A stretch of 64,000 bases of DNA from Candidatus Gastranaerophilales bacterium (GTDB taxonomy: Bacteria; Cyanobacteriota; Vampirovibrionia; Gastranaerophilales; Gastranaerophilaceae). The notes below the pieces were generated by a model. That model was not told where the DNA came from and did not search any database. It was given only the letters and a program-made list of their open reading frames with translations. The position numbers were made by a program, and so were the translations under genes. The stretch covers positions 1-64,000 of the forward strand of contig CALUWE010000001.1 of assembly GCA_944324425.1 (NCBI GenBank), given 5' to 3'. Below, one piece after another: positions 1-64,000 of the stretch. Each line of letters opens with the position of its first letter. Positions within the stretch are counted from its first letter, which is position 1.

Positions 1-1
1 G

Positions 2-292
2 AAAGTTGAGCCAAAGGCAGAACCGAAAGTTGAGCCAAAAGCAGAGCCAAAAACAGAACCAAAGGCAGAACCGAAAGCAGAGCCTGCGCCTGCTCCAAAA
101 GCAGAAAAACCCATAATTGAACATGATCAATTAAAAGAAAATATAGCAAACTTTGTTAACGGCAAGAAAACGGGAACTGCGCCTCAAGATGCAGCTGTTG
201 ACACCTTAAAAGACAATGTTACAAAAACAGTAACAACCAAAAAACTTGGCACGCTTGCAAAATTAAAAGGCTTCTTTGGGTTTGAAAGCTAA
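2..292 (+). CDS. C-terminal part of PKAEP-repeat protein (5' end outside window)
   Basis: Open from the window edge in the frame starting at base 2, ending at TAA 290-292; about 96 residues are visible. The first ~38 residues are a low-complexity run of alternating PKAEP/PKVEP units, written as near-identical 12-bp DNA repeats. A ~58-residue tail follows, with a Lys-rich end (KLGTLAKLKGFFGFES). The Pro/Lys/Glu/Ala run looks like an extended spacer, such as a periplasm-spanning or linker segment. I do not recognise the C-terminal tail and cannot give a function, because the N-terminus is missing. The next gene has its own promoter overlapping this stop codon. Confidence 0.7.
   Translation, partial: KVEPKAEPKVEPKAEPKTEPKAEPKAEPAPAPKAEKPIIEHDQLKENIANFVNGKKTGTAPQDAAVDTLKDNVTKTVTTKKLGTLAKLKGFFGFES
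5..95 (+). repeat. 12-bp tandem repeat coding for PKAEP units
   Basis: Roughly seven imperfect copies of a 12-15 bp unit of the type GAGCCAAAAGCA, in frame with the partial CDS. They encode alternating Pro-Lys-(Ala/Val/Thr)-Glu. The high DNA identity between copies suggests slippage-type expansion. Confidence 0.75.
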
Positions 293-309
293 AAATTTCC
301 TTGTATAAT
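282..309 (+). promoter_or_regulatory. Promoter giving a probable leaderless mRNA for the nitrilase-family gene
   Basis: TTGAAA (282-287), 16-bp spacer, TATAAT (304-309). The expected transcription start is 316-318, at or within two bases of the ATG at 318. No Shine-Dalgarno sequence precedes that ATG. Confidence 0.6.
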
Positions 310-317
310 TAATTTTA

Positions 318-1130
318 ATGAATACTAAAGGAATTTTAGCGCTTCAATATGAGCCAAGAATAAATAATGTAGAAAAAAACCTTATGACGGTTGATTTTCT
401 CGTGCAGAATTGCAAAGAAAAAATTGATTTAATTGTTTTGCCCGAATTTTTTTCAACCGGAATAAGTCATCAGGGGTTCATTGAACATGCAGAAAACGAA
501 GAAAACCCTAAAGTTTTAAATTTTTTGTCAAATCTTGCAAAAAGAAACGGTTCAAATGTCGTTGGCGGAACAATTATAGAAAAAGAAGGGAATAATTTCT
601 ACAATACTTCTTACTTTTTTGACAGAAAGGGCGAGATTAAAGGCAAATACAGAAAAGTTCATCTTTATTCCTATTTTGGGGGCACTGAAGATGAAGTTAT
701 CACACAAGGTAACAATTCGCCCGTTGTTATTGAAGCAGACTTTGCAAAAATCGGGCTCAGTATTTGTTTTGATTTAAGATTTCCGCTGCACTTTAACAAA
801 TTAATGAAAATGGGCGCTGAAATTATAGTTTGCCCAAATGCTTGGTGTTTGCCGATGAATTCGGCAAATTATGAGTTTGAACTTAAAAAAAGAGAAATGA
901 AGGCCTTTTCGATTACAAGGGCTGTTGAAAATTTGTGTTACTTTGCCGCTTCATCTTTTAAGGGCAACTTAGGTTCAGGGCTAAAATCATGCTCAAATTC
1001 AATTATCGTCTCACCGGTAGGAGAAATTCTTGCAATTGGCGATGAGAATACCTCTTCAATATACACGACAGCAGATACGGAACTTTTGAGAAATTTAAGA
1101 AAAGAGTTTCCTGTTGATAAAATTGACTAA
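318..1130 (+). CDS. Carbon-nitrogen hydrolase (nitrilase superfamily amidase)
   Basis: A 270-residue cytoplasmic enzyme with the nitrilase-fold catalytic triad in order: Glu43 (VLPEFFSTG), Lys113 (KYRKVHL) and Cys150 (GLSICFDLRFP). Length and motifs fit the omega-amidase/Nit branch, which hydrolyses alpha-keto-acid amides or damaged small amides. The RKVHL and CFDLRFP contexts resemble that branch more than true nitrilases. The exact substrate cannot be read from sequence. The gene stands alone: the promoter overlaps the upstream stop, and a hairpin terminator lies immediately downstream. The ATG at 318 lacks a ribosome binding site, so initiation is probably leaderless. It converges on the lipoprotein gene. 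Confidence 0.88.
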   Translation: MNTKGILALQYEPRINNVEKNLMTVDFLVQNCKEKIDLIVLPEFFSTGISHQGFIEHAENEENPKVLNFLSNLAKRNGSNVVGGTIIEKEGNNFYNTSYFFDRKGEIKGKYRKVHLYSYFGGTEDEVITQGNNSPVVIEADFAKIGLSICFDLRFPLHFNKLMKMGAEIIVCPNAWCLPMNSANYEFELKKREMKAFSITRAVENLCYFAASSFKGNLGSGLKSCSNSIIVSPVGEILAIGDENTSSIYTTADTELLRNLRKEFPVDKID

Positions 1131-1154
1131 AAAAGCTCCGATTTTGGAGCTTTT
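1131..1154. terminator. Bidirectional terminator between convergent genes
   Basis: Perfect stem AAAAGCTCC/GGAGCTTTT with a 6-nt loop. The A and T flanks give a U-tract on both strands. It lies 1 bp past the nitrilase-family stop and 3 bp before the lipoprotein stop. Confidence 0.85.
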
Positions 1155-1157
1155 AGT

Positions 1158-1577
1158 TTAGTTATATCTGAATTCTTGAATTTTCTTTCTGTATTTTTCT
1201 TCAATTTGTTCTTTTTGAGCTTTAAGAGTATTGATTTCTTTTTGCAAAATCGTTAATTTTGCTTTCTTTTGAGAAGCTTTTAATTTCATATTAACTAAAG
1301 TGCTTCTCATTAAGGCTTCTTTTTGCGAGATTTGTTTATTAATGGGTTCTAATTCTCTGTCTCTGTCAGCTTTTGTTTTATCAATTAAGTCTTGCAAAGA
1401 TAAGGGGCTGTCGTCGCCTCTTAATTTTTGTTGATTGATTGTTTTCATATCATTTTTAAATGAATTTGACACTTCAGAAAAATCGCTTTTAACAGAAGCA
1501 ATAAAATCGTTACCTTGAGCAAACGTACAGCCTGTCAAAAGCAACACCGAAGCCATTAATAAAAAACTCTTTTTCAT
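1158..1577 (-). CDS. Small lipoprotein with coiled-coil tail
   Basis: 139 residues from the ATG at 1577, which has a strong AAGGAG ribosome site. A longer reading from a TTG at 1601 has none. The N-terminus is a type II signal peptide (KKSFLLMASVLLLTGC) with lipobox LTGC, so the protein should be lipid-anchored. The mature part is charged and probably helical. The C-terminal ~70 residues are rich in Lys/Glu/Gln with heptad-like spacing, suggesting a coiled coil. No known enzymatic domain is visible. It could be a spacer or peptidoglycan-associated lipoprotein; function unknown. Confidence 0.8.
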   Translation of the reverse strand: MKKSFLLMASVLLLTGCTFAQGNDFIASVKSDFSEVSNSFKNDMKTINQQKLRGDDSPLSLQDLIDKTKADRDRELEPINKQISQKEALMRSTLVNMKLKASQKKAKLTILQKEINTLKAQKEQIEEKYRKKIQEFRYN

Positions 1578-1663
1578 AAAAATAAACTCCTTATTGAACA
1601 AGAAAATATTACACTATGAAAAAGCTTTTTACAATAATGTTAACACATGATTTATAAAATAAC

Positions 1664-1693
1664 GGCAAAAAACCGCAGTATAAACTGCGGTTT
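1664..1693 (-). terminator. Terminator of the rpsF-ssb-rpsR operon
   Basis: Stem AAACCGCAGT/ACTGCGGTTT with a 4-nt loop, followed on the minus strand by a T-run. It lies 24 bp after the rpsR stop. Confidence 0.85.
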
Positions 1694-1716
1694 ATATAAA
1701 ATGTTTTAATCAAAAA

Positions 1717-1950
1717 CTAATTTTCAAAAACATAGCCCATCAAAGATGATTCTCTTGCTTTTTTAACTGCAGATGCCAGTTTTCTTTGATGAAGTGCACA
1801 TGTGCCTGTAATTCTTCTCGGAAGAATTTTGCCTGCTTCTGATAAAAATCTTTTTAATTTTGATGTGTCTTTGTAATCAATAACTTCAACTTTATCAGCG
1901 CAAAAGCTGCAAGTTTTTTTCTTTTTATTGTCTTTCAAATCTTTAGCCAT
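1717..1950 (-). CDS. rpsR: 30S ribosomal protein S18
   Basis: 77 residues, the normal S18 length, with the conserved core [18 protein letters not shown] and the [13 protein letters not shown] helix. It keeps putative zinc ligands Cys14, Cys17, Cys51 and His54, so this is the zinc-binding (C+) form of S18. It sits on the platform of the small subunit next to S6. It is the last gene of the classic rpsF-ssb-rpsR operon, 31 bp after ssb and followed by a terminator. Confidence 0.97.
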
Positions 1951-1981
1951 TTATATTTCCCTTTATTTTGTTATTTACTTT

Positions 1982-2386
1982 TTAAAACGGAATTTCATCC
2001 GGATCAATTAAATCTTCTGCGATTTCTTCCGTTGAAAATTGAACAACGGGTTCTTCTTTCTTTGTTGATTGGACTGAACCTGAAGAAGAGTCGCCCGAGA
2101 TTTTTTCTATATTTGAAGCATTAATTGTAGCAACTTTTCTTTCTTTGCCGTTTGTTGTTTTAACCGTTTCCATTTGAAGTCTGCCATCCACTATAACGGT
2201 ATCGTTCATCTTAACGGTATCTGCTACTCTGTCTGCAATTGCACCGATAGCAGAAACTCTCACAAGCGTTTCTTCCTGAGGGTTAACATCCACAATCAAA
2301 CTTGTTATTGCAAGATTGTTTTGCGTAAACCTTTTTTCAGGATTCTTTGTTACTTTACCTGTTACAACAATTTTTGCTAATGTCAT
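1982..2386 (-). CDS. ssb: Single-stranded DNA-binding protein
   Basis: 134 residues: an N-terminal OB fold (about residues 1-98), a Ser/Lys-rich linker, and the acidic C-terminal tip DPDEIPF that recruits replication and repair partners. It is shorter than E. coli SSB (178 residues), mainly because the linker is short. It lies between rpsF and rpsR, 5 bp after the rpsF stop, as in many bacteria, so it is co-transcribed with ribosomal genes. The OB sequence is divergent (no canonical N-terminal NRV motif), but operon position and tail make the call secure. Confidence 0.93.
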   Translation of the reverse strand: MTLAKIVVTGKVTKNPEKRFTQNNLAITSLIVDVNPQEETLVRVSAIGAIADRVADTVKMNDTVIVDGRLQMETVKTTNGKERKVATINASNIEKISGDSSSGSVQSTKKEEPVVQFSTEEIAEDLIDPDEIPF

Positions 2387-2391
2387 AAATT

Positions 2392-2682
2392 TTATGCCTT
2401 TTTAACTTTTGTGAAAATTGTTCTTAAGATATTTTCGTTTAATCTTAATTGTCTTTTAAAATCGATAACTTTGTCTTCAGGCAAATTCATTCTTTGAACT
2501 ACAAAGTAGCTGTCTCTGTACCCTTGAACATCATAAGCAGATTTTTTTCTGCCCATTTTTTCAGTATCAATAACGCTTCCGCCCAAATTTTGAACGGTTT
2601 CTTCAATCTTGGTGACAACTTTATCTGCTTCATCATTATCAAGATTGGGTTTAATTGCTGATAATAATTCGTATTTTCCCAT
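2392..2682 (-). CDS. rpsF: 30S ribosomal protein S6
   Basis: 96 residues from the ATG at 2682 (MGKYELLSAIKPNL), preceded by an AAGGAA ribosome site. An 18-codon upstream extension in the same frame is not conserved S6 sequence and is rejected. The typical S6 features GRKKSAYDVQGYRDSYFVV and the C-terminal RLNENILRTIFTKV are present. S6 forms a heterodimer with S18, encoded two genes downstream. First gene of the rpsF-ssb-rpsR operon. Confidence 0.95.
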   Translation of the reverse strand: MGKYELLSAIKPNLDNDEADKVVTKIEETVQNLGGSVIDTEKMGRKKSAYDVQGYRDSYFVVQRMNLPEDKVIDFKRQLRLNENILRTIFTKVKKA

Positions 2683-2767
2683 TTTATTTTCCTTAACTGT
2701 TTTAGTATTTTGCATACTTGAACTTATCACAAACAATTTTTATATGCAAATATAATGGTTAATTTTG

Positions 2768-3562
2768 TTAATTATAGTAAAATACGCCTTCAAAAACTTT
2801 TTCTGCTTTACCTGTCATAAAAATGTTTTTATCCGTGTATTCAATAAATAACGAGCCCCCAGGCAAAATAACTTCGACATTTTTATTTAAAAGGCCTTTT
2901 TTAACACCTGCCACAACCGAAGCGCAAGCACCGGTGCCGCAAGCCATTGTGATACCGCAGCCTCTTTCCCAAACATTGACTTCTATTTTTGAAAAATTAA
3001 GAACATTTATAAATTCAACGTTTGTTTTTTCGGGGAAAATTTTTGCATTTTCGATTTTTGAGCCATCTCTTTTTGCAAGCGTTTTGCCGTCATCGTTTGT
3101 AAAAATTAAACAATGCGGGTTTCCCATACTTACAGCAGATGCTCTATACCCCTCAACTTCAAAATCCATCGGGTTTAAAACGTTAACGGGAATTTTTTCC
3201 GCTTCAATAATGGGTTCCCCCATATCAACTCTAACTAACCCTGAATCTAAAATTTCAGGGATAACAATTCCCCTTTTTGTTAAAACGGTGAATTTCTTTT
3301 TATTAACAAGCCCTTTTTCATAAGCATATTTTGCAAAACAACGAATGCCGTTCCCGCACATCTGCGCAATTGAACCGTCTGAATTATAGAAATTCCAGCC
3401 AATATCAGCATTTGGTGTTTTAATGGCATTAAAAACCCCATCTGCCCCAATTCCAAATCTTCTGTCGCAAAGTTTAACCGCTATTTCAGGCGTTACTTCA
3501 ACATTTTCCGCTATTATAAAATCGTTTCCGATGCCGTGCCATTTTTCAAATTTTATTTCCAT
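2768..3562 (-). CDS. dapF: Diaminopimelate epimerase
   Basis: 264 residues. The enzyme converts LL- to meso-diaminopimelate in the cytoplasm, supplying peptidoglycan cross-linking residues and the lysine precursor. Both catalytic cysteines are in their signatures: Cys69 in QMCGNGIRC and Cys208 in MACGTGAC. The WHGIGNDF start and the VSMGNPHC motif are also typical. The gene overlaps the upstream DUF4127 gene by 17 bp, so translation is probably coupled. This gene shows the murein is of the DAP type, consistent with the nearby mur cluster. Confidence 0.96.
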   Translation of the reverse strand: MEIKFEKWHGIGNDFIIAENVEVTPEIAVKLCDRRFGIGADGVFNAIKTPNADIGWNFYNSDGSIAQMCGNGIRCFAKYAYEKGLVNKKKFTVLTKRGIVIPEILDSGLVRVDMGEPIIEAEKIPVNVLNPMDFEVEGYRASAVSMGNPHCLIFTNDDGKTLAKRDGSKIENAKIFPEKTNVEFINVLNFSKIEVNVWERGCGITMACGTGACASVVAGVKKGLLNKNVEVILPGGSLFIEYTDKNIFMTGKAEKVFEGVFYYN

Positions 3563-4997
3563 AATTAACCTCTATTTCAATTTCAAAACTTCTTTTCCAA
3601 GGCAAAAGATATTCTACATTAAAATCTTCTTTTGTGAAATTTTTTATTTCATCTTCAAAGGGTTTGAATTTATCTTTGTTCAATTCAAGCGCGTCGATAA
3701 AATTTTTATCTTCCCTTTTTTGAATTATTTTTCTGACATTGGCTTGATAGCCCCAATCATCCAAAAGCCTTGTTATTAAAAGTTTTTTATGGGCGGCTTC
3801 ATCGAATACTCCTTCTTTTTTTGCAAAGTAAGAAATAAGCCCCATAATAAGTGCGCTTCCGATTGTATTTGCGCTTGTATTATAACCTGAATATAAAAGA
3901 AAATTTTCGGATAAGTCTTGTTTTAAAATTTCTTTTATAAGCCCGTTATCTGCGCCATTTGCGTTTGAGACATCCGCTATTATATATGGTGTTTCAAATT
4001 TAGGAAGTTCACCATTAAATTCGTTAATGGAATCAAGAAAAACAAGTTCCCCTTGAAGGTTTTGAAAATTATTAACAAATAAAGTTACATCGGGGTTAAT
4101 ATTTGTAATTTCAGCATTTTTAACACCTAAATTAATTTGTGCCAAAACACATTTTTCAATTGATATATCTTCATATCGTGAAATTAAATTTTTAGATTCA
4201 GGGTGAGAATAAATAACATCAATTTTAACTTTTTTGTCATCCAAAATTCCCCTTAATAAAAGCCCCAAGGGAATTTCATCCGCCCCCGTTTTTATTATTG
4301 CAGGCAAGTTTTCTTTTTTGATTAATTCATCCAAAATGTTTGCTTCTTCAACATTTAAGCCAAATTCGCCCGTGTCATCTTTTGAAAAAACAAGATAGTT
4401 AAAAATTTCTTCTTTTAAAAGTTCCAAATAAAACTTATTAATATCAAAATTTCTTTTTCTTGTGTCTAAGTAATCTTCTAAAATTTCATTTGGAATTATA
4501 TTGTATACACAGTTATATTCTTTTAAAACTCTTGATTTATGCTGATAATAAGAATATGAAAAAATTCTTTTTCCCCATTTATTCCAATATTCTTTTTCTT
4601 CTTCATTGATATTGTTATTTGAAATGCGCATAATGCTTGATGTTGCATAAATTTTTAAATTTGGGTTTTCCTTCTTTTTTATTTTTAAAATTTCTTTTAA
4701 TTTTAAAATTCTTGATTTTATTTCATCATACGTTTCTGTGCACCTTCTTGATGAAACAAGCCCGCCATAGGCAATTGTATCAAGCGACAAAACAATTAAA
4801 TTAACAGCTTCCAAATTTTTTAGCCAATCTAAAATGGCATCAATGCTGCTAACATCAACAAGCCCGCCTAAAAGTTCTCTTTTTGGCATAAAAAGTTTTA
4901 AGTTATTATTAATGCTTGTAATTTGTTCCGTTAATAAATATGTAATCGGGCGATTGTCGATTGGAACAAATGCAATTTTGAATTCCGGCGTTTTCAT
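3546..4997 (-). CDS. DUF4127 family protein
   Basis: 483 residues. The family hallmarks are visible: an N-terminal FVPIDNRP motif, LSLDTIAYGGLVSSRR near residues 70-87, TGADEIPLGLL in the middle, and DVSNANGADNGL before the C-terminus. The family is widespread in Firmicutes and related bacteria, but to my knowledge has no established biochemical role. The acidic and polar motifs could be a metal or sugar site, but that is a guess. There is no signal peptide. The gene starts a two-gene unit with dapF (17-bp overlap) and has its own promoter with a probable leaderless start. Confidence 0.8.
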   Translation of the reverse strand: MKTPEFKIAFVPIDNRPITYLLTEQITSINNNLKLFMPKRELLGGLVDVSSIDAILDWLKNLEAVNLIVLSLDTIAYGGLVSSRRCTETYDEIKSRILKLKEILKIKKKENPNLKIYATSSIMRISNNNINEEEKEYWNKWGKRIFSYSYYQHKSRVLKEYNCVYNIIPNEILEDYLDTRKRNFDINKFYLELLKEEIFNYLVFSKDDTGEFGLNVEEANILDELIKKENLPAIIKTGADEIPLGLLLRGILDDKKVKIDVIYSHPESKNLISRYEDISIEKCVLAQINLGVKNAEITNINPDVTLFVNNFQNLQGELVFLDSINEFNGELPKFETPYIIADVSNANGADNGLIKEILKQDLSENFLLYSGYNTSANTIGSALIMGLISYFAKKEGVFDEAAHKKLLITRLLDDWGYQANVRKIIQKREDKNFIDALELNKDKFKPFEDEIKNFTKEDFNVEYLLPWKRSFEIEIEVNYGNKI

Positions 4998-5004
4998 AAA
5001 AATT

Positions 5005-5034
5005 ATTTTACATCAATTACTGTTTGATTTACAA
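5005..5034 (-). promoter_or_regulatory. Promoter of the DUF4127-dapF unit, probably leaderless
   Basis: On the minus strand: TTGTAA (5034-5029), 18-bp spacer, TAAAAT (5010-5005). Only 7 bases separate the -10 box from the ATG at 4997. No Shine-Dalgarno is present. Confidence 0.55.
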
Positions 5035-5077
5035 TAAATTTTGTGCCGAGATAGGCAATACATTCCTTGGGGGTTAA

Positions 5078-6412
5078 ATGCAGTTTAGCATTAGAGAAGT
5101 AATTGAAAACACAAATGCCGTTTTGTTAAAAGGCAACATTGAAGCAGAAGTTAAATTTAATATATCAACAGACACGAGAAAAATTCAAAAAGGTGATTTT
5201 TACCTTCCTTTAAGAGGGGAAAATTATGACGGCCATTCTTTTATAGATAATGCAATAAAAGAAGGGGCAATCGGTTATTTTACGCAAGATAAAACCAAAA
5301 TTAACAATGACGCCGAATTTATTATTTATGTTGAAAATTCCCTTGTAGAATATTTAAAATTGGCAAATTACATAAGAAGAAAAATTAACCCCAAAGTTGT
5401 TGCAATAACAGGTTCTTCAGGCAAAACCACCGTTAAAGAAATGTTATTTTCAGTGTTAAATACAACCTATAAAACTCATAAAACATATCTAAACCACAAC
5501 AATGAAATAGGTTTGTGTGAAACATTTTTCAATATGCCGATTGATACCGAATTTCAAATTGTTGAAATGGGCATGAGAAATTTAGGTGAAATCGAACTTT
5601 TATCAAATTATGCAAACCCCGATATAGGAATCATTACAAATGTCGGCACGGCACATGTTGAACTTTTAGGTAATATCAAAAACATTGCAATCGCAAAATG
5701 CGAAATAGCAAGCCACTTAAAAAAAGAAGGAACTTTTATTGCGCCAAGGTGCAAAAACATTGAAGAAACCGTTAAATTTGAAGGCGAAAAAATTTATACA
5801 AGCCTTGAAAATTGCAAAGATATAAAAATTGAAAAAAATAAAACCTCTTTTGAATACAAAAATGAAACCTATGAATTAACAGTTGAAGGGGAACATAATG
5901 TTTCAAATGCGCTTTTAGTTATAGAAGCTGCTAAAAAAGCAGGTGTTAGCTCAGAAAATATTAAAAAGGGGCTATTGAATTTTAAACCGATTGAAAAAAG
6001 GTGGGAAATTTCAAGAATAAAAGAATTTAACTTTATAAATGACAGCTACAACGCAAACCCTGAATCCATGAAAGCTGCAATTAAAACATTTTTATCTGTT
6101 AATAAACCCCCCGTTGCGCTTGTTTTAGGGGATATGGGCGAACTTGGAAAAGATTCCATTATGTACCACAAAGAAATAGGGGAATTTTTATCTTCCTATT
6201 GCAAGAAAGATTCCGATATTACGGTTTTAACGGTTGGAGAACTTGCAAAATTTATTTTAAAGGCTTCTCTTTTAGAAGGGAAATCTTTTAAAACAAATGT
6301 TGATTGCGCAAAATATATTGTGCAAAACATAAAACCCGACACAACAATACTTTTAAAAGCTTCAAGGTTTATGAAATTTGAAGAAGTTATAGAAACGGTG
6401 AAAAAATTATGA
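5078..6412 (+). CDS. murF: UDP-N-acetylmuramoyl-tripeptide-D-alanyl-D-alanine ligase
   Basis: 444 residues. MurF adds D-Ala-D-Ala to UDP-MurNAc-tripeptide with ATP, the last cytoplasmic step to the pentapeptide. Visible are the N-terminal Mur ligase domain (STDTRKIQKGDFYLPLRG), the P-loop TGSSGKTT at 111-118, LNHNNEIG, the EMGM motif, GTAHVE, and NDSYNANPESM near residue 320 in the C-terminal domain. The GGGGG ribosome site upstream fixes the ATG at 5078. Its stop overlaps the mraY start (ATGA). First gene of the peptidoglycan operon. Confidence 0.96.
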   Translation: MQFSIREVIENTNAVLLKGNIEAEVKFNISTDTRKIQKGDFYLPLRGENYDGHSFIDNAIKEGAIGYFTQDKTKINNDAEFIIYVENSLVEYLKLANYIRRKINPKVVAITGSSGKTTVKEMLFSVLNTTYKTHKTYLNHNNEIGLCETFFNMPIDTEFQIVEMGMRNLGEIELLSNYANPDIGIITNVGTAHVELLGNIKNIAIAKCEIASHLKKEGTFIAPRCKNIEETVKFEGEKIYTSLENCKDIKIEKNKTSFEYKNETYELTVEGEHNVSNALLVIEAAKKAGVSSENIKKGLLNFKPIEKRWEISRIKEFNFINDSYNANPESMKAAIKTFLSVNKPPVALVLGDMGELGKDSIMYHKEIGEFLSSYCKKDSDITVLTVGELAKFILKASLLEGKSFKTNVDCAKYIVQNIKPDTTILLKASRFMKFEEVIETVKKL

Positions 6413-7383
6413 TAATGACATCGGTTGCTTTTCTTATAGCACTTGCGCTTGTATTATTATTGGGCGTTCCGTACTTAGAATTTATGAAGAAAAAAATGTA
6501 CGGGCAATATATCAGAGAAGAAGTTAAAATGCTCCATGAAAAGAAAAATAAAACCCCGACAACGGGCGGCGTTTTCATTGTGGCATCAATTATTATTGCT
6601 TCCATTATTGCGCTTTTTATGGCACAGGAATTAACAACAAGAGCAATTATTGTTCTTATGACTTTAATTTTTTATACATTTACAGGCTTTGAGGATGATA
6701 TTAAAAAAATCAAAGAAAAACATAATGAAGGCTTAAGTCCGAGAGCAAAATTAATGCTGCAAATTGCGGTTTCAATGCTGCCTTCTTTATATTTATTATT
6801 CCAGCATCAAGCGCATTTAACATTTTTTGGCTTAAACATTGAACTTGGCTTTTTATATCCATTCTTTGCAGTTTTTATGATTGTAGGTTCATCGAATGCG
6901 CTTAATTTAACTGACGGGTTAGACGGGCTTGCTGCAGGATGTTCGTTTTTTGCGTTTTTAGCTTGCTCTGTTATATCGCTTATAAACGGTTACAACGATT
7001 TGGCCATAATCTCAATAACGGCATCTGCCGCTTCTTTAGGGTTTTTATATTTTAACCGTAACCCTGCTAAAATTTTTATGGGAGATACAGGCTCCCTTGC
7101 GTTAGGCGGTATGCTTGCAACAATTGCAATTATGGGCAAATTTGAACTTTGGCTGATTCCTATTGCAATAATTTTTATATCGGAAACTTTATCTGTAATG
7201 CTTCAGGTTACAAGCTTTAAATTAACAGGTAAAAGAATTTTTAAAATGAGCCCGATTCACCACCACTTTGAACTATCGGGCTGGAGTGAAAAGAAAATTG
7301 TTACCGTTTTTTGCTTTATTTCTGCAATCGGCGGTTTAATTGCGGTTTGGGGCTTCCTTGTTCAAAAAATGTTGGAGTTATAG
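6409..7383 (+). CDS. mraY: Phospho-N-acetylmuramoyl-pentapeptide transferase
   Basis: 324 residues, a polytopic inner-membrane enzyme that moves phospho-MurNAc-pentapeptide onto undecaprenyl phosphate to make lipid I. MraY signatures are all present: KNKTPTTGGVF after the first membrane segment, FEDDIKK, NLTDGLDGLAAG, FMGDTGSLALGG, and the catalytic-loop histidines PIHHHFELSG. Length is slightly below E. coli MraY (360). It starts with ATG at 6409, overlapping the murF stop by 4 bp. Confidence 0.97.
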   Translation: MIMTSVAFLIALALVLLLGVPYLEFMKKKMYGQYIREEVKMLHEKKNKTPTTGGVFIVASIIIASIIALFMAQELTTRAIIVLMTLIFYTFTGFEDDIKKIKEKHNEGLSPRAKLMLQIAVSMLPSLYLLFQHQAHLTFFGLNIELGFLYPFFAVFMIVGSSNALNLTDGLDGLAAGCSFFAFLACSVISLINGYNDLAIISITASAASLGFLYFNRNPAKIFMGDTGSLALGGMLATIAIMGKFELWLIPIAIIFISETLSVMLQVTSFKLTGKRIFKMSPIHHHFELSGWSEKKIVTVFCFISAIGGLIAVWGFLVQKMLEL

Positions 7384-7386
7384 ATT

Positions 7387-8730
7387 ATGTTATACAGCGG
7401 TAAAAAAGTTTTAATATTGGGGTTTTCTTTAACCGGTAAAAAAAGTGCCGAATATTTTATAAAAAATGGCGCCAGTGTTTATATTTCAGAGTTCAAAGAG
7501 CAAATTGAAAAAGACAGGGAAGAAATTCAAAAACTTCAAAATTTAGGGGTTAAACTTGAATTTGGCGGCCATAGCGATGAATTTATTCAAAATGCCGATT
7601 TTGCAATAATTTCACCATCCATTAAAGATGATGCCCCTGTTTTGAAAAAAATCAACTGCCCCGTTTATTCCGACCTTGAATTTGTCGGCAAAAACTTAAA
7701 TTATGAAGATAAAATGGTTTTAATAACAGGCACAAACGGCAAAACAACAACCACAATGCTTACATCTTTTGTTTTATCCAAAAAATATAATGCTCCATAT
7801 GTTGGAAATGTTGGTGTGCCGCCATTGGAAGTTATTGAAAAAAAACCTGATTACCTTGTGGTTGAAGCAAGTTCATATCAACTGCATTATTCAAAAAAGT
7901 TAAATCCTTATATTTCAATTTTATGCAATATAACGCCTGATCATATCGCTTGGCACAACGGAATTGAAGGATATATTAAAGACAAAACGGACATTTTAAA
8001 AAGGGCGGATGAAAATTCTTATGTAATTTTAAACTATGATGACCCTTATACAAAAACTTTTGCAGGTGAAATAAGAGCAAATTTATATTATTTTTCATTA
8101 AATAAAATTGATTATAAAAACCTGTGTTATTTAGAAAACGGTTCAATTTATTTTAAAGATGAGAAAATTGTCAATACAAATGAAATTAACTTAGAAGGCA
8201 ACCACAATTATCAAAATGTAATGTGTGCTATTATTGCTTCAAAAATTTTAGGCTTAGATAATGAAACAATTAAAAATGCAATTAAAGAATTCAAGGCACC
8301 CAGCCACAGGCTTGAATTTATAAGAACAATAGGAAAAACTTCCTATTATAACGATTCAAAAGCAACCAACCCTGAAGCGTCAAACGTTGCAATAAATTCA
8401 TTCCCGAACAAAAAAGTAGCCCTAATTGCAGGGGGCAGAGACAAAAACACTCCATTGGATGAATTTGCAGGATATATTAAAGAAAGCATAGAAAAGGTTG
8501 TTTTAATAGGCGAAGCAACTGAAAGGTTTAAAAAGGCACTTTTAAATATAGGCTTTAATAACATTAAAGAAGAAAAAACGCTTGAACTTGCAATAGATGA
8601 AGCCGCAAAAGATAGCCCCGATGTTGTTTTGTTCTCACCTGCCTGTGCAAGTTTTGATATGTTTGATAATTTTGAAGCAAGAGGAGAAGCTTTTAGAAAA
8701 TATGTCACAGAAAAAAGAAGTGCCGAATAA
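7387..8730 (+). CDS. murD: UDP-N-acetylmuramoylalanine-D-glutamate ligase
   Basis: 447 residues. MurD adds D-glutamate to UDP-MurNAc-L-Ala. It has an N-terminal Rossmann-like domain (VLILGFSLTGKKSAEYF), the ATP site TGTNGKTT at 114-121, NITPDHIAWH, APSHRLEFI, YNDSKATNPEAS, and the C-terminal LFSPACASFDMF motif. Only 3 bp separate it from mraY, and its 3' end overlaps ftsW by 29 bp. All the marks of a functional enzyme are intact. Confidence 0.96.
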   Translation: MLYSGKKVLILGFSLTGKKSAEYFIKNGASVYISEFKEQIEKDREEIQKLQNLGVKLEFGGHSDEFIQNADFAIISPSIKDDAPVLKKINCPVYSDLEFVGKNLNYEDKMVLITGTNGKTTTTMLTSFVLSKKYNAPYVGNVGVPPLEVIEKKPDYLVVEASSYQLHYSKKLNPYISILCNITPDHIAWHNGIEGYIKDKTDILKRADENSYVILNYDDPYTKTFAGEIRANLYYFSLNKIDYKNLCYLENGSIYFKDEKIVNTNEINLEGNHNYQNVMCAIIASKILGLDNETIKNAIKEFKAPSHRLEFIRTIGKTSYYNDSKATNPEASNVAINSFPNKKVALIAGGRDKNTPLDEFAGYIKESIEKVVLIGEATERFKKALLNIGFNNIKEEKTLELAIDEAAKDSPDVVLFSPACASFDMFDNFEARGEAFRKYVTEKRSAE

Positions 8731-9865
8731 CTATACGGAAGAAGATAATTATATAATCTCGCCGCCTGACAGAACCCTTATTATTGTTACAATTTTTCTT
8801 GTTGTAATAGGGATTATGGCAATATTTTCCGCAGGCTCTTCCAAGGCTGTGGTAGAGGGATTGTCTCCGATTCATTTTACAATAAGACAGTTTTTCTGGC
8901 TTGTTGCAGGAATTTTTGGGGCAAACTTTTTTGCAAAATATGATTATAAAAAATTAAAAAATTATTCAATGAGCCTTCCTGTTATTGTTTTAATAATGCT
9001 TCTTTTGGTTCAATTTACACCATTGGGGGTTACTGTTAATGAGGCAAAAAGGTGGCTTGGCTTTGGGCCGTTACAGTTTCAGCCTTCTGAAATTGCAAAA
9101 CCGGCGGTTATTTTAATGTTTGCTCATATATTCAGCAAAAATATAAACATTTTTGACCCGAATAAGTTTTCATATTATTTTATTTTTCTTTTAATGCTGC
9201 TTTTTATCTATAAGCAGCCAAACCTTTCAATGGTAATTTTACTTTTAACAACCGTAACGGTTATTTGCTTTATGTCGGGCGGAATTAACATAAGACAAAT
9301 TGTAACCTATTTTATGGGGGCAGTTGCGGTTATTGCGTTTACAATTAAAGATTACCAGAAACAAAGGCTTATTGTTTGGTTAGACCCTAACCAAGACCCT
9401 CATAATACCGGCTATAACATAATTCAATCATTAGTAGCATTTGCAGGCGGCGGCTTTTTTGGAGTTGGCTACGGCAATTCAAAACAAAAATTATCTTGGC
9501 TTCCAGAGGGCCATACGGATTTTATTTTTGCCGTTATTGCAGAAGAATTCGGCTTTTTAGGATGCTTTTTTATAATTTGCCTTTTTGCAATGTTCGTTCA
9601 AAGAGGCTTTGTCATAGCATCAAGAAGCCCTGATATGTTTGGCAAATTGGTCAGCATCGGCATAACTTTTTCAATAGGTTTTCAAGCCTTAATGAATATG
9701 TCCGTTGCAAGTTCATTTTTACCCGCAACAGGGATACCTCTTCCTTTTATAAGCTATGGCGGAAGTTCATTATTTGTTTCATTATGTATGCTTGGAGTAT
9801 TATTGAATATATCTAAAAAAAGAGTGCAGAGGATAAGACCGTACAATGAAATCAGATATCAATAA
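8702..9865 (+). CDS. ftsW: Lipid II polymerase / cell division protein FtsW
   Basis: 387 residues of the SEDS family, with about ten membrane segments. The protein polymerises lipid II at the septum together with a class B PBP. Typical motifs: WLVAGIFGANFF in an early segment, AKRWLGFGPLQFQPSEIAK (the conserved periplasmic Arg/Gln/Ser/Glu loop), QKLSWLPEGHTDFIFAV, and ATGIPLPFISYGGSS near the C-terminus. The ATG at 8702 is chosen because earlier in-frame codons encode unrelated sequence inside murD. The cytoplasmic N-terminus (~25 residues) is acidic. Overlaps murD by 29 bp and murG by 20 bp. Confidence 0.94.
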   Translation: MSQKKEVPNNYTEEDNYIISPPDRTLIIVTIFLVVIGIMAIFSAGSSKAVVEGLSPIHFTIRQFFWLVAGIFGANFFAKYDYKKLKNYSMSLPVIVLIMLLLVQFTPLGVTVNEAKRWLGFGPLQFQPSEIAKPAVILMFAHIFSKNINIFDPNKFSYYFIFLLMLLFIYKQPNLSMVILLLTTVTVICFMSGGINIRQIVTYFMGAVAVIAFTIKDYQKQRLIVWLDPNQDPHNTGYNIIQSLVAFAGGGFFGVGYGNSKQKLSWLPEGHTDFIFAVIAEEFGFLGCFFIICLFAMFVQRGFVIASRSPDMFGKLVSIGITFSIGFQALMNMSVASSFLPATGIPLPFISYGGSSLFVSLCMLGVLLNISKKRVQRIRPYNEIRYQ

Positions 9866-10955
9866 TAAAACATACTTTATAACAGGCGGAGGCACAGGCG
9901 GGCATATTTACCCTGCGGTTTCAATTATTAACGAATTAATTAAAAAGGGTGTTAATAAAGAAAAAATTTTTTATATAGGAAACAAAAAAAATCTTGAATT
10001 TAAAATAGCGAAAGATAACGGTTTTAATTTTTTATCAACAAGTGTTTTTGGAATGCCGAGAAAATTAAGCCCTAAATTTATTTCTTGGACATTTTGCTTA
10101 ATTTTTTCAATTATAAAATGTTTATTTTTTATTTTAAAATATAAGCCCGATGTTATTTTTGCAACGGGGGGTTACGTTTGTGCGCCGACATTGTTTGCCG
10201 CAAACATTTTAAAAGTTCCCTATGTTCTGCATGATTCGGATTGTTTCCCAGGGATAGTTTCCAGAACATTTTCAAAAAATGCAAAAGCTGTTAATTTAGC
10301 ATTTTTAGAAGCAAAAAAATATATTAAAAATAAAAATGTTTATAATTTTAACAACCCCGTTCGCTCAAGCTTTTTTGAAATAACAAAAGAAGAAGCAAGA
10401 AAAAATTTAAACATTAATAATGAATTTTTAATTCTTATTATGGGGGGTTCTCAAGGCGCTAAAAGCATTAATGAAGCAGCGGTTGATGTTATTTATCATT
10501 TTAAAAACAGAAGTGATATTAAAATAATTCTGCAAACAGGAAAGAAGAATTTTGATGAAGTTATAAAAAATATAGACATTCCAAGCAACACAAGAATTGA
10601 ACCTTATTTTGATAATATGGCAATACCGATTTTGGCTGCCGATTTAATAATTTCAAGAGCGGGTTCAATCAGCATTTCTGAAATTTTATCTTCTAAAAAC
10701 CCTTCCATTCTTGTCCCATACCCTTTTGCTGCGGCGGATCATCAAAGAATAAACGCTCATTCAATTGAAAAACAAAATGCTGCAATTTATCTTGAGGATG
10801 AAGAATTAAAGGAAGGCAAATTAAAAGAAAAAATAGAAGAAATTTTAAACAACAAGGAAGAATATAATTTATTAAAACAAAATGCGGAAGTTTTGGGCGC
10901 AAACTTTAAACAAGCAAACGAAAAAATTTTAAACCTTATTTTAGAGGCAATTTAA
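9846..10955 (+). CDS. murG: UDP-GlcNAc:lipid I N-acetylglucosaminyltransferase
   Basis: 369 residues. MurG is a GT-B glycosyltransferase on the inner face of the membrane that converts lipid I to lipid II. Visible: the first glycine loop TGGGTGGHIYPA, ATGGYVCAPTLFAA, HDSDCFPGIVSR, the second-domain loop MGGSQGAKSIN, and the UDP-GlcNAc site RAGSISISEI followed by PYPFAAADHQ. An insertion of hydrophobic residues around 75-100 matches the membrane-facing patch. Overlaps ftsW by 20 bp and ends 1 bp before folC. Confidence 0.96.
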   Translation: MKSDINNKTYFITGGGTGGHIYPAVSIINELIKKGVNKEKIFYIGNKKNLEFKIAKDNGFNFLSTSVFGMPRKLSPKFISWTFCLIFSIIKCLFFILKYKPDVIFATGGYVCAPTLFAANILKVPYVLHDSDCFPGIVSRTFSKNAKAVNLAFLEAKKYIKNKNVYNFNNPVRSSFFEITKEEARKNLNINNEFLILIMGGSQGAKSINEAAVDVIYHFKNRSDIKIILQTGKKNFDEVIKNIDIPSNTRIEPYFDNMAIPILAADLIISRAGSISISEILSSKNPSILVPYPFAAADHQRINAHSIEKQNAAIYLEDEELKEGKLKEKIEEILNNKEEYNLLKQNAEVLGANFKQANEKILNLILEAI

Positions 10956-10956
10956 A

Positions 10957-12159
10957 ATGAACGCCGCAGAAATTTTAACAAGCAAAAATAAATTCCATAT
11001 TAAATTGGGGTTAGAGAGAATGGAAATTATTCTGAAAGCATTCAATAACCCTGAAAATTCTTTTGATTGTATCCATATTGCAGGCACAAACGGCAAAGGG
11101 TCAACTTGTGCCGTAATAGAAAAAATTTTACTTGAAGATAAAAGAAAAGTTATAGGAAAATATACAAGCCCGCACCTTTTTTCTTATTGTGAAAGAATTT
11201 CCGTTAACGGGGAAAATATATCTGAAGTTGAATTAAACCAAATTATAAGCCTTATAAATAAAAAAGACGATGAACATAATTTGGGTTTAACCGAATTTGA
11301 AATTTTGACTGCTGCTGCTTTTATTTATTTCAAAAGAAAAAATGTTGATATTGCAATTTTAGAAACAGGGCTTGGGGGAAGATTAGATGCCACAAATGTT
11401 ATTAAAAAGCCATTAATATCTGTTATTACATCAATTTCATTCGACCATAAAGAAAGATTGGGAGATACAATTGAAAAAATTGCTTATGAAAAAGCAGGCA
11501 TTTTTAAAAACGGTTCAAAATGTGCGTTTTTAACAACCAACAACGGCTTTGAAACTCTAAAAAACGAAGCAGTTAAAAAGGGTGCAATTTTAGTTGAAGA
11601 TAATTTGGATGTTAATATTGAAAATAACATTGCAAAAATAAACGGTGATTTTTTTGAATTTAATTTAAACGGCGATTTTCAAAAAGAAAATTTAAAGTTG
11701 GCGCTTCTTGCCATAAACTCACTTAATTTTAAAATTGAAAAAGAAACAATTAAAAATGCGCTGAAAAATGTTTCTTGGCGATTCAGAATGGATAAGATTA
11801 ATTACAAAGGAAAAAGCCTTCTTGTAGACAGCTGCCACAACCCTGATGGCGCAAGGGTTTTGGCGGAATATTTAGAAAAATATGAAAAAAATAAAAAAAT
11901 TAAATTTATTTTTGGTTGCCTTAAAAATAAAGAATATGAAAAAATTTTAGATACAATTTATAAACCGGAATACGATTTTTGTTTTTATGAATTTGACTAC
12001 CCAAATGCGCTAAAATACGAAGCTTTAAACAAAAATTACAAAAATAAAATCAAGGAAATTAAAAACCCGATATTTGAAATTGAACAAAATAATTACGAAC
12101 TTTGTGTTTTAGCCGGTTCAATTTACATGCTCGGAAATATTTTTAATGAGAAATTTTAA
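10957..12159 (+). CDS. folC: Bifunctional dihydrofolate/folylpolyglutamate synthase
   Basis: 400 residues of the Mur-ligase superfamily. FolC glutamylates dihydropteroate and folates. The ATP-binding AGTNGKGS lies at 42-49. YTSPHLFSYCERI, the LETGLGGRLDATN motif, SISFDHKERLG, and DSCHNPDGARVL in the C-terminal domain are all FolC-specific, which rules out a MurC or MurE assignment. It sits at the end of the peptidoglycan cluster where murC/murB/ddl often occur, separated by a single base from murG, so it is likely in the same transcript. Confidence 0.93.
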   Translation: MNAAEILTSKNKFHIKLGLERMEIILKAFNNPENSFDCIHIAGTNGKGSTCAVIEKILLEDKRKVIGKYTSPHLFSYCERISVNGENISEVELNQIISLINKKDDEHNLGLTEFEILTAAAFIYFKRKNVDIAILETGLGGRLDATNVIKKPLISVITSISFDHKERLGDTIEKIAYEKAGIFKNGSKCAFLTTNNGFETLKNEAVKKGAILVEDNLDVNIENNIAKINGDFFEFNLNGDFQKENLKLALLAINSLNFKIEKETIKNALKNVSWRFRMDKINYKGKSLLVDSCHNPDGARVLAEYLEKYEKNKKIKFIFGCLKNKEYEKILDTIYKPEYDFCFYEFDYPNALKYEALNKNYKNKIKEIKNPIFEIEQNNYELCVLAGSIYMLGNIFNEKF

Positions 12160-12432
12160 TCAGCGTTATATACTTTTTAAGAAAAGAGAGCTTTTTTGTT
12201 AAGTTTTGTTAAGTTAAATTTTTAGGACGAAATTCAGTTATAGCAATAGTTTTTAAATTTATTATTATTTTTTTTAAAAAAATAGTATATATTTTATACA
12301 TAAACCAGCAAAAAAAATTTATTTCATGTTTTGTATAGAAAGATTTAAACCTCGCAAAAACGGGTTGATAATTTTTTTTAACCATTTTAAAAAGCTATTT
12401 CAAATAACACGATTTTAGGAGAACCGGTACTT
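12160..12432. other. AT-rich intergenic region without a recognisable gene
   Basis: 273 bp after folC. It contains long A/T runs and a weak AAAAG-AGAG-CTTTTTT hairpin near 12180-12196 that might end the mur operon. The ribosome site AGGAGA (12417-12422) belongs to the next gene. I see no RNA gene and no confident promoter, although several TATA-like strings lie near 12285-12303. Confidence 0.5.
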
Positions 12433-12819
12433 ATGACGGACATAACAGGAACATATGGCATAAACCCACACTATGACAAAGACATTCAAGCAAAAAAAGA
12501 GTGTACGGGCGAGTGCTGCGGACAAGAACAGGATAAAGCTTGCGAAACTCCGTCTCAAGTTGACCTTGATAAGCAGCCTGCTGCAGTTTCAGGCAGAGCT
12601 TTAGTTAAAAAAGCCGATAAAACGGGTGAATACAAATTTGACCCCAAACAAGTTGAAAATGATGTTCAAGAATATAAACTTCTTCGTGATATTATAGGAG
12701 ATACACTTGCTGCATACAGGCAAGCAGGGTTTGACGAAGAAACGGCAAGACAAAAAACTTTTGATTTTGTATACGGCATATGCGAGCAAGCAATTCTTGA
12801 AGAAGAAGGGCAGAAATAA
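12433..12819 (+). CDS. Small Cys-rich hypothetical protein
   Basis: 128 residues with a clear AGGAGA ribosome site 10 nt before the ATG. I do not recognise the family. The N-terminal ~45 residues are disordered-looking and carry four close cysteines (Cys at 24, 28, 29 and 37 approximately, in KKECTGECCGQEQDKAC), a potential metal or Fe-S site. The C-terminal half (about 70-128) is helical and acidic (VQEYKLLRDIIGDTLAAYR and DFVYGICEQAILEEE). No signal peptide. It precedes a short radical SAM gene by 73 bp on the same strand, so a partner or substrate relation is possible but unproven. Confidence 0.75.
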   Translation: MTDITGTYGINPHYDKDIQAKKECTGECCGQEQDKACETPSQVDLDKQPAAVSGRALVKKADKTGEYKFDPKQVENDVQEYKLLRDIIGDTLAAYRQAGFDEETARQKTFDFVYGICEQAILEEEGQK

Positions 12820-12853
12820 AATTCTTGTTGAAACCAAACCCTTTTTGAATTAA

Positions 12854-12889
12854 AATTTTGCCTGTAAGTTAACTTAAAAAGGCAAAATT
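12854..12889 (+). promoter_or_regulatory. Hairpin immediately before the radical SAM start
   Basis: Perfect 9-bp arms AATTTTGCC (12854-12862) and GGCAAAATT (12881-12889) enclose an 18-nt loop with the 12-bp palindrome TAAGTTAACTTA (12865-12876). The second arm covers the only purine-rich ribosome-site candidate and ends 3 nt before the TTG start at 12893. No T-run follows, so it is not a terminator. It could mask translation initiation or be an operator. Confidence 0.5.
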
Positions 12890-12892
12890 CAG

Positions 12893-13522
12893 TTGCAAAA
12901 TCTCATTTATTTTTTATATGAAAAGGCTTATGTAAATATAACAAATGCTTGCACAAATGCTTGCAAGTTCTGTGTTAGAGACATTAAAGACGATGTTGTG
13001 GGTGCTGAACTTTGGCTGACAGATAAAAACGTTACGGCAACTGATGTTATAGAACAAATTAAAAAAAACAAAGATAAAATTGCCGTTCATAATGAACTTA
13101 TTTTTTGCGGATACGGTGAACCTTTAACCAAATTCAACGAAGTTATTGAAGTTTGCAAATACGTAAAAGCTTCCATGCCTGATGTTAAAATCAGAATTAA
13201 CACAAACGGGCATGGAAATTTTGTTGCAAAAAGAAATTTGGTTCCTGAATTAAAGCCCTTGATAGATTCAATTTCTATCAGCTTGAACGCACAAAATGAA
13301 GAAGAATACAATAAAATCTCATCTCCAAAAATAGAAAACGCCTATTTTGAGATGTTAGATTTTGCAAAAAAATGTGTTTATGAAGGAATTGACACAACAA
13401 TGAGTATTGTAACAGGCTACAAGCCTGAAGAATATAATATCAACCCTGAAGCTTGCAGAAAAATTGCAGAAAATACAGGTGCAAAATTCCGCATTAGAGA
13501 ATGGATTGAAAACGGTTATTAA
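12893..13522 (+). CDS. Short radical SAM protein, TatD-associated type
   Basis: 209 residues, starting at a TTG because no ATG/GTG lies before the conserved YVNITNACTNAC. The 4Fe-4S/SAM motif is CX3CX2C with Cys20, Cys24 and Cys27 (CTNACKFC). The GYGEPL motif for SAM binding follows near residue 73, and RINTNGHG and SISLNAQ strands are typical of the AdoMet barrel. The size and the YVNITN-C-FCVRD opening resemble the small radical SAM family described as TatD-associated; here no tatD is adjacent. Substrate unknown. There is no C-terminal auxiliary cluster domain. It lies between the Cys-rich small protein and an acyl-CoA synthetase. Confidence 0.82.
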   Translation: MQNLIYFLYEKAYVNITNACTNACKFCVRDIKDDVVGAELWLTDKNVTATDVIEQIKKNKDKIAVHNELIFCGYGEPLTKFNEVIEVCKYVKASMPDVKIRINTNGHGNFVAKRNLVPELKPLIDSISISLNAQNEEEYNKISSPKIENAYFEMLDFAKKCVYEGIDTTMSIVTGYKPEEYNINPEACRKIAENTGAKFRIREWIENGY

Positions 13523-13546
13523 AAAGCATAAAAAAAGGAGAAAAAA

Positions 13547-15712
13547 ATGCAAGATACCATTTTGGACAAAATTATGAAACCGAAATCAATTGCAGTTATT
13601 GGTGCTTCAACCAAAGAACACACAATCGGTTCAGATATTATGAAAAGATTACAGGAATATAAATTCAACGGTAAAATTTACCCAGTTAACCCAAAAGGCG
13701 GAATAATCGAAGGCTTGCAGGCTTATACAAGCGTTTTGGAAATTCCAGAAACTATCGACCTTGCAATTGTTGTAGTTAATGCAAAATTTGTTTTATCAAC
13801 AATTGATCAATGCCACGAAAAAGGCATTAAAGGCGTTTGCATTATTACGGCAGGCTTTAAAGAAACCGGCAAAGAAGGTGCTGAACTTGAAAAACAACTT
13901 GTTGAAAAATTAAAAGAATACGGCATGAGATGTGTTGGCCCGAACTGCTTAGGCGTTGTTAACACTCACCCTGACATCAGAATGGATGGCTGCTTCGCTG
14001 AATCTCTCCCCGAACGCGGCAACATTGGTTTTGTTTCTCAATCAGGCGCTTTAGGCGGCGGTATTTTAAACATTTTGAAAGATTTAAACCTTGGTTTTGC
14101 TCAATTTATTTCAATCGGCAACCAAGCAGACGTTAACGCCGAAACTGCCCTTGAATACTGGGAAAATGAACCTGACGTCGAACAAATTCTTTTATATATG
14201 GAATCAATTCAAAACCCAAGCAACTTTAGAAAACTTGCTTCAAGAATCACAAAGAAAAAACCAATCTTAGCTCTTAAAGCAGGCAGATCAGCCGCAGGTG
14301 CATCCGCTGCAAGCTCTCATACAGGGTCTTTAGCAGGTGCAGATAAAGCAGCAGCAGCACTTTTACAACAATCAGGCGTTATAAGAGAATTTTCATTGAA
14401 AAACCTTTTTGCAACAGCTAAAGTTTTTGCAAACTGCCCAATTCCAAAAGGCGACAGAGTTGCAATCATTACAAACTCAGGCGGCCCGGGGATTATGGCA
14501 ACGGATGCAGTTTGTGAATACGGCATGCAAATGGCAAAAATAACGGATGAAACAAAAGAAAAATTAAGAAGCTTCTTACCATCAGCCGCTTCAGTTAAAA
14601 ACCCGATTGATATGATAGCATCAGCTCCTATCGAACACTACAAACAAACGCTTGAAACGGTTATTGCCGATGAAAACGTTGATATGATTATTGTAATTTA
14701 TCTTCCGTTCCTTGGTTTGAAAGATATAGATGTTGCAGAAGCCCTGATGGAAATTAAGGCTAAAAATCCTCAAAAACCGATTATCGGCGTATTTATGACA
14801 AAGAATGAATTCTTTACAAAATTATCGGATAAAAACGTTAATATGCCGTTCTTTATGTACGCAGAAGAAGCAGCAGACGGTTTGAACAGATTAAACCAAC
14901 AAAGGCTTTGGATGGAAAGACCGGAAGGCAAAGTTCCTTGCTTTGATGTTGACAGACAAAAAGTTAAAGAAATTATCGCAAAATCTGTTAAAGAAGGCAG
15001 AGACCAGCTTACAACTTTAGAATCTATTGATGTTCTTCAAGCTTACGGTATTAGAGCCTGCAAATACGGCTTAGCAACAAACATTGATGAAGTTGTTACA
15101 TTGGGAAATTCAATCGGATATCCTGTTGTTATGAAAATGACATCAAAAACAACATCTCATAAAACAGATGTTGGCGGTGTTGTTGTAAATATCAGATCAG
15201 AAGAACAATTAAGAAAAGAATATGAAGCGCTTTTAGGCCGTCTTGAAGAAAAAGGCTTACTTGAAGGCTTAGAAGGCGTTATTATTCAAGAAATGGTTAA
15301 AGGCAACCGTGAAATGGTTTGCGGTATTGCAACAGACCCGCAATACGGCCCGATGATGATGTTCGGTTTAGGCGGCGTGTTTGTTGAAACCTTGAAAGAC
15401 GTTACATTTAGAATTGCACCTTTGACTGATATTGATGCAAAAGAAATGGTTCAATCGGTTAAAGCATATAAACTTCTTCAAGGCGCAAGGGGCACAACAC
15501 CTGCTCAAATTAACCAAATTGAAGAAACATTGTTAAGGTTATCTCAACTCGTTAATGATTTCAAATTTATTGATGAGCTTGATATTAACCCGCTTTTAAT
15601 TTCTGAAAAAACCGGCGAAGGCATTGCAGTTGACGGCAGAATTAAAGTGAGAATGAATGAAGCAAAAGAATTCTTAGGCTGTGAAGTTGGTTGCTGCTCA
15701 CAAATGGCATAA
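13547..15712 (+). CDS. Acetate/acyl-CoA synthetase (ADP-forming), fused alpha-beta
   Basis: 721 residues. These NDP-forming enzymes convert acyl-CoA + ADP + Pi to the free acid + ATP, an energy-conserving step of fermentation. Domains in order: CoA-binding Rossmann domain (about 8-135, SIAVIGAS), succinyl-CoA-ligase-like domains (about 150-450), and a C-terminal ATP-grasp domain (about 490-705; PVVMKMTSKTTSHKTDVGG, GVIIQEMVKGNREM, ELDINPLL). The phosphohistidine candidate is His258 in SSHTGSLAG. A strong GGAG ribosome site precedes the ATG, and codon choice (many C-ending codons) suggests high expression. It is followed by a terminator. Confidence 0.93.
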   Translation: MQDTILDKIMKPKSIAVIGASTKEHTIGSDIMKRLQEYKFNGKIYPVNPKGGIIEGLQAYTSVLEIPETIDLAIVVVNAKFVLSTIDQCHEKGIKGVCIITAGFKETGKEGAELEKQLVEKLKEYGMRCVGPNCLGVVNTHPDIRMDGCFAESLPERGNIGFVSQSGALGGGILNILKDLNLGFAQFISIGNQADVNAETALEYWENEPDVEQILLYMESIQNPSNFRKLASRITKKKPILALKAGRSAAGASAASSHTGSLAGADKAAAALLQQSGVIREFSLKNLFATAKVFANCPIPKGDRVAIITNSGGPGIMATDAVCEYGMQMAKITDETKEKLRSFLPSAASVKNPIDMIASAPIEHYKQTLETVIADENVDMIIVIYLPFLGLKDIDVAEALMEIKAKNPQKPIIGVFMTKNEFFTKLSDKNVNMPFFMYAEEAADGLNRLNQQRLWMERPEGKVPCFDVDRQKVKEIIAKSVKEGRDQLTTLESIDVLQAYGIRACKYGLATNIDEVVTLGNSIGYPVVMKMTSKTTSHKTDVGGVVVNIRSEEQLRKEYEALLGRLEEKGLLEGLEGVIIQEMVKGNREMVCGIATDPQYGPMMMFGLGGVFVETLKDVTFRIAPLTDIDAKEMVQSVKAYKLLQGARGTTPAQINQIEETLLRLSQLVNDFKFIDELDINPLLISEKTGEGIAVDGRIKVRMNEAKEFLGCEVGCCSQMA

Positions 15713-15729
15713 GAAATAAAAACAAATTA

Positions 15730-15759
15730 AAAGCTCCCTTAATTTAAGGGAGCTTTTTT
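15730..15759. terminator. Terminator shared by the acyl-CoA synthetase gene and SRP RNA
   Basis: Long stem AAAGCTCCCTTAA/TTAAGGGAGCTTT followed by a T-run on the plus strand. On the minus strand a shorter T stretch follows, 10 bp beyond the SRP RNA end, so it can serve both convergent transcripts. Confidence 0.85.
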
Positions 15760-15768
15760 AATAAATAA

Positions 15769-16022
15769 CCGTGCCACTGTCTATCGTTGCCATTCAATAA
15801 GCATTTTGCTTTTCATATCTCCTTTTTTTATCAAGTACCCGTTAACATCATCTTAGTGCTGCTATGTTTCCATCCTGACACGGTTCGAAGCATAATCGCC
15901 ACTTAAATAAAAAATATCAACAATATTCAAAGTTCAATAACAAACCAAATGACCCCTCATAACAGGCTCTGCACCCTGCATAAGCTTCAGGTCAAGAGTT
16001 CGCAACGCCCCGTGGAGCACGG
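15769..16022 (-). ncRNA. ffs: Signal recognition particle RNA, long form with Alu domain
   Basis: About 254 nt. The apical domain is unmistakable: on the minus strand GAACCGTGTCAGG is followed by an ATG-GAAA-CAT tetraloop hairpin and AGCAGCACTAAG (15850-15886), the Ffh-binding site with the asymmetric loop. The 5' end CCGTGC pairs with the 3' GCACGG, and the 5' segment (GGGGCGTTGCGAA, TTATGCAGGGTGCAGAG) resembles the Alu-like domain of Bacillus-type scRNA. The 3' CGATAGACAGTGGCACGG also matches the Bacillus type. The tetraloop is GAAA rather than the common GGAA. It has its own promoter and ends before a terminator. Confidence 0.92.
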
Positions 16023-16029
16023 TACATTT

Positions 16030-16038
16030 ATTTTAGCA
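16030..16038 (-). promoter_or_regulatory. Extended -10 promoter of SRP RNA
   Basis: On the minus strand TATGCTAAAAT contains an extended -10 (TG-C-TAAAAT), placing the start 6-8 nt downstream at about 16022-16024, exactly where the paired 5' end of the SRP RNA lies. The -35 is weak. Confidence 0.6.
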
Positions 16039-16050
16039 TAAAAAATTTTT

Positions 16051-16212
16051 TTATAAAACTTCTCTAAAATCTTCTTTAGATGCACCGCATTCGGGGCAAA
16101 CCCAATCATCAGGAAGCGCTTCAAATTCCGTTCCTTTGGGAACATTTTGAACATCATCCCCTATTTCAGGGTCATAAACATAACTGCAAACTACACAAAT
16201 ATATTTCTTCAT
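16051..16212 (-). CDS. Rubredoxin
   Basis: 53 residues, a normal rubredoxin length. The small cytoplasmic electron carrier has one Fe bound by two knuckles: Cys6/Cys9 (CVVC) and Cys39/Cys42 (CPECG). The core YVYDPEIGDD, VPKGTEFEALPDDWVCPECG and KEDF are all standard. The AAAGGAG ribosome site lies just upstream of the ATG at 16212. It points to an anaerobic or microaerobic cell using rubredoxin for oxygen or peroxide detoxification or alcohol/CO metabolism; no partner oxidoreductase is adjacent. It lies upstream of the SRP RNA on the same strand. Confidence 0.96.
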   Translation of the reverse strand: MKKYICVVCSYVYDPEIGDDVQNVPKGTEFEALPDDWVCPECGASKEDFREVL

Positions 16213-16266
16213 AATTTCTCCTTTCAAATTTTTTATAAATTAAAAGGAAAAAATTTTAATCCGACA

Positions 16267-18141
16267 TCAGTTTATTTTTTTATCATACAAAAAGCTTGCA
16301 TTTAAAACAACCAAAACGGAAGCAATATTATGAACAATGGCACCTGTTACGGGAACCAAAATTCCAAGTGCGGATAATGTGAGAGAAATAATATTTATTG
16401 TCATTGAAATTATAATGTTTGTTTTAATTGTTTTTATTGTTGCATTCGACAATTTTCTTAAATATAAAATTTTATTCGGGTCATCGCCTGTTATTATAAT
16501 ATCAGAGCTTTCAATTGCAATATCAGAGCCGAAACTTCCCATTGAAATTCCGACATCTGCGGTTTTTAGGGCAATAGCGTCATTTACGCCGTCTCCTGTC
16601 ATGCAGACAATTTTGCCTTCTTTTTGGAGTTCTTCAATTTTGTTTGCCTTTTCTTTTGGCAAAAGATTTGAATAAATTGTATTTATTCCCGCTTTTTTTG
16701 CGAAATAGCCTGCGGTTAGTTTGCTGTCTCCCGTTAATAAAACTGTCTCAAGGCGCATTTTTTCATTCAGTTCGGATATTACTTTGATGGAATTTTCTCT
16801 TATGGTATCCGAAAGCGAAATAATTCCCTTGGGTTCTTTATTGACGGCAAGTATTAAAGCAATTTTACCGTCCAGCCTTTTTGAATTAACCGCTTTTTTC
16901 ATTTCGCCTGTTAACTCAATATCATTTTCTTCCATAAACTTTTCATTGCCGACATAAATTCTTTTATTATCAAGCTTTGAATAAATTCCCTTGCCTGAAA
17001 ACATTTTAAAATCAAGAGTTTCATTTAATCTAAAATCTTTTGATAAGGCATATTCAACAACAGCACGGCCAATCGGGTGTTCCGATTTCATCTCGGATGA
17101 TGCAGCCAAATATAAAATGTCATCAACGGAAACGTCAGAAAATTTTTCAATGCTTGAAACGGTTAGTTCACCCTTTGTTAAAGTGCCGGTTTTATCAAAA
17201 GCAAAGGTTGTACACCTGCCGACGGTTTCAAGCCCGATACCGTCTTTTATGATAATTCCTTTTTTTGTAGCATTGCCAATTGCCGCCATAATTGATGTAG
17301 GCGTTGCAAGCACAAAAGAACAGGGGCAAAAAACAACCAAAATCGTTACCGCTCTTGAAATTTCGCCTGTAACAAAATATATAATAACGGCAAATAAAAT
17401 AGCCAACGGTATTAAAACCCCTGCCCACCTGTCTGCAATTCTTTGTGCAGGCGCTTTTTTGTTTTCGGCTTCTTTTACAAGAGATATTAATTTTTGAACT
17501 GTTGAATCTTTATATTCTTTTGTAACTTCAATATCTATTACACCGTAACAGTTTGTTGTTCCCGAGAATACAATATCCCCTTTTTGTTTATCGCAAGGAA
17601 TTGATTCCCCTGTTACAATTGCTTGGTTAACTGAAGTTTCACCCGAAATAATAACGCCGTCCGCAGGTATGTCTTCACCTGCCAAAACTCTTATAATATC
17701 GCCTTTTTGAATATTTTCCGCAAGGGCGGTTTCTTCCGTTACCAAATTATCATTAATATTTAATTTTCTTGCCGTTTTTGGAGCAAGGTTTAGAAGCTTT
17801 GTTATTCCTTTTTTAGCTTTATCTATCGTAAGGTCTTCCAAAATTCCGCCAAGTGCCATAATGAAGGCAACTTCTGCCGCTGCAAAAATTTCATTTGTTA
17901 AAATCGCAGCTGCCATTGCAATTGAAATTAAAAGAGAAGCGGTTAATTTTTTGTTTATAAGTAAATTTTTAAGTCCGAAGTATATTATCGGAATACCTGA
18001 AATTATAATTGTAAAAACCGCAAAATCCACAAAGAATGATATTTTAAAAAATGTCAAAACGGCACTTAAAATAAGAAATATCATTGAAAGTACAGTCATT
18101 TTAAGACCTGATAAAAATTTGCAGATTTTATCCAATTTCAT
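16267..18141 (-). CDS. Heavy-metal transporting P1B-type ATPase
   Basis: 624 residues of integral membrane protein. In order: several N-terminal membrane helices, actuator TGES at 177-180, the intramembrane metal motif CPC at 272-274 (FCPCSFVLATPT), phosphorylation site Asp316 (DKTGTLT), the P1B signature histidine-proline (SEHPIGRA), TGD and GDGVND of the hinge, and two C-terminal helices. There is no N-terminal HMA or His-rich metal-binding domain. CPCS followed by FVLATPTSIMA is unlike the classical Cu (CPCALGLATP) and Zn/Cd (CPCALVISTP) pumps, so the metal cannot be assigned safely. The gene lies 3 bp after ahcY on the same strand, likely co-transcribed. Confidence 0.92.
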   Translation of the reverse strand: MKLDKICKFLSGLKMTVLSMIFLILSAVLTFFKISFFVDFAVFTIIISGIPIIYFGLKNLLINKKLTASLLISIAMAAAILTNEIFAAAEVAFIMALGGILEDLTIDKAKKGITKLLNLAPKTARKLNINDNLVTEETALAENIQKGDIIRVLAGEDIPADGVIISGETSVNQAIVTGESIPCDKQKGDIVFSGTTNCYGVIDIEVTKEYKDSTVQKLISLVKEAENKKAPAQRIADRWAGVLIPLAILFAVIIYFVTGEISRAVTILVVFCPCSFVLATPTSIMAAIGNATKKGIIIKDGIGLETVGRCTTFAFDKTGTLTKGELTVSSIEKFSDVSVDDILYLAASSEMKSEHPIGRAVVEYALSKDFRLNETLDFKMFSGKGIYSKLDNKRIYVGNEKFMEENDIELTGEMKKAVNSKRLDGKIALILAVNKEPKGIISLSDTIRENSIKVISELNEKMRLETVLLTGDSKLTAGYFAKKAGINTIYSNLLPKEKANKIEELQKEGKIVCMTGDGVNDAIALKTADVGISMGSFGSDIAIESSDIIITGDDPNKILYLRKLSNATIKTIKTNIIISMTINIISLTLSALGILVPVTGAIVHNIASVLVVLNASFLYDKKIN

Positions 18142-18144
18142 TTT

Positions 18145-19434
<1,290 letters not shown>

Positions 19435-19439
19435 TTAAT

Positions 19440-19471
19440 TTGATTTTACCATAAAATTTTTGTGTTAGAAT
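19440..19471. promoter_or_regulatory. Divergent ahcY / pckA promoter region
   Basis: For pckA: an extended -10 TG-T-TAGAAT (TAGAAT at 19466-19471) with a poor -35. For ahcY on the minus strand: an extended -10 TG-G-TAAAAT (19448-19443). No operator is recognised between them. Confidence 0.4.
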
Positions 19472-19515
19472 AGCTTTAGTGTATTGCATCCGTGAGCAAA
19501 AAAGGAGATAAATTT

Positions 19516-21174
19516 ATGACCACAAAAGAATTTTTCACAAACTCCGAAGAATTAAAACAGCTTTATTCAGCTGCTCGTGCAACAATTACTGCACCGTTTT
19601 TCGGAAACAATGTTGAACATGTTCAATCTGTTTCAGAAGCTTACAAATTAGCATTGAACAGCCCCGGAACTATTGAACTTACAGGCATGCCTGTTTATGA
19701 ACCCGAAAAAATCGGTCTTCCTCAAGGCGCTAACCAATTATTATTCAACGACGGTACAGTTGTCGGCCGTTGCGCAGCAGCAAGAAAAATTGTCGGCGAA
19801 CCCAATTGCGACCTTGGTTATTTATTACCTATCATTCGTGAAGCAATTTACGGCACACGTGATAGATTAATGTATAGAACCGAAGTTGTTGTAGGTTTGG
19901 AAGAAGACTTTATGGTTAAAGCTCATCTTTTAATTCCTGAAGGCTTCGAAAATATTATGTATTCTTGGATGTTAAATTTCCAATACATTAATGAATACTA
20001 TTCAAATATGTACGCAAATTCAAGAGAAATCAACGAAGGCGATTTATACATCTTCTCAGATCCTGATTGGACACACCCTGATTTCCCATACGGCTTAACA
20101 TTCTTTGACCCTGTACATAACTGCGCAGCAATTTTAGGTATGAGATACTTCGGTGAACACAAAAAAGGTACATTGACACTTGCTTGGGGCTGCGCTGCAA
20201 GAAACGGTTACGCATCATGCCATGGCGGTATGAAAAGATATAACTTGGGTAACGATAAATCATTCCAAGTTGCCGTATTTGGCTTATCAGGTTCCGGTAA
20301 ATCAACAATTACCCACGCAAAACACAATGACAAATACAATATCACCGTTCTTCACGATGACGCATTTATCATCAACATTCACGATAAATACACAATCGCT
20401 CTTGAACCTGCATACTTTGATAAAACAGCAGACTACCCGATTGGCTGCGCTGATAACAAATACATTTTGACTCAACAAAACGCAGGCGCTATTCAGTTGG
20501 CTGACGGCAAAGTTGTTTCAATCACGGAAGATATCAGAAACGGTAACGGCCGTGCAGTTAAATCAAAACTTTGGTCTCCAAACAGAGTAGATAGAATTAA
20601 TGAACCTATTAATGCTATCTTCTGGTTGATGAAAGATCCTACAATTCCTCCTGTATTAAAATTATCAGGTGCTTCATTAGGTTCTGCTATGGGTGCAACC
20701 TTAGCTACAAAAAGATCATCTGCTGAAAGATTGGCAAAAGGTGTTGACCCTAACGCATTAGTTGTTGAACCTTACGCTAACCCGTTCAGAGTTTATCCTT
20801 TGGAAATGGATTATACAAGATTTAAACAATTAATCGCAGATGGCGTTGATTGCTACATCTTAAATACAGGTGAATTTATGGGCACAAAAGTTAAACCGGC
20901 TCATACACTTGGCATCATTGAAGCTATCGTTGAAGGTACAGCTAAATTCCACAAATGGGAAAACTTCTCAGACATCGAAATTATGGATATTGATGGCTTT
21001 GATGCATCATTTAGCAATAAAGAATATGCTGAACAATTTGCAGCAAGAATGCAAGACAGAATTAACTTCGTTAAATCAAGAGAAACAGAAAAAGCAGGCA
21101 TTGATAAACTTCCTGCTGACGCTCTTGAAGCTCTTGAAAACGTTGTTAAACAAGTTAACGTTGCAAAAGTTTAG
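19516..21174 (+). CDS. pckA: Phosphoenolpyruvate carboxykinase (ATP)
   Basis: 552 residues from the ATG at 19516, chosen over a GTG at 19492 because the AAAGGAG ribosome site lies between them. The enzyme interconverts oxaloacetate + ATP and PEP + CO2. Key features: the kinase-1 P-loop GLSGSGKST at 256-264, kinase-2 HDDAF, and the GYASCHGGMKRYN segment upstream of it. The early sequence (TITAPFFGNNVEHV) places it in a branch seen in anaerobes rather than the E. coli type. In fermenters it commonly runs in the CO2-fixing direction toward oxaloacetate and succinate. Strong codon bias suggests high expression. A terminator follows. Confidence 0.93.
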   Translation: MTTKEFFTNSEELKQLYSAARATITAPFFGNNVEHVQSVSEAYKLALNSPGTIELTGMPVYEPEKIGLPQGANQLLFNDGTVVGRCAAARKIVGEPNCDLGYLLPIIREAIYGTRDRLMYRTEVVVGLEEDFMVKAHLLIPEGFENIMYSWMLNFQYINEYYSNMYANSREINEGDLYIFSDPDWTHPDFPYGLTFFDPVHNCAAILGMRYFGEHKKGTLTLAWGCAARNGYASCHGGMKRYNLGNDKSFQVAVFGLSGSGKSTITHAKHNDKYNITVLHDDAFIINIHDKYTIALEPAYFDKTADYPIGCADNKYILTQQNAGAIQLADGKVVSITEDIRNGNGRAVKSKLWSPNRVDRINEPINAIFWLMKDPTIPPVLKLSGASLGSAMGATLATKRSSAERLAKGVDPNALVVEPYANPFRVYPLEMDYTRFKQLIADGVDCYILNTGEFMGTKVKPAHTLGIIEAIVEGTAKFHKWENFSDIEIMDIDGFDASFSNKEYAEQFAARMQDRINFVKSRETEKAGIDKLPADALEALENVVKQVNVAKV

Positions 21175-21196
21175 TTTAAAATATACATAAACTAGT

Positions 21197-21228
21197 ACAG
21201 CCCTTAATTTTAAGGGCTGTATTTTTTA
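21197..21228 (+). terminator. pckA terminator
   Basis: Stem ACAGCCCTTAA/TTAAGGGCTGT, then ATTTTTTATT. It lies 22 bp after the pckA stop. Confidence 0.85.
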
Positions 21229-21249
21229 TTAATTTAAAAAAGAAAGTTT

Positions 21250-23850
21250 TTATTCTTCTTCTTTTTTGCCGTCGCTCAATTCATAGTTAAAGATATCCAC
21301 AACCGGCGGTTTTCTCAACTTAGAAATAGCTTCCATTGCAAAATCTCTTACATTTTCATCGGGCGATAATTCATAAACAAGTTTTAAGATGTCTATTGTG
21401 CCGTTTATAACTCTTAAAAAGTCGCCGTTATGATAAATGAGCTCTTTTTCTCTCATTTTTTTCATAATTTCGCCCCAGCCTTTTATTGCTTCATCTCTGT
21501 CATCAGGGAGTTCTGAGAATTCTACAATATAAGGCGCAAGGTTTGTACTTATAGGAGTAGGCTCTTCTTTCAGCCCATGTGCCATTTCAAACTGGTCAAC
21601 ATCATCAACCAAATTTAAAATCGGAGTTAGAGAATTATTCAAATAAGCAATATCGCCCTTAAATTCTCTTGACGGGTTTTCGTCTTTAACATCAGAGAAC
21701 ATTGAACAAATTGCAATTAATTCTCTTGATGACATTTGACTTAAATATGCGGGGTCAAGCAAAAGTTCGGTCATAATAATTTCGTTTATACCAAACACAC
21801 TTTTTGCAAGTTCGCCTTTTTCGGTTCTTGTATAGGTTCCGTCTTCATTTTCTTCAATATAACCAAATGATTTTAATATATCGATTCTTTCGTTAATAAG
21901 ATTGTCATTCTTTTCTAAACTGTCCGGATTTTGATGTGCGGCAAATGTCCTTATTAACATATCATCATAATGGTTCAAATTCCTTTCGGATAATAAAGAA
22001 GCATATGAAATTTGATATTGGCTTCTTATTGAAGTATCTTTTGAAGATGTTTTTTCAACATATTTTTCATATTGTTCATAATCGTACGGAATTACAATAA
22101 CATTTCCGATTTCATCTTTGCCTCTTCTTCCTGCACGGCCTGAGCCTTGTTTAAATGACGCATTTGAAATATCGGTTATTTCTTCGCCGTTGAATTTTTC
22201 CATAGAAGGGAATACGGTCGTTCTGATTGGCATGTCTATGCCTGCAATTAAAGTATCTGTTGCAAAACAAGCTTTAACAAGCCCTTTTCTTGCCAAATTT
22301 TCAACAAGACTTTTATAGGCGGGAAGTTTTCCTGCGTGGTGAACCGCAAAACCTTTCATCAGACGTTCTAATTCCATATCATCAAAATCGGAACCGAAAT
22401 ATACGCCTTTTTCTTTTGCCTTCTGTACTTCATCGTACACCATTCTTGATTCTTCCGGTGTCAACAAGCTTTCAGAGTGGTCTGCAGCCTTTTCCATTTC
22501 TTTATTGCAACCCTTTTTGGAAAATACATAGAATAAGGCAGGTGTCATCTTTTTATCGTCTAAAAGTTTGATAACTTTGCTGAATTTAGGATTATCAACA
22601 TAGCTTCCTTCCGGTTCTTTTTTAATTGTTGTTGAACCTTTATTTGATAAAATAAGCCCGATTGCTTCAGCTTTATCTTTATCGGCGCCCGCTTGTTTTA
22701 ATTTATCCGCCAAATACCCTGCGCTAAGTTCATTTCTTCTGCCGGCTAAACTTCTTAAATACTTTGCAAAGGCATCGTAATCTTCTAAGCCCAAAATTTC
22801 TGCCGCTTCTTGCGCTACTGCAAGCTGACGGTCTGAAGAATTGATTTTATTTTCAAATTGGTATAAATCGATTTTGTGAGTTTTGGCAGCTTCAAGCTGA
22901 AGTTTGCCTTCTTCGTTTTTTGTTAAAATATATTCTCTTAGAGGAACATGCCTTTCGGATTCCGGCACATTTACAAGATGAGTAGGAATTTCGCCGCTTA
23001 ACTCGGAAAGCCAATTTTCAATGTCCTTAGCATTTGATGCTGTTGCAGAGAGCATCATTTGTTTCATGTGGCTTGGGGTGTTCATAACCGCTTCTTCCCA
23101 AACGGTTCCTCTTTCTTTGTCGCCCATATAGTGAAATTCATCGTAAATAACGCCGTCATAATCAGCATATTCAATATCTGCTATTCTTTTATCTCTTGAT
23201 AAAAGCGAGTTTCTGTAAATTTCTGTTGTCATGACAAGTATGGGAGCATTCGGATTAATTGAAGTATCGCCTGTCAGAAGCCCGATATTATCAGTACTTA
23301 TAAGGTTTCCGTCTTCATCATACTCGCCGAATAATTTTGAAAATTCCGTATATTTTTCGTTACTTAAAGCTTTTAAGGGGGACAGATAAATTAATTTTTT
23401 ATCTTTATTCAGAGCGTCTTTAATTGCATATTCCGCTATTAACGTTTTTCCTGTTCCCGTGGGGGCTGAAACAATTGTTGTTGCATTTTCTTTTGTGTAT
23501 GCATCAACCGCCTCTTTTTGGTACCTGTCCAAAATGTATTTCCCATGGGTTTCTTCAAACGGGCGGGGCTTATCTTTAACTTCTTCGGGGAAATCGATGG
23601 ATAACAATTTTTCAAAATCAAAATATGATTCACTGAAGGGATGAGCACTTTTTGCTGTTTTTATGCCGCTTGCGCCTACCAAAAACGGGTCATAGCCGTC
23701 TTGAATTTTAGAGCCGTATTCAAAATAGAATTCAGGCGTCCAGCTTGGTCTTTGATACCCTTCTTTCTTTTCGTGTTTTTGTCTTCGTTTGCTCCGACCT
23801 TCAAAATTAAGCGAATTTAAACTGTAATTTTCTAAACCTGCAACCCTCAT
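21250..23850 (-). CDS. Ski2-like DEAD/DEAH-box RNA helicase
   Basis: 866 residues. Superfamily 2 motifs in order: Q-like region LDRYQKEAVDAY (108-119), Walker A APTGTGKT (129-136), Ia LSPLKALSNEKY, Ib TTEIYRN, DEFH box at 237-240 (canonical Ski2 has DEVH), SAT at about 267, a long insertion, ATDTLIAGIDMPIRT (motif V), and motif VI QGSGRAGRRGKDE. The C-terminal ~250 residues (winged helix/ratchet-like region plus a helical part) lack an obvious Mtr4 arch. Ski2-type helicases unwind structured RNA and feed exonucleases. The first ~40 residues are a basic, Gly/Lys-rich extension. It lies 25 bp downstream of a small membrane protein gene. Confidence 0.88.
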   Translation of the reverse strand: MRVAGLENYSLNSLNFEGRSKRRQKHEKKEGYQRPSWTPEFYFEYGSKIQDGYDPFLVGASGIKTAKSAHPFSESYFDFEKLLSIDFPEEVKDKPRPFEETHGKYILDRYQKEAVDAYTKENATTIVSAPTGTGKTLIAEYAIKDALNKDKKLIYLSPLKALSNEKYTEFSKLFGEYDEDGNLISTDNIGLLTGDTSINPNAPILVMTTEIYRNSLLSRDKRIADIEYADYDGVIYDEFHYMGDKERGTVWEEAVMNTPSHMKQMMLSATASNAKDIENWLSELSGEIPTHLVNVPESERHVPLREYILTKNEEGKLQLEAAKTHKIDLYQFENKINSSDRQLAVAQEAAEILGLEDYDAFAKYLRSLAGRRNELSAGYLADKLKQAGADKDKAEAIGLILSNKGSTTIKKEPEGSYVDNPKFSKVIKLLDDKKMTPALFYVFSKKGCNKEMEKAADHSESLLTPEESRMVYDEVQKAKEKGVYFGSDFDDMELERLMKGFAVHHAGKLPAYKSLVENLARKGLVKACFATDTLIAGIDMPIRTTVFPSMEKFNGEEITDISNASFKQGSGRAGRRGKDEIGNVIVIPYDYEQYEKYVEKTSSKDTSIRSQYQISYASLLSERNLNHYDDMLIRTFAAHQNPDSLEKNDNLINERIDILKSFGYIEENEDGTYTRTEKGELAKSVFGINEIIMTELLLDPAYLSQMSSRELIAICSMFSDVKDENPSREFKGDIAYLNNSLTPILNLVDDVDQFEMAHGLKEEPTPISTNLAPYIVEFSELPDDRDEAIKGWGEIMKKMREKELIYHNGDFLRVINGTIDILKLVYELSPDENVRDFAMEAISKLRKPPVVDIFNYELSDGKKEEE

Positions 23851-23875
23851 ATTATACCCTTCAATTTAACTGCCA

Positions 23876-24160
23876 TCAATGCTTTCTTATAAAAGGCAAA
23901 AGAGAAATCAGGGACAAAGCCATTGCAGAAAATGCCAGCCCTGCACTGACTTTGCCCGAATTAAACGAATTACCCCCGCCTTGTTTTAACACACTTTGGG
24001 GGTTTTCATAGCTTGTTATGGTTTCTCTAAGGGAGACATTCGGCAGCTGATTGGGCGGCGTAACGGCTCCTAAATTCAATTTCGCATTCTTCATAGAAGT
24101 GTTTTCGGTCGCAGAACCGAAATTAATATTCGAAAAAGAACTATTTAAACCACACTTCAT
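23876..24160 (-). CDS. Small hypothetical protein with C-terminal membrane segment
   Basis: 94 residues; not recognised. The N-terminus is polar and Asn/Ser-rich (SNINFGSATENTS), and the C-terminus has one hydrophobic helix (AGLAFSAMALSLISLLPF) ending in RKH, so it may be tail-anchored. The NINFG string echoes the LNFEG near the N-terminus of the helicase encoded next door, which may reflect a lineage-typical N-terminal tag. AAAAGG lies about 10-15 nt upstream of the ATG. It is followed by the helicase gene after 25 bp and is probably co-transcribed. Confidence 0.65.
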   Translation of the reverse strand: MKCGLNSSFSNINFGSATENTSMKNAKLNLGAVTPPNQLPNVSLRETITSYENPQSVLKQGGGNSFNSGKVSAGLAFSAMALSLISLLPFIRKH

Positions 24161-24256
24161 TAACTATTTTTAGCCTTTTATTTGATTTTAGCTTGAAAAA
24201 ACAGCTAAAGAAATTTTATTGCTAAAATAAAAACATTTTGTAACATGTTTTAAAAT

Positions 24257-24955
24257 TTAACACCCGCAAGAAAGCCCCGCACAAAGGTTTATGTTTTGTC
24301 CGGTTATTCCTTTTGCTTCATTTGAAATTAAATATTTAATTAAATTAGCAATTTCAACGGGTTCAATAAACCTTTTTTGGGGAATTATATCAAGTGTTTC
24401 ACTTTTTTCTTCTTCATTTAAGGCGCCATTTGTTAAAGGCGTTTCAACCCACCCCGGCGAAATTGAATTAACGGTTATATTGAATTCGGCAAGCTCTAGT
24501 GCCAAAGACTTTGAAAACCCGTAATATGCAGATTTTGTGGCGGCATAAAGGCTTGCGTTCGCTTCGCCCACAACACCAGAAATTGAAGCGATATTTACTA
24601 TTCTGCCGAATTTATTTTGTTTCATATAAGGAACAACAAGGGTTGTTAAATAATAATGAGACAAAAAGTTTGAATTAAAAACTTTTATAATATCATCAAG
24701 CTTCATTTTATCAATCGGAGAATAAAGGTATTCACCGGCATTATTTATAAGCACATCAATCTCGCCAAAGTTTTCTTTGACGAAAGTATAAAGTTCAAAT
24801 GCATTTTTGGGGTCAGAAAGGTCTATACTTAGGTAATTTTCAACATCAAGCTTTTTTCTGCCCGTTTGAAAGATTTTGTATCCCGCACTTTTTAGAGTTT
24901 CTGCCGCAATCTTACCGATTCCCGAAGATGAGCCAGTGATTAGTATTTTTTTCAT
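24257..24955 (-). CDS. Short-chain dehydrogenase/reductase
   Basis: 232 residues of a classical SDR. The NAD(P)-binding motif TGSSSGIG (7-14), INNAG (70-74), and the catalytic Ser124, Tyr137 and Lys141 (SLYAATKSAYYGFSKS) are all present. VNSISPGWVETPL and GQNINLCAG are typical of the FabG-like branch. The substrate is unknown; the sequence does not carry enough FabG-specific signature to call it beta-ketoacyl-ACP reductase. The protein ends LSCGC. Its ATG overlaps the upstream gene's stop (TAATG), so translation is coupled. Confidence 0.9.
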   Translation of the reverse strand: MKKILITGSSSGIGKIAAETLKSAGYKIFQTGRKKLDVENYLSIDLSDPKNAFELYTFVKENFGEIDVLINNAGEYLYSPIDKMKLDDIIKVFNSNFLSHYYLTTLVVPYMKQNKFGRIVNIASISGVVGEANASLYAATKSAYYGFSKSLALELAEFNITVNSISPGWVETPLTNGALNEEEKSETLDIIPQKRFIEPVEIANLIKYLISNEAKGITGQNINLCAGLSCGC

Positions 24956-25296
24956 TATTCCTTAAGTTTCAGCCCTGTTAAGTCTAATTCGGTGTATTGC
25001 TCCATGATGCTTTGAATGTTTTCATAAAGCTTTTCGCGTTCATTATCCGAAAGCTGACGAATAGCTTCAACGACCCTATGAATATTGGGGTTTTTGTCAT
25101 ACCAGCGATTGTATTTTCTTGGGTCATTTTCTTCAACAATTCTTAAAAAAGAGACACAATCCATGCTGATAACTTTCGGAACGGAAGCCAGGATGTCAAT
25201 TGCAACTTCGGATTGGAGTTTTTCATCCAAAGTTTCAAGAAGCGTCATAAAAGCGCTTAGATACCTATCTTTGTCATACCACCTGAGATTTCCCAT
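24955..25296 (-). CDS. Hypothetical protein coupled to the SDR
   Basis: 113 residues, all-helical and charged, opening with MGNLRWYDKDRYLSAFM. It contains a repeated RWYDK string (residues 5-9 and about 64-68), so it may consist of two related helical halves. No signal peptide, membrane helix or known catalytic motif. It ends one base inside the SDR start, making a two-gene unit. Transcription probably starts at or next to its ATG. Confidence 0.75.
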   Translation of the reverse strand: MGNLRWYDKDRYLSAFMTLLETLDEKLQSEVAIDILASVPKVISMDCVSFLRIVEENDPRKYNRWYDKNPNIHRVVEAIRQLSDNEREKLYENIQSIMEQYTELDLTGLKLKE

Positions 25297-25302
25297 ATAC
25301 TA

Positions 25303-25308
25303 ATTATA
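25303..25308 (-). promoter_or_regulatory. -10 box giving a probable leaderless start
   Basis: TATAAT on the minus strand with only 6 bases (25302-25297) before the ATG at 25296 and no Shine-Dalgarno. The -35 region is weak. Confidence 0.5.
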
Positions 25309-25359
25309 ACAAGTTTTTAATAAAAATAGTATAAGTTTTGTATTTTTTTTATAAAAAAC

Positions 25360-25388
25360 TTGCCAAAGATAAGAAAATTCAATATAAT
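25360..25388 (+). promoter_or_regulatory. Promoter of the HU gene
   Basis: TTGCCA (25360-25365), 17-bp spacer, TATAAT (25383-25388). The start falls near 25395, giving a leader of ~20 nt with AAAGGGG before the ATG. Confidence 0.75.
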
Positions 25389-25415
25389 CAGACACATATA
25401 GAAAGGGGTTCTACA

Positions 25416-25694
25416 ATGAACAAAGAAGAATTAGTACAAGAAGTTGCTAAAAAAGCAAAAGTTACACAAAAAGAAGCAGTTGAAGTTTTAAACAGCTTCA
25501 TCGAAACAGTACAAAAATCAGTTTCAAAAGGACAAAAAGTTACATTAGTTGGCTTTGGTACTTTTGAAGCTCGCAAAAGAGCTGCTAGAACTGGCCGCAA
25601 CCCTCAAACAGGTAAAGAAATTAAAATTGCTGCAAAAACAGTTCCTGCATTCTCAGCCGGCAAAAAATTCAAAGAACTTGTTAACAAAAAATAG
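25416..25694 (+). CDS. hup: DNA-binding protein HU
   Basis: 92 residues from the ATG at 25416 (MNKEELVQEVAKKAK), with AAAGGGG upstream. The HU/IHF fold is evident: two N-terminal helices, VTLVGFGTFEARKRAARTGRNPQTG (the saddle and start of the DNA-clasping arm), and the C-terminal PAFSAGKKFKELVNK helix. HU wraps and bends DNA as a dimer in the nucleoid. Strong promoter and terminator mark it as a highly expressed single gene. Confidence 0.97.
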   Translation: MNKEELVQEVAKKAKVTQKEAVEVLNSFIETVQKSVSKGQKVTLVGFGTFEARKRAARTGRNPQTGKEIKIAAKTVPAFSAGKKFKELVNKK

Positions 25695-25721
25695 TTTTTC
25701 GGAATTTTTTGAAAATAATAT

Positions 25722-25757
25722 TAAGCGGTATGGTTTCCATGCCGCTTTTATTTTTTA
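25722..25757 (+). terminator. hup terminator
   Basis: Stem AAGCGGTATGG/CCATGCCGCTT (one G-U pair), TTT loop, followed by TTATTTTTT. Confidence 0.85.
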
Positions 25758-25808
25758 TTGCAACCGAATAAGAAAAATTATAAAATATAAACAAGGTAGG
25801 GATATTTT

Positions 25809-26306
25809 ATGCTTGAGCTTTTAATTTTATATATTTTAAATAAATATGACTGCACCATATATAAAATTCAAAAACTGATAGGGGAAATGTTTTTTATATT
25901 TTCATGCCCTTCATTGGGTGCAATTAACCCTGCATTAAAAAGATTAGAGAATTTAGGCTGTGTTGAATATTCTTCTTCCATGTCAGACGGGGGGAAATTA
26001 TCTAAAACATACAAAATAACGCCGTTTGGGCTTAAATATCTTAAAGAAACAATTTCTTTATTTGATTTTAAAAATTCCGCGCACATGCTGAACAATGCAA
26101 AAGTTTGTATAAGCATATCGGATGTTTTAGACAGCAAGCAAAAAGAAGACTTTGATTTTTTGGTTGCCAATAAATTAAAAATTCTTAAAAAAGATGTGGA
26201 AAACAAACTTTCAGACCCTTATATTTTGTACACGGACACACAGAGAAAAGTTTTGGAAGGCGTTATAAAAGAAATAAACGAGCTTATCTTAATTGTTGAA
26301 AAATAA
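25809..26306 (+). CDS. PadR-like transcriptional regulator
   Basis: 165 residues. The first ~90 form a winged helix of PadR type: LELLILYILNKYDCTIYKI, then the recognition region around PSLGAINPALKRLENLGCVEY and the wing/last strand KTYKITPFGLKYL. The C-terminal ~70 residues are helical, like the PadR dimerisation coil. Ligand and targets are unknown. AGGTAGGGA before the ATG serves as ribosome site. It precedes the lytic transglycosylase gene by only 19 bp, but that gene seems to have its own promoter. Confidence 0.8.
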   Translation: MLELLILYILNKYDCTIYKIQKLIGEMFFIFSCPSLGAINPALKRLENLGCVEYSSSMSDGGKLSKTYKITPFGLKYLKETISLFDFKNSAHMLNNAKVCISISDVLDSKQKEDFDFLVANKLKILKKDVENKLSDPYILYTDTQRKVLEGVIKEINELILIVEK

Positions 26307-26312
26307 CCATGG

Positions 26313-26318
26313 TATAAT
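26313..26318 (+). promoter_or_regulatory. -10 box of the lytic transglycosylase gene, probably leaderless
   Basis: TATAAT seven bases before the ATG at 26326, with no ribosome binding sequence. The -35 is poor (TTGTTG with a 14-bp spacer). Confidence 0.5.
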
Positions 26319-26325
26319 TTTTCTT

Positions 26326-28287
26326 ATGGAATTAAAGAAGCTTACAATTATAATATCTTCGCTTATTTTGGCACTGTTGTTTTTTTTGGCGGGCTTTATA
26401 TTTATTTTCGGCTCTTCACACAAAAAGGATGCTTCTGTTTATTACAAGCAGGGAGTTGAGTATTTTGAAAAAAATGATTTTCAAAATGCATATTATAATT
26501 TCACAAAAATTTACCCCAATTCGCCTTTGTTTTTAAATGCTTTATACAAACAAGCAAAAAGTGCAGAAGCCGTCGGCGACGATAAAACCGCAATTAAAAA
26601 ATATTCTTTAATGAACAAATTTATAAAAGATGAAAACGTATCGCCTTTTGTTTTATGGCGTTTGGCAATTATCAATTACAAAAACAAAAACGAACGAGGT
26701 GCAAAAAAATATCTTTTGAATCTTAGGGCGGATTATAAAACATCCGAATACGGAATTGCTTCAAATTACTATCTTTCCAAATTAACCAAAAACAAAGATG
26801 AAAAAAAAGAATGCCTGCTTGATTATATTAAATATTCACCAAACGGCAGATACATTAAAGAGGCATTATCCGAAATATTAAACGATAAAGAAATCAAGCT
26901 TGATGATTATCAAAAAATTATTGTAGCGGATGTTTTAACTCAAAACGGGATGTGCACCATTTCTATTAATATTTTAAAGGATGTGCCCATAAACTTATCT
27001 TGGGTTGAATTAATTAGTGCACTGGATAAACTTAATTCGGGCAAAAACATCATAAAAGTTGCAAATAAAGGCTTCGTATCCGACAATTCCAATTTTGACG
27101 AAGAAACGCTTTATAATACGCTTAAAATATATCTTAAATATTCTCCCTCGCCTCTTAATTCTTTGAACGAAATATACAAAACAGCGGATGACTCAAGATT
27201 AAAAGGACTTGCGCTATACCTTAGCGCCTCTTATGTTAATGAAGAAGAAGCAACAAGAAGAAAAATTAAATTTTATGAAAATTTCCCCAATTCAAAATAT
27301 GCTTCAACAATTTTATATGAACTTTTTATGGAAAGCTTTAAAAATAATAAAACTCCGCTTGCTCTAAAATACGGCAAAAAATATATAGCACTTTATAAAA
27401 ACAAAGATGAAAGCCCTGCCGTTTATTATTATGTTTCCGTTTTAAAGAAAAAATTGCTTGATAACTCTTATAAAGAAGTTTTAAATAAACTCATAACGGA
27501 ATATCCGAGAAGCTATTACGCCTATAAGGGATATTCAACATTAATCGACAAACATTTTTCAAATAAAAGAACTTTAAAAATTTCAAAAAACAATCATATT
27601 GCATACCCATATAAAGAAAACAAAGCACAAAGGCAATTTTTTGAAAACTTTGCAAACGAAAGAGATTTCAAAAGCTTTGAAGATTTTCGAATTCAAGACC
27701 CTTTAATTTTGTCATGGATAGAATATAAAAAGGGGAACAGGGCTCTTTCAAGCGTTCTTGCAAGAGATTGCATAAACAATTCGGAAATTGCGCCAAAAAA
27801 CGGCAGTGTGGCATACAGGCTTGCATATCCCATATATTATGCCGATGACATTAATAAAGAATCAAAAAAAAGAAATTTAAACCCGTATTTAATTTTAGCT
27901 TTAATGAAAGAAGAAAGCCATTTTGACCCCGATATAAGAAGTTCTGTCGGAGCTACGGGTTTAATGCAAATAATGCCTTCGACAGCTCAAATGGTTGCAA
28001 ACAGAAACTTTACAATTGAAGAATTGCAAAATGAAAAAGTAAATATAATTTTAGGAACCTCTTATTTTAAATATTTAATGAATGAATTTTTAGACAATGA
28101 ACCTTTGTGCGTTTTATCTTATAATTCAGGGCCAAACGCCGTTAAAAGATGGCTTGAAGAGCACAAAGACAGTTCAATGGATGTTTTAGCCGAAAGCATT
28201 CCTTATTTTGAAACAAAAAATTATATTAAAAAAGTTTATACCGCTTATTGGAATTACCTTTTAACATACGAAAAAATAAAAATTTAA
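26326..28287 (+). CDS. Soluble-lytic-transglycosylase-like murein hydrolase
   Basis: 653 residues from the ATG at 26326. An N-terminal membrane anchor/signal (IIISSLILALLFFLAGFIFIFG) is followed by a long helical-repeat region (about 45-440; TPR/Slt70 U-domain type, with pairs like YYKQGVEYFEKNDFQNAYYNF). The C-terminal SLT domain (about 510-640) has the catalytic Glu530 in LALMKEESHFDP, then GATGLMQIMPSTAQ and SYNSGPNAVKRWL. The enzyme cleaves glycan strands to 1,6-anhydro products in the periplasm. The last codon overlaps the convergent TPR gene by 4 bp. Confidence 0.92.
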   Translation: MELKKLTIIISSLILALLFFLAGFIFIFGSSHKKDASVYYKQGVEYFEKNDFQNAYYNFTKIYPNSPLFLNALYKQAKSAEAVGDDKTAIKKYSLMNKFIKDENVSPFVLWRLAIINYKNKNERGAKKYLLNLRADYKTSEYGIASNYYLSKLTKNKDEKKECLLDYIKYSPNGRYIKEALSEILNDKEIKLDDYQKIIVADVLTQNGMCTISINILKDVPINLSWVELISALDKLNSGKNIIKVANKGFVSDNSNFDEETLYNTLKIYLKYSPSPLNSLNEIYKTADDSRLKGLALYLSASYVNEEEATRRKIKFYENFPNSKYASTILYELFMESFKNNKTPLALKYGKKYIALYKNKDESPAVYYYVSVLKKKLLDNSYKEVLNKLITEYPRSYYAYKGYSTLIDKHFSNKRTLKISKNNHIAYPYKENKAQRQFFENFANERDFKSFEDFRIQDPLILSWIEYKKGNRALSSVLARDCINNSEIAPKNGSVAYRLAYPIYYADDINKESKKRNLNPYLILALMKEESHFDPDIRSSVGATGLMQIMPSTAQMVANRNFTIEELQNEKVNIILGTSYFKYLMNEFLDNEPLCVLSYNSGPNAVKRWLEEHKDSSMDVLAESIPYFETKNYIKKVYTAYWNYLLTYEKIKI

Positions 28288-28775
28288 TTCATATATTTTG
28301 TAAGAAGGAGTTTCTTCAAAGCTTTCGCGTTAATTGCATCCGGCTCTATTTCTAAAAGTTTATCCAAATATAAAAGTGCTTCATTATATTTTCCTTGTTT
28401 CTTTTTAGCTGCAGCCATTGCAAAAAGAGCATCAATAAATTTTTCATCCAATGAAAGCGCAATTTCAAGGTCATTAACCGCATTTTCAATTTTTGGGTTT
28501 TCAATATCTTTTCTTGATAATATAATTCTTGCCCTGTTATAGTAAGCATCCGTCATTTTATCATTCAATTGAATTGCTTTTGTATAATCAAGCATGGCCA
28601 TATCCCACTTTTCAAGAGCCTGATAGCAAGCGGCACGATAAAAATATGAAACTTCAAAATCATTTTTAATTTCAATTGATTTATCCAATTTTAAAATGGC
28701 ATCATCAAATTTGCCTTTGTAAAAATCTTCAATTGCTTCATCCAGATAATATTTATATTGAAATTTTTCTTCCAT
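28284..28775 (-). CDS. TPR protein
   Basis: 163 residues with about four tetratricopeptide repeats (for example YFYRAACYQALEKWDMAMLD, AYYNRARIILSRK, EIALSLDEKFIDALFAMAAA, YLDKLLEIEPDAINAKA). No signal peptide, so it is likely a cytoplasmic scaffold. AAAAGGAA precedes the ATG. It lies 12 bp downstream of the DUF4145-like gene and is probably co-transcribed with it. Overlaps the end of the convergent transglycosylase gene by 4 bp. Confidence 0.85.
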   Translation of the reverse strand: MEEKFQYKYYLDEAIEDFYKGKFDDAILKLDKSIEIKNDFEVSYFYRAACYQALEKWDMAMLDYTKAIQLNDKMTDAYYNRARIILSRKDIENPKIENAVNDLEIALSLDEKFIDALFAMAAAKKKQGKYNEALLYLDKLLEIEPDAINAKALKKLLLTKYMN

Positions 28776-28787
28776 ATTATATTCCTT

Positions 28788-29543
28788 TTAAAACGGCAGT
28801 ATGAATAAAATTATATTGACTAATAAAATAAACATTACGCCGAAAATAACTCCGTAAAAAAGAAGCTCATCTTTTTGAACTTTTGGTTTTTCAACTTTTT
28901 CTTTTTTATTTTTTTTAGGACTTGCTTCTTTTTTTGTTTTTACTTTTGGTTTTTTATCTTTAATAACTTTTTTCTTTTTAAAGTCTGCTTTTAAAACTTT
29001 ATTTTCATCCGTATTTTTGGCATATTCCGCTATATTTTCAACCTCTTTTTTTAAATCTTCGTTTTCTTCTTCTCTTATTTTTTGATATTTTTCGCTGAAT
29101 TTATAGGTTTTTCCGGTCATCAGAAGATCTATACTGTAATTATTGTTTAATATTTTTTTATCGGCACCGTTTTTAACAGCATAGTTTAAAGAAGCTTCAA
29201 ACGCCCTTTTTAAACATTCAAGAGCAACATTTCCGCCCAAAGGTGTGGCGCTGTCGTGAACTGCCAAATTCCCTTGTTTTTTTAAGAAGTACATATCATC
29301 CAGAAATTCTTTTTCAGCTTGGTTTTCACCCATTATATCTTTAAGCGTAGCTAAAACTTCATCAAATGTTTCTTCCGTTGTTCTTCTTATTCCAAGCGTA
29401 TTTTTTGCCATAATTTCCGCAAACTTTCTTGTTTGCGCAATTGTCTGCTCAAAATAACCGTCTCGATACAGTTTTTCCGCATCATCAATTATATTAAAAA
29501 GTTTCTTATCTTTGTTTTTTAAAAATTCAAAATTTGATGTCAT
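28788..29543 (-). CDS. DUF4145-like protein with Lys-rich linker and C-terminal membrane anchor
   Basis: 251 residues. The first ~125 resemble the DUF4145 helical domain found on restriction enzymes and other nucleic-acid systems (AEKLYRDGYFEQTIAQTRKFAEIM, FLKKQGNLAVHD). Residues about 150-225 are a very basic low-complexity linker (KKKVIKDKKPKVKTKKEASPKKNKKEK). The protein ends with one transmembrane helix (FYGVIFGVMFILLVNIILFILPF). The topology would put the charged helical domain in the cytoplasm, tethered to the membrane. Function unknown. Expressed from its own probable leaderless promoter. Confidence 0.75.
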   Translation of the reverse strand: MTSNFEFLKNKDKKLFNIIDDAEKLYRDGYFEQTIAQTRKFAEIMAKNTLGIRRTTEETFDEVLATLKDIMGENQAEKEFLDDMYFLKKQGNLAVHDSATPLGGNVALECLKRAFEASLNYAVKNGADKKILNNNYSIDLLMTGKTYKFSEKYQKIREEENEDLKKEVENIAEYAKNTDENKVLKADFKKKKVIKDKKPKVKTKKEASPKKNKKEKVEKPKVQKDELLFYGVIFGVMFILLVNIILFILPF

Positions 29544-29549
29544 GGCTTA

Positions 29550-29578
29550 ATTATACAATTAAAAACACGCCCTTAAAA
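29550..29578 (-). promoter_or_regulatory. Promoter of the DUF4145-like gene, probably leaderless
   Basis: On the minus strand TTTTAA (29578-29573), 17-bp spacer, TATAAT (29555-29550), then 6 bases to the ATG at 29543. It overlaps the upstream flotillin terminator. Confidence 0.5.
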
Positions 29579-29593
29579 TAATTTAAGAGCGTG
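29561..29593 (-). terminator. Terminator of the NfeD-flotillin unit
   Basis: On the minus strand the stem CACGCTCTTAAA/TTTAAGGGCGTG is followed by TTTTT. It lies 21 bp past the flotillin stop. Confidence 0.85.
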
Positions 29594-29613
29594 ATTTTTA
29601 AACGACTTAAAAA

Positions 29614-31245
29614 TTAGTTATGGTTCGGAACCGTAAATTTAGTGCCGCATTTAATGCAATAAATTTGCTGGCCTTCAAGAGAAGGGTCTATATCATTAAA
29701 GCCCGCAATATTTACGTTGCCGTTTTCATCCGTTTTTGCTTTGTATTTTGCATGGCAGTGCGGACAAAGAACCGATTTTGAACCGTATTCGGTTTCGGTT
29801 AATACACCTGTCGGAACGACTTCCGTTATAGTTTCAGAAGCTTTTTCAGATGTGCCGGCTTCAGCGGTACAATCGTCAACTTTGCCTAAAATTCTCGGAA
29901 GCTCAATTCCCGCTTGGCTTGCCAAATCATGCATTGCAGGAAGTGCTTTAATTAATTCTTTCATGAAATTAGCGGTTGTAGAGCCGTTTCCTGAACCCGA
30001 GCCGCCATCCCAAACGGTGATTTTATCAAATTTAATGTTTTTAATTGCTTCAACTTGTTTTGAAACAATATCTTCAATTTTTTCAATCATCAAGAAGCTT
30101 GTAGCAATTTCAGGCTTATTATTTGAAATTGAAACCAACCTGTTGTAACCTGCGGCTTTTGCTTCTAACACCGCTTTAACACCTTCTGCTTCAGCAAAAT
30201 ATTTTGCTTTAATAGCGTCTGCTTCACCGTTTGCTATTCTTCTTAATCTTTCAGCTTCGGCATCGGCTTCAACTTGAATTTTTAATTTTTCAACTTCTTG
30301 TTCCGCAAGTTCTTCTTTTTTAAGCCTTGCTTCTTCTTGTTCTTTTTGTGCAATCAAAATGTCGCGTTCTGCGTTTGCTTTTGCAACTTCACCAAGCTTC
30401 AAAGCTTCTGCCTGTTTAACGGCCAAGGTTGCGTTGTATTCCGCTATATTTGCTTTTGAAATGTTTTCACCTTCAACAGCCTGCGCTTCAAGCTGTGCGG
30501 TTTGTATTCTTTGTTCTTTTTCTGCATTTGCTTGCCCGATAGAGGTTTGTGCTTTTTGATTTGCAACTTGAACTTCTTTTTCTCTGTTTTGGTCAGCTTC
30601 ACCGATTGAACCAAGTTTTTCCTGTTGAGCAACTTCAACTTTTGCTTTGTTTATAGCTTCTGCTGCCGCTTTTTTACCGATTGCATCAATATAACCTGAT
30701 TCATCGGTTATATCTCGAATGTTTACGTTAATAACGGACAAGCCCAATTTATTTAACTCAGCATCAACATTTATGTTGATTTGTTCCATAAATTTTTCTC
30801 TGTCTTGGTTAATTTCTTCGATTGATAAAGTTGCAATAACCAACCTTAATTGCCCTAAAATAATATCAGATGCCATAGAAATGATTGTCTTCTTATCGCT
30901 CATAAGAAGTCTTTCTGCGGCATTTTGCAACAGCTTAGGGTTTGTTGAAACTGCAAATGTAAAAGTTGCAGGAACTGCAACCCTGATGTTTCCTTTGGAT
31001 AATGCACCTCTAAGGTCAATATCTGTTGTCATCGGCTCTAACGACAAAATGCTGTAATCTTGAATTAACGGCCATACAAAAACACCGCCCCCATGAACGC
31101 ATTTTGCAGTTGCGGAGCCTGCTACTTTACCGTAAACAACAATAACTTTGTTGGACGGACATCTTTGATATCGACTGGCGGCAAAAACAAGCGCGCCAAA
31201 TACGATAATTAAGAAAATCATGCCCGCAAATGAAAATAATTCCAT
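29614..31245 (-). CDS. Flotillin-like SPFH protein with C-terminal zinc ribbon
   Basis: 543 residues. An N-terminal membrane hairpin/anchor (FAGMIFLIIVFGALVFAA) is followed by the SPFH/PHB domain (about 25-200) and a long Ala/Glu/Lys-rich coiled coil (about 205-370; repeated AEAE, QAEALKLGEVAKANAERD). Then comes the flotillin-type segment ending around AGIELPRILG. The last ~50 residues add four cysteines in two CxxC knuckles (LCPHCHAKY and YCIKCGTKF), i.e. a zinc ribbon not normally part of flotillins. Flotillins scaffold ordered membrane domains. The gene follows an NfeD-type gene by 6 bp, the usual flotillin partner. Confidence 0.9.
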   Translation of the reverse strand: MELFSFAGMIFLIIVFGALVFAASRYQRCPSNKVIVVYGKVAGSATAKCVHGGGVFVWPLIQDYSILSLEPMTTDIDLRGALSKGNIRVAVPATFTFAVSTNPKLLQNAAERLLMSDKKTIISMASDIILGQLRLVIATLSIEEINQDREKFMEQININVDAELNKLGLSVINVNIRDITDESGYIDAIGKKAAAEAINKAKVEVAQQEKLGSIGEADQNREKEVQVANQKAQTSIGQANAEKEQRIQTAQLEAQAVEGENISKANIAEYNATLAVKQAEALKLGEVAKANAERDILIAQKEQEEARLKKEELAEQEVEKLKIQVEADAEAERLRRIANGEADAIKAKYFAEAEGVKAVLEAKAAGYNRLVSISNNKPEIATSFLMIEKIEDIVSKQVEAIKNIKFDKITVWDGGSGSGNGSTTANFMKELIKALPAMHDLASQAGIELPRILGKVDDCTAEAGTSEKASETITEVVPTGVLTETEYGSKSVLCPHCHAKYKAKTDENGNVNIAGFNDIDPSLEGQQIYCIKCGTKFTVPNHN

Positions 31246-31251
31246 TTTTCT

Positions 31252-31803
31252 TTACTCGCTTTCTTTTACTATATAAACAACACTGTTTTCAATTTTTGTA
31301 ACTTTTATTTGATTAAATGCTTCAATGTATTCATCACTTTCATTAACAGCATCAATGGTATCTAATTTTGAATTAAATTCTATTTGGATTTTACCGTTTC
31401 CCTTGGGGTCAAAATGTGTGTATGCCTTACCTACTCTGTCTTTTAATTCGTCTAAACTGGCTTTTGGTGTATGTTCCAATTTTTTCAGCAAAGATACAAG
31501 CCAGCTGAATAATGCCATGCCCAATATACCTGATACAACAGAAATTAAAATTGCAATTTTGACATCATAATGAAGATGTTCCATGGCACACCAGCCCATC
31601 CAGCCGCCCGACATAAAAAATGCCGAGATGCTTTCTATTGTAAAAATATGAAAAGAGCTGTCGGTGTCTGTTATCGATGTAAAATCTCCGCCAACCTCAG
31701 TTCCCGTATCAAAAGGTAAAGAAACCTTTAAAATAAAAATGATTGTTCCGATTAATGCTAAATACCAATACAAAGTAATAAGCTTGTCAGGGTTTAATAA
31801 CAT
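31252..31803 (-). CDS. NfeD-like membrane protein
   Basis: 183 residues with membrane segments at about 10-27, 55-80 and 82-108, followed by a C-terminal ~70-residue beta-rich domain (RVGKAYTHFDPKGNGKIQIEF, VTKIENSVVYIVKE) of the NfeD OB-fold type. GGGAG precedes the ATG. Directly upstream of the flotillin gene (6 bp), matching the conserved NfeD-flotillin pair (yuaF-floT in Bacillus). Infer a joint role in membrane organisation. Confidence 0.82.
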   Translation of the reverse strand: MLLNPDKLITLYWYLALIGTIIFILKVSLPFDTGTEVGGDFTSITDTDSSFHIFTIESISAFFMSGGWMGWCAMEHLHYDVKIAILISVVSGILGMALFSWLVSLLKKLEHTPKASLDELKDRVGKAYTHFDPKGNGKIQIEFNSKLDTIDAVNESDEYIEAFNQIKVTKIENSVVYIVKESE

Positions 31804-31876
31804 ATGATTCTCCCATTTTTTGTAATTACTACAAAATTCTAGCGGGATTTTATGTTTTTAACATCCTATATATGAA

Positions 31877-32206
31877 TTAAACAGGCTCCAGCCGCCATTT
31901 TAAAGGGGAATCATCAAAGCTTAATCTTAATTCTCGGCTCTCATCTTCATTTAAACCGACATTCCACATTTTACACAAAGGCTTAGGAATAATAATTGCA
32001 AAGCTTTTACCGTGCTTTTGGAATTTTTTTTCATCAAGCGCCATGACACCTCTTTCCAAAATAATTAAAAATACGGCGCCCGTTTCGTCTTGGCAGAGTT
32101 TGTATTTAACAACATTTGGGTCATACCCCAAAAAATCAAAAATTTCATTTGGAATTGTCAATGTAACACTGTTTCCGATTTGCCTGATTCTACGCACTAA
32201 AGCCAT
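31877..32206 (-). CDS. Tandem MazE/AbrB-fold DNA-binding protein
   Basis: 109 residues made of two swapped-hairpin (SpoVT-AbrB/MazE) half-units in one chain. The first is RRIRQIGNSVTLTIPNEIFDFLGYDP (from residue ~5), the second EKKFQKHGKSFAIIIPKPLCKMWNVG (from ~60). Each has the GNS/GKS turn and the IP-(N/K) strand. Antitoxin-type proteins usually have one unit and dimerise; here the dimer is effectively fused. No toxin gene follows (32 bp to the nearest gene end). It is divergent from two micro-genes whose promoter contains an inverted repeat, so it may regulate that region. Confidence 0.78.
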   Translation of the reverse strand: MALVRRIRQIGNSVTLTIPNEIFDFLGYDPNVVKYKLCQDETGAVFLIILERGVMALDEKKFQKHGKSFAIIIPKPLCKMWNVGLNEDESRELRLSFDDSPLKWRLEPV

Positions 32207-32241
32207 ACACTACCCATGAATTATAAATTTTTGTAAATATT

Positions 32242-32294
32242 GTTAGTATTTAAAAGGCTAACATGTTGACCTAAATAATACTAACGTGTATTAT
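32242..32294 (+). promoter_or_regulatory. Promoter with inverted-repeat operator
   Basis: TTGACC (32266-32271), 17-bp spacer, TATTAT (32289-32294). A perfect inverted repeat, GTTAGTATT (32242-32250) and AATACTAAC (32277-32285), puts its second arm inside the spacer and its first arm upstream of -35. That is the geometry of a repressor (possibly looping) site. The adjacent tandem MazE-fold protein is the obvious candidate ligand. Confidence 0.6.
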
Positions 32295-32372
32295 GAAAAT
32301 GTACTTACGCACTGTTTTCATCTTAGCAGGGTTAAGACGGTATATCAAGCATAAGTTACGGAAGGAATTTAT

Positions 32373-32615
32373 ATGAGTTTATATAACTGCAATTCTTTGC
32401 AGGGTTTGACCGATGACGAAAAAGCCGCCGCCATTAACCTTGCTTTTACTTTAGAGCTAAATTCATACGACTGTAAAATATTGGCTGAAATTTCAGAAAA
32501 ATTAAGCGAAATTGAAAAATTCAAACTATGTGATTTTTGGCTTAATTTAACTGAAACAACAGCAAGGGCAGCTTTTTGCCTTTTAGAATTTGAGGGAAGG
32601 TTATGGAAGAATTAA
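32373..32615 (+). CDS. Small hypothetical protein
   Basis: 80 residues, helical, with GGAAGGA before the ATG. It contains cysteines at about residues 6, 34 and 53 and a final CLLEFEGRLWKN. I do not recognise a family. The start is supported by the strong promoter/leader just upstream. It overlaps the next tiny gene by 13 bp, indicating a two-gene unit under the inverted-repeat promoter. Confidence 0.65.
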   Translation: MSLYNCNSLQGLTDDEKAAAINLAFTLELNSYDCKILAEISEKLSEIEKFKLCDFWLNLTETTARAAFCLLEFEGRLWKN

Positions 32616-32749
32616 AAAAAGAAGAAGAAATTTGCGAGCCCGAAATTAAAGAAAAGGAAAATAAATATCATTCCGCCGATTTCAACTGCAACAATTGCAA
32701 CCAGACAGATTGTGTTTATTGGATTTTATACAATGAAAGCATTATATAA
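32603..32749 (+). CDS. 48-residue Cys-cluster protein
   Basis: Starts with ATG at 32603 after GGGAAGG and ends with TAA at 32747-32749. The first half is a highly charged Glu/Lys helix. The second half has FNCNNCNQTDCVYW, with Cys in CX2CX4C spacing, plausible for metal binding. Overlaps the preceding gene by 13 bp. Not recognised; the overlap, ribosome site and metal-like motif support that it is real. Confidence 0.6.
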   Translation: MEELKKEEEICEPEIKEKENKYHSADFNCNNCNQTDCVYWILYNESII

Positions 32750-32760
32750 AATGTTTTTGT

Positions 32761-32766
32761 TATAAT
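32761..32766 (+). promoter_or_regulatory. -10 box of rimM, probably leaderless
   Basis: TATAAT with six bases (32767-32772) before the ATG at 32773; no Shine-Dalgarno. The -35 is not clear. Confidence 0.5.
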
Positions 32767-32772
32767 TTTTTT

Positions 32773-33276
32773 ATGGAATATATTTCAATCGGAAAAATTA
32801 TAAATTTTCATGGCATAAAAGGTGAAGCGAAAGTCGGCTATTCAAACCTTGAGCATATAAAAAACGTTAAAACCGTTTATGTGGATAAAAATTCCGAAAA
32901 ATTTGCTTTAAATGTTTCATCTGTTCGCTTTCACAAAAATTTTGCCATAATAAAATTTATGGAAATTAATTCAATTGATGAATTAATTGAATTTAAAGGC
33001 AAAAACATTTATTCAACAAAAGAAGAATTGTTGAAAAAATTAGACAAAAATGAATTTTTAATAGATGACCTTATAGGCCTAAAAGCCTTTGACAATGAAG
33101 AAAATTATATAGGCGAAGTGGTTGAAATTCAAAAAACTCCGGCTAACGATATTTTATGCATTAAATCTGAACATAAAAAAGATTTAATTTTAATCCCGTT
33201 TGTTTCAGAACTTGTTCCAATTGTTGATATAAAAACAAAAAAAGCAATTATAAAACCAATCGGGGGCTTGTTTTGA
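32773..33276 (+). CDS. rimM: Ribosome maturation factor RimM
   Basis: 167 residues. The N-terminal RimM domain (ISIGKIINFHGIKGEAKV) and C-terminal PRC-barrel-like part (DLIGLKAFDNEENYIGEVVEI...DILCIKSEHKKDLILIPF) are both present. It assists 30S head assembly around S19. Adjacent to trmD with a 4-bp overlap, the classic pair, although rpsP and rplS are absent here. Confidence 0.95.
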   Translation: MEYISIGKIINFHGIKGEAKVGYSNLEHIKNVKTVYVDKNSEKFALNVSSVRFHKNFAIIKFMEINSIDELIEFKGKNIYSTKEELLKKLDKNEFLIDDLIGLKAFDNEENYIGEVVEIQKTPANDILCIKSEHKKDLILIPFVSELVPIVDIKTKKAIIKPIGGLF

Positions 33277-33953
33277 GGTTCGATGTTTTAACTTTATTTG
33301 AAGGAATTATTAAAGATTACTGTTCTTATTCCATTATAAAAAGAGCGGTTGAAAAAAAATTAATTGAAGTAAACACAATTAATTTTAGAAATTATACCCA
33401 TGATAAGCACAGAAGAGTGGATGACACGCCCTATGGCGGAACAGCAGGAATGGTGCTTATGGCGCCCCCTATTTTTGAAGCTTATGAAGCAATTGAAAAA
33501 ACGGATGATTTTGAATTTATTATGCTAACCCCCCAAGGGGAACCTTATAACCAAAAAATATGCATGGAACTTGCTCAAAAAAAACAATTAATACTTTTGT
33601 GCGGGCACTATGAAGGGTTTGATGAAAGAATAAGGCTTGGGTTAAAACCAAGGGAAATTTCACTTGGAGATTACATTTTAACAGGGGGTGAGCTTGGCGC
33701 GCTTTGCATTATAGATAGCGTTTCAAGGCTGATTGATGGAGTTTTAAATAAATCCGATTCGCCCCTGAATGATTCTTTTTCTGTTGGCTTGAACGGGCTT
33801 TTAGAACACCCCCAATATACAAGACCAAGGGAGTACAGAGGAATGAAGGTGCCTGAGGTTTTATTAAACGGTAATCATAAAGAAATAGAAAATTTTAAAC
33901 AAGAACAAAGAATTTTAAGAACCAAAATAAAGCGCCCCGATTTATTGAATTAA
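33273..33953 (+). CDS. trmD: tRNA (guanine-N1)-methyltransferase
   Basis: 226 residues, shorter than E. coli TrmD (255) at the C-terminus. It methylates G37 of tRNAs with SAM, preventing frameshifts. The trefoil-knot SAM site is clear: LLCGHYEGFDERI and EISLGDYILTGGELGAL. RVDDTPYGGTAGMVL is the catalytic-loop region. It starts at TTG 33273, overlapping the rimM stop, with GGGGG 6 nt upstream as ribosome site. Its 3' end overlaps the convergent flippase gene by 12 bp. Confidence 0.95.
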   Translation: MRFDVLTLFEGIIKDYCSYSIIKRAVEKKLIEVNTINFRNYTHDKHRRVDDTPYGGTAGMVLMAPPIFEAYEAIEKTDDFEFIMLTPQGEPYNQKICMELAQKKQLILLCGHYEGFDERIRLGLKPREISLGDYILTGGELGALCIIDSVSRLIDGVLNKSDSPLNDSFSVGLNGLLEHPQYTRPREYRGMKVPEVLLNGNHKEIENFKQEQRILRTKIKRPDLLN

Positions 33954-35399
33954 GCTTTTGTTTTTAAATCTTCCTTCAAGAAGAAAGTAAATAATATAAA
34001 AAACAAAAAGCAATAAAACCATTTGAACAGGCGCAGAAATTAATTCTGTTTTATGAATTAAAATATATATGCCATATAACATCAAAAAGCCGATTAGCAT
34101 TTTCAGTATCTGTTTTATCGGATATTTTAAATTCAAATTCGGCAAAACAATAATGGCAGATAAGAAATAATAAAGAAAATTAGCGGACAATGTTGCAATT
34201 CCAACCCCAATAAGCCCCATTTTCGGTATAAGAAGAATATTGATTCCGATTCCTATAATTCCTGAAATTATTTTAATAACAAAATCAATGTAGGTTTTAT
34301 TTGCCAAATGGTATTGAAGAGTCGTATAATCGGTTAAACCCATAAAAAATGTGCCAAATGCAAAATACGGAACAAGTTTATAAGCTTCTAAAAATCTTGA
34401 ATCCGCAAGAAGGCTAACAAATTCTTTCGAATAAATTGACATTAAAAATATAATAGGGAGTGAAATTAAAATGTAATAGCCCGTAATTTTTGAAACAATA
34501 TTTTTAACTGCAATTTTTCCTTCGTACATTCTTATAATTCTCGGAATGGCAGCAACCGTTATTATTGAAAAAATCGTCATTAATAAAGGCAAAGTAACCC
34601 CGTATGCAACACCGACATAGCCGAGTTCTTTAAAGCCTTTTATATCATTTATGATAAATTTATTGCTTTGATTAATTATCCAAGTACTAAGAGACGTTAA
34701 GGCAATAGGAACACCGTATTTTGCAATCGGCAAAATATATTTCATCTCAGGTTTTGTAAATTTCAGATATGAAAAAATATTGCTTTGAAAAATAAGCAAA
34801 ATATCAATCAGAGTTATTGAGATTCCCATTGCAAGAAGCAGAGAAAACGCACCTAGGTGAAATGTTTTTATAATAAAAACAGAAAGCCCGATTGTTAAAA
34901 TTTGATTTAAAATTGTTGAAAAGGTAAAGGCAATGGGTTTTAATTGCGCCCTTAAAATTTGGAACAACAATGCCCTTATTGCAACAGGTATAATTAAAAC
35001 CAAAATTGCAAGAAGATAAACCGGTGTTATTTTAAAAAAGGAATAGAAAAAATCCTTCAACAAAAAAGAACAAATATACATTAAAATCAAATTGATTGAT
35101 AAAATGGTTATCAAAATAGAGAGATATTTTGTAAGGTTATTATTTATTTGTGCAAACCTAAAAAATCTTAGGCCCGATAAGCCCACCCAATCTGAAAAAA
35201 TAATGCACAGGAAAGACAAAAAAGCCACGGACAATGTATATAGCCCGTATTGTTCAGGGGGAAGCAGGGATGTGTATATCGGAATAACTATTGCATTGCC
35301 CAATGTTCCGCATATTTTAGATGGGGCATATTTAAACATATCGCCCCATATTTCTTTTATTTGTTTTTGTTCTTCCTCTTTATTTTCTATATATTCCAT
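33942..35399 (-). CDS. MOP-type polysaccharide flippase (Wzx/oligosaccharide flippase-like)
   Basis: 485 residues from the ATG at 35399 (a TTG lies one codon earlier). About 12-14 membrane helices in the polysaccharide-biosynthesis transporter pattern; the first segment (APSKICGTLGNAIVIPIYTSLLPPEQYGLYTLSVAFLSFL) is typical of Wzx proteins. It would flip a lipid-linked glycan across the inner membrane. The N-terminus is a short charged cytoplasmic tail. It lies 19 bp after the tpsA-type adhesin stop on the same strand, so read-through of the adhesin transcript is possible. Confidence 0.88.
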   Translation of the reverse strand: MEYIENKEEEQKQIKEIWGDMFKYAPSKICGTLGNAIVIPIYTSLLPPEQYGLYTLSVAFLSFLCIIFSDWVGLSGLRFFRFAQINNNLTKYLSILITILSINLILMYICSFLLKDFFYSFFKITPVYLLAILVLIIPVAIRALLFQILRAQLKPIAFTFSTILNQILTIGLSVFIIKTFHLGAFSLLLAMGISITLIDILLIFQSNIFSYLKFTKPEMKYILPIAKYGVPIALTSLSTWIINQSNKFIINDIKGFKELGYVGVAYGVTLPLLMTIFSIITVAAIPRIIRMYEGKIAVKNIVSKITGYYILISLPIIFLMSIYSKEFVSLLADSRFLEAYKLVPYFAFGTFFMGLTDYTTLQYHLANKTYIDFVIKIISGIIGIGINILLIPKMGLIGVGIATLSANFLYYFLSAIIVLPNLNLKYPIKQILKMLIGFLMLYGIYILIHKTELISAPVQMVLLLFVFYIIYFLLEGRFKNKSLIQ

Positions 35400-35418
35400 C
35401 AAATTTAAGCCGTTTTAT

Positions 35419-38400
35419 TTATCTTGAAGATGTTTGCAGGTTATCATTCTTTTCTGCCATAAACATATTCATGTATAGAATTTTGTTTGCAGTTGATTTA
35501 TCAAGATTTATAAACTTCATGCCGGCGTTGTTCCCCGTAACCCTTACAACTTCAACTTCGGGTGAAACATCCATACCATGGCAAGATAAGGAAACAACCA
35601 TTCTTTCACCAACCTTTAATGAACCGTCATGGGTTACCGATATACCGCCCCTTGAAATATCAACAATTGCGATGATTCTCGGAGTTTTTTGTTTTTTCTT
35701 TTTGTCTAAACCAATGCCTGAATCTTCAAGTACATTAAACCTGATAAATTCTCTTTTTGTAGGCTTGTATGTAGATTTGTCAATATCTGCAAATTCAGGC
35801 GTTGTTGTTGTTTTTTGAATTTTGTCGTCTTTGTATGTTAACCTGTAAAAACTGTTTTCTGTTCTTGGTAAATTAACAACTTCATACGGGTTATAGTGAA
35901 CAACAGGGGCTTTTGTTTCAAGCGCAATCAAATTGCCCATTGAAAGTGCAAACGAACCCGTTAATTTTGTGTAAAGTTGTGATGTAACAGGAATGCCAAA
36001 ATCGTTTGCAATATTTCTGTGATAGTCATTATCAACAATTGTTAGCCACCTGTAACCGTTTTCAGGGTCAATGTAGAAGCCGCCCGGTTCACCTTCTCGG
36101 TTGCCGTTTCTGAATTCTGCATAATTTGTAATAAAGGTATCCGACATATGCAAATTCAAATCTTTTGTATCTACATAAGCATTATCCGTGTAGAATTTCA
36201 ACAATTCCATGCCACGGTTATCCAAAGGTGCGTTTTCACCGGAATTTAGCGACAAAGTTACGTCTTTTGCTTTATATACGGTTTCTTTAAAGCCAATCGG
36301 GTTATCAAATATTTCTATTGTTTGAACAACATCTTGTGCTTTATAGTTTCTTTGTTCTTCTTTGCCGCCTGCATCTTTAACGTTATCCGGCGAAACTCCT
36401 TGAATATCAAACACGAGTTTTTCACCGTCGCCAACGGTATTAAACCCTGAAGCCTTAAGATCTTTTGGTGCATTCGGGTCTGTAAAATCGTTTGCATACA
36501 TTCTTCCGTCTTGAGCATCAAAACCATTTGGTCTTAGGGCATTTGAAACAGGAGAGCTTGCAGCGTCATAAGCATGAGCTATAACATTATCCGCTCTCAA
36601 GATTACATCCGCCGTTCCGTCATTTTTACCTTCAATATAGGCATTATAAATATTTAAAGTTGAATTTGCATCGTTTGGATCTATTCTTGTTGCAGGGTTT
36701 ATATCCAAAACATGGATTTCTGTCGCATCCGGAACAACTGTCGACATAAGAATTTTGTCGTGAGGATATAAAATATCTTCTTCAGCTCCAAGAAGATTTG
36801 TTAATTTACCCAAATCATAAATGGTTAAATTAGCGGCCTTTGAAACAATTTTTAATGTTCCGCCTGCGGTAATTTCTCTGATTGTCGCATTGCCTGATAA
36901 ATCTAAGCCTAAATTGCCTCTTTTTGCAATTAACTGCCAAATATTATCATTGTTTCCCATGCCTGTAATATAAAGGTCATTTTCAGCCATTGCACTTATT
37001 GTGCCGTTTTCTAATTGGTTATATGTAAATGAATTGCCGTTTTCACCAATATTGTTGCTTGAAATAAGTGAAATGTTTCTGCCTTCAACATTTGCAACAT
37101 TTTTATTGTTTGCGGCATTTATTATTGAATAGCCCCTATAATATGCTTCATTATTCGGATTTGGGGTTTCTTCATCTTTTTGTTTCCAATCTGCGGCAGT
37201 TAACATAACATTACCGTCTGATTTTATGCTGTTAACTTTCAAATCGGAATTTTTAGCTCTCAAGTTAACAAGGGCATTACCGTTATTTTTAGCATCAACC
37301 TTAACTTTTCCTTTAACATTTACGTTAATTGATTCCGTATAATCTCTTGTTGAAGCATTGATACCAAAGCCTGATTCTTTATTTTCAAGGTTATGTGTGT
37401 CTTTTCCTATATTGCCGCCATTTGTTGTAATGGTTAGGTTTTCACCTGCATTTATAAGTGTTTTATAAGCATGGTCAGGGTTTCCTAAATCATGGTTTTG
37501 GTTTTTATTGTTTGTATCAGGGTCAATAATGCCGTTTAAAATGTTTCCGTTTGTTTGGTTAATTTCAATATTTCCTTCGTTTGCCAAAATATAGTTATCG
37601 TTATCTGTTGCATATTCGCCGATTTCAATGTTTGAATTTTGGTTATTTATAACAATATCTTTGTTTATTGCATTTATTAAACCTTCAACATCAATGCCTG
37701 CTTCTTTTTGGCCATTATTTGTAATATTAATTTGGCCGTTGTCATTAATAATTCTTCCTATTGTAGAAATTAAAATTCCTGAAGTATTTGTTTCATTCAA
37801 GTTTTTAACGGTTGTTGCACCAAGTTTATTGTTAATTAAACCGTCAATAGTAATACCTAAACCGCCATTGTTTTGAACAAACAGTGTTCCGTTTGTATTT
37901 GTAATTGAACCTGTTTCATTAACTTTAATTTCTGAGGTTGCACTTTGGTTTATATTGGTTACTTTTGTATTACCTTTATTTTTATTAAATATTGTGCCAA
38001 AAATATCCAATACACCTGAACTATTATTCTGAACAAGCAAGTTATCTGCTATTTCATTAGATTCATTTGAAACTTCGGCATTTTCATTAATTGTTAAATT
38101 GCCGTTTGTATTTGTAACGGAAACAATTGAATTATTTCCATCACCCTTAACAATGCCTTCAATTTCAACTCCTTTTGAACCTGAATTTTTTACTTCCAGA
38201 TTATTACCATAGTTTTCAACACTTCCATCTATATATAATTTTTCGTTTTGGTTATCAAGAGTTAATTTGTTGCCTGTATTTTTAATCAAGCCCGAAACAG
38301 TTGCACCGCCATCGCCTTTATTTGTAACGGTTAAATTGTTGCCCGTGTTTTGAACAATACCCAAGGTATCTACAAGAAGTTCGCCGTTTTCATTTAAAAT

Positions 38401-41400
38401 TTCAACATCACCGTTAACACCATCAACCAAACCTTTTATGGTTGTGCCTGTGCCTGTTGTATTATTTAATTTTATTGTGCCGTTTTCACTTTTTACTTTT
38501 CCTGTTTCATTAACAAGCAATTCGCCGTTTTTGTTTGTAACAGTTAAAATCCCTGTTGTATTTTTTAATGTACCGTTTATGATTGTGCCGCCTAAGCCTT
38601 CATTTGTGGTTGTTAAATTGCCGTTTGTGTTTTGAACAATACCGTCTATTACAATGGATGAACCTGTATTTGTAATTGAAGAATTGCCGTATGTATCAAT
38701 TGTAGCAATAATTTCGCCTGTTTCAGAAAGTTTTTCTTCAACCTTTACACCGTTTTGGCCTGAAATATTTAGTTCTGAAACATTATCGCCATTAATAAAA
38801 CCAAAGCCTGATTTTATTTGGCCTAAAATATCAATGTTTCCTTTTGATGATATTTTCGTTGTTGCTTTATTTGAACCTTGGTTAACAACATTTGTGATTG
38901 TTCCTTTGTTTGCAAAAGAACCGTTTTGTCTGTTATTTTCCAAACCGTTTATAACAAGCTGTTTATCTGTTTGGTTATCTATGTTAACGGTTGCATAGCC
39001 GTTTGTATAAGTAACTTTGCCGTTTCCTGTTACTTTGCCTGTTATATTAACATTTCCGCCTTCAGTTTTTGTATTAAATACAAGAAGCTTATTATCTTTA
39101 TATAAAACTTTAATGTTATTTGTCGCGTTTAAATATGGCGATTTATCAGCCCCGCCAAGGTTAACCATATTCCTTTCGCCCGTGTTCGGGTCAACAATTA
39201 AATTGTTTAACATATCGTTTGTTATGGTTAAGTTTCTGTTGCCATAGCCTGCTTTAATTGTGCCGTTTATTTTTGCTTCTTGAACATTTATGTTAACATT
39301 TTGGCCTGCAATAATTCTGTCATTGCTATTTAAAGTGAATACGGTTGTCGGAACGTTATATTCAAAGTTACCTTGTGTTGCAACAATATCTTTAGAGCCT
39401 GATGTTAAAATGTTATTAAAAATAACATCGCCGCTTTCGTTCCAAATTTTTACAGGGTCGCCGCCAAGCGTAACCGTGCCGTTAAATATAATGTCTGAAG
39501 CAACAGGGCTTGATAAAAGAGGATTTGAATGGTCAAAATAATTATTTATTACAATTCCTTTTATATCGCCTTCCGTAACCAAATAAACATTATCCGCAAC
39601 CGGAGTTGTTGTATTTGCAAGGTGGTTATAGTTTGTGCCGTCTATAATTAAACCTGTCGGGCCATAGCCGTTTACAAGGTCAATATTTTTGAATATAAGG
39701 TCTCTATTTGAATAGTTATCAATTCCAAGGCCTGCACTTGCAAGTATAAATTTGCCGTCGCCATTAATATTAATGACTTTTTTGCCGTTTTCTTCTTTTG
39801 TAATACCGTTAATTTCAATTTTAGAGCTTGGAATATTGAGGTTTGCAAATTCAACTGCCGCCTTTTTAATAACTAAATCTGACAAGGGGTTTTCTTTTAA
39901 ATATGCAATTTGATTATTAACGGATGTTAAAGAATCATTCAGAGTTTCTAAACTTTCTTTGTAACCCTTATTTGCATTTTCGAAATCTGCAATAACGCTT
40001 GCAAGTTCGTTTTTGCCTGCGGTTAAATTGTTTATTGCATCTGTTTTAGCTTTATCATCATTTCCTAAAAGAATTTTTCCGTTATATAAAGAATATTCAT
40101 AACCGTCTATTGTTTTAGTTGAAAATTTGCCGTTTGCTGCATTATAAGCAGTTTCAATTGCGCTTACTTTTTTATCAAGGTTTTCTTCACCATTTAATAC
40201 TTCTTTTGCAACTTCTGTTATGCTTGCTGTATTTTCGGCTCCTGTATCCTTATTCGGGTTTGCTTTTTCCCAAATTTTATCAAAGAGTTCTTGTGAAATT
40301 TTATTTTCACCTTCGCCAACAACCGCATTTTGAACTTCTGATTTAAATTGGTTTTGAGCATCTGTTACAGAAATTGCATTATTTATATTGTTTAATAAAC
40401 TTGTAAGTTCATTAAGCGAAGTTTTATATTCTGCAATTAAAGCGTCGTTTTTATCTGCCTGCGCTTTAAGTTCATCAATTTTTTCTTGCAGCTTATCAAC
40501 TTCACCTTCTAAACCTTTTATTGTGTCTTGAGTTAATTGTTCGCCTGAAACATTTGATGCATTAACAAGTTTATATTCATCTTGCATAAAGCCTTTTAAT
40601 TTATCCATATCGATATTTCCGTCTTTATCGATATACATATATCTTTGGGCTGCAATGCCTGCTTTTATAACACCATCCAATTGAAGAGAATTGCTTACAT
40701 TTTGAGAAATTCTTGAATATCTGTTTACAACATGAATCGGAATGCCGAATAAAATTCTGCAGGTAAGGTCTTCCACCATATCTGATGTTATTTTGTTATT
40801 ACCTGATAAATAGTTAACAATAACATCTTTATTTGAAATAATATCTGCATCTTTAGCAACATTCATGTGGTTATTCACGGTATATTTAACCAGGCCGTCA
40901 ACTGCAGATGTTGGAATAGCAGCATCAACTTTAACTTTAACATCTTGATCTAAAATGTTTGTTGATTTTTTCATAAAATCAAATTGAGCAAGGGTATCTG
41001 CTTTTATGTGGCCTTTGTTATCTATTGTGTTATTAATGGTTAATGTGATATTTGATTTGCCGTCAATATCTCTGAAACCAAAATGGCTTGCATCAAGGTT
41101 AACATTGTTTGTAAGTTCATTTGAAGAATCAAGAGCAATGTTTAATGTATCCGCACTGACTGTCGCATTATTTAAAACATTAAATTTATTGTTGTTTGTA
41201 ACGGTTAAATTAGAAAAGCCATCTACGTTTGCAACAAACCCTGAACCGCTTGCATTTAAACTTTGGCTAAATTTTGAATCTGTATCAACATTGATGTTCA
41301 TATCTGAAGTTGCATTTATAGTTGAATTATTTACATTTACTTCAGATGTTTGAGAAACGGTGTTGTTTATATTTGTTTCTTTCTCAACTATGCCGCCTGC

Positions 41401-44400
41401 AGCTCTTATTGTATATGCTATATTTTCATCACCTTTTGTGCCTATTTTTGCGGTTGATGAAATATTAACATCACTTGCATTTATATTTGAACCGTTTTGA
41501 ATATTTACTTTTGAATTTGATGTAATGTCATTATACAAGCTGCCGCCCGAATTTACATAAACACCGCTTTGTGTGGATTTACGCTTCATTAAAACTCTGT
41601 TTTCATTTGTTGCGGCAAGTTTAAATTCGCCTTTTGAATTTATTTTGGCGCCATTTACATTTATGTTATTTGAAGCATTTAAAGTGTTGCCTGAAGTATT
41701 TTTTGAAATTGCAGCCAACGCTTTGTTGTTTTCACCCGTTACGGATTCTGCCGTATTAACTGCATTTGCAATAACCGTTAAACCGTTATCATAGTTTTCA
41801 TTTGTTGCATTTGCAGCTATATTAACGTTTGAATCACCCGTTGTTGATGTTGTTATTTTGAACACACCCACATCAACAATTGCAACAATTGCGCCTGAAT
41901 TTGATTCAATTGAATTATATGTATCTCTGTTAACGGTTGATTTAACATCCATATCACTCATTGCAAGAGTGCCGTTTATATTTATTGTTGTATCTGTATC
42001 AACTTTTGAAACGGATTCATTAACTGCAGCTCCAACAAGGCTTAATTGCATATTTGTTATTTGAGCATTTGTATCAGCGTCATCTGTTAATTCAACAATT
42101 GCATTACCGATAATAGTATTATTTCCAGCAATATTAACTGTATTAGAACCTTTTGCAGTTGCATTCATGTTTAGTGTCTGAACTTCTACTGCGCCTATAT
42201 TAGTATTATTCGAACCTATAACAGCATCTCTGTCTGCCATAGATTTAATGTTCAGGTTATTTGTTGTAAAGTTGCCCGTATTTAATTTTGCTTCCGTTTT
42301 TGAATTAACGGTTGCATTGAAGTTAGACACCTTAACATCTACAAGAGCAAAACCTGTTCTTTGAGCTTTAATTTCAGCTTTCATTGATGCAGCTTGATTA
42401 TTATTTGATTTTTTAACACCTGATAAGATGTTTGTTGTTCCTTTGTTATTAATTTTTATATTTGAATTATCAATTCCTGCTAAAAATTCGGAATTAACGG
42501 AAGCGCCTTGATTTGCAACATCAACCGTAATTGCCGAATAGCTGCCCATTTTCATTGTTGTTGTTGCATTTACACCATCAGATGATGCAATTAAATTCAT
42601 ATTGTTTGCATCAATTGTGCCTGTTGCATTAATTAACGCTTTTGTAATTGCATTTGATTTTGTTCTGTTAACAGGAACACCGACCGTTAAGCCGCCGCCT
42701 TGTTCCGTATCTAATTTAGAAGCTAAATTGCTTGCATTTGAAGCATTAATGTTAACATCATTTGCATCTATATCAACACTGCCGGACACAAGTGATTGAA
42801 CATTATTATTTGTATCAGCAACAGCAACAGAAACATTAGCGCCTGCAACTGAACCTAATATGCTTAAAACATCTATATCAATATTATCGGTTGAATTTGC
42901 GTTAACCGTTAAGTTTCCTTTTGTATTAATAACGCTGTTTGCCGCTTTTGCAATTGTTTCAGATGCATTATTAAAGTAGCCGACACCGCCTTGTATGCCT
43001 GCCAAACCAACACTAGCTTGATTAACATCAATATCCGCCTTTACGGTTGAATTGGCATCAATTTTAACATTGCCTGAATTTGCGGTTATTTTGCCGCCTT
43101 CAATCGAAGCGTTTGTTTTATATTTCATATCAGTAGCTAAAACGTTACCGCCAACAGCAGCACCGCCAACCGAAACGCCTGTATTTGAAATTTTGAATGT
43201 GTCTGAATTATAGCCTTTTAAAGTGTTGGTTGCGGCAACTTTTATTGCATCACCGTCCGAATTTTTGCCTGTTGCGGCTACGTTGCCGTTAATAGTTGCC
43301 TTTGTGCCTTCTTTAGTTGTTCCTTGTGTTAGATTATAAGAAGCGGTTTTTGTTTCACCGTTTTTATTATATTGAATGTTGTTTGAATTAGGATTAATTT
43401 CACCCAAAGAACCATTTATATTTGCTGAATTTAACTCTGAAGCGTTTGAAAAATTAACTTTTGAGCCGAATGAATTTACAACAACATTAGCGGCAATACC
43501 TGCTATGCCGCCTGCGGCTGAAACTATTGAATTATCAGCCCCAATAGTTGAATTTGCAAGAACTTCCAAATTGTTTGCATTAATTTGGCCGTTTGAATTT
43601 GTTAATAATTCCGCAATAACCGCATTATTTATAACATTTACATCAACCCCTGCGCCAATTGCACCTGCCGCAAGAGAAATTAAGCCCAATTTATTGTTTA
43701 ATAAAATGTTATCATCCGATGAAACAAGAATTGAACCAGTTGAATTTATTGTTTTATCTTTTGAATCAATATAGGCTTTTGTTGTATTTTCAATAACATT
43801 TACAATTGCGTTTGCACCGATTGAAGCACCAAGCCCTGCAGCTGCAACACCCATATTTGTATTTGTAAGGTTTTCAATGCTATCTGCAACAACCGAAATA
43901 TTTGAAACATTATCAGCCGATGTATCAATAATTCCGGATGTTAAATTATTTTCAAAAACATTTACTGCCGTATTTACAATAGCTGTTGCCCCTTTAACTG
44001 TTCCTGCAACAGCATAGGCATTATTATTAATGTTTGAATCCTGTTTAGCAGATGTTGAAATGCTGCCATCTTTAATTGAAGAATTTGAAATATTTGCGCC
44101 GACATTATTATTAATTGTATTTACAAGAACATTAGCCAATCCGCTTACGCCAATTCCGGTAAGACCGCCTGAAGCAAGGCCGTTTAAAATATCAATGTCA
44201 GATTCTGCAATTAATGAGGTTGATTTGGCATTTGTTAATTCTGTGCCATTTATTGTTGCATAAATATCATTATCAAAAATGTTTGCAATTGTATATCCGC
44301 CAATGCTTGCACTTGCAATAGCGGCTGAAACACCTGCAATACCCGCATTAACATTTGCTTTTGTTTTTGCTGAAAGGCTTGTTGCAGCATTATTAACTGA

Positions 44401-47400
44401 GCCGCCTTCAATTTTTGCTTCTGTTTTACCTGTAAATTGGTTTATAACGGGAATTACATTAACCCCTGCGCCTGTATTTGCAATTGATGCTGCAGCTAAA
44501 ATGTCATTTATATAAACAGAATTTTGAGCGTTTACATTAACACTGTCTGCATTTAAGATGTTTGAATTTATAACGTTTGCAATAACGCTGTTTTCGATTA
44601 TATTGGCATTTTCAATTGCACTAACAGAAGCCCCTGCACCAACTGCAGCAGCTACACTGAATACAACCGAATTTAAGTTGAATGTATCATTTGCACTAAC
44701 TTTTACATTACCTTTTTCAACCGTTGAATTTTGAACAAGAGCTTTTGTTTCGCCTGAATAAATGTTATTAACGCCTGCTAAACCAACGCCTGCTGTTGTT
44801 GCAAAAGTTGTGCTTATAATGGCGTCATAGGTGTTCATTGTCGAATTTGCTTCAACATTAAGGCCGTTTGTTGTTGAAACGGTTGCATTATTAACATAAG
44901 CATTTACTGCGGTTGAAACAACATTTGCAATAACATTAGCACCAACGCTTGCAGTTCCGCTGCCTGAAGCGTTTACAATACCCACTAAAGGCATTAAGGC
45001 GGCAACATCACTTTGGTTTATAGTGTCTTTATTAAATAATGAACCGATTCCGTTTGTTTCTTTATCTTTATTGAAATCATTATTTGCTTCAACATTAATT
45101 GAGCCGTTTGATGTTTTTAATGTTGTATCTTGAATACCTGCATTTACTTCAGATGCCATTGTATTTGAAACAGCAACGCCGTCAACCGCAACAGTTCCTG
45201 AAGCTGCAACAAGCGCTATATTTGCTTTAAAGTTTTGAGCGTCATTTGCTTTAATGTTAACATCTTTGCCGACACTAATTTCACCTTGTTTTTGACCGCC
45301 GGTTGAATTGTTGCCCACAATTGCATTAACTTTATTTGCAAGAACATCAACAAAAACAGCTCCGCCGACAGCGGCTGTTCCTGCGGCATTAACACCCAAA
45401 TTCAAAGTTTCGACATCCATTGTATCGCCTGCTAAAACATCCAATGTGCCGTTTGATTTTATTGTTGTGTTATTTCCAATATATGCGTTTGTTGAATTTG
45501 CAATTATATTTGAATTAATTGAACCGTTAACGGCAGCCGTTCCTGCGGCACCAATTATAAACATAATTGATTTATAAATTTGAGATGAAACCGCATCAAC
45601 TTTTATATTGCCGACATTTGAAATTGTGTCTATTTTTGCACCATTTGCAATATAAGCATTAACATCGGCCGAATTTACATTTGAAAATACCGAACCGCCA
45701 ACTGCAGCTGTTGTTGCGCCTGTAATGTTTCCTACAATTACATCCGCAACCGTTTTATTTGAAGCTAAAACATCAATATTTCCTGCATTTTGAATTTCAA
45801 CATTTGACCCTATATAAGAATTAACTTCGTTCACAACGGTTTTTGAAATTAAAGAGCCTGAAATTCCCGCAGTATTGCTGCCTGCAATATCATAGGTCAT
45901 ATCCCAGTTTTCAAAACCGTCTGAATTTGTTATGTCTTCGCCGTTTTGAACTTTGTTTGTAAGAGAGCCCAATGTAATTTCATTCGGGTTTTCTGCGCCG
46001 AAGATATTTTTTGCACTTGCGTCAACTTTAACGTTTCCGCCGTTTTGGATTGTTGCATTATCAATATGGGCATCAACATTTTTTGTATAAACATCAGCTA
46101 AAATTGCACCGCCAACAGTTGCCGTTCCGCCTGATGCTGCAATTGTTCCGCCTCTTGAACTTGATTTTGTATTATCTGAAGCAACTACATCAATGTTATT
46201 GGCCGAAATTGTTGATTTTTTACCTGAATCGTTTTTATCAATTTTGGCTGATGTACTGTTACTTACAACATTAACGCCCACATTAGCGGCACCTGTTACC
46301 GTGCTTGAACCTGAAATTGCAGCAGCAACCGGAATTACATCAATTGTTTCATCCGTTGTTGATTGAACGGTTAATTTGCCGCTTGATGTTACATTTGAGC
46401 CTTTTATTTGAGCAACATTATCACTTGATAAAACATTCGATAAGACATTTGCACTGATTGTTGCAACGCCTGAATTAGAGCCTGCACCTACAAAAGTTAT
46501 TCCTTGAATTGAATTGTCATAATCTGCAATAACATTTGTTAAACCTGAATTATTAACCGTTGAAGACTCTATTGATGAAATTATATTATTATTAACTACA
46601 TTAACAATACCGTTTGCTGAAGCAGGAATGCCTGAACCTGTTTGTATTCCCATATTTATGGCAAGGAATTTTAAATCTTCATTATTAGATGTTTCAACAT
46701 TAACATTGCTTGCGTTTTTAATATCTGAATTATTTGAAATTGCCGCTTGAATATTATTATTTATAACATTTACAATAGCGCCCACACCAACGCCTACGCC
46801 TGTTGCAGCAGATGAAAAACCAAGAGCTCCTGCAATGTTGCCGTTATTAAAATTGTTATTTGCAACAACATCAAGGTCTCCTGTTGAATCTATGGTTGAA
46901 TTATCAATAACATCAAGGTTTCCTGTTGAACCTATGGTTGAATTATCAACAATTGCACTTATTGTGTTGTTAACAACATCTGTTCCCATTGCACCTTGGA
47001 AAGTATAGCCGCTTTGGGCACCTGCAATAACAGCACCGCCAACGCCAACGGAAATTAAATCTTCTGTTTTTTGGTTTTTGTCTTTATTTGCAGTAACTTT
47101 AACGGATTTTGAATTTTTAATATCCGAATCGTTTGTAATTTGGGCTTTTGTTTCTTTTGTAATCAAGTTAAGATTGCCGCCCATGCCGGCACCCACGGAT
47201 GTATTTCCCGCTTGAGCAACATTAACGGACAATCCGCCTGCACCTTTATATGAGGTTGAATGATTTTCAGCGTCAACATTAACATCAATATTATTTATGC
47301 CGTTTGATTGTTTAACTTTTATATTGTTTGCTTCGGCAATAACTTTGTTTGTTAATATATCTGTGTTAAAAGAACCGCCTGCAGATACTTGTGTTGCAGT

Positions 47401-50400
47401 ATCGCTAGTACTTGTTTTTGTAACGCCTGCACCTATTGCAACTTGAATGTTATCATTGTTTTCTTCTGCCAAAATATTTAAAAGGTTGTCGCCATCGCCT
47501 GTAAAAGTAACATCAGCACCATTTATTAAGGATTGAGTTTGGTTATTATTTTCTATTAAATTAACCGCTGCACCGGCACCCACTGTTGAAGCATTTGCAA
47601 CACCCCCACCAATATTCAGCACATTTGTTTCTTGGTTTGCTTCAACATTAAGATTGTTTTTAACGGTAATTTTTGCATTGCCAACTTCCGCTTTAACATT
47701 AGAATTATTCAAATGAACATTAACAGAGCCTGCAGCAGCAGCTGACATATTATTTGATGCTTTTTTAGTATTGTCTAAATTTGCTTTTTCATTGCCTAAA
47801 GAACCTTGATATTTAACGCTGTTACCGCTTGAATCCTTTAAAACGTTTCCTTTTCCGTCATGGTATTGGCCGTTTAAATCGGTTACATATTCTTTGCCAT
47901 CAACTTTAATAATGGGTCTTCCGTGCTGATCTAATTTTTGAGAAGTTTTAGATGCACTATCTGCTTTTGCTAACATTTCATCTGCTTTTGTTGCAGAATT
48001 GCTTGTTTTATCCTGCCAAGAATTTAAAAGGTTTGTTTTGCCGTTTGCAGATTGAGTTGAAGCTGAAGAACTGTCGCCTTTATCTTTTTTAAGTTTTACA
48101 CCGCCTGCAAATGCACCTGCCAAAGCTAAATTTAATGTTTGATTTAAAGTGTCTGCTTTAACATTCAAATCATTATTAAGAGTAATTTCAGCATTATCTG
48201 CAATAAGAGCGTTAACTTCTTTTTGAATATCTGAAACTACAACTGATGCGCCAATTGCAACACCGCTTGAGCTTGTTTGTGAAGGGTCGCTTGTTGTGCC
48301 TTTTTGGTTCGAAAGTGCACCTGTTATTGTAATATTTGAAATACCATCCGTAATGTCAACAGGGGAATCTACCGCAATTAAGCCTGTTTTTTCATCTAAT
48401 TCCAAAAATCTTCTTATTTGAGGTGATGATAAGTCAACATCATCTGTAATGATTTGATCTTCTTCATTTTCAAAAGGATCTGTTATAAATTGGTCAAAAG
48501 ACCTTTTTGCCGTTGAAATTGAAGCCTTTCCTGCAGTTACATCCAAATTATTAGCACTTATTATGGTATTATTGCCTATTGAAGATTCAGTTGTTCCTTT
48601 TAATTCTTGAACAACTGTGCTGCCTGAAAAAGCAAGCCCTTGTTTTGTTGAGCTTCCTGTTATTGCGGCGTTAATATATGATTGTTGATTAGCAGAATTA
48701 ACTTTAACATCGCTTTTTGAATCAATAACAACATTTTCACCTATTTGTGCTTTTGCGTTATTAGTTACATAAGTTACAATGCCGCTTCCGCCAACACCGC
48801 TTGATTCACCGGTTGCACCTGAAATTTTCCATAGTTTTGATAAATCACCGGAAGCGTTATTTTGTATAATTTTATTTGCTGCATTAACTACAACATTTCC
48901 TGTTTCTGTAATTTGTGCACCATTGCCTATTCTTGCAATCGTATCGTTTACAACTTCAGAATACACAAATGAGCCTGCAAGGCCTACTCCGCCATCTTTC
49001 ACTTTTGAAGAACTTTGCGCCCAGTTATTTGTAAAGCCTTTCAAGCCAAGATGCGAAATGGCACCGGATTGTTTCAAACCAAGTTTTATATCTTTAATAT
49101 CAGCTAAAATTTCTGCTGAAGTATCACCAAACATTGCTTTAAGGCCGGTTAAATCCCAAGGAGCATTTGTATTAAGTTCAAATGAACTTACATTATCAGC
49201 TAAAGCGCCATCCGGCAAAACCAAATCTGTTCCAAGTTGTGCCAAACTCAAAAGAAATTCAAAAGTGGCCTCATTCATTGGTTGTTCTGTTGTAGCGTTT
49301 ACATTAAGACCATTTGCAGCTTTTATTTTTGCTGAATTTGTGCCGTCTGTATCTTCAATTTGTGCTTTTGCACTGTTATTTTGTTCATTTACAATAACTG
49401 CAACCCCCGGAGCAGGAACATAACTTGCTGTTTTATTATCGCTTGCTTTTGCAGTTGCACCGTTTATTGTCATATCAACTATATTTGAATTAATGTTGAC
49501 TTTATTTGCAGTTATATCTGCTTGATTGCCAACTGTTGCAGTCGCATTGTTGTTAACAGTATTAACAACAACCGAACCGCTTGCATTTGGGGCAGCATCT
49601 GCAATAAAGGTGCCCAACAAACCGCTTATTTTGCTTTGAATTTGTTCAACAGCTTTTTGAGCCTTTCCAATCATAGTGCCTTTTAACCCTGAATTAATTG
49701 CGCTATCCAATGCGCCACTTTTGGGTTCAGAAACAGAAGCGGTTGAGTTAATTGATGCAACATGGAGATTTTGCGCATTAACGTTTACATCGCCATTTGC
49801 ATTTATTTTATTGTTTATTTTTGCTTCGGTATTAATATCTGCATTTCTGATTGCAGCCGCTATTGAAAATGAAGGGAGAGAATCATCAGGAAACATGGTT
49901 GTTTTTGCAGCCATGTTAATAAAATCGTTTGTAACATTTACCGCGTTAACATTAATGTTATTTGCCGTAATTTTTGCACCGTTTTCAATTACTGCTTTTG
50001 TGTCTGCTTCGGTTGTTGTGTTTAAAATAATAACCTGCCAATTAGGCATAATTGCCTGATCCAGCATTGTGGTAACGTTTTTTATCTTCGCCCAAAGTGT
50101 ATTTTTTGAAGTTGCATTTGCAACAAAATCATTGCTTGCTTCAATTACGGCGCCATTTTGAACAACAACGTCTGCTTGGGTTTTTGTGCCGAGCGCATAA
50201 TACATTTCCGCAATATCTGCAACTTGAACTTTTTTTGTATATTTCAAAGGGGCAACTTTTATATTTGATGTTGCAATTGCAATTGCATTTAATAAAACAT
50301 CGCCTGATGCATATAATTCAGCGCCATCACCTATTGTTACTGTTGCTTTAGACCTTGCGCCTTCCCAGTTTGCATATCCATTTGAAAGCAACTGCCCCAA

Positions 50401-51582
50401 AACCGTAGAATCAGGATTTGTAATATAGTTAAGTGAAGGAGCACCTTTTTTTGCATCGTAAACAACCTTTGTTGTTGCAGAAACATCTATATCATGGGCT
50501 TTTAAAATTGCATCTTCTATTATGACAGATGAAGCATTGTTTTCAAAAGAATCAGGGTTAACAAAAGCATCATCCGGCTTTTGAATTATGCCGTTTGCAA
50601 GCATATTTTCTATAGTTTGGCCATTTTCTTCATTCAAACCTTCAGAGGGAATATCAGATTCTTTTATATCTTCATTTGTAATATTTTTTATAGATTGCGC
50701 TTTGACTATTATGTTCCCTTGCTTGTCAAAAGCGTTTGCATTTTTTTCATCCGTATTTACAAGAGCATTAAATAAATTATTAGCGGCTTCGACTGTTGTT
50801 AATTTAATATTTGCATTATTAAAATTTTTGTTTACACCTGCAAGAATACCGGCCTTTTGTGCATTTGGGTTGTTTGGGTCTTTTCTTACGGTAATATTTT
50901 TACCTACAAGTTCAACATTTCCTCTTGAAATAATTTTGCCGTTAACATCAATATTCCCTTGTTGGTCGCCATTTTTTAAAGTTACATTGATGTCGTAATC
51001 CGCTTGTTCGGCATCTGTTCTTGTTACAGTTTGATAGTTTTCATTTATATAAGAATCATTGACAATATTTAAAACCGGTTCGTATTGGCCATTAGTAGTG
51101 TTTAATTGATAATATCTGCCTCTAACTGATTCATAGTTTGCCCGAGTAGGCGCAATTGCAGTTAAGGCACCTACATTTAAAACACCCGAAGCACCAATCA
51201 CCATGCCTTGCGGAGAAACAAAAATAGCATGCCCGCCTATATCGCCATTGCTTAAAACGCCGTTTAAAAGGCCATTTATTATGATTTGATTATCTACAAG
51301 GTTTACGAATTTTTCAACAGGGATTTGGCCGTTTTTTACAAGAAAAATAAGGTTTGCAATGTCACCTTGACTAAGGTTAAAATTTTCATAGTGTCTAAAA
51401 CCCATATCGCCATGGACAAATTCAGGGTGAATATCATAATGGCCTGTGCCTTGCGTTGGATTAATGCCTGATATATCTGTTGCTAAAACAGGAATGCATA
51501 AAGTTTGTTGAAATAAAAACAACAGGGTTAACATGCCTGTTATATATTTTTTGCAACCCTTATTATTGACACTTCTTCCCAT
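35419..51582 (-). CDS. Giant TpsA-type filamentous adhesin with C-terminal PilZ domain
   Basis: 5387 residues in one unbroken frame. A signal peptide (cleavage predicted after Ala34) is followed by a TPS secretion domain (about 36-175) with FNLSQGDIANL, the IIINGLLNG turn and FVSPQG (121-126); this resembles the LktA-like filamentous adhesins. Residues ~180-3600 are Asn/Ala/Gly-rich beta-helix-type repeats (pattern: NIDVNANNT...AKIGNNSTIN...). Residues about 3680-3900 form a coiled-coil segment, and about 4270-4640 a regular ~24-residue module. A PilZ domain occupies 5271-5375. The SD AAGG precedes the ATG at 51582. Its likely exporter is the divergent TpsB gene. It should extend as a long surface fibre for adhesion or aggregation. 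The PilZ domain is unexpected for a secreted protein. Confidence 0.93.
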   Translation of the reverse strand: MGRSVNNKGCKKYITGMLTLLFLFQQTLCIPVLATDISGINPTQGTGHYDIHPEFVHGDMGFRHYENFNLSQGDIANLIFLVKNGQIPVEKFVNLVDNQIIINGLLNGVLSNGDIGGHAIFVSPQGMVIGASGVLNVGALTAIAPTRANYESVRGRYYQLNTTNGQYEPVLNIVNDSYINENYQTVTRTDAEQADYDINVTLKNGDQQGNIDVNGKIISRGNVELVGKNITVRKDPNNPNAQKAGILAGVNKNFNNANIKLTTVEAANNLFNALVNTDEKNANAFDKQGNIIVKAQSIKNITNEDIKESDIPSEGLNEENGQTIENMLANGIIQKPDDAFVNPDSFENNASSVIIEDAILKAHDIDVSATTKVVYDAKKGAPSLNYITNPDSTVLGQLLSNGYANWEGARSKATVTIGDGAELYASGDVLLNAIAIATSNIKVAPLKYTKKVQVADIAEMYYALGTKTQADVVVQNGAVIEASNDFVANATSKNTLWAKIKNVTTMLDQAIMPNWQVIILNTTTEADTKAVIENGAKITANNINVNAVNVTNDFINMAAKTTMFPDDSLPSFSIAAAIRNADINTEAKINNKINANGDVNVNAQNLHVASINSTASVSEPKSGALDSAINSGLKGTMIGKAQKAVEQIQSKISGLLGTFIADAAPNASGSVVVNTVNNNATATVGNQADITANKVNINSNIVDMTINGATAKASDNKTASYVPAPGVAVIVNEQNNSAKAQIEDTDGTNSAKIKAANGLNVNATTEQPMNEATFEFLLSLAQLGTDLVLPDGALADNVSSFELNTNAPWDLTGLKAMFGDTSAEILADIKDIKLGLKQSGAISHLGLKGFTNNWAQSSSKVKDGGVGLAGSFVYSEVVNDTIARIGNGAQITETGNVVVNAANKIIQNNASGDLSKLWKISGATGESSGVGGSGIVTYVTNNAKAQIGENVVIDSKSDVKVNSANQQSYINAAITGSSTKQGLAFSGSTVVQELKGTTESSIGNNTIISANNLDVTAGKASISTAKRSFDQFITDPFENEEDQIITDDVDLSSPQIRRFLELDEKTGLIAVDSPVDITDGISNITITGALSNQKGTTSDPSQTSSSGVAIGASVVVSDIQKEVNALIADNAEITLNNDLNVKADTLNQTLNLALAGAFAGGVKLKKDKGDSSSASTQSANGKTNLLNSWQDKTSNSATKADEMLAKADSASKTSQKLDQHGRPIIKVDGKEYVTDLNGQYHDGKGNVLKDSSGNSVKYQGSLGNEKANLDNTKKASNNMSAAAAGSVNVHLNNSNVKAEVGNAKITVKNNLNVEANQETNVLNIGGGVANASTVGAGAAVNLIENNNQTQSLINGADVTFTGDGDNLLNILAEENNDNIQVAIGAGVTKTSTSDTATQVSAGGSFNTDILTNKVIAEANNIKVKQSNGINNIDVNVDAENHSTSYKGAGGLSVNVAQAGNTSVGAGMGGNLNLITKETKAQITNDSDIKNSKSVKVTANKDKNQKTEDLISVGVGGAVIAGAQSGYTFQGAMGTDVVNNTISAIVDNSTIGSTGNLDVIDNSTIDSTGDLDVVANNNFNNGNIAGALGFSSAATGVGVGVGAIVNVINNNIQAAISNNSDIKNASNVNVETSNNEDLKFLAINMGIQTGSGIPASANGIVNVVNNNIISSIESSTVNNSGLTNVIADYDNSIQGITFVGAGSNSGVATISANVLSNVLSSDNVAQIKGSNVTSSGKLTVQSTTDETIDVIPVAAAISGSSTVTGAANVGVNVVSNSTSAKIDKNDSGKKSTISANNIDVVASDNTKSSSRGGTIAASGGTATVGGAILADVYTKNVDAHIDNATIQNGGNVKVDASAKNIFGAENPNEITLGSLTNKVQNGEDITNSDGFENWDMTYDIAGSNTAGISGSLISKTVVNEVNSYIGSNVEIQNAGNIDVLASNKTVADVIVGNITGATTAAVGGSVFSNVNSADVNAYIANGAKIDTISNVGNIKVDAVSSQIYKSIMFIIGAAGTAAVNGSINSNIIANSTNAYIGNNTTIKSNGTLDVLAGDTMDVETLNLGVNAAGTAAVGGAVFVDVLANKVNAIVGNNSTGGQKQGEISVGKDVNIKANDAQNFKANIALVAASGTVAVDGVAVSNTMASEVNAGIQDTTLKTSNGSINVEANNDFNKDKETNGIGSLFNKDTINQSDVAALMPLVGIVNASGSGTASVGANVIANVVSTAVNAYVNNATVSTTNGLNVEANSTMNTYDAIISTTFATTAGVGLAGVNNIYSGETKALVQNSTVEKGNVKVSANDTFNLNSVVFSVAAAVGAGASVSAIENANIIENSVIANVINSNILNADSVNVNAQNSVYINDILAAASIANTGAGVNVIPVINQFTGKTEAKIEGGSVNNAATSLSAKTKANVNAGIAGVSAAIASASIGGYTIANIFDNDIYATINGTELTNAKSTSLIAESDIDILNGLASGGLTGIGVSGLANVLVNTINNNVGANISNSSIKDGSISTSAKQDSNINNNAYAVAGTVKGATAIVNTAVNVFENNLTSGIIDTSADNVSNISVVADSIENLTNTNMGVAAAGLGASIGANAIVNVIENTTKAYIDSKDKTINSTGSILVSSDDNILLNNKLGLISLAAGAIGAGVDVNVINNAVIAELLTNSNGQINANNLEVLANSTIGADNSIVSAAGGIAGIAANVVVNSFGSKVNFSNASELNSANINGSLGEINPNSNNIQYNKNGETKTASYNLTQGTTKEGTKATINGNVAATGKNSDGDAIKVAATNTLKGYNSDTFKISNTGVSVGGAAVGGNVLATDMKYKTNASIEGGKITANSGNVKIDANSTVKADIDVNQASVGLAGIQGGVGYFNNASETIAKAANSVINTKGNLTVNANSTDNIDIDVLSILGSVAGANVSVAVADTNNNVQSLVSGSVDIDANDVNINASNASNLASKLDTEQGGGLTVGVPVNRTKSNAITKALINATGTIDANNMNLIASSDGVNATTTMKMGSYSAITVDVANQGASVNSEFLAGIDNSNIKINNKGTTNILSGVKKSNNNQAASMKAEIKAQRTGFALVDVKVSNFNATVNSKTEAKLNTGNFTTNNLNIKSMADRDAVIGSNNTNIGAVEVQTLNMNATAKGSNTVNIAGNNTIIGNAIVELTDDADTNAQITNMQLSLVGAAVNESVSKVDTDTTININGTLAMSDMDVKSTVNRDTYNSIESNSGAIVAIVDVGVFKITTSTTGDSNVNIAANATNENYDNGLTVIANAVNTAESVTGENNKALAAISKNTSGNTLNASNNINVNGAKINSKGEFKLAATNENRVLMKRKSTQSGVYVNSGGSLYNDITSNSKVNIQNGSNINASDVNISSTAKIGTKGDENIAYTIRAAGGIVEKETNINNTVSQTSEVNVNNSTINATSDMNINVDTDSKFSQSLNASGSGFVANVDGFSNLTVTNNNKFNVLNNATVSADTLNIALDSSNELTNNVNLDASHFGFRDIDGKSNITLTINNTIDNKGHIKADTLAQFDFMKKSTNILDQDVKVKVDAAIPTSAVDGLVKYTVNNHMNVAKDADIISNKDVIVNYLSGNNKITSDMVEDLTCRILFGIPIHVVNRYSRISQNVSNSLQLDGVIKAGIAAQRYMYIDKDGNIDMDKLKGFMQDEYKLVNASNVSGEQLTQDTIKGLEGEVDKLQEKIDELKAQADKNDALIAEYKTSLNELTSLLNNINNAISVTDAQNQFKSEVQNAVVGEGENKISQELFDKIWEKANPNKDTGAENTASITEVAKEVLNGEENLDKKVSAIETAYNAANGKFSTKTIDGYEYSLYNGKILLGNDDKAKTDAINNLTAGKNELASVIADFENANKGYKESLETLNDSLTSVNNQIAYLKENPLSDLVIKKAAVEFANLNIPSSKIEINGITKEENGKKVININGDGKFILASAGLGIDNYSNRDLIFKNIDLVNGYGPTGLIIDGTNYNHLANTTTPVADNVYLVTEGDIKGIVINNYFDHSNPLLSSPVASDIIFNGTVTLGGDPVKIWNESGDVIFNNILTSGSKDIVATQGNFEYNVPTTVFTLNSNDRIIAGQNVNINVQEAKINGTIKAGYGNRNLTITNDMLNNLIVDPNTGERNMVNLGGADKSPYLNATNNIKVLYKDNKLLVFNTKTEGGNVNITGKVTGNGKVTYTNGYATVNIDNQTDKQLVINGLENNRQNGSFANKGTITNVVNQGSNKATTKISSKGNIDILGQIKSGFGFINGDNVSELNISGQNGVKVEEKLSETGEIIATIDTYGNSSITNTGSSIVIDGIVQNTNGNLTTTNEGLGGTIINGTLKNTTGILTVTNKNGELLVNETGKVKSENGTIKLNNTTGTGTTIKGLVDGVNGDVEILNENGELLVDTLGIVQNTGNNLTVTNKGDGGATVSGLIKNTGNKLTLDNQNEKLYIDGSVENYGNNLEVKNSGSKGVEIEGIVKGDGNNSIVSVTNTNGNLTINENAEVSNESNEIADNLLVQNNSSGVLDIFGTIFNKNKGNTKVTNINQSATSEIKVNETGSITNTNGTLFVQNNGGLGITIDGLINNKLGATTVKNLNETNTSGILISTIGRIINDNGQINITNNGQKEAGIDVEGLINAINKDIVINNQNSNIEIGEYATDNDNYILANEGNIEINQTNGNILNGIIDPDTNNKNQNHDLGNPDHAYKTLINAGENLTITTNGGNIGKDTHNLENKESGFGINASTRDYTESINVNVKGKVKVDAKNNGNALVNLRAKNSDLKVNSIKSDGNVMLTAADWKQKDEETPNPNNEAYYRGYSIINAANNKNVANVEGRNISLISSNNIGENGNSFTYNQLENGTISAMAENDLYITGMGNNDNIWQLIAKRGNLGLDLSGNATIREITAGGTLKIVSKAANLTIYDLGKLTNLLGAEEDILYPHDKILMSTVVPDATEIHVLDINPATRIDPNDANSTLNIYNAYIEGKNDGTADVILRADNVIAHAYDAASSPVSNALRPNGFDAQDGRMYANDFTDPNAPKDLKASGFNTVGDGEKLVFDIQGVSPDNVKDAGGKEEQRNYKAQDVVQTIEIFDNPIGFKETVYKAKDVTLSLNSGENAPLDNRGMELLKFYTDNAYVDTKDLNLHMSDTFITNYAEFRNGNREGEPGGFYIDPENGYRWLTIVDNDYHRNIANDFGIPVTSQLYTKLTGSFALSMGNLIALETKAPVVHYNPYEVVNLPRTENSFYRLTYKDDKIQKTTTTPEFADIDKSTYKPTKREFIRFNVLEDSGIGLDKKKKQKTPRIIAIVDISRGGISVTHDGSLKVGERMVVSLSCHGMDVSPEVEVVRVTGNNAGMKFINLDKSTANKILYMNMFMAEKNDNLQTSSR
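35458..35772 (-). other. PilZ domain at the C-terminus of the adhesin
   Basis: Residues ~5271-5375. The c-di-GMP motif RxxxR is R5277-E-F-I-R5281 (KREFIRFNV) and DxSxxG is D5308-I-S5310-R-G-G5313 (VDISRGGISV). The remaining strands (VGERMVVSLSC, VEVVRVTGNNAGMKFINL) follow the PilZ barrel order and end in a helix (KSTANKILYMNMF). The match is by motif and pattern, not a database search. No start codon or gap suggests a separate gene. Confidence 0.85.
37650..38760 (-). repeat. Regular ~24-residue repeat module in the adhesin
   Basis: Residues about 4274-4644 repeat the pattern G-x-V-x-N-x-x-G-x-L-x-V-x-N-x-G-x-G-G-x-x-I-x-G-x-I, e.g. around GNLTTTNEGLGGTIINGTLK, NNLTVTNKGDGGATVSGLIK and NNLEVKNSGSKGVEIEGIVK. 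A right-handed beta-helix register is implied. Copies are divergent at DNA level. Confidence 0.7.
39880..40545 (-). other. Coiled-coil insertion in the adhesin
   Basis: Residues ~3680-3900 depart from the Asn/Gly-rich beta pattern: strongly helical, charged heptads such as LEGEVDKLQEKIDELKAQAD and ELASVIADFENANKGYKESL. It could be a stalk joint, an oligomerisation element or a region folded outside the fibre. Confidence 0.75.
46869..46952. repeat. 42-bp perfect-frame tandem duplication in the adhesin
   Basis: Two adjacent 42-bp units (46869-46910 and 46911-46952) differ at 3 positions. They encode DNSTIGSTGNLDVI and DNSTIDSTGDLDVV. A recent in-frame duplication within the beta-helix. Confidence 0.9.
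51078..51582 (-). other. Signal peptide and TPS secretion domain of the adhesin
   Basis: Residues 1-168. Hydrophobic signal core (ITGMLTLLFLFQQTL, cleavage near VLA-T), then the beta-helical TPS cap recognised by the POTRA domains of the TpsB partner. FNLSQGDIANL and FVSPQGMVIGASGVLNVGAL are the diagnostic strands. Confidence 0.85.
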
Positions 51583-51750
51583 AAAATACCCTTACTTCCA
51601 TACCTTTCTATATGCTAAAATAAGCGGGCAATTATTTCAGTTAAAACTAAAGAAATGTTAAAGTATCGTTACAAATATTAACAAAAGGCAATTGAAAAAT
51701 TGTTTTATATTATGATAAGCTTGGCAGTATTATAAAGAGAAAAAGATTTA

Positions 51751-53802
51751 ATGCGGAATAAAAAACAACATACCATGCTTTTAGCGTTGGTATTCTTGCT
51801 TTTAGTTGCGGACGGTGCGGTTTTTGCAGACCCTATAAATGGCGCGATTCCTGCAAATTTGAATTACGGCGGAGTGATTAACACTCACGACATGATGATT
51901 TTGAAAGAAAAACAAAGGCTTCTTGAAGAAGAAAGGGATTTTCAAAACTACCAAGAAAGAAAAAAAGGCAAAAAGAACAAAGAAAAAGTCATAGAAAATG
52001 CCCCTGATATTGATCAAACAGGAGCGGAAAAAATATATGATGCCGAAACTTCCAAAAAAATAAAGGAAGAAGAGGCTTTGCTTCAAAATAAAAAAAGTGA
52101 AAGAAAATTCTTTTTTTTTAAAAGAAAAAACAAAAAAGAATCCGATTCCGAAGTAAAAGTAAGTGATACAAAAGACGGAAGCGAAATTACAAAAACGGAA
52201 AAAGAAACCGTTGTAACGGCAGGGGTTGAAAAAACAGATATTGAAGACGGCAAAATTTATGTAAGGGCAGTTGCTGTTTCCAATTCTCAAATTTTAACGG
52301 ATGAAGAAATTCAAAGAATAACCGATATGGTTATAGGAAAACAAGTTACTATCGATGATCTTAACAGAATGATTATCGAATTTAATTATGTTTATGCAAC
52401 CAAAGGCTATGTAACGGCAAAAGCGTTTTTGCCCCCGCAGGAAATTAAAGAAGGGATTGTAAAAGTTAAGCTTGTTGAAGCAAAAGTCGGGCAAATAAAC
52501 ATTGAAAACAACAGATGGACAAGTGATTCTTACATTGAAAAAAGAATTTCCGCAAGAGAAGGCGAAATTTTTCAGATAGTTGAACTTGAAGAAGACATTG
52601 TTAAATTTAATAAATATAATGACGGCATTAAACTAAAAGCAAACCTTAAAAAAGGCGAAGAGCCTGAAACCACCGACATTGTGCTAAGTGCAGATGAAAA
52701 ATTCCCGTTTCACGTTAGAGGGCTTATGGATAATGCGGGAAGAAAAACAATCGGCGAATTAAGGGGCGGCTTAATGCTTTCTGCAGACAGCCTTTTTAAA
52801 CAGAGAGACAGATTTGCAATGGGCTCTTATGTGAGCCGCCACTCTGTTACCCCATTTGCGGATTATAACATTCCCGTTAACAAATATGACGGCAGAGTAG
52901 GCTTCCTTTTTTCATCCAGTATGGCTGAAATTGGCGAAGGACCTTATAAAATTTTCGACATTGAAAGCAGATCTTTTAACTATTCACTGTATTACACCCA
53001 CCCCCTTATAAGAAAACCGACATTTGAATTAACAAGCTATTCTGCGGTTAATTACAAATCGGCAACCACTTTATTTGGCGGGTATGAAATTAATAACGAT
53101 AAAATTACAAGCTTTGAAACATCCTTGAGTGCAAGGTTAGACACCAAATACGGTATTTGGTATTTAAACCAAGGGGTGTATCAGGCATTCCCCATTTTTG
53201 ACGAAGCCTCAAGATATTTTAAATATACAGGCAGCATTATAAGGCTGCATGATTTCGGCCACGGCATTGTGGGGCAATTAAGGGGAATGTATCAATATTC
53301 GCCAAAAGATGTTATGCCCTACATTGACCAATTTCAAGCAGGCGGTATTGCAAGCGTTAGGGGCTATTCAGAAGGGCTTTTGATCGGGCGTTCAGGGTAT
53401 GTTATAAGCGGAGAATTATTATTCCCAATCCTGCCGAGCAAAATTACCGTAAAAAAGAAAGATACCAAAGAAAAGAAAGTGTTCCCCTTCCTTGGCAAAT
53501 ATGTTAAAGGTATTGTGTTTGTAGACCACGCGGGCGTTTTCCCCTTTAAAGGCAAAGGCCCCGGCGCTCAAACGTATGACCAGAGCGACTATATGGTGAG
53601 TACAGGCCTTGGGCTTAGGGTTTCACTCCCTGGGGATATAACCGCAAGGCTGTATTGGGGTTTTCCTTTAATGCACAACCCGCATGAAACATATTACAGA
53701 AACCCAAGGTTCAGTTTTGAGCTTTCCTTCGCACCTGATTTTGATAAACTGCTCAAATTCAGGAAAACCTTGAAGAATAAAGAAAAACCCGAAGACCTGT
53801 AA
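51751..53802 (+). CDS. TpsB/ShlB-type outer-membrane secretion transporter
   Basis: 683 residues. Signal peptide with cleavage after Ala26 (LLLVADGAVFA), then an unusually long Lys/Glu-rich, probably disordered or coiled region (about 45-150, including two runs of Phe/Lys). A ShlB-type POTRA domain (about 160-240) has VRAVAVSNSQILTDEEIQRI and GKQVTIDDLNRMIIEFN, followed by a second POTRA-like region. The C-terminal 16-stranded barrel includes the VRGY motif (~536-539), the plug/lid signature of Omp85 two-partner transporters. It should secrete the divergent TpsA-type adhesin. Divergent rather than operonic placement is unusual. Confidence 0.92.
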   Translation: MRNKKQHTMLLALVFLLLVADGAVFADPINGAIPANLNYGGVINTHDMMILKEKQRLLEEERDFQNYQERKKGKKNKEKVIENAPDIDQTGAEKIYDAETSKKIKEEEALLQNKKSERKFFFFKRKNKKESDSEVKVSDTKDGSEITKTEKETVVTAGVEKTDIEDGKIYVRAVAVSNSQILTDEEIQRITDMVIGKQVTIDDLNRMIIEFNYVYATKGYVTAKAFLPPQEIKEGIVKVKLVEAKVGQINIENNRWTSDSYIEKRISAREGEIFQIVELEEDIVKFNKYNDGIKLKANLKKGEEPETTDIVLSADEKFPFHVRGLMDNAGRKTIGELRGGLMLSADSLFKQRDRFAMGSYVSRHSVTPFADYNIPVNKYDGRVGFLFSSSMAEIGEGPYKIFDIESRSFNYSLYYTHPLIRKPTFELTSYSAVNYKSATTLFGGYEINNDKITSFETSLSARLDTKYGIWYLNQGVYQAFPIFDEASRYFKYTGSIIRLHDFGHGIVGQLRGMYQYSPKDVMPYIDQFQAGGIASVRGYSEGLLIGRSGYVISGELLFPILPSKITVKKKDTKEKKVFPFLGKYVKGIVFVDHAGVFPFKGKGPGAQTYDQSDYMVSTGLGLRVSLPGDITARLYWGFPLMHNPHETYYRNPRFSFELSFAPDFDKLLKFRKTLKNKEKPEDL

Positions 53803-53808
53803 AAAGAT

Positions 53809-54540
53809 ATGAGTGAATTTGAAAATAAAATTGTTGTTATAACCGGCGGGGCGGCAGGAATAGGTAAATCTATTGCCGAAGAATTTTACGGACTGAAAGC
53901 AAAAACAATTATTATTGATAAAAATAACCCTGAAATTAATTGTGATTATTCTTATAAAGGTGATATAACCAAAAAAGAAGTTTTAATTGATTTTACAGAA
54001 AACGTCATTCAAAAATACGGGAAAATTGATTTTCTGATAAATAATGCGGGATTATCAAAAGGCGGATTGTTTTCTTGCGAGCTGGATGATTTTTTGTATG
54101 TGCAAAAATTAAGTCTTTTTGCACCTTTTGCGCTCGTTAAACTGTTTTTAAACAATTTCAATAAAAATGCGGTTATTATAAATATTTCATCCACAAGAGC
54201 ATTCCAATCTCAAAAAGATTGGGAAAGTTATGCGGCAGCCAAAGGAGGAATAATTTCTCTTACTCACTCAATGGCAGTAACATTGAAAAATAAAGCAAGA
54301 GTCAACTCGATTTCGCCGGGGTGGATAAACACAACAAATTGCAACCTGAGTAACGAAGATATAGCTCAACACCCAGCAAATTGCGTAGGGGAGGCCATTG
54401 ACATTTCAAATATGGTTTTATTTTTGTGTTCAGACAAGGCAAAATTTATAACAGGCGAAAATATAATAATAGATGGCGGAATGAGCAAGCTTATGGTATA
54501 TCATAATGATTGCGGTTGGACATATAAAAAAGAACTCTAA
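53809..54540 (+). CDS. Short-chain dehydrogenase/reductase
   Basis: 243 residues, classical SDR: TGGAAGIG (12-19), NNAG (78-81), and catalytic Ser128, Tyr141, Lys145 (SYAAAKGGIISL). RVNSISPGWINTTNC, FITGENIIIDGG and a short C-terminal extension (MVYHNDCGWTYKKEL) follow. Substrate unknown. It starts 6 bp after the TpsB stop and is followed by a hairpin, so it may be co-transcribed with the transporter. Confidence 0.88.
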   Translation: MSEFENKIVVITGGAAGIGKSIAEEFYGLKAKTIIIDKNNPEINCDYSYKGDITKKEVLIDFTENVIQKYGKIDFLINNAGLSKGGLFSCELDDFLYVQKLSLFAPFALVKLFLNNFNKNAVIINISSTRAFQSQKDWESYAAAKGGIISLTHSMAVTLKNKARVNSISPGWINTTNCNLSNEDIAQHPANCVGEAIDISNMVLFLCSDKAKFITGENIIIDGGMSKLMVYHNDCGWTYKKEL

Positions 54541-54567
54541 CGGTTTTAGGGCTAGTAAGTTTATAAA

Positions 54568-54600
54568 CAAAAAAACATCGGGTATAATTCCCGATGTTTT
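54568..54600. terminator. Bidirectional terminator (SDR and tRNA-Gly)
   Basis: Stem AAAACATCGGG/CCCGATGTTTT, 7-nt loop. On the minus strand it is followed by a run of seven T, ending the tRNA transcript. Confidence 0.85.
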
Positions 54601-54604
54601 AATT

Positions 54605-54677
54605 AGCGGACGACGAGGCTCGAACTCGCAACAACCTGCTTGGAAGGCAGGGACTCTACCAATTGAGTTACGTCCGC
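54605..54677 (-). tRNA. tRNA-Gly (anticodon TCC)
   Basis: 73 nt. Acceptor stem GCGGACG/CGTCCGC, a U discriminator base at 54605, D-arm with TTGGTAGAGT, anticodon stem CCTGC/GCAGG with loop CTTCCAA (TCC, reads GGA/GGN), and T-arm with GTTCGAG. CCA is not encoded. A promoter and terminator flank it. Confidence 0.97.
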
Positions 54678-54692
54678 AAAGTTGTTAGCATT

Positions 54693-54721
54693 ATTTTATT
54701 TAAAAAAAGAAAATTTTTCAA
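54693..54721 (-). promoter_or_regulatory. Promoter of tRNA-Gly
   Basis: Minus strand TTGAAA (54721-54716), 17-bp spacer, TAAAAT (54698-54693). The start at about 54686 is 9 nt before the mature 5' end. Confidence 0.75.
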
Positions 54722-54748
54722 GAAATAAATTAAAGTTGCCTTTGTTGC

Positions 54749-54967
54749 TTATGAAAACAGCTTTCTTTGAACAGGTTCCGCTTCCAATAAATCTCCGATT
54801 GAACAGTTCAAAACCTCGCATAATCTATCCATATTTTCATAAGATGGCTGTGTTCTGCCGTTTGCCCAAGAATATATAGTTTGCTGTGGCATATTCAAAA
54901 CAATTGCAAGGCGATACAGAGAATAGCCTTTTAATTTTTTTGCCGTTTCTTTGATTTTAATTTTCAT
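54749..54967 (-). CDS. XRE-family helix-turn-helix regulator
   Basis: 72 residues, a stand-alone Cro/CI-type domain: KLKGYSLYRLAIVLNMPQQTIYSWANGRTQPSYENMDRLCEVLNCSIGDLLEAE. No effector domain. Divergent from the secreted TPR-like protein gene, whose promoter may be a target. Targets unknown. Confidence 0.88.
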   Translation of the reverse strand: MKIKIKETAKKLKGYSLYRLAIVLNMPQQTIYSWANGRTQPSYENMDRLCEVLNCSIGDLLEAEPVQRKLFS

Positions 54968-55101
54968 AAAATTTACTCTACAAATACAATAACAAAAAAT
55001 AAACTACTAAATTAATTGTATAATTAAACCTTAAAATACAAATCATATATATAGATTAGAGAATATTAACAAAGAAGGGGTATAATTTTATTGTAAAATC
55101 G

Positions 55102-55130
55102 TTGCAATTTTACCCAAAAACATTATAGAA
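55102..55130 (+). promoter_or_regulatory. Promoter of the secreted TPR-like gene
   Basis: TTGCAA (55102-55107), 17-bp spacer, TATAGA (55125-55130). Ribosome site AGGGG precedes the ATG at 55164. A further TATAAT at 55081-55086 could be a second -10. Confidence 0.5.
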
Positions 55131-55163
55131 TATAGTATATCTTCTAACTAATAGGGGTTTAAA

Positions 55164-55985
55164 ATGAGTTTAAAATCATTAATTTCAGGTTTAATAATTT
55201 CAGGAATTGTTTTATCTTCAGGCATTGCATTTGCTGCAAGCAAAAACGTTCAAATTCCGACAAGCTTTGTTTATCAGGCAATAAGCAAATACAAAAACAA
55301 AAACTATACAGGCTGCATTCAAGATATGGATTATATAATTCAAAAAGGAAGGCCCTCCGACATTGTTTATTACTATAAAGCAATTTCATATTCACAATTG
55401 GGAATACCCGATAAAGCAAGAGAATCTTACGAAGCTGCAAAAAATATAAGCTCTAACAGAGTTTTAATTGATTATGCAACACAAGCAATTAATTGCATAG
55501 ACGATGCAACTTTGTGCGATGCAAACCTTGATGACAGCGACATTACAAAATTTATTAAATCAAACGAATTTATGCACAGTGATGTGAAAACAAAGCTTGA
55601 AAATCAAGCTATTGAAAGAACAAAAGAAGAAATAAACAACGACATTCAACCGACTGAAGACAGTCTTAAATATCTGAACAATAACAGCCAACCAACGGAT
55701 AAAGAAATAGCGGATGCGGTCAGAACATTGTCAAAACTGGGAATCAACCCCTTGGCCAATATGAATTTCGGACAATTCGGCGGAATGAATTCCGAAATAG
55801 CGCAAATCAACGCAATGTTCGGAAACAACAATAACAACAATAACAATATGATGAATTTCATCCCGATGATAAGTGCAATGAGCCAAAATGGAAACGGCAA
55901 TTCAAATGTAAGTAAAGAATTTGTTCAGGCTTATATGATGAACCAAATGCTGCCGGGGTTCAATTTCTCTAACAATGATAAATAA
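55164..55985 (+). CDS. Exported TPR-like protein with Asn tract
   Basis: 273 residues. Signal peptide (LKSLISGLIISGIVLSSGIAFA, cleavage near FAA). Residues ~35-110 are helical-repeat pairs (YQAISKYKNKNYTGCIQDMDY, KARESYEAAKNISS). The rest is low-complexity: a Gln/Asn region, LGINPLANMNFGQFGGMNSEI, and a run of Asn (FGNNNNNNNNMM). It ends in hydrophilic sequence, so it is probably soluble or surface-exposed. The family is not recognised. Starts with ATG 55164 after AGGGGTTTAAA. Confidence 0.78.
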   Translation: MSLKSLISGLIISGIVLSSGIAFAASKNVQIPTSFVYQAISKYKNKNYTGCIQDMDYIIQKGRPSDIVYYYKAISYSQLGIPDKARESYEAAKNISSNRVLIDYATQAINCIDDATLCDANLDDSDITKFIKSNEFMHSDVKTKLENQAIERTKEEINNDIQPTEDSLKYLNNNSQPTDKEIADAVRTLSKLGINPLANMNFGQFGGMNSEIAQINAMFGNNNNNNNNMMNFIPMISAMSQNGNGNSNVSKEFVQAYMMNQMLPGFNFSNNDK

Positions 55986-56002
55986 CATAAGATTGTTAAA
56001 AA

Positions 56003-56608
56003 GTGAATGATAAAATAAAAAGTGCTGTTGATTTTTTTTATAACAAAGATTACATAAGCGCGAGAGAAATTTTTGTGCCAAACGGCCTTTTTTATGAAGC
56101 GGGACTTTGTTCACTTTTATTAAGCAATTTAAGCGATGCGAGAAAATATTTTAAATTAAAAGAAGAAATTTGTCCCGCTTCAAATTTTGGACTTTTGATA
56201 TTAGATATTATTGAAAGCAAACCGAAAAAACCGCCAAAATATTTTCAAGTGAGATCTTTTTTAGAAATATATATCAACCTTTTAATTGAAAACGGGCTTT
56301 TTTCTTGGGCGCAAAAAGTTATTGATGAATTTCGTTTTTTTACAAACTCAAACCTTGAAACGCCAAAATTTATTGCAAGAGTGTTAAATGCCAATAATCA
56401 AAATAAAGCTGTTCACTACTTTGCAGACATTGCAAAGCAAGTTTGTTATTATGATGCCGAAATTCACTATATAGATGCAACTTTATATTTAGAAGAAGGC
56501 GATATAAAAAAGGCAAAAGAAATCGTAACGGAAAGCCTTAATTTTGCAGGCGAATATTACCCCATTTTAAGACTGAAAGAAAAACTGGAAAATGCCCCCT
56601 TTTTATAA
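56003..56608 (+). CDS. Helical-repeat (TPR-like) cytoplasmic protein
   Basis: 201 residues starting at GTG 56003; no ATG lies in frame before the first repeat. Helical repeat-like pairs: FFYNKDYISAREIF, LCSLLLSNLSDARKYFKLKE, FADIAKQVCYYDAEIHYIDATL, YLEEGDIKKAKEIVTESL. No signal peptide. 17 bp after the exported TPR-like gene and likely co-transcribed. The 3' end overlaps the convergent aminotransferase by 6 bp. Function unknown. Confidence 0.72.
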   Translation: MNDKIKSAVDFFYNKDYISAREIFVPNGLFYEAGLCSLLLSNLSDARKYFKLKEEICPASNFGLLILDIIESKPKKPPKYFQVRSFLEIYINLLIENGLFSWAQKVIDEFRFFTNSNLETPKFIARVLNANNQNKAVHYFADIAKQVCYYDAEIHYIDATLYLEEGDIKKAKEIVTESLNFAGEYYPILRLKEKLENAPFL

Positions 56609-57769
56609 GGTTCTTAGTTTTTTAACAAATCTGTCCAGTCTTGAAATTGCTTCTTTTAAATTTTCCATTGAATATGCATAAGATATTCTCAAATATCCTT
56701 CGCCCGAATCTCCAAAGGCATTACCCGGTATAAGTGCAACGTGTTCTTCTTCCAAAAATTTTGTTGCAAATTCTTCGCTTGTCATATTAAATTCTTTTAT
56801 CGAAGGAAAAACATAAAAAGCGCCATAAGGTTCAAAGCATTCTAAACCCATTTTTTTGAAGGAATCTATTAAAAATCTTCTTCTTTGGTTATATGCATTT
56901 CTCATCGTTTTAATATCATCATCGCCTTTTTTAATGGCTTCAATTGCGGCATATTGGCTTGTTGTCGGCGCGCACATAATTGCAAACTGATGAATTTTTG
57001 TCATTTGTTGAATTATTTCTTTTGGTGCACATGCATAACCTAAACGCCAGCCTGTCATGGCATATGCCTTTGAAAAGCCGTCTATTAAAATAGTTCTTTC
57101 TTTCATATCGGGAAGCGAAACTATTGAAAAATGTTCTTCTTTATATGTAAGGGCAGAATAAATTTCATCCGATAAAACATAAAGGTCATGTTCAACAATA
57201 ATATCTCTGATTGCTTCCAAATCTTTCTTTTCCATAATAGCGCCCGTCGGGTTATTTGGGTACGGAAGGATTATTGCTTTTGTTTTAGGCGTTATTGCGG
57301 CTTTCAGTTCTTCGGGCGTTAATCTGAACTCGTTTTCTGCCTTTAGGGGAATAATAACCGGCTTTGCATCCGATAAAATTGCGCAGGGCGTGTATGAAAC
57401 ATATGAAGGCTCAGGGATAATAACTTCATCACCTTCGTTTATTATTGCCCTTAAACCGACATCAATTGCTTCAGAACCGCCAACCGTTACTAAAATTTCA
57501 CCGTTTGGGTCATATGAAACATTTCTTGTTTCTTTAACTTTTTTTGAAATTGCCTCTCTTAATTCTTTTAAACCGGCGTTTGAAGTATAAAAAGTTTTGC
57601 CCTTTTCAAGAGCATAGATGCCCTCATCTCTAACATGCCAAGGCGTGTCAAAGTCGGGTTCGCCAACGCCCAACGAGATTGCATCTTTCATTTCATGAAC
57701 TATGTCAAAAAATTTTCTTATACCTGATGGTTTAAGATTTAATACTTTATCGGAAAGAGGCTTTGTCAT
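56603..57769 (-). CDS. Class I/II aminotransferase (AlaT/PatA-like)
   Basis: 388 residues, fold-type I PLP enzyme. Signatures: LGVGEPDFDTP, the YPNNPTGA segment, SDEIYSALTY, PLP-binding Lys234 in DGFSKAYAMTGWRLGY, and the substrate-carboxylate Arg near GEGYLRISYA. It sits next to an Lrp/AsnC regulator with 4-bp overlap, the same arrangement as Bacillus alaR-alaT, so an alanine/glutamate or aromatic transaminase is likely. Substrate is inferred only. Confidence 0.9.
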   Translation of the reverse strand: MTKPLSDKVLNLKPSGIRKFFDIVHEMKDAISLGVGEPDFDTPWHVRDEGIYALEKGKTFYTSNAGLKELREAISKKVKETRNVSYDPNGEILVTVGGSEAIDVGLRAIINEGDEVIIPEPSYVSYTPCAILSDAKPVIIPLKAENEFRLTPEELKAAITPKTKAIILPYPNNPTGAIMEKKDLEAIRDIIVEHDLYVLSDEIYSALTYKEEHFSIVSLPDMKERTILIDGFSKAYAMTGWRLGYACAPKEIIQQMTKIHQFAIMCAPTTSQYAAIEAIKKGDDDIKTMRNAYNQRRRFLIDSFKKMGLECFEPYGAFYVFPSIKEFNMTSEEFATKFLEEEHVALIPGNAFGDSGEGYLRISYAYSMENLKEAISRLDRFVKKLRTL

Positions 57770-58248
57770 GGTGTAAAAATTTCCCTTTCATCAACGTGTT
57801 TTTTGCCCAAAATTGTGCCATGGTCTTTATATTTTTTCAATATAAAATGAGTTGCCGTTGATAAAACAGACTCAAGAGTTGATAATTTATCCGTTACAAA
57901 CATAGAAATTTCTTTTAGGGATTTTTCTTCCAAGGTAACAAGCAAATCGTAACCGCCTGAAATTAAATAAACAGCTCTTACTTCAGGATAGTTATAAATT
58001 CTCTCCGCTATTTTATCAAAACCTTGGCCTCTTTGCGGAGTAACCCTTACTTCAATTAAAGCGTTTACTTTTTCTTGAGATGTTTTTTCCCAGTCTATGA
58101 GGGTGTGATATCCGCAAATAATTCCTTCTTTTTCAAGCGCTGCCATTTCATCTATAACAGCTTCTTTTGAAACACCCAAAATAACAGCTAATTCATCCAA
58201 CGGAATTCTGCTGTTTCTTTCAATAACAGAAAGCAGTTCTTCTCTCAT
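57766..58248 (-). CDS. Lrp/AsnC-family regulator
   Basis: 160 residues. N-terminal winged helix (IERNSRIPLDELAVILGVSKEAVIDEMAALEKEGIICGYHTLID) and C-terminal ligand-binding RAM domain (VNALIEVRVTPQRGQGFDKIAERIY, GGYDLLVTLEEKSL). Strong AAGGAG ribosome site. It overlaps the aminotransferase start by 4 bp, so it probably controls that gene in response to an amino acid. Confidence 0.93.
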   Translation of the reverse strand: MREELLSVIERNSRIPLDELAVILGVSKEAVIDEMAALEKEGIICGYHTLIDWEKTSQEKVNALIEVRVTPQRGQGFDKIAERIYNYPEVRAVYLISGGYDLLVTLEEKSLKEISMFVTDKLSTLESVLSTATHFILKKYKDHGTILGKKHVDEREIFTP

Positions 58249-58278
58249 TATTTCTCCTTTTGTATAACTGACGGAAGG

Positions 58279-58809
58279 CTATTTTGCGCTTGGCGCCAAA
58301 ATTGCAACTACGTTTTTGCCTTCAAGCATCGGCGCTTTTTCGATAACGGGGTTAGCGTCTTGAATATCGGCCAAAAACTTATTTGCAAGGTCAAACGCAA
58401 GTTTATTATGTTGAATTTCGCGGCCTCTGAGCATAACAACAAGCTTAACTTTATTTTGTTGTGATAAAAATTTCCTGGCCGCTTTCATTCTTACTTCGTA
58501 ATCGTGCGTATCAATTTTATAGCGCATTTTTACTTCTTTGACTTCAACCACATGCTGTTTTTTTCTTGCTTCTTTTGCACGTTTTTCGGTCTCATATTTA
58601 TATTTGCCCCAATCAATAATTTTAGCCACAGGCGGCGATTGGTTCGGTGAAACAACTACTAAATCTAAATCTTTTTCTTTTGCAAGTTCCAGTGCTTTTG
58701 ATGTGGGAATTGTACCGTGATTTACCCCAACGTCATCTATTAATCTGACTTCTCTTGCTCTAATACCTTCATTTACAAGCTCACGGGTCTTATTGTCTTC
58801 TCTTACGAT
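58279..58809 (-). CDS. infC: Translation initiation factor IF-3 (non-canonical ATC start)
   Basis: 176 residues when started at ATC 58809. IF-3 homology extends far upstream of any ATG: INEGIR-like LVNEGIRAREVRLIDDVG, IPTSKALELAKEKDLDLVVVSPNQSPPVAKIIDWGKYKYE, then the C-terminal IF3 domain (KMRYKIDTHDYEVRMKAARKF, VMLRGREIQH). An in-frame stop lies only four codons before that ATC. No ATG/GTG/TTG occurs in between or before the homologous core. AAGGAG lies 8 nt upstream of ATC. Non-AUG starts (AUU) on infC are known and allow IF-3 to regulate itself. rpmI/rplT are not downstream. Confidence 0.93.
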   Translation of the reverse strand: MVREDNKTRELVNEGIRAREVRLIDDVGVNHGTIPTSKALELAKEKDLDLVVVSPNQSPPVAKIIDWGKYKYETEKRAKEARKKQHVVEVKEVKMRYKIDTHDYEVRMKAARKFLSQQNKVKLVVMLRGREIQHNKLAFDLANKFLADIQDANPVIEKAPMLEGKNVVAILAPSAK

Positions 58810-58892
58810 TGCTTTTTCTCCTTATATAACTATTGTTTTAAGTGTAGCATTAAATTAAATTAGGGGCAATATGGAAATTCAAAAATGATACT

Positions 58893-58927
58893 AAAAAATG
58901 ACCGCCTCTATAAAGAAAGCGGCCATT
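58893..58927 (-). terminator. Terminator of the SLH protein gene
   Basis: On the minus strand AATGGCCGC and GCGGTCATT (one G-U pair) enclose a 13-nt loop and are followed by TTTTTT. It lies ~20 bp past the SLH gene stop. Confidence 0.8.
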
Positions 58928-58946
58928 TTGTATTCATTGAATTCTA

Positions 58947-60386
58947 TTAGAATACAATTGTAAGTTCTTCGTTCGGGTTCAAGCTTGATGAATTTGAAAG
59001 CGAAGGAACAAGTACATAAACAAGTTCGTCGCCAACTTCATAAATTACGCCGAATACACCTGAAACGCAGATTTTTGTGATATCAAACACGCCTTTGAAT
59101 ACTGTTACAACAGAATTACCAAGGCTTGCCATACCACGGCCGGGATGGAGTGTGAAGGTTTCAACAAGTGTATTTGAAAGTTCGTCGCCAACTTCTTCTA
59201 AACCGTTGCCTGCAACGTTAACAATAGCGCCGCCCGATCTGCCAACAACACCAACTGCTCTGCCTGCAATTGATAAAGGTGCGCCCAACAATCTTGCTAA
59301 GATGTTCGAGTTTTTGAGGTCTTCAACAGAAGCGGATGCAACTTGTTTTGGCAAGCATTCTTTGTTGTCGCCGTTTTTAATGTATTTAAACTGAACTTTG
59401 ATATAGCCGGGTTCTTTAATTCCGGGTCTTTGAACAGCAATTACTTCACCTCTTACAATTGAGCCTTCAGGGAAAGTTACACCGTTTACAACAACTTCTT
59501 CAGTTGTTTTTGCGGTAAACCATTCGCCGATGTTTGATGTTTTAGCTGACAATCTGTCTAAGAGTTTAACTTTAACGGTTGTAATGCCGCAAGCATCTGT
59601 TGTGCCGTTAGCAATTGCCTTGCCGCTTTGAAGTGAAGCTAAATTTTTTCTCAAGGAAGCCACCAAATAAGCAACTTGTTCTTTTGATAAGTATTCACTG
59701 TCAATTACTTGTTTGGTGTTAGGAACAGCATCAAGCAGGTTTGAAGCTATAACTTCGTTTGTTGCAGAGTATGCCCAAGTCGGGATATACTGCATTTTTT
59801 GACCTTTGTATTCAGGAACTTTTGTTGCTGAGTGGTCAATGTTGATTAATTTTGCAACGGTTGCAAAAACTTCAGCTTTTGTGATGGGTTGGTCAGGTTT
59901 GAATACGCCTGAGGGGTAACCTATCATGATTTCTTTTTCCGTTACTTTGTAAATCCAATCTTTTGCCCAGTATGCATCATTAATGTCTGTGTAAGGTTTA
60001 AAGCTTTCAGGTGTTTTAACGTTTAAGCCTTCAGCCAAAATGGTTGCAACTTCTGAACGAAGTGTCGGAGCTTTGGGGTTAAATGATGTTGTGTAGCCTG
60101 ATTTCAATTGGCTGTCTTTGATAATATCAAGAACATCTTTTGCCCACGATTTAACATAAACATTGTCTTTGTTGCCTACGGTAATTTTATTTTTTGATTT
60201 TAAAATTTTACCGCCTGTTACATAAACAGATTTTGCATCAACAAGCGTTTGAGCTTGAGATTTGAATAACGTAGGGTGTGCATAGCTTTCCGTCTTGCTT
60301 TCCAATTCGCAAGGTTTTGCCAAAGCAACTGAAGAAATAGCACAGAGTGCAACTGTTGCTGCAAGAAGTTTCTTCATAACTTTCAT
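58947..60386 (-). CDS. S-layer-homology domain exported protein
   Basis: 479 residues. Signal peptide (MKVMKKLLAATVALCAISSVALA, cleaved before KPCELE). SLH-type repeats occupy about 55-245, clearest in YTDINDAYWAKDWIYKVTEKEIMIGYPSGVFKPDQPITKAEVFATVAKLI. SLH domains bind pyruvylated or otherwise modified peptidoglycan. The C-terminal ~220 residues hold a beta-rich, Gly/Val-rich region (NGVTFPEGSIVRGEVIAVQRPG) and Gly/Ser-rich segments, possibly an outer-membrane or cell-surface linking part. AGGAGA precedes the ATG at 60386. Strong own promoter and terminator. Confidence 0.88.
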   Translation of the reverse strand: MKVMKKLLAATVALCAISSVALAKPCELESKTESYAHPTLFKSQAQTLVDAKSVYVTGGKILKSKNKITVGNKDNVYVKSWAKDVLDIIKDSQLKSGYTTSFNPKAPTLRSEVATILAEGLNVKTPESFKPYTDINDAYWAKDWIYKVTEKEIMIGYPSGVFKPDQPITKAEVFATVAKLINIDHSATKVPEYKGQKMQYIPTWAYSATNEVIASNLLDAVPNTKQVIDSEYLSKEQVAYLVASLRKNLASLQSGKAIANGTTDACGITTVKVKLLDRLSAKTSNIGEWFTAKTTEEVVVNGVTFPEGSIVRGEVIAVQRPGIKEPGYIKVQFKYIKNGDNKECLPKQVASASVEDLKNSNILARLLGAPLSIAGRAVGVVGRSGGAIVNVAGNGLEEVGDELSNTLVETFTLHPGRGMASLGNSVVTVFKGVFDITKICVSGVFGVIYEVGDELVYVLVPSLSNSSSLNPNEELTIVF

Positions 60387-60448
60387 CTTTTCTCCTATCC
60401 TTTTTGTGTAAAACCAAACTACTGTTTTTACACCATCCCATTTATGAA

Positions 60449-60477
60449 AGAATATTAAAAATATACCAAAATGTCAA
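60449..60477 (-). promoter_or_regulatory. Promoter of the SLH gene
   Basis: Minus strand TTGACA (60477-60472, consensus), 17-bp spacer, TATTCT (60454-60449). The leader is ~55 nt with a good ribosome site. Confidence 0.8.
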
Positions 60478-60528
60478 CAATGTTTTTTTGGGCAAAACTC
60501 TTTTTTAGAGATGATTTTAGCCCAAAAA

Positions 60529-61212
60529 TTAAAAAGTTTTTCTGTTGCTTACGCGAGGGGTCAAGGTTACTCTATTTATTTCTTCGCCCCGCTTGTATGT
60601 AAGAGTAACGGAATCATTTATGCTTTTTGCAAAAAGAACCGTTGCGTATTCTTCAATAGGAATTTCGCTTAGCGGAACTCCGTTTATTTCGGTTATTATG
60701 TCTCCCGGCTGAAGCCCCTTTTTAAGTGCATCATACTTCACAACGGTCAGTTTAATTCCGGTATTTTTTCCTTTTGGAGCCTTTATATTGCCCTTGGATG
60801 TCGAATAATTATCAAATTCAAAACCAAGTCCGTATAAAAACCTTCCTTGAATGCTCTGTTTTATAGCATCCATTAATTTTCTTTCCATTACAGGGTCGTT
60901 GCCGCCTTCAGCTTTGTTTGCAATTAAATCAAGTCTTGTTCCGTTTTCCATGGGGACAAGATTAAAAGCATATTGATAAGGGGTTGTTGAATAATAACCC
61001 GTTCTTATCATTTCCGTTGCCTGAAATGTATTTGCTTCATATGATTCAATATGAAAAACTTTGGCGCCTTTTGTTAAAAGATATTTTGAAACACCTGCTT
61101 TTAAGCTATGAACATCGACATTTTCAAAAAATTCGGATGTCATTGAATAAGACACTTGAGAAAAAAACAAAACTGAGACAATCGAAAAAATTTTTAAATT
61201 ACAAACTTTCAT
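60529..61212 (-). CDS. Exported PDZ-domain protein
   Basis: 227 residues. N-terminal hydrophobic signal (IFSIVSVLFFSQVSYS). The middle part (about 25-140) is a small mixed domain of unknown type. Residues about 143-220 form a PDZ domain (GIKLTVVKYDALKKGLQPGDIITEINGVPLSEIP, SVTLTYKRGEEINRVTLTPR). No serine protease domain is present, so it is not a DegP-type protease; more likely an envelope adaptor. The ATG overlaps the upstream uracil-DNA glycosylase gene by 14 bp, so it is translated from that transcript. Confidence 0.82.
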   Translation of the reverse strand: MKVCNLKIFSIVSVLFFSQVSYSMTSEFFENVDVHSLKAGVSKYLLTKGAKVFHIESYEANTFQATEMIRTGYYSTTPYQYAFNLVPMENGTRLDLIANKAEGGNDPVMERKLMDAIKQSIQGRFLYGLGFEFDNYSTSKGNIKAPKGKNTGIKLTVVKYDALKKGLQPGDIITEINGVPLSEIPIEEYATVLFAKSINDSVTLTYKRGEEINRVTLTPRVSNRKTF

Positions 61213-61774
61213 ATACCTTCTTAATTTCCTTTATATCCTGCCACATTTGCCATTTGGGAGAGCCGACTTCCCTTGAATCGTTTCTTAAAAGATAAGACGG
61301 ATGATATATAGGCATCATTTTAGAGCCATAAGGGCCATTGAACCATTTTCCTCTTGCTTTTGTAATGCCGTAGGGGACATCCAATAAACTTTTAAGTGCA
61401 ACATTTCCGCATATTAAAATTATTTTCGGCTTCAAAATTTCAAGCTGCGCTTCCATATACTCTCTGCAGGCTTCTTTTTCAATTGGCAGAGGGTCTCTGT
61501 TATTTGGAGGTCTGCATTTTATTGTGTTCATTATATAAACATCTTTTTGCCTTGAAAAGCCGACAGATGCAAAAATTTTATCAAGTAATTGACCTGCTTT
61601 TCCAACAAAAGGAACTCCTGATTTATCTTCATAAAACCCGGGGGCTTCGCCCACCAAAACCAGTTTATTGTTTGGAATGCCGTCTGAAAAAACAACGTTT
61701 GTTCTTGTTTTTGATAAAGAACATTTTGTGCAATTTAAGCACTTTTGCCTGAGTTTTTCCAATTCTTCTTCCAT
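61199..61774 (-). CDS. Family-4 uracil-DNA glycosylase
   Basis: 191 residues. This family removes uracil from DNA and carries a 4Fe-4S cluster. Candidate ligands Cys15, Cys18, Cys87 and Cys103 have the known spacing of thermophile family-4 enzymes; Cys12 lies nearby. Catalytic motif A is VGEAPGFYED (41-50) and the HPSYLLR motif near residue 166 is intact. GVPFVGKAGQLLD is also typical. It is expressed from a strong promoter giving an almost leaderless mRNA. Confidence 0.93.
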   Translation of the reverse strand: MEEELEKLRQKCLNCTKCSLSKTRTNVVFSDGIPNNKLVLVGEAPGFYEDKSGVPFVGKAGQLLDKIFASVGFSRQKDVYIMNTIKCRPPNNRDPLPIEKEACREYMEAQLEILKPKIILICGNVALKSLLDVPYGITKARGKWFNGPYGSKMMPIYHPSYLLRNDSREVGSPKWQMWQDIKEIKKVYESL

Positions 61775-61781
61775 AGAATTA

Positions 61782-61810
61782 ATTATATTATTATTGTTTA
61801 TTCTTTACAA
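61782..61810 (-). promoter_or_regulatory. Promoter of the uracil-DNA glycosylase gene, probably leaderless
   Basis: Minus strand TTGTAA (61810-61805), exactly 17-bp spacer, TATAAT (61787-61782), 7 bases to the ATG at 61774. No Shine-Dalgarno. Confidence 0.7.
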
Positions 61811-63716
61811 TCCTTGCGATAATAATATCCTTATCAAGCCTTATAAAAGAAACTTTATACATTTTTGAAATTTCAATCAAGAAATCGGGCAAAATGTTAT
61901 ATTCAACTTTAAGATAAATATTTTTCTTATTATTATTTTTAATTAAGCTTATAAGCTCATCTTTATTTTGCGGCAAAGGGTATACGGTCAATTCATCAGG
62001 TTTTAAGCCCTTGTAAACAAATGGGAGCATCTCTTTTGAGTGAGGAATTATAAGAACGGAAGATTCATTTTTATCTTCAAGATAAAAAGAAACTATATTA
62101 TCAAAGTTTAAAAGTCTTGCTCTTTCTCTTTTGATATAGTCGTTCGGGGCAAAATATGAAATTAAAACCAAAATAAAAAGGATTATCTGTATTTTTTTAT
62201 TTTTAAATAAAGAGGGGATTAAAAACAGAGAAATTAAAAAGAAAGGCAAAATTGAAACAAAATAAAAATCTTTTGTAAGAGGCCTTATATAAGAAAACAA
62301 AAAGGTTGAAACAAACATTGAAACAATTAAATATATTGAATAATTGTATATTTTCAGATTTTCATTATTTATAAATTTTTCTTTCAGTTTGGGACAAAGA
62401 ATAAAAATTAAAGCAAAGAGAATAATAAAAATTGAAAACTTGCCTGTAAATTTTTGAACCACATCAAGGTAAAAGTTGAAATCGGGAAAATTAAAATCGT
62501 TAAAATTTTTATTAAACAGGCTTTTTTTGAGCCCCGTTATCAAAAGATAAGGCAATAATGTTAAAAAAGAAAGAAAATTAACCGCTAAAAATTTTATTTT
62601 ATCTTTCCCGCAAAGAAAAATTTCACCCGAAATAAAGTTTGAAAAAAGAACAAAAGCCATATAAAAATGGCAATTAAAAGCTAAAATTGAAATTAAGAAA
62701 TATAGTATAAAATTTTTATTTGAAGGTTTATCTAAAAGTTTAAATAAATAAATTGCAAGCAAAAGCCCCAAAAATATGCATAAAGAATAACATCTTGCTT
62801 CTTTTGCGGTTATTAAAGAATAAAGGTTTATAGAAAATATAAAAGCAGCTAAAAGCCCGAATTTTGATTTATTTAAAAATAAATAAATCAAAGGTATTGA
62901 ACAAACGGAAAATATCAAGGGTAAAAACCTTGCCGTAATTGGCTCAATTCCAAAACAAGCAGTCCAAATTTTAGATAAAATAAAATATAATGGGGGGTTT
63001 CCGGGGTCAATAAATGTATTTAAAAAAGACGCATCAAATCTTCCTGCCATAAAAACGGTGTAGAGTTCATCGCTCCAAAAATTCGGGCTTAAATCAGAAA
63101 GTCTTAAAATAAGCCCCAAGAAAATTATTCCCCATAAAATTGCACTATTTTTAAACAAATTAAAATTAAAATTTAAAATAAATAAAATTAAACAAATAAT
63201 CGGTAAAATAAAATAAAAAGGGTTATAAAAAATTGAAAGAAAATTTATGAAAAAATTATGCAAAATGCCCTTATCTGTTATAAATTTTGAATTTTTTGAA
63301 TATTTAACATTTTTTGGAAGTTCAAAATTGCCTATATTGTCTTTTTTAAAATTTTTAATTTCGGATTTTGAAAAATAAAAAAACTTGTCTCCGACAGAAA
63401 TAACCATTTTTTCAATTTCATTATTTGAAAAAGAAATTTCAAAGACAGGAAAATTATTTACTTCATAGCAATCAAAATCATTAAATTGAAAATTGGGTGA
63501 AGCCTTTATTTCCGTGCCGTTTATAAAAACTTTCGTATCTTGTTTGGTTTCAATGTTAATTCTTACATCCGAATTAATTCCGCCAAATAAGGGAATGGAA
63601 AAATCGCTTGCATGAAAAACAAATGAAAATAAAAAAGAAAAAACAGCGATTACCGCAATAAAGAAGAGAATGATGTTTTTTACGACATTATTTTGAAAAA
63701 CGGATTTTAAAAACAT
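61791..63716 (-). CDS. GT39-type membrane glycosyltransferase
   Basis: 641 residues from the ATG at 63716, preceded by GAGG; a TTG 15 bases upstream is less likely. After an N-terminal membrane helix comes a ~120-residue periplasmic-like beta domain (GINSDVRINIETKQDTKVFING...). About 10-12 membrane helices follow in the GT39 (ArnT/dolichol-phosphate-mannose mannosyltransferase) layout, with WSDELYT (catalytic Asp-Glu) and GNPPLYFI. Uses a polyprenyl-phosphate sugar made by the upstream GT2 gene (29-bp overlap) to modify a surface glycan, lipid or protein. Substrate unknown. Ends 16 bp before the uracil-DNA glycosylase start. Confidence 0.85.
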   Translation of the reverse strand: MFLKSVFQNNVVKNIILFFIAVIAVFSFLFSFVFHASDFSIPLFGGINSDVRINIETKQDTKVFINGTEIKASPNFQFNDFDCYEVNNFPVFEISFSNNEIEKMVISVGDKFFYFSKSEIKNFKKDNIGNFELPKNVKYSKNSKFITDKGILHNFFINFLSIFYNPFYFILPIICLILFILNFNFNLFKNSAILWGIIFLGLILRLSDLSPNFWSDELYTVFMAGRFDASFLNTFIDPGNPPLYFILSKIWTACFGIEPITARFLPLIFSVCSIPLIYLFLNKSKFGLLAAFIFSINLYSLITAKEARCYSLCIFLGLLLAIYLFKLLDKPSNKNFILYFLISILAFNCHFYMAFVLFSNFISGEIFLCGKDKIKFLAVNFLSFLTLLPYLLITGLKKSLFNKNFNDFNFPDFNFYLDVVQKFTGKFSIFIILFALIFILCPKLKEKFINNENLKIYNYSIYLIVSMFVSTFLFSYIRPLTKDFYFVSILPFFLISLFLIPSLFKNKKIQIILFILVLISYFAPNDYIKRERARLLNFDNIVSFYLEDKNESSVLIIPHSKEMLPFVYKGLKPDELTVYPLPQNKDELISLIKNNNKKNIYLKVEYNILPDFLIEISKMYKVSFIRLDKDIIIARIVKNKQ

Positions 63717-64000
63717 TTTTAGCTGCCTCAAAGAATATATCTTTGCTCATTTTTGATTCGCCAAGTTTTCTGTCAGGGAAAATTATCGGAAATTCAATGT
63801 ACTTAAAGCCTTTTTTGTAAGCTTTATATTTTAATTCAATTTGAAAAGAATATCCTTTTGAAATTATATCATCAAGACCGATTGCTTCTATAACTTCTTT
63901 TTTCCAACCGTTAAAGCCGCCGGTTAAATCATTAATCGGGCACCACAAAACAATTTTTGAATATAATGAACCCATTTTTGAAATTAAATTTCTTGCCATA
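63688..64000 (-). CDS. Polyprenyl-phosphate glycosyltransferase (GT2), C-terminal part
   Basis: Partial; the 5' end lies beyond position 64000. About 103 residues of the C-terminal catalytic half are visible: CPINDLTGGFNGWKKEVIEAIGLDDI, GYSFQIELKYKAYKKGFKYIEFPIIF and DRKLGESKMSKDIFFEA. This is the pattern of dolichol/polyprenol-phosphate mannose (or glucose) synthases. It would supply the lipid-linked sugar used by the adjacent GT39 enzyme. Overlaps the next gene by 29 bp. Confidence 0.88.
   Translation of the reverse strand, partial: MARNLISKMGSLYSKIVLWCPINDLTGGFNGWKKEVIEAIGLDDIISKGYSFQIELKYKAYKKGFKYIEFPIIFPDRKLGESKMSKDIFFEAAKNVFKIRFSK

What the first reader, a model, noticed from the sequence alone, without database searches (positions are those of the whole stretch)
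35419..51582. A giant secreted TpsA adhesin that ends in a c-di-GMP-binding PilZ domain
Seen: a signal peptide and TPS domain at the N-terminus, and a PilZ domain with RxxxR (5277-5281) and DxSxxG (5308-5313) at the C-terminus of the same continuous 5387-residue frame. Known: PilZ domains bind c-di-GMP in the cytoplasm, TpsA proteins are exported N-terminus first, and c-di-GMP controls adhesin retention in unrelated systems such as LapA/LapD. Inference: because the C-terminus is exported last, a PilZ domain that folds on binding c-di-GMP could stall Sec export, leaving the fibre anchored at the envelope. Low c-di-GMP would allow release. I know of no described TpsA-PilZ fusion with such a role.
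Basis: partly seen in the sequence, partly recalled or inferred. Interest (0 to 1): 0.88.

Follow-up and report, generated by a model that had tools for sequence, protein, structure and literature searches.

The report
Secreted giant adhesins with PilZ tails
A family of gut bacteria makes very long secreted adhesins that end in a domain normally used inside the cell to sense the signal c-di-GMP, and in three separate branches relatives of that domain exist as small proteins with their own export signals, so the sensor-like domain probably works outside the cytoplasm, where no such sensor is described in the papers I could search.

Summary
The 5387-residue frame is continuous, has a signal peptide and an LktA-type TPS domain, has a TpsB gene 168 bp away, and ends in a PilZ domain (Pfam 33.3 bits, cut-off 22.5; nearest solved folds are c-di-GMP-binding PilZ) with RxxxR and DxSxxG exactly where stated. 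It is no one-off or frame error: the same architecture is found across Gastranaerophilaceae (profile hits in about half of good-quality genomes in the class), in giants (5-6.4k aa) and in short adhesins (0.9-3k aa), where 84-436 residues of low-complexity sequence precede PilZ in 19 of 20. The c-di-GMP motif residues are among the most conserved in the domain. The proposed mechanism (cytoplasmic PilZ stalling Sec) is weakened: in three separate tree positions the PilZ occurs as a stand-alone protein, and all ten of these carry a signal-peptide-like N-terminus and keep the motif; in one outgroup the secreted PilZ sits next to the orthologous TpsB gene. Best reading: an exported, periplasmic PilZ that acts as a retention knob under TpsB, with a retained nucleotide-binding site. 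LapG, the protease of the known c-di-GMP/adhesin release system, was found in 0 of 97 genomes. Ligand and release are untested.

The parts
35419..51582 (-). Giant TpsA-type filamentous adhesin gene, 5387 aa, ending in PilZ
51481..51582 (-). Signal-peptide-like N-terminus, residues 1-34
51091..51438 (-). LktA-type TPS (secretion) domain NF012204, residues 49-164
35758..35871 (-). Hyperconserved linker, residues 5238-5275 (LPRTENSFYRLTYKDDKIQKTTTTP...), conserved as protein while synonymous sites are heavily changed
35479..35757 (-). PilZ domain PF07238, residues 5276-5368
35740..35754 (-). RxxxR motif (REFIR), residues 5277-5281
35644..35661 (-). DxSxxG motif (DISRGG), residues 5308-5313
51751..53802 (+). 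TpsB transporter (POTRA_2 + ShlB), divergent, 168 bp from the adhesin start; orthologue lies next to the giant TpsA-PilZ genes of relatives

Best explanation
It is a two-partner-secretion adhesin whose C-terminal PilZ domain is exported and works on the periplasmic side. Shown by sequence: signal peptide, TPS domain, partner TpsB next door, PilZ tail with intact RxxxR and [D/N]xSxxG, family-wide conservation, and stand-alone PilZ relatives with signal-peptide-like N-termini. Inferred: the passenger goes through Sec, then N-terminus first through TpsB; the last-exported PilZ folds in the periplasm as a knob too large for the TpsB pore, while the unfolded linker (low-complexity, mostly acidic repeats in short members, a hyperconserved segment in giants) stays in the pore, so the fibre remains anchored. 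Inferred and least sure: a nucleotide-type ligand at the retained motif sets the stability of the knob and so whether the adhesin is kept or released. The secreted stand-alone PilZ proteins would act in trans on the same step.
For: PilZ by profile and fold. Fusion in the same open frame as the TPS domain in many adhesins. In 17 diverse adhesin tails the eight invariant columns include R, R, S and G of the motif, with D at 94%; in six diverse secreted PilZ proteins all five motif residues are among ten invariant of 94 columns. Ten of ten stand-alone relatives have signal-peptide-like starts, against 23 of 84 background ORFs and not the genome's cytoplasmic-type PilZ; they fall in three separate places on the tree. 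In family f3 the secreted PilZ is divergent from the TpsB orthologue, where the giants of the other family have their adhesin. Low-complexity linker of 84-436 aa directly before PilZ in 19 of 20 short adhesins. Precedent for a C-terminal periplasmic tail that holds a TpsA at the surface: CdrA (PMC5422565, PMC8472254).
Against: c-di-GMP is made in the cytoplasm, so an intact binding motif on a periplasmic domain is hard to explain unless the ligand is something else or reaches the periplasm. No location, folding, binding or release has been measured. Signal peptides were judged by a simple hydropathy and charge rule, not a trained predictor. The stand-alone proteins could have another function than the adhesin tails. 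Some TPS proteins of the same family (844-885 aa, and one of 2588 aa) lack PilZ, so PilZ is not needed for secretion as such.
Confidence: 0.45

Rival explanations
1. One reading: the PilZ domain stays in the cytoplasm, folds on binding c-di-GMP and stalls Sec export, so the fibre is held across both membranes while c-di-GMP is high and is let go when it is low.
For: Motif residues retained; the genome has seven GGDEF domains; the C-terminus is exported last; long unfolded linkers could span the periplasm.
Against: Stand-alone relatives of the same PilZ carry signal-peptide-like N-termini and keep the motif; a jammed SecYEG per adhesin would be costly (own reasoning); no stop-transfer or membrane helix before PilZ.
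Confidence: 0.2
2. The PilZ domain is fully secreted and displayed on the cell surface, where it binds a host or microbial ligand (a phosphate-rich polymer, extracellular nucleotide or glycan) as an ordinary adhesive module.
For: Secreted stand-alone relatives; long flexible linkers resemble the stalks of surface proteins; PilZ tails differ more at synonymous sites than the upstream part in two close pairs, as if exchanged by recombination.
Against: Linkers sit between passenger and PilZ, at the end exported last, which in a studied TpsA such as CdrA stays in the periplasm; motif residues are nearly invariant rather than variable as expected of an exposed module under host pressure.
Confidence: 0.15
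3. The PilZ fold is only a structural stopper; its ligand motif is conserved for folding reasons and binds nothing.
For: Two giant lineages keep the fold but have lost RxxxR (L109, L116), as expected if binding is dispensable for a stopper.
Against: Apart from these two, the motif is kept in all giant, short and secreted members in which it could be aligned, at overall identities near 20-40%. PilZ proteins that do not bind c-di-GMP usually lose it (own knowledge).
Confidence: 0.15

Closest known systems
CdrA/CdrB with LapG/LapD (Pseudomonas aeruginosa two-partner secretion)
   Same: TpsA adhesin held at the surface by a C-terminal element in the periplasm; retention linked to c-di-GMP (PMC8472254, PMC5422565)
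   Different: In CdrA the tail is a disulfide hook cut by LapG under control of LapD in trans; here the tail itself is a PilZ domain and LapG was found in none of 97 family genomes
LktA-family filamentous adhesins (NCBIfam NF012204/NF012206)
   Same: TPS domain and 53-residue repeats match these models
   Different: The models describe the TPS domain and repeats only; the PilZ tail is not part of either
Alg44, BcsA, YcgR PilZ domains
   Same: Closest solved folds, RxxxR and [D/N]xSxxG motif
   Different: Those PilZ domains are cytoplasmic (own knowledge); the relatives here are fused to, or made as, secreted proteins
FhaB and CdiA C-terminal regions
   Same: Large TpsA with a C-terminal part kept back during secretion (own knowledge; hairpin model mentioned in PMC8472254)
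   Different: No PilZ and no nucleotide-binding site known there (own knowledge); no toxin or immunity genes seen here

Membership tests
Two-partner secretion (type Vb) TpsA | Sec-type signal peptide | tested here: met
   Residues 1-34 meet a hydropathy and charge rule; no trained predictor was available
Two-partner secretion (type Vb) TpsA | N-terminal TPS domain | tested here: met
   NF012204, 114.8 bits, cut-off 60
Two-partner secretion (type Vb) TpsA | Cognate TpsB with POTRA_2 and ShlB domains | tested here: met
   51751-53802, 56.9 and 74 bits; orthologue next to giants of relatives
Two-partner secretion (type Vb) TpsA | Secretion through TpsB | not testable with these tools
   Needs experiment
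PilZ domain (PF07238) | Profile match above gathering score | tested here: met
   33.3 bits, cut-off 22.5
PilZ domain (PF07238) | PilZ fold | tested here: met
   Model core pLDDT 72-84; top Foldseek hit Alg44 PilZ E 5e-4; VIA Z 9.0, rmsd 3.5 over 96 residues to YcgR PilZ, unrelated beta-barrel rows about 5.8
c-di-GMP-binding PilZ | RxxxR and [D/N]xSxxG | tested here: met
   R5277, R5281, D5308, S5310, G5313; motif definition as in PMC11022532
c-di-GMP-binding PilZ | Measured c-di-GMP binding | not testable with these tools
   Needs ITC or DRaCALA
c-di-GMP-binding PilZ | Cytoplasmic location | tested here: inconclusive
   Relatives carry signal-peptide-like N-termini, which argues against; location not measured
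LapA/CdrA release system | LapG protease (PF06035) | tested here: not met
   0 of 97 family genomes, control Caulobacter positive
LapA/CdrA release system | LapD receptor | not tested
   No search made

The most novel reading that the evidence does not exclude
An extracytoplasmic PilZ receptor: the exported PilZ binds a cyclic dinucleotide or similar ligand in the periplasm or outside the cell, and ligand binding decides whether the adhesin is retained or released, giving a one-protein, protease-free version of c-di-GMP adhesin control that senses the outside rather than the cytoplasm.
Probability: 0.25. Interest if true: 0.93.

Novelty: new variant of a known kind. Interest (0 to 1): 0.78.

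Why it matters
c-di-GMP receptors are taken to be cytoplasmic. A PilZ lineage that is fused to, or made as, secreted proteins while keeping its nucleotide motif would either show a second-messenger receptor outside the cytoplasm or a new way to regulate secretion from within the cargo. It is carried by a large, mostly uncultured gut lineage (Gastranaerophilales) whose surface biology is almost unknown, and a 110-residue domain is easy to purify and test.

Tried and rejected
Frame or assembly error: rejected, same fusion in 12 related loci and across the family, with purifying selection. Separate PilZ gene by internal start in the linker: no Met in residues 5238-5275 and synonymous sites are heavily changed there, so no conserved RNA-level signal. 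LapG-type release: not found. Membrane anchor before PilZ: none found; hydrophobic peaks in the giants are Ala/Gly-rich stretches deep in the passenger. Apparent stand-alone PilZ frames at contig ends: these look like adhesin tails cut by assembly breaks in the repeats and were not counted as secreted PilZ. Downstream flippase (33942-35402) as a functional partner: found beside the adhesin only in L002, the nearest relative, so not conserved. TpsA-PilZ outside the family: in 292 genomes of the phylum 98 of 99 hits were in this family, the other a 142-aa frame. Folding 300 C-terminal residues: linker and passenger part under pLDDT 50, no information beyond the PilZ core. Phage collection: no match. 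Papers on secreted, periplasmic or extracellular PilZ: none; TpsA with PilZ: none relevant.

Full report
What is there. The frame 35419-51582 on the minus strand is one uninterrupted ORF of 5387 residues. It starts with a signal-peptide-like segment (residues 1-34), followed by the LktA-type TPS domain NF012204 at residues 49-164 (114.8 bits, cut-off 60) and NF012206 repeats. The last 112 residues hold a PilZ domain: PF07238 at 33.3 bits against a gathering score of 22.5. A model of the tail has pLDDT 72-84 over the PilZ core; its best Foldseek match is the Alg44 PilZ with c-di-GMP (4rt0, E 5e-4) and the second look gives Z 9.0 to the YcgR PilZ with c-di-GMP, with unrelated beta-barrels at about 5.8. 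A TpsB gene with POTRA_2 and ShlB domains lies 168 bp away, divergent.

It is not an accident. Twelve loci from other Gastranaerophilales MAGs carry the same tail in frame, with RxxxR and [D/N]xSxxG invariant. The tail is under purifying selection (dN/dS 0.04-0.23 in pairs with usable dS). Between passenger and PilZ lies a linker (residues 5238-5262) 99% identical across relatives whose neighbouring 25-residue blocks are 58-86% identical, while its synonymous sites are heavily changed: selection acts on the peptide.

It is family-wide. The TPS domain NF012204 occurs in 203 of 382 genomes of the class, and the PilZ-tail profile in 157 of 382, 149 of 319 good-quality ones. In fetched loci the TPS domain and PilZ lie at the two ends of the same complete frame in two dozen short adhesins (931-3025 aa), and giants of about 5000-6400 aa with an NF012204 hit end in PilZ. 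The orthologous TpsB is next to the giants. In a draw of 292 genomes of the phylum, 98 of 99 genomes with a hit belong to this family; the one outside is a 142-aa frame. Two genomes of another family of the order (f3) also have this PilZ, as a stand-alone protein. So the fusion looks confined to Gastranaerophilaceae at this sensitivity.

The motif is kept. Over 17 diverse adhesin tails at 28-54% identity to the window, the eight invariant columns include R, R, S and G of the motif; D is at 94%. In the tree set, R/R/[DN]/S/G are kept in 17 of 18 giants, in all short members that align there, and in all 10 secreted ones. Two giant lineages have lost RxxxR (L109 and L116). These counts show that the site has not decayed; they do not show binding.

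The twist. Searching with the tails brought up stand-alone proteins of 155-238 aa with the same PilZ, above the Pfam gathering score in those scanned: six in genus g7, directly downstream of an adhesin-PilZ gene on the same strand; two in g26; two in family f3. All ten begin with a positively charged, then hydrophobic N-terminus typical of Sec signal peptides, against 23 of 84 background ORFs; the genome's ordinary PilZ protein (C1:73066-73677) has none. On a maximum-likelihood tree they sit in three separate places among the adhesin tails (several inner branches have modest support). In f3 the secreted PilZ is divergent from the TpsB orthologue (about 42% identical), the position that the giant adhesin holds elsewhere. 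Apparent stand-alone frames at contig ends look like broken adhesin tails and were not counted.

What this means. If relatives of this PilZ are repeatedly made as exported proteins, the simplest view is that the adhesin tail also works after export. The linker anatomy fits a tether: in 19 of 20 short adhesins 84-436 residues of (DT)n, (DA)n, (DP)n, (PTG)n or similar sequence end about 17 residues before RxxxR, and no membrane helix precedes PilZ. I therefore favour a periplasmic retention knob: passenger outside, unfolded linker in the TpsB pore, folded PilZ beneath. This works like CdrA, whose periplasmic C-terminal tail holds it at the surface until LapG cuts it at low c-di-GMP (PMC5422565, PMC8472254). 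It is not a member of that system: LapG was found in 0 of 97 family genomes. The ligand is the open question. The genome has seven GGDEF domains, so c-di-GMP is presumably made, but in the cytoplasm.

Which steps are shown and which are inferred. Shown: architecture, conservation, TpsB linkage, PilZ homology and fold, motif retention, signal-like starts of stand-alone relatives. Inferred: export of the tail, knob function, ligand, release. Novelty rests on a search of the held open-access papers only; subscription papers and protein databases were not searched.

Noticed in passing
window 35758-35871 (-), residues 5238-5275: A 25-residue linker before PilZ is 99% identical across relatives although flanks are 58-86% and synonymous sites are heavily changed; its binding partner is unknown.
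   Followed up: partly
L085-L104, L123; tails of short adhesins: Very long, mostly acidic dipeptide repeats such as (DT)n and (DA)n lie directly before PilZ, change type between genera, and often coincide with MAG contig ends.
   Followed up: partly
L003 against L004, and L012 against L013: Synonymous divergence jumps at the PilZ tail compared with the upstream part, as if tails were exchanged by recombination.
   Followed up: no
L094 (2879-17580), L127-L131: Tandem LktA-type genes in which only the last has PilZ, and a recurrent class of about 844-885 aa LktA-type proteins without PilZ.
   Followed up: partly
L109 and L116: Giant adhesins of genera g20 and g21 whose PilZ tail has lost RxxxR: natural loss-of-motif variants.
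   Followed up: no
own genus genomes G189, G216, G226, G304, G322, G347: Six genomes of the window's own genus have no match to the PilZ tail profile, so the locus is patchy within the genus, by loss or transfer.
   Followed up: no
genome C1:70409-73677 (L024): A cytoplasmic-type PilZ protein lies in a row with a histidine kinase-like and a response regulator-like gene, about 20 kb from the adhesin.
   Followed up: no
window 33942-35402 (-): A polysaccharide flippase-like gene (weak match to HfsF) starts 16 bp after the adhesin stop on the same strand; the neighbourhood is shared only with L002.
   Followed up: yes
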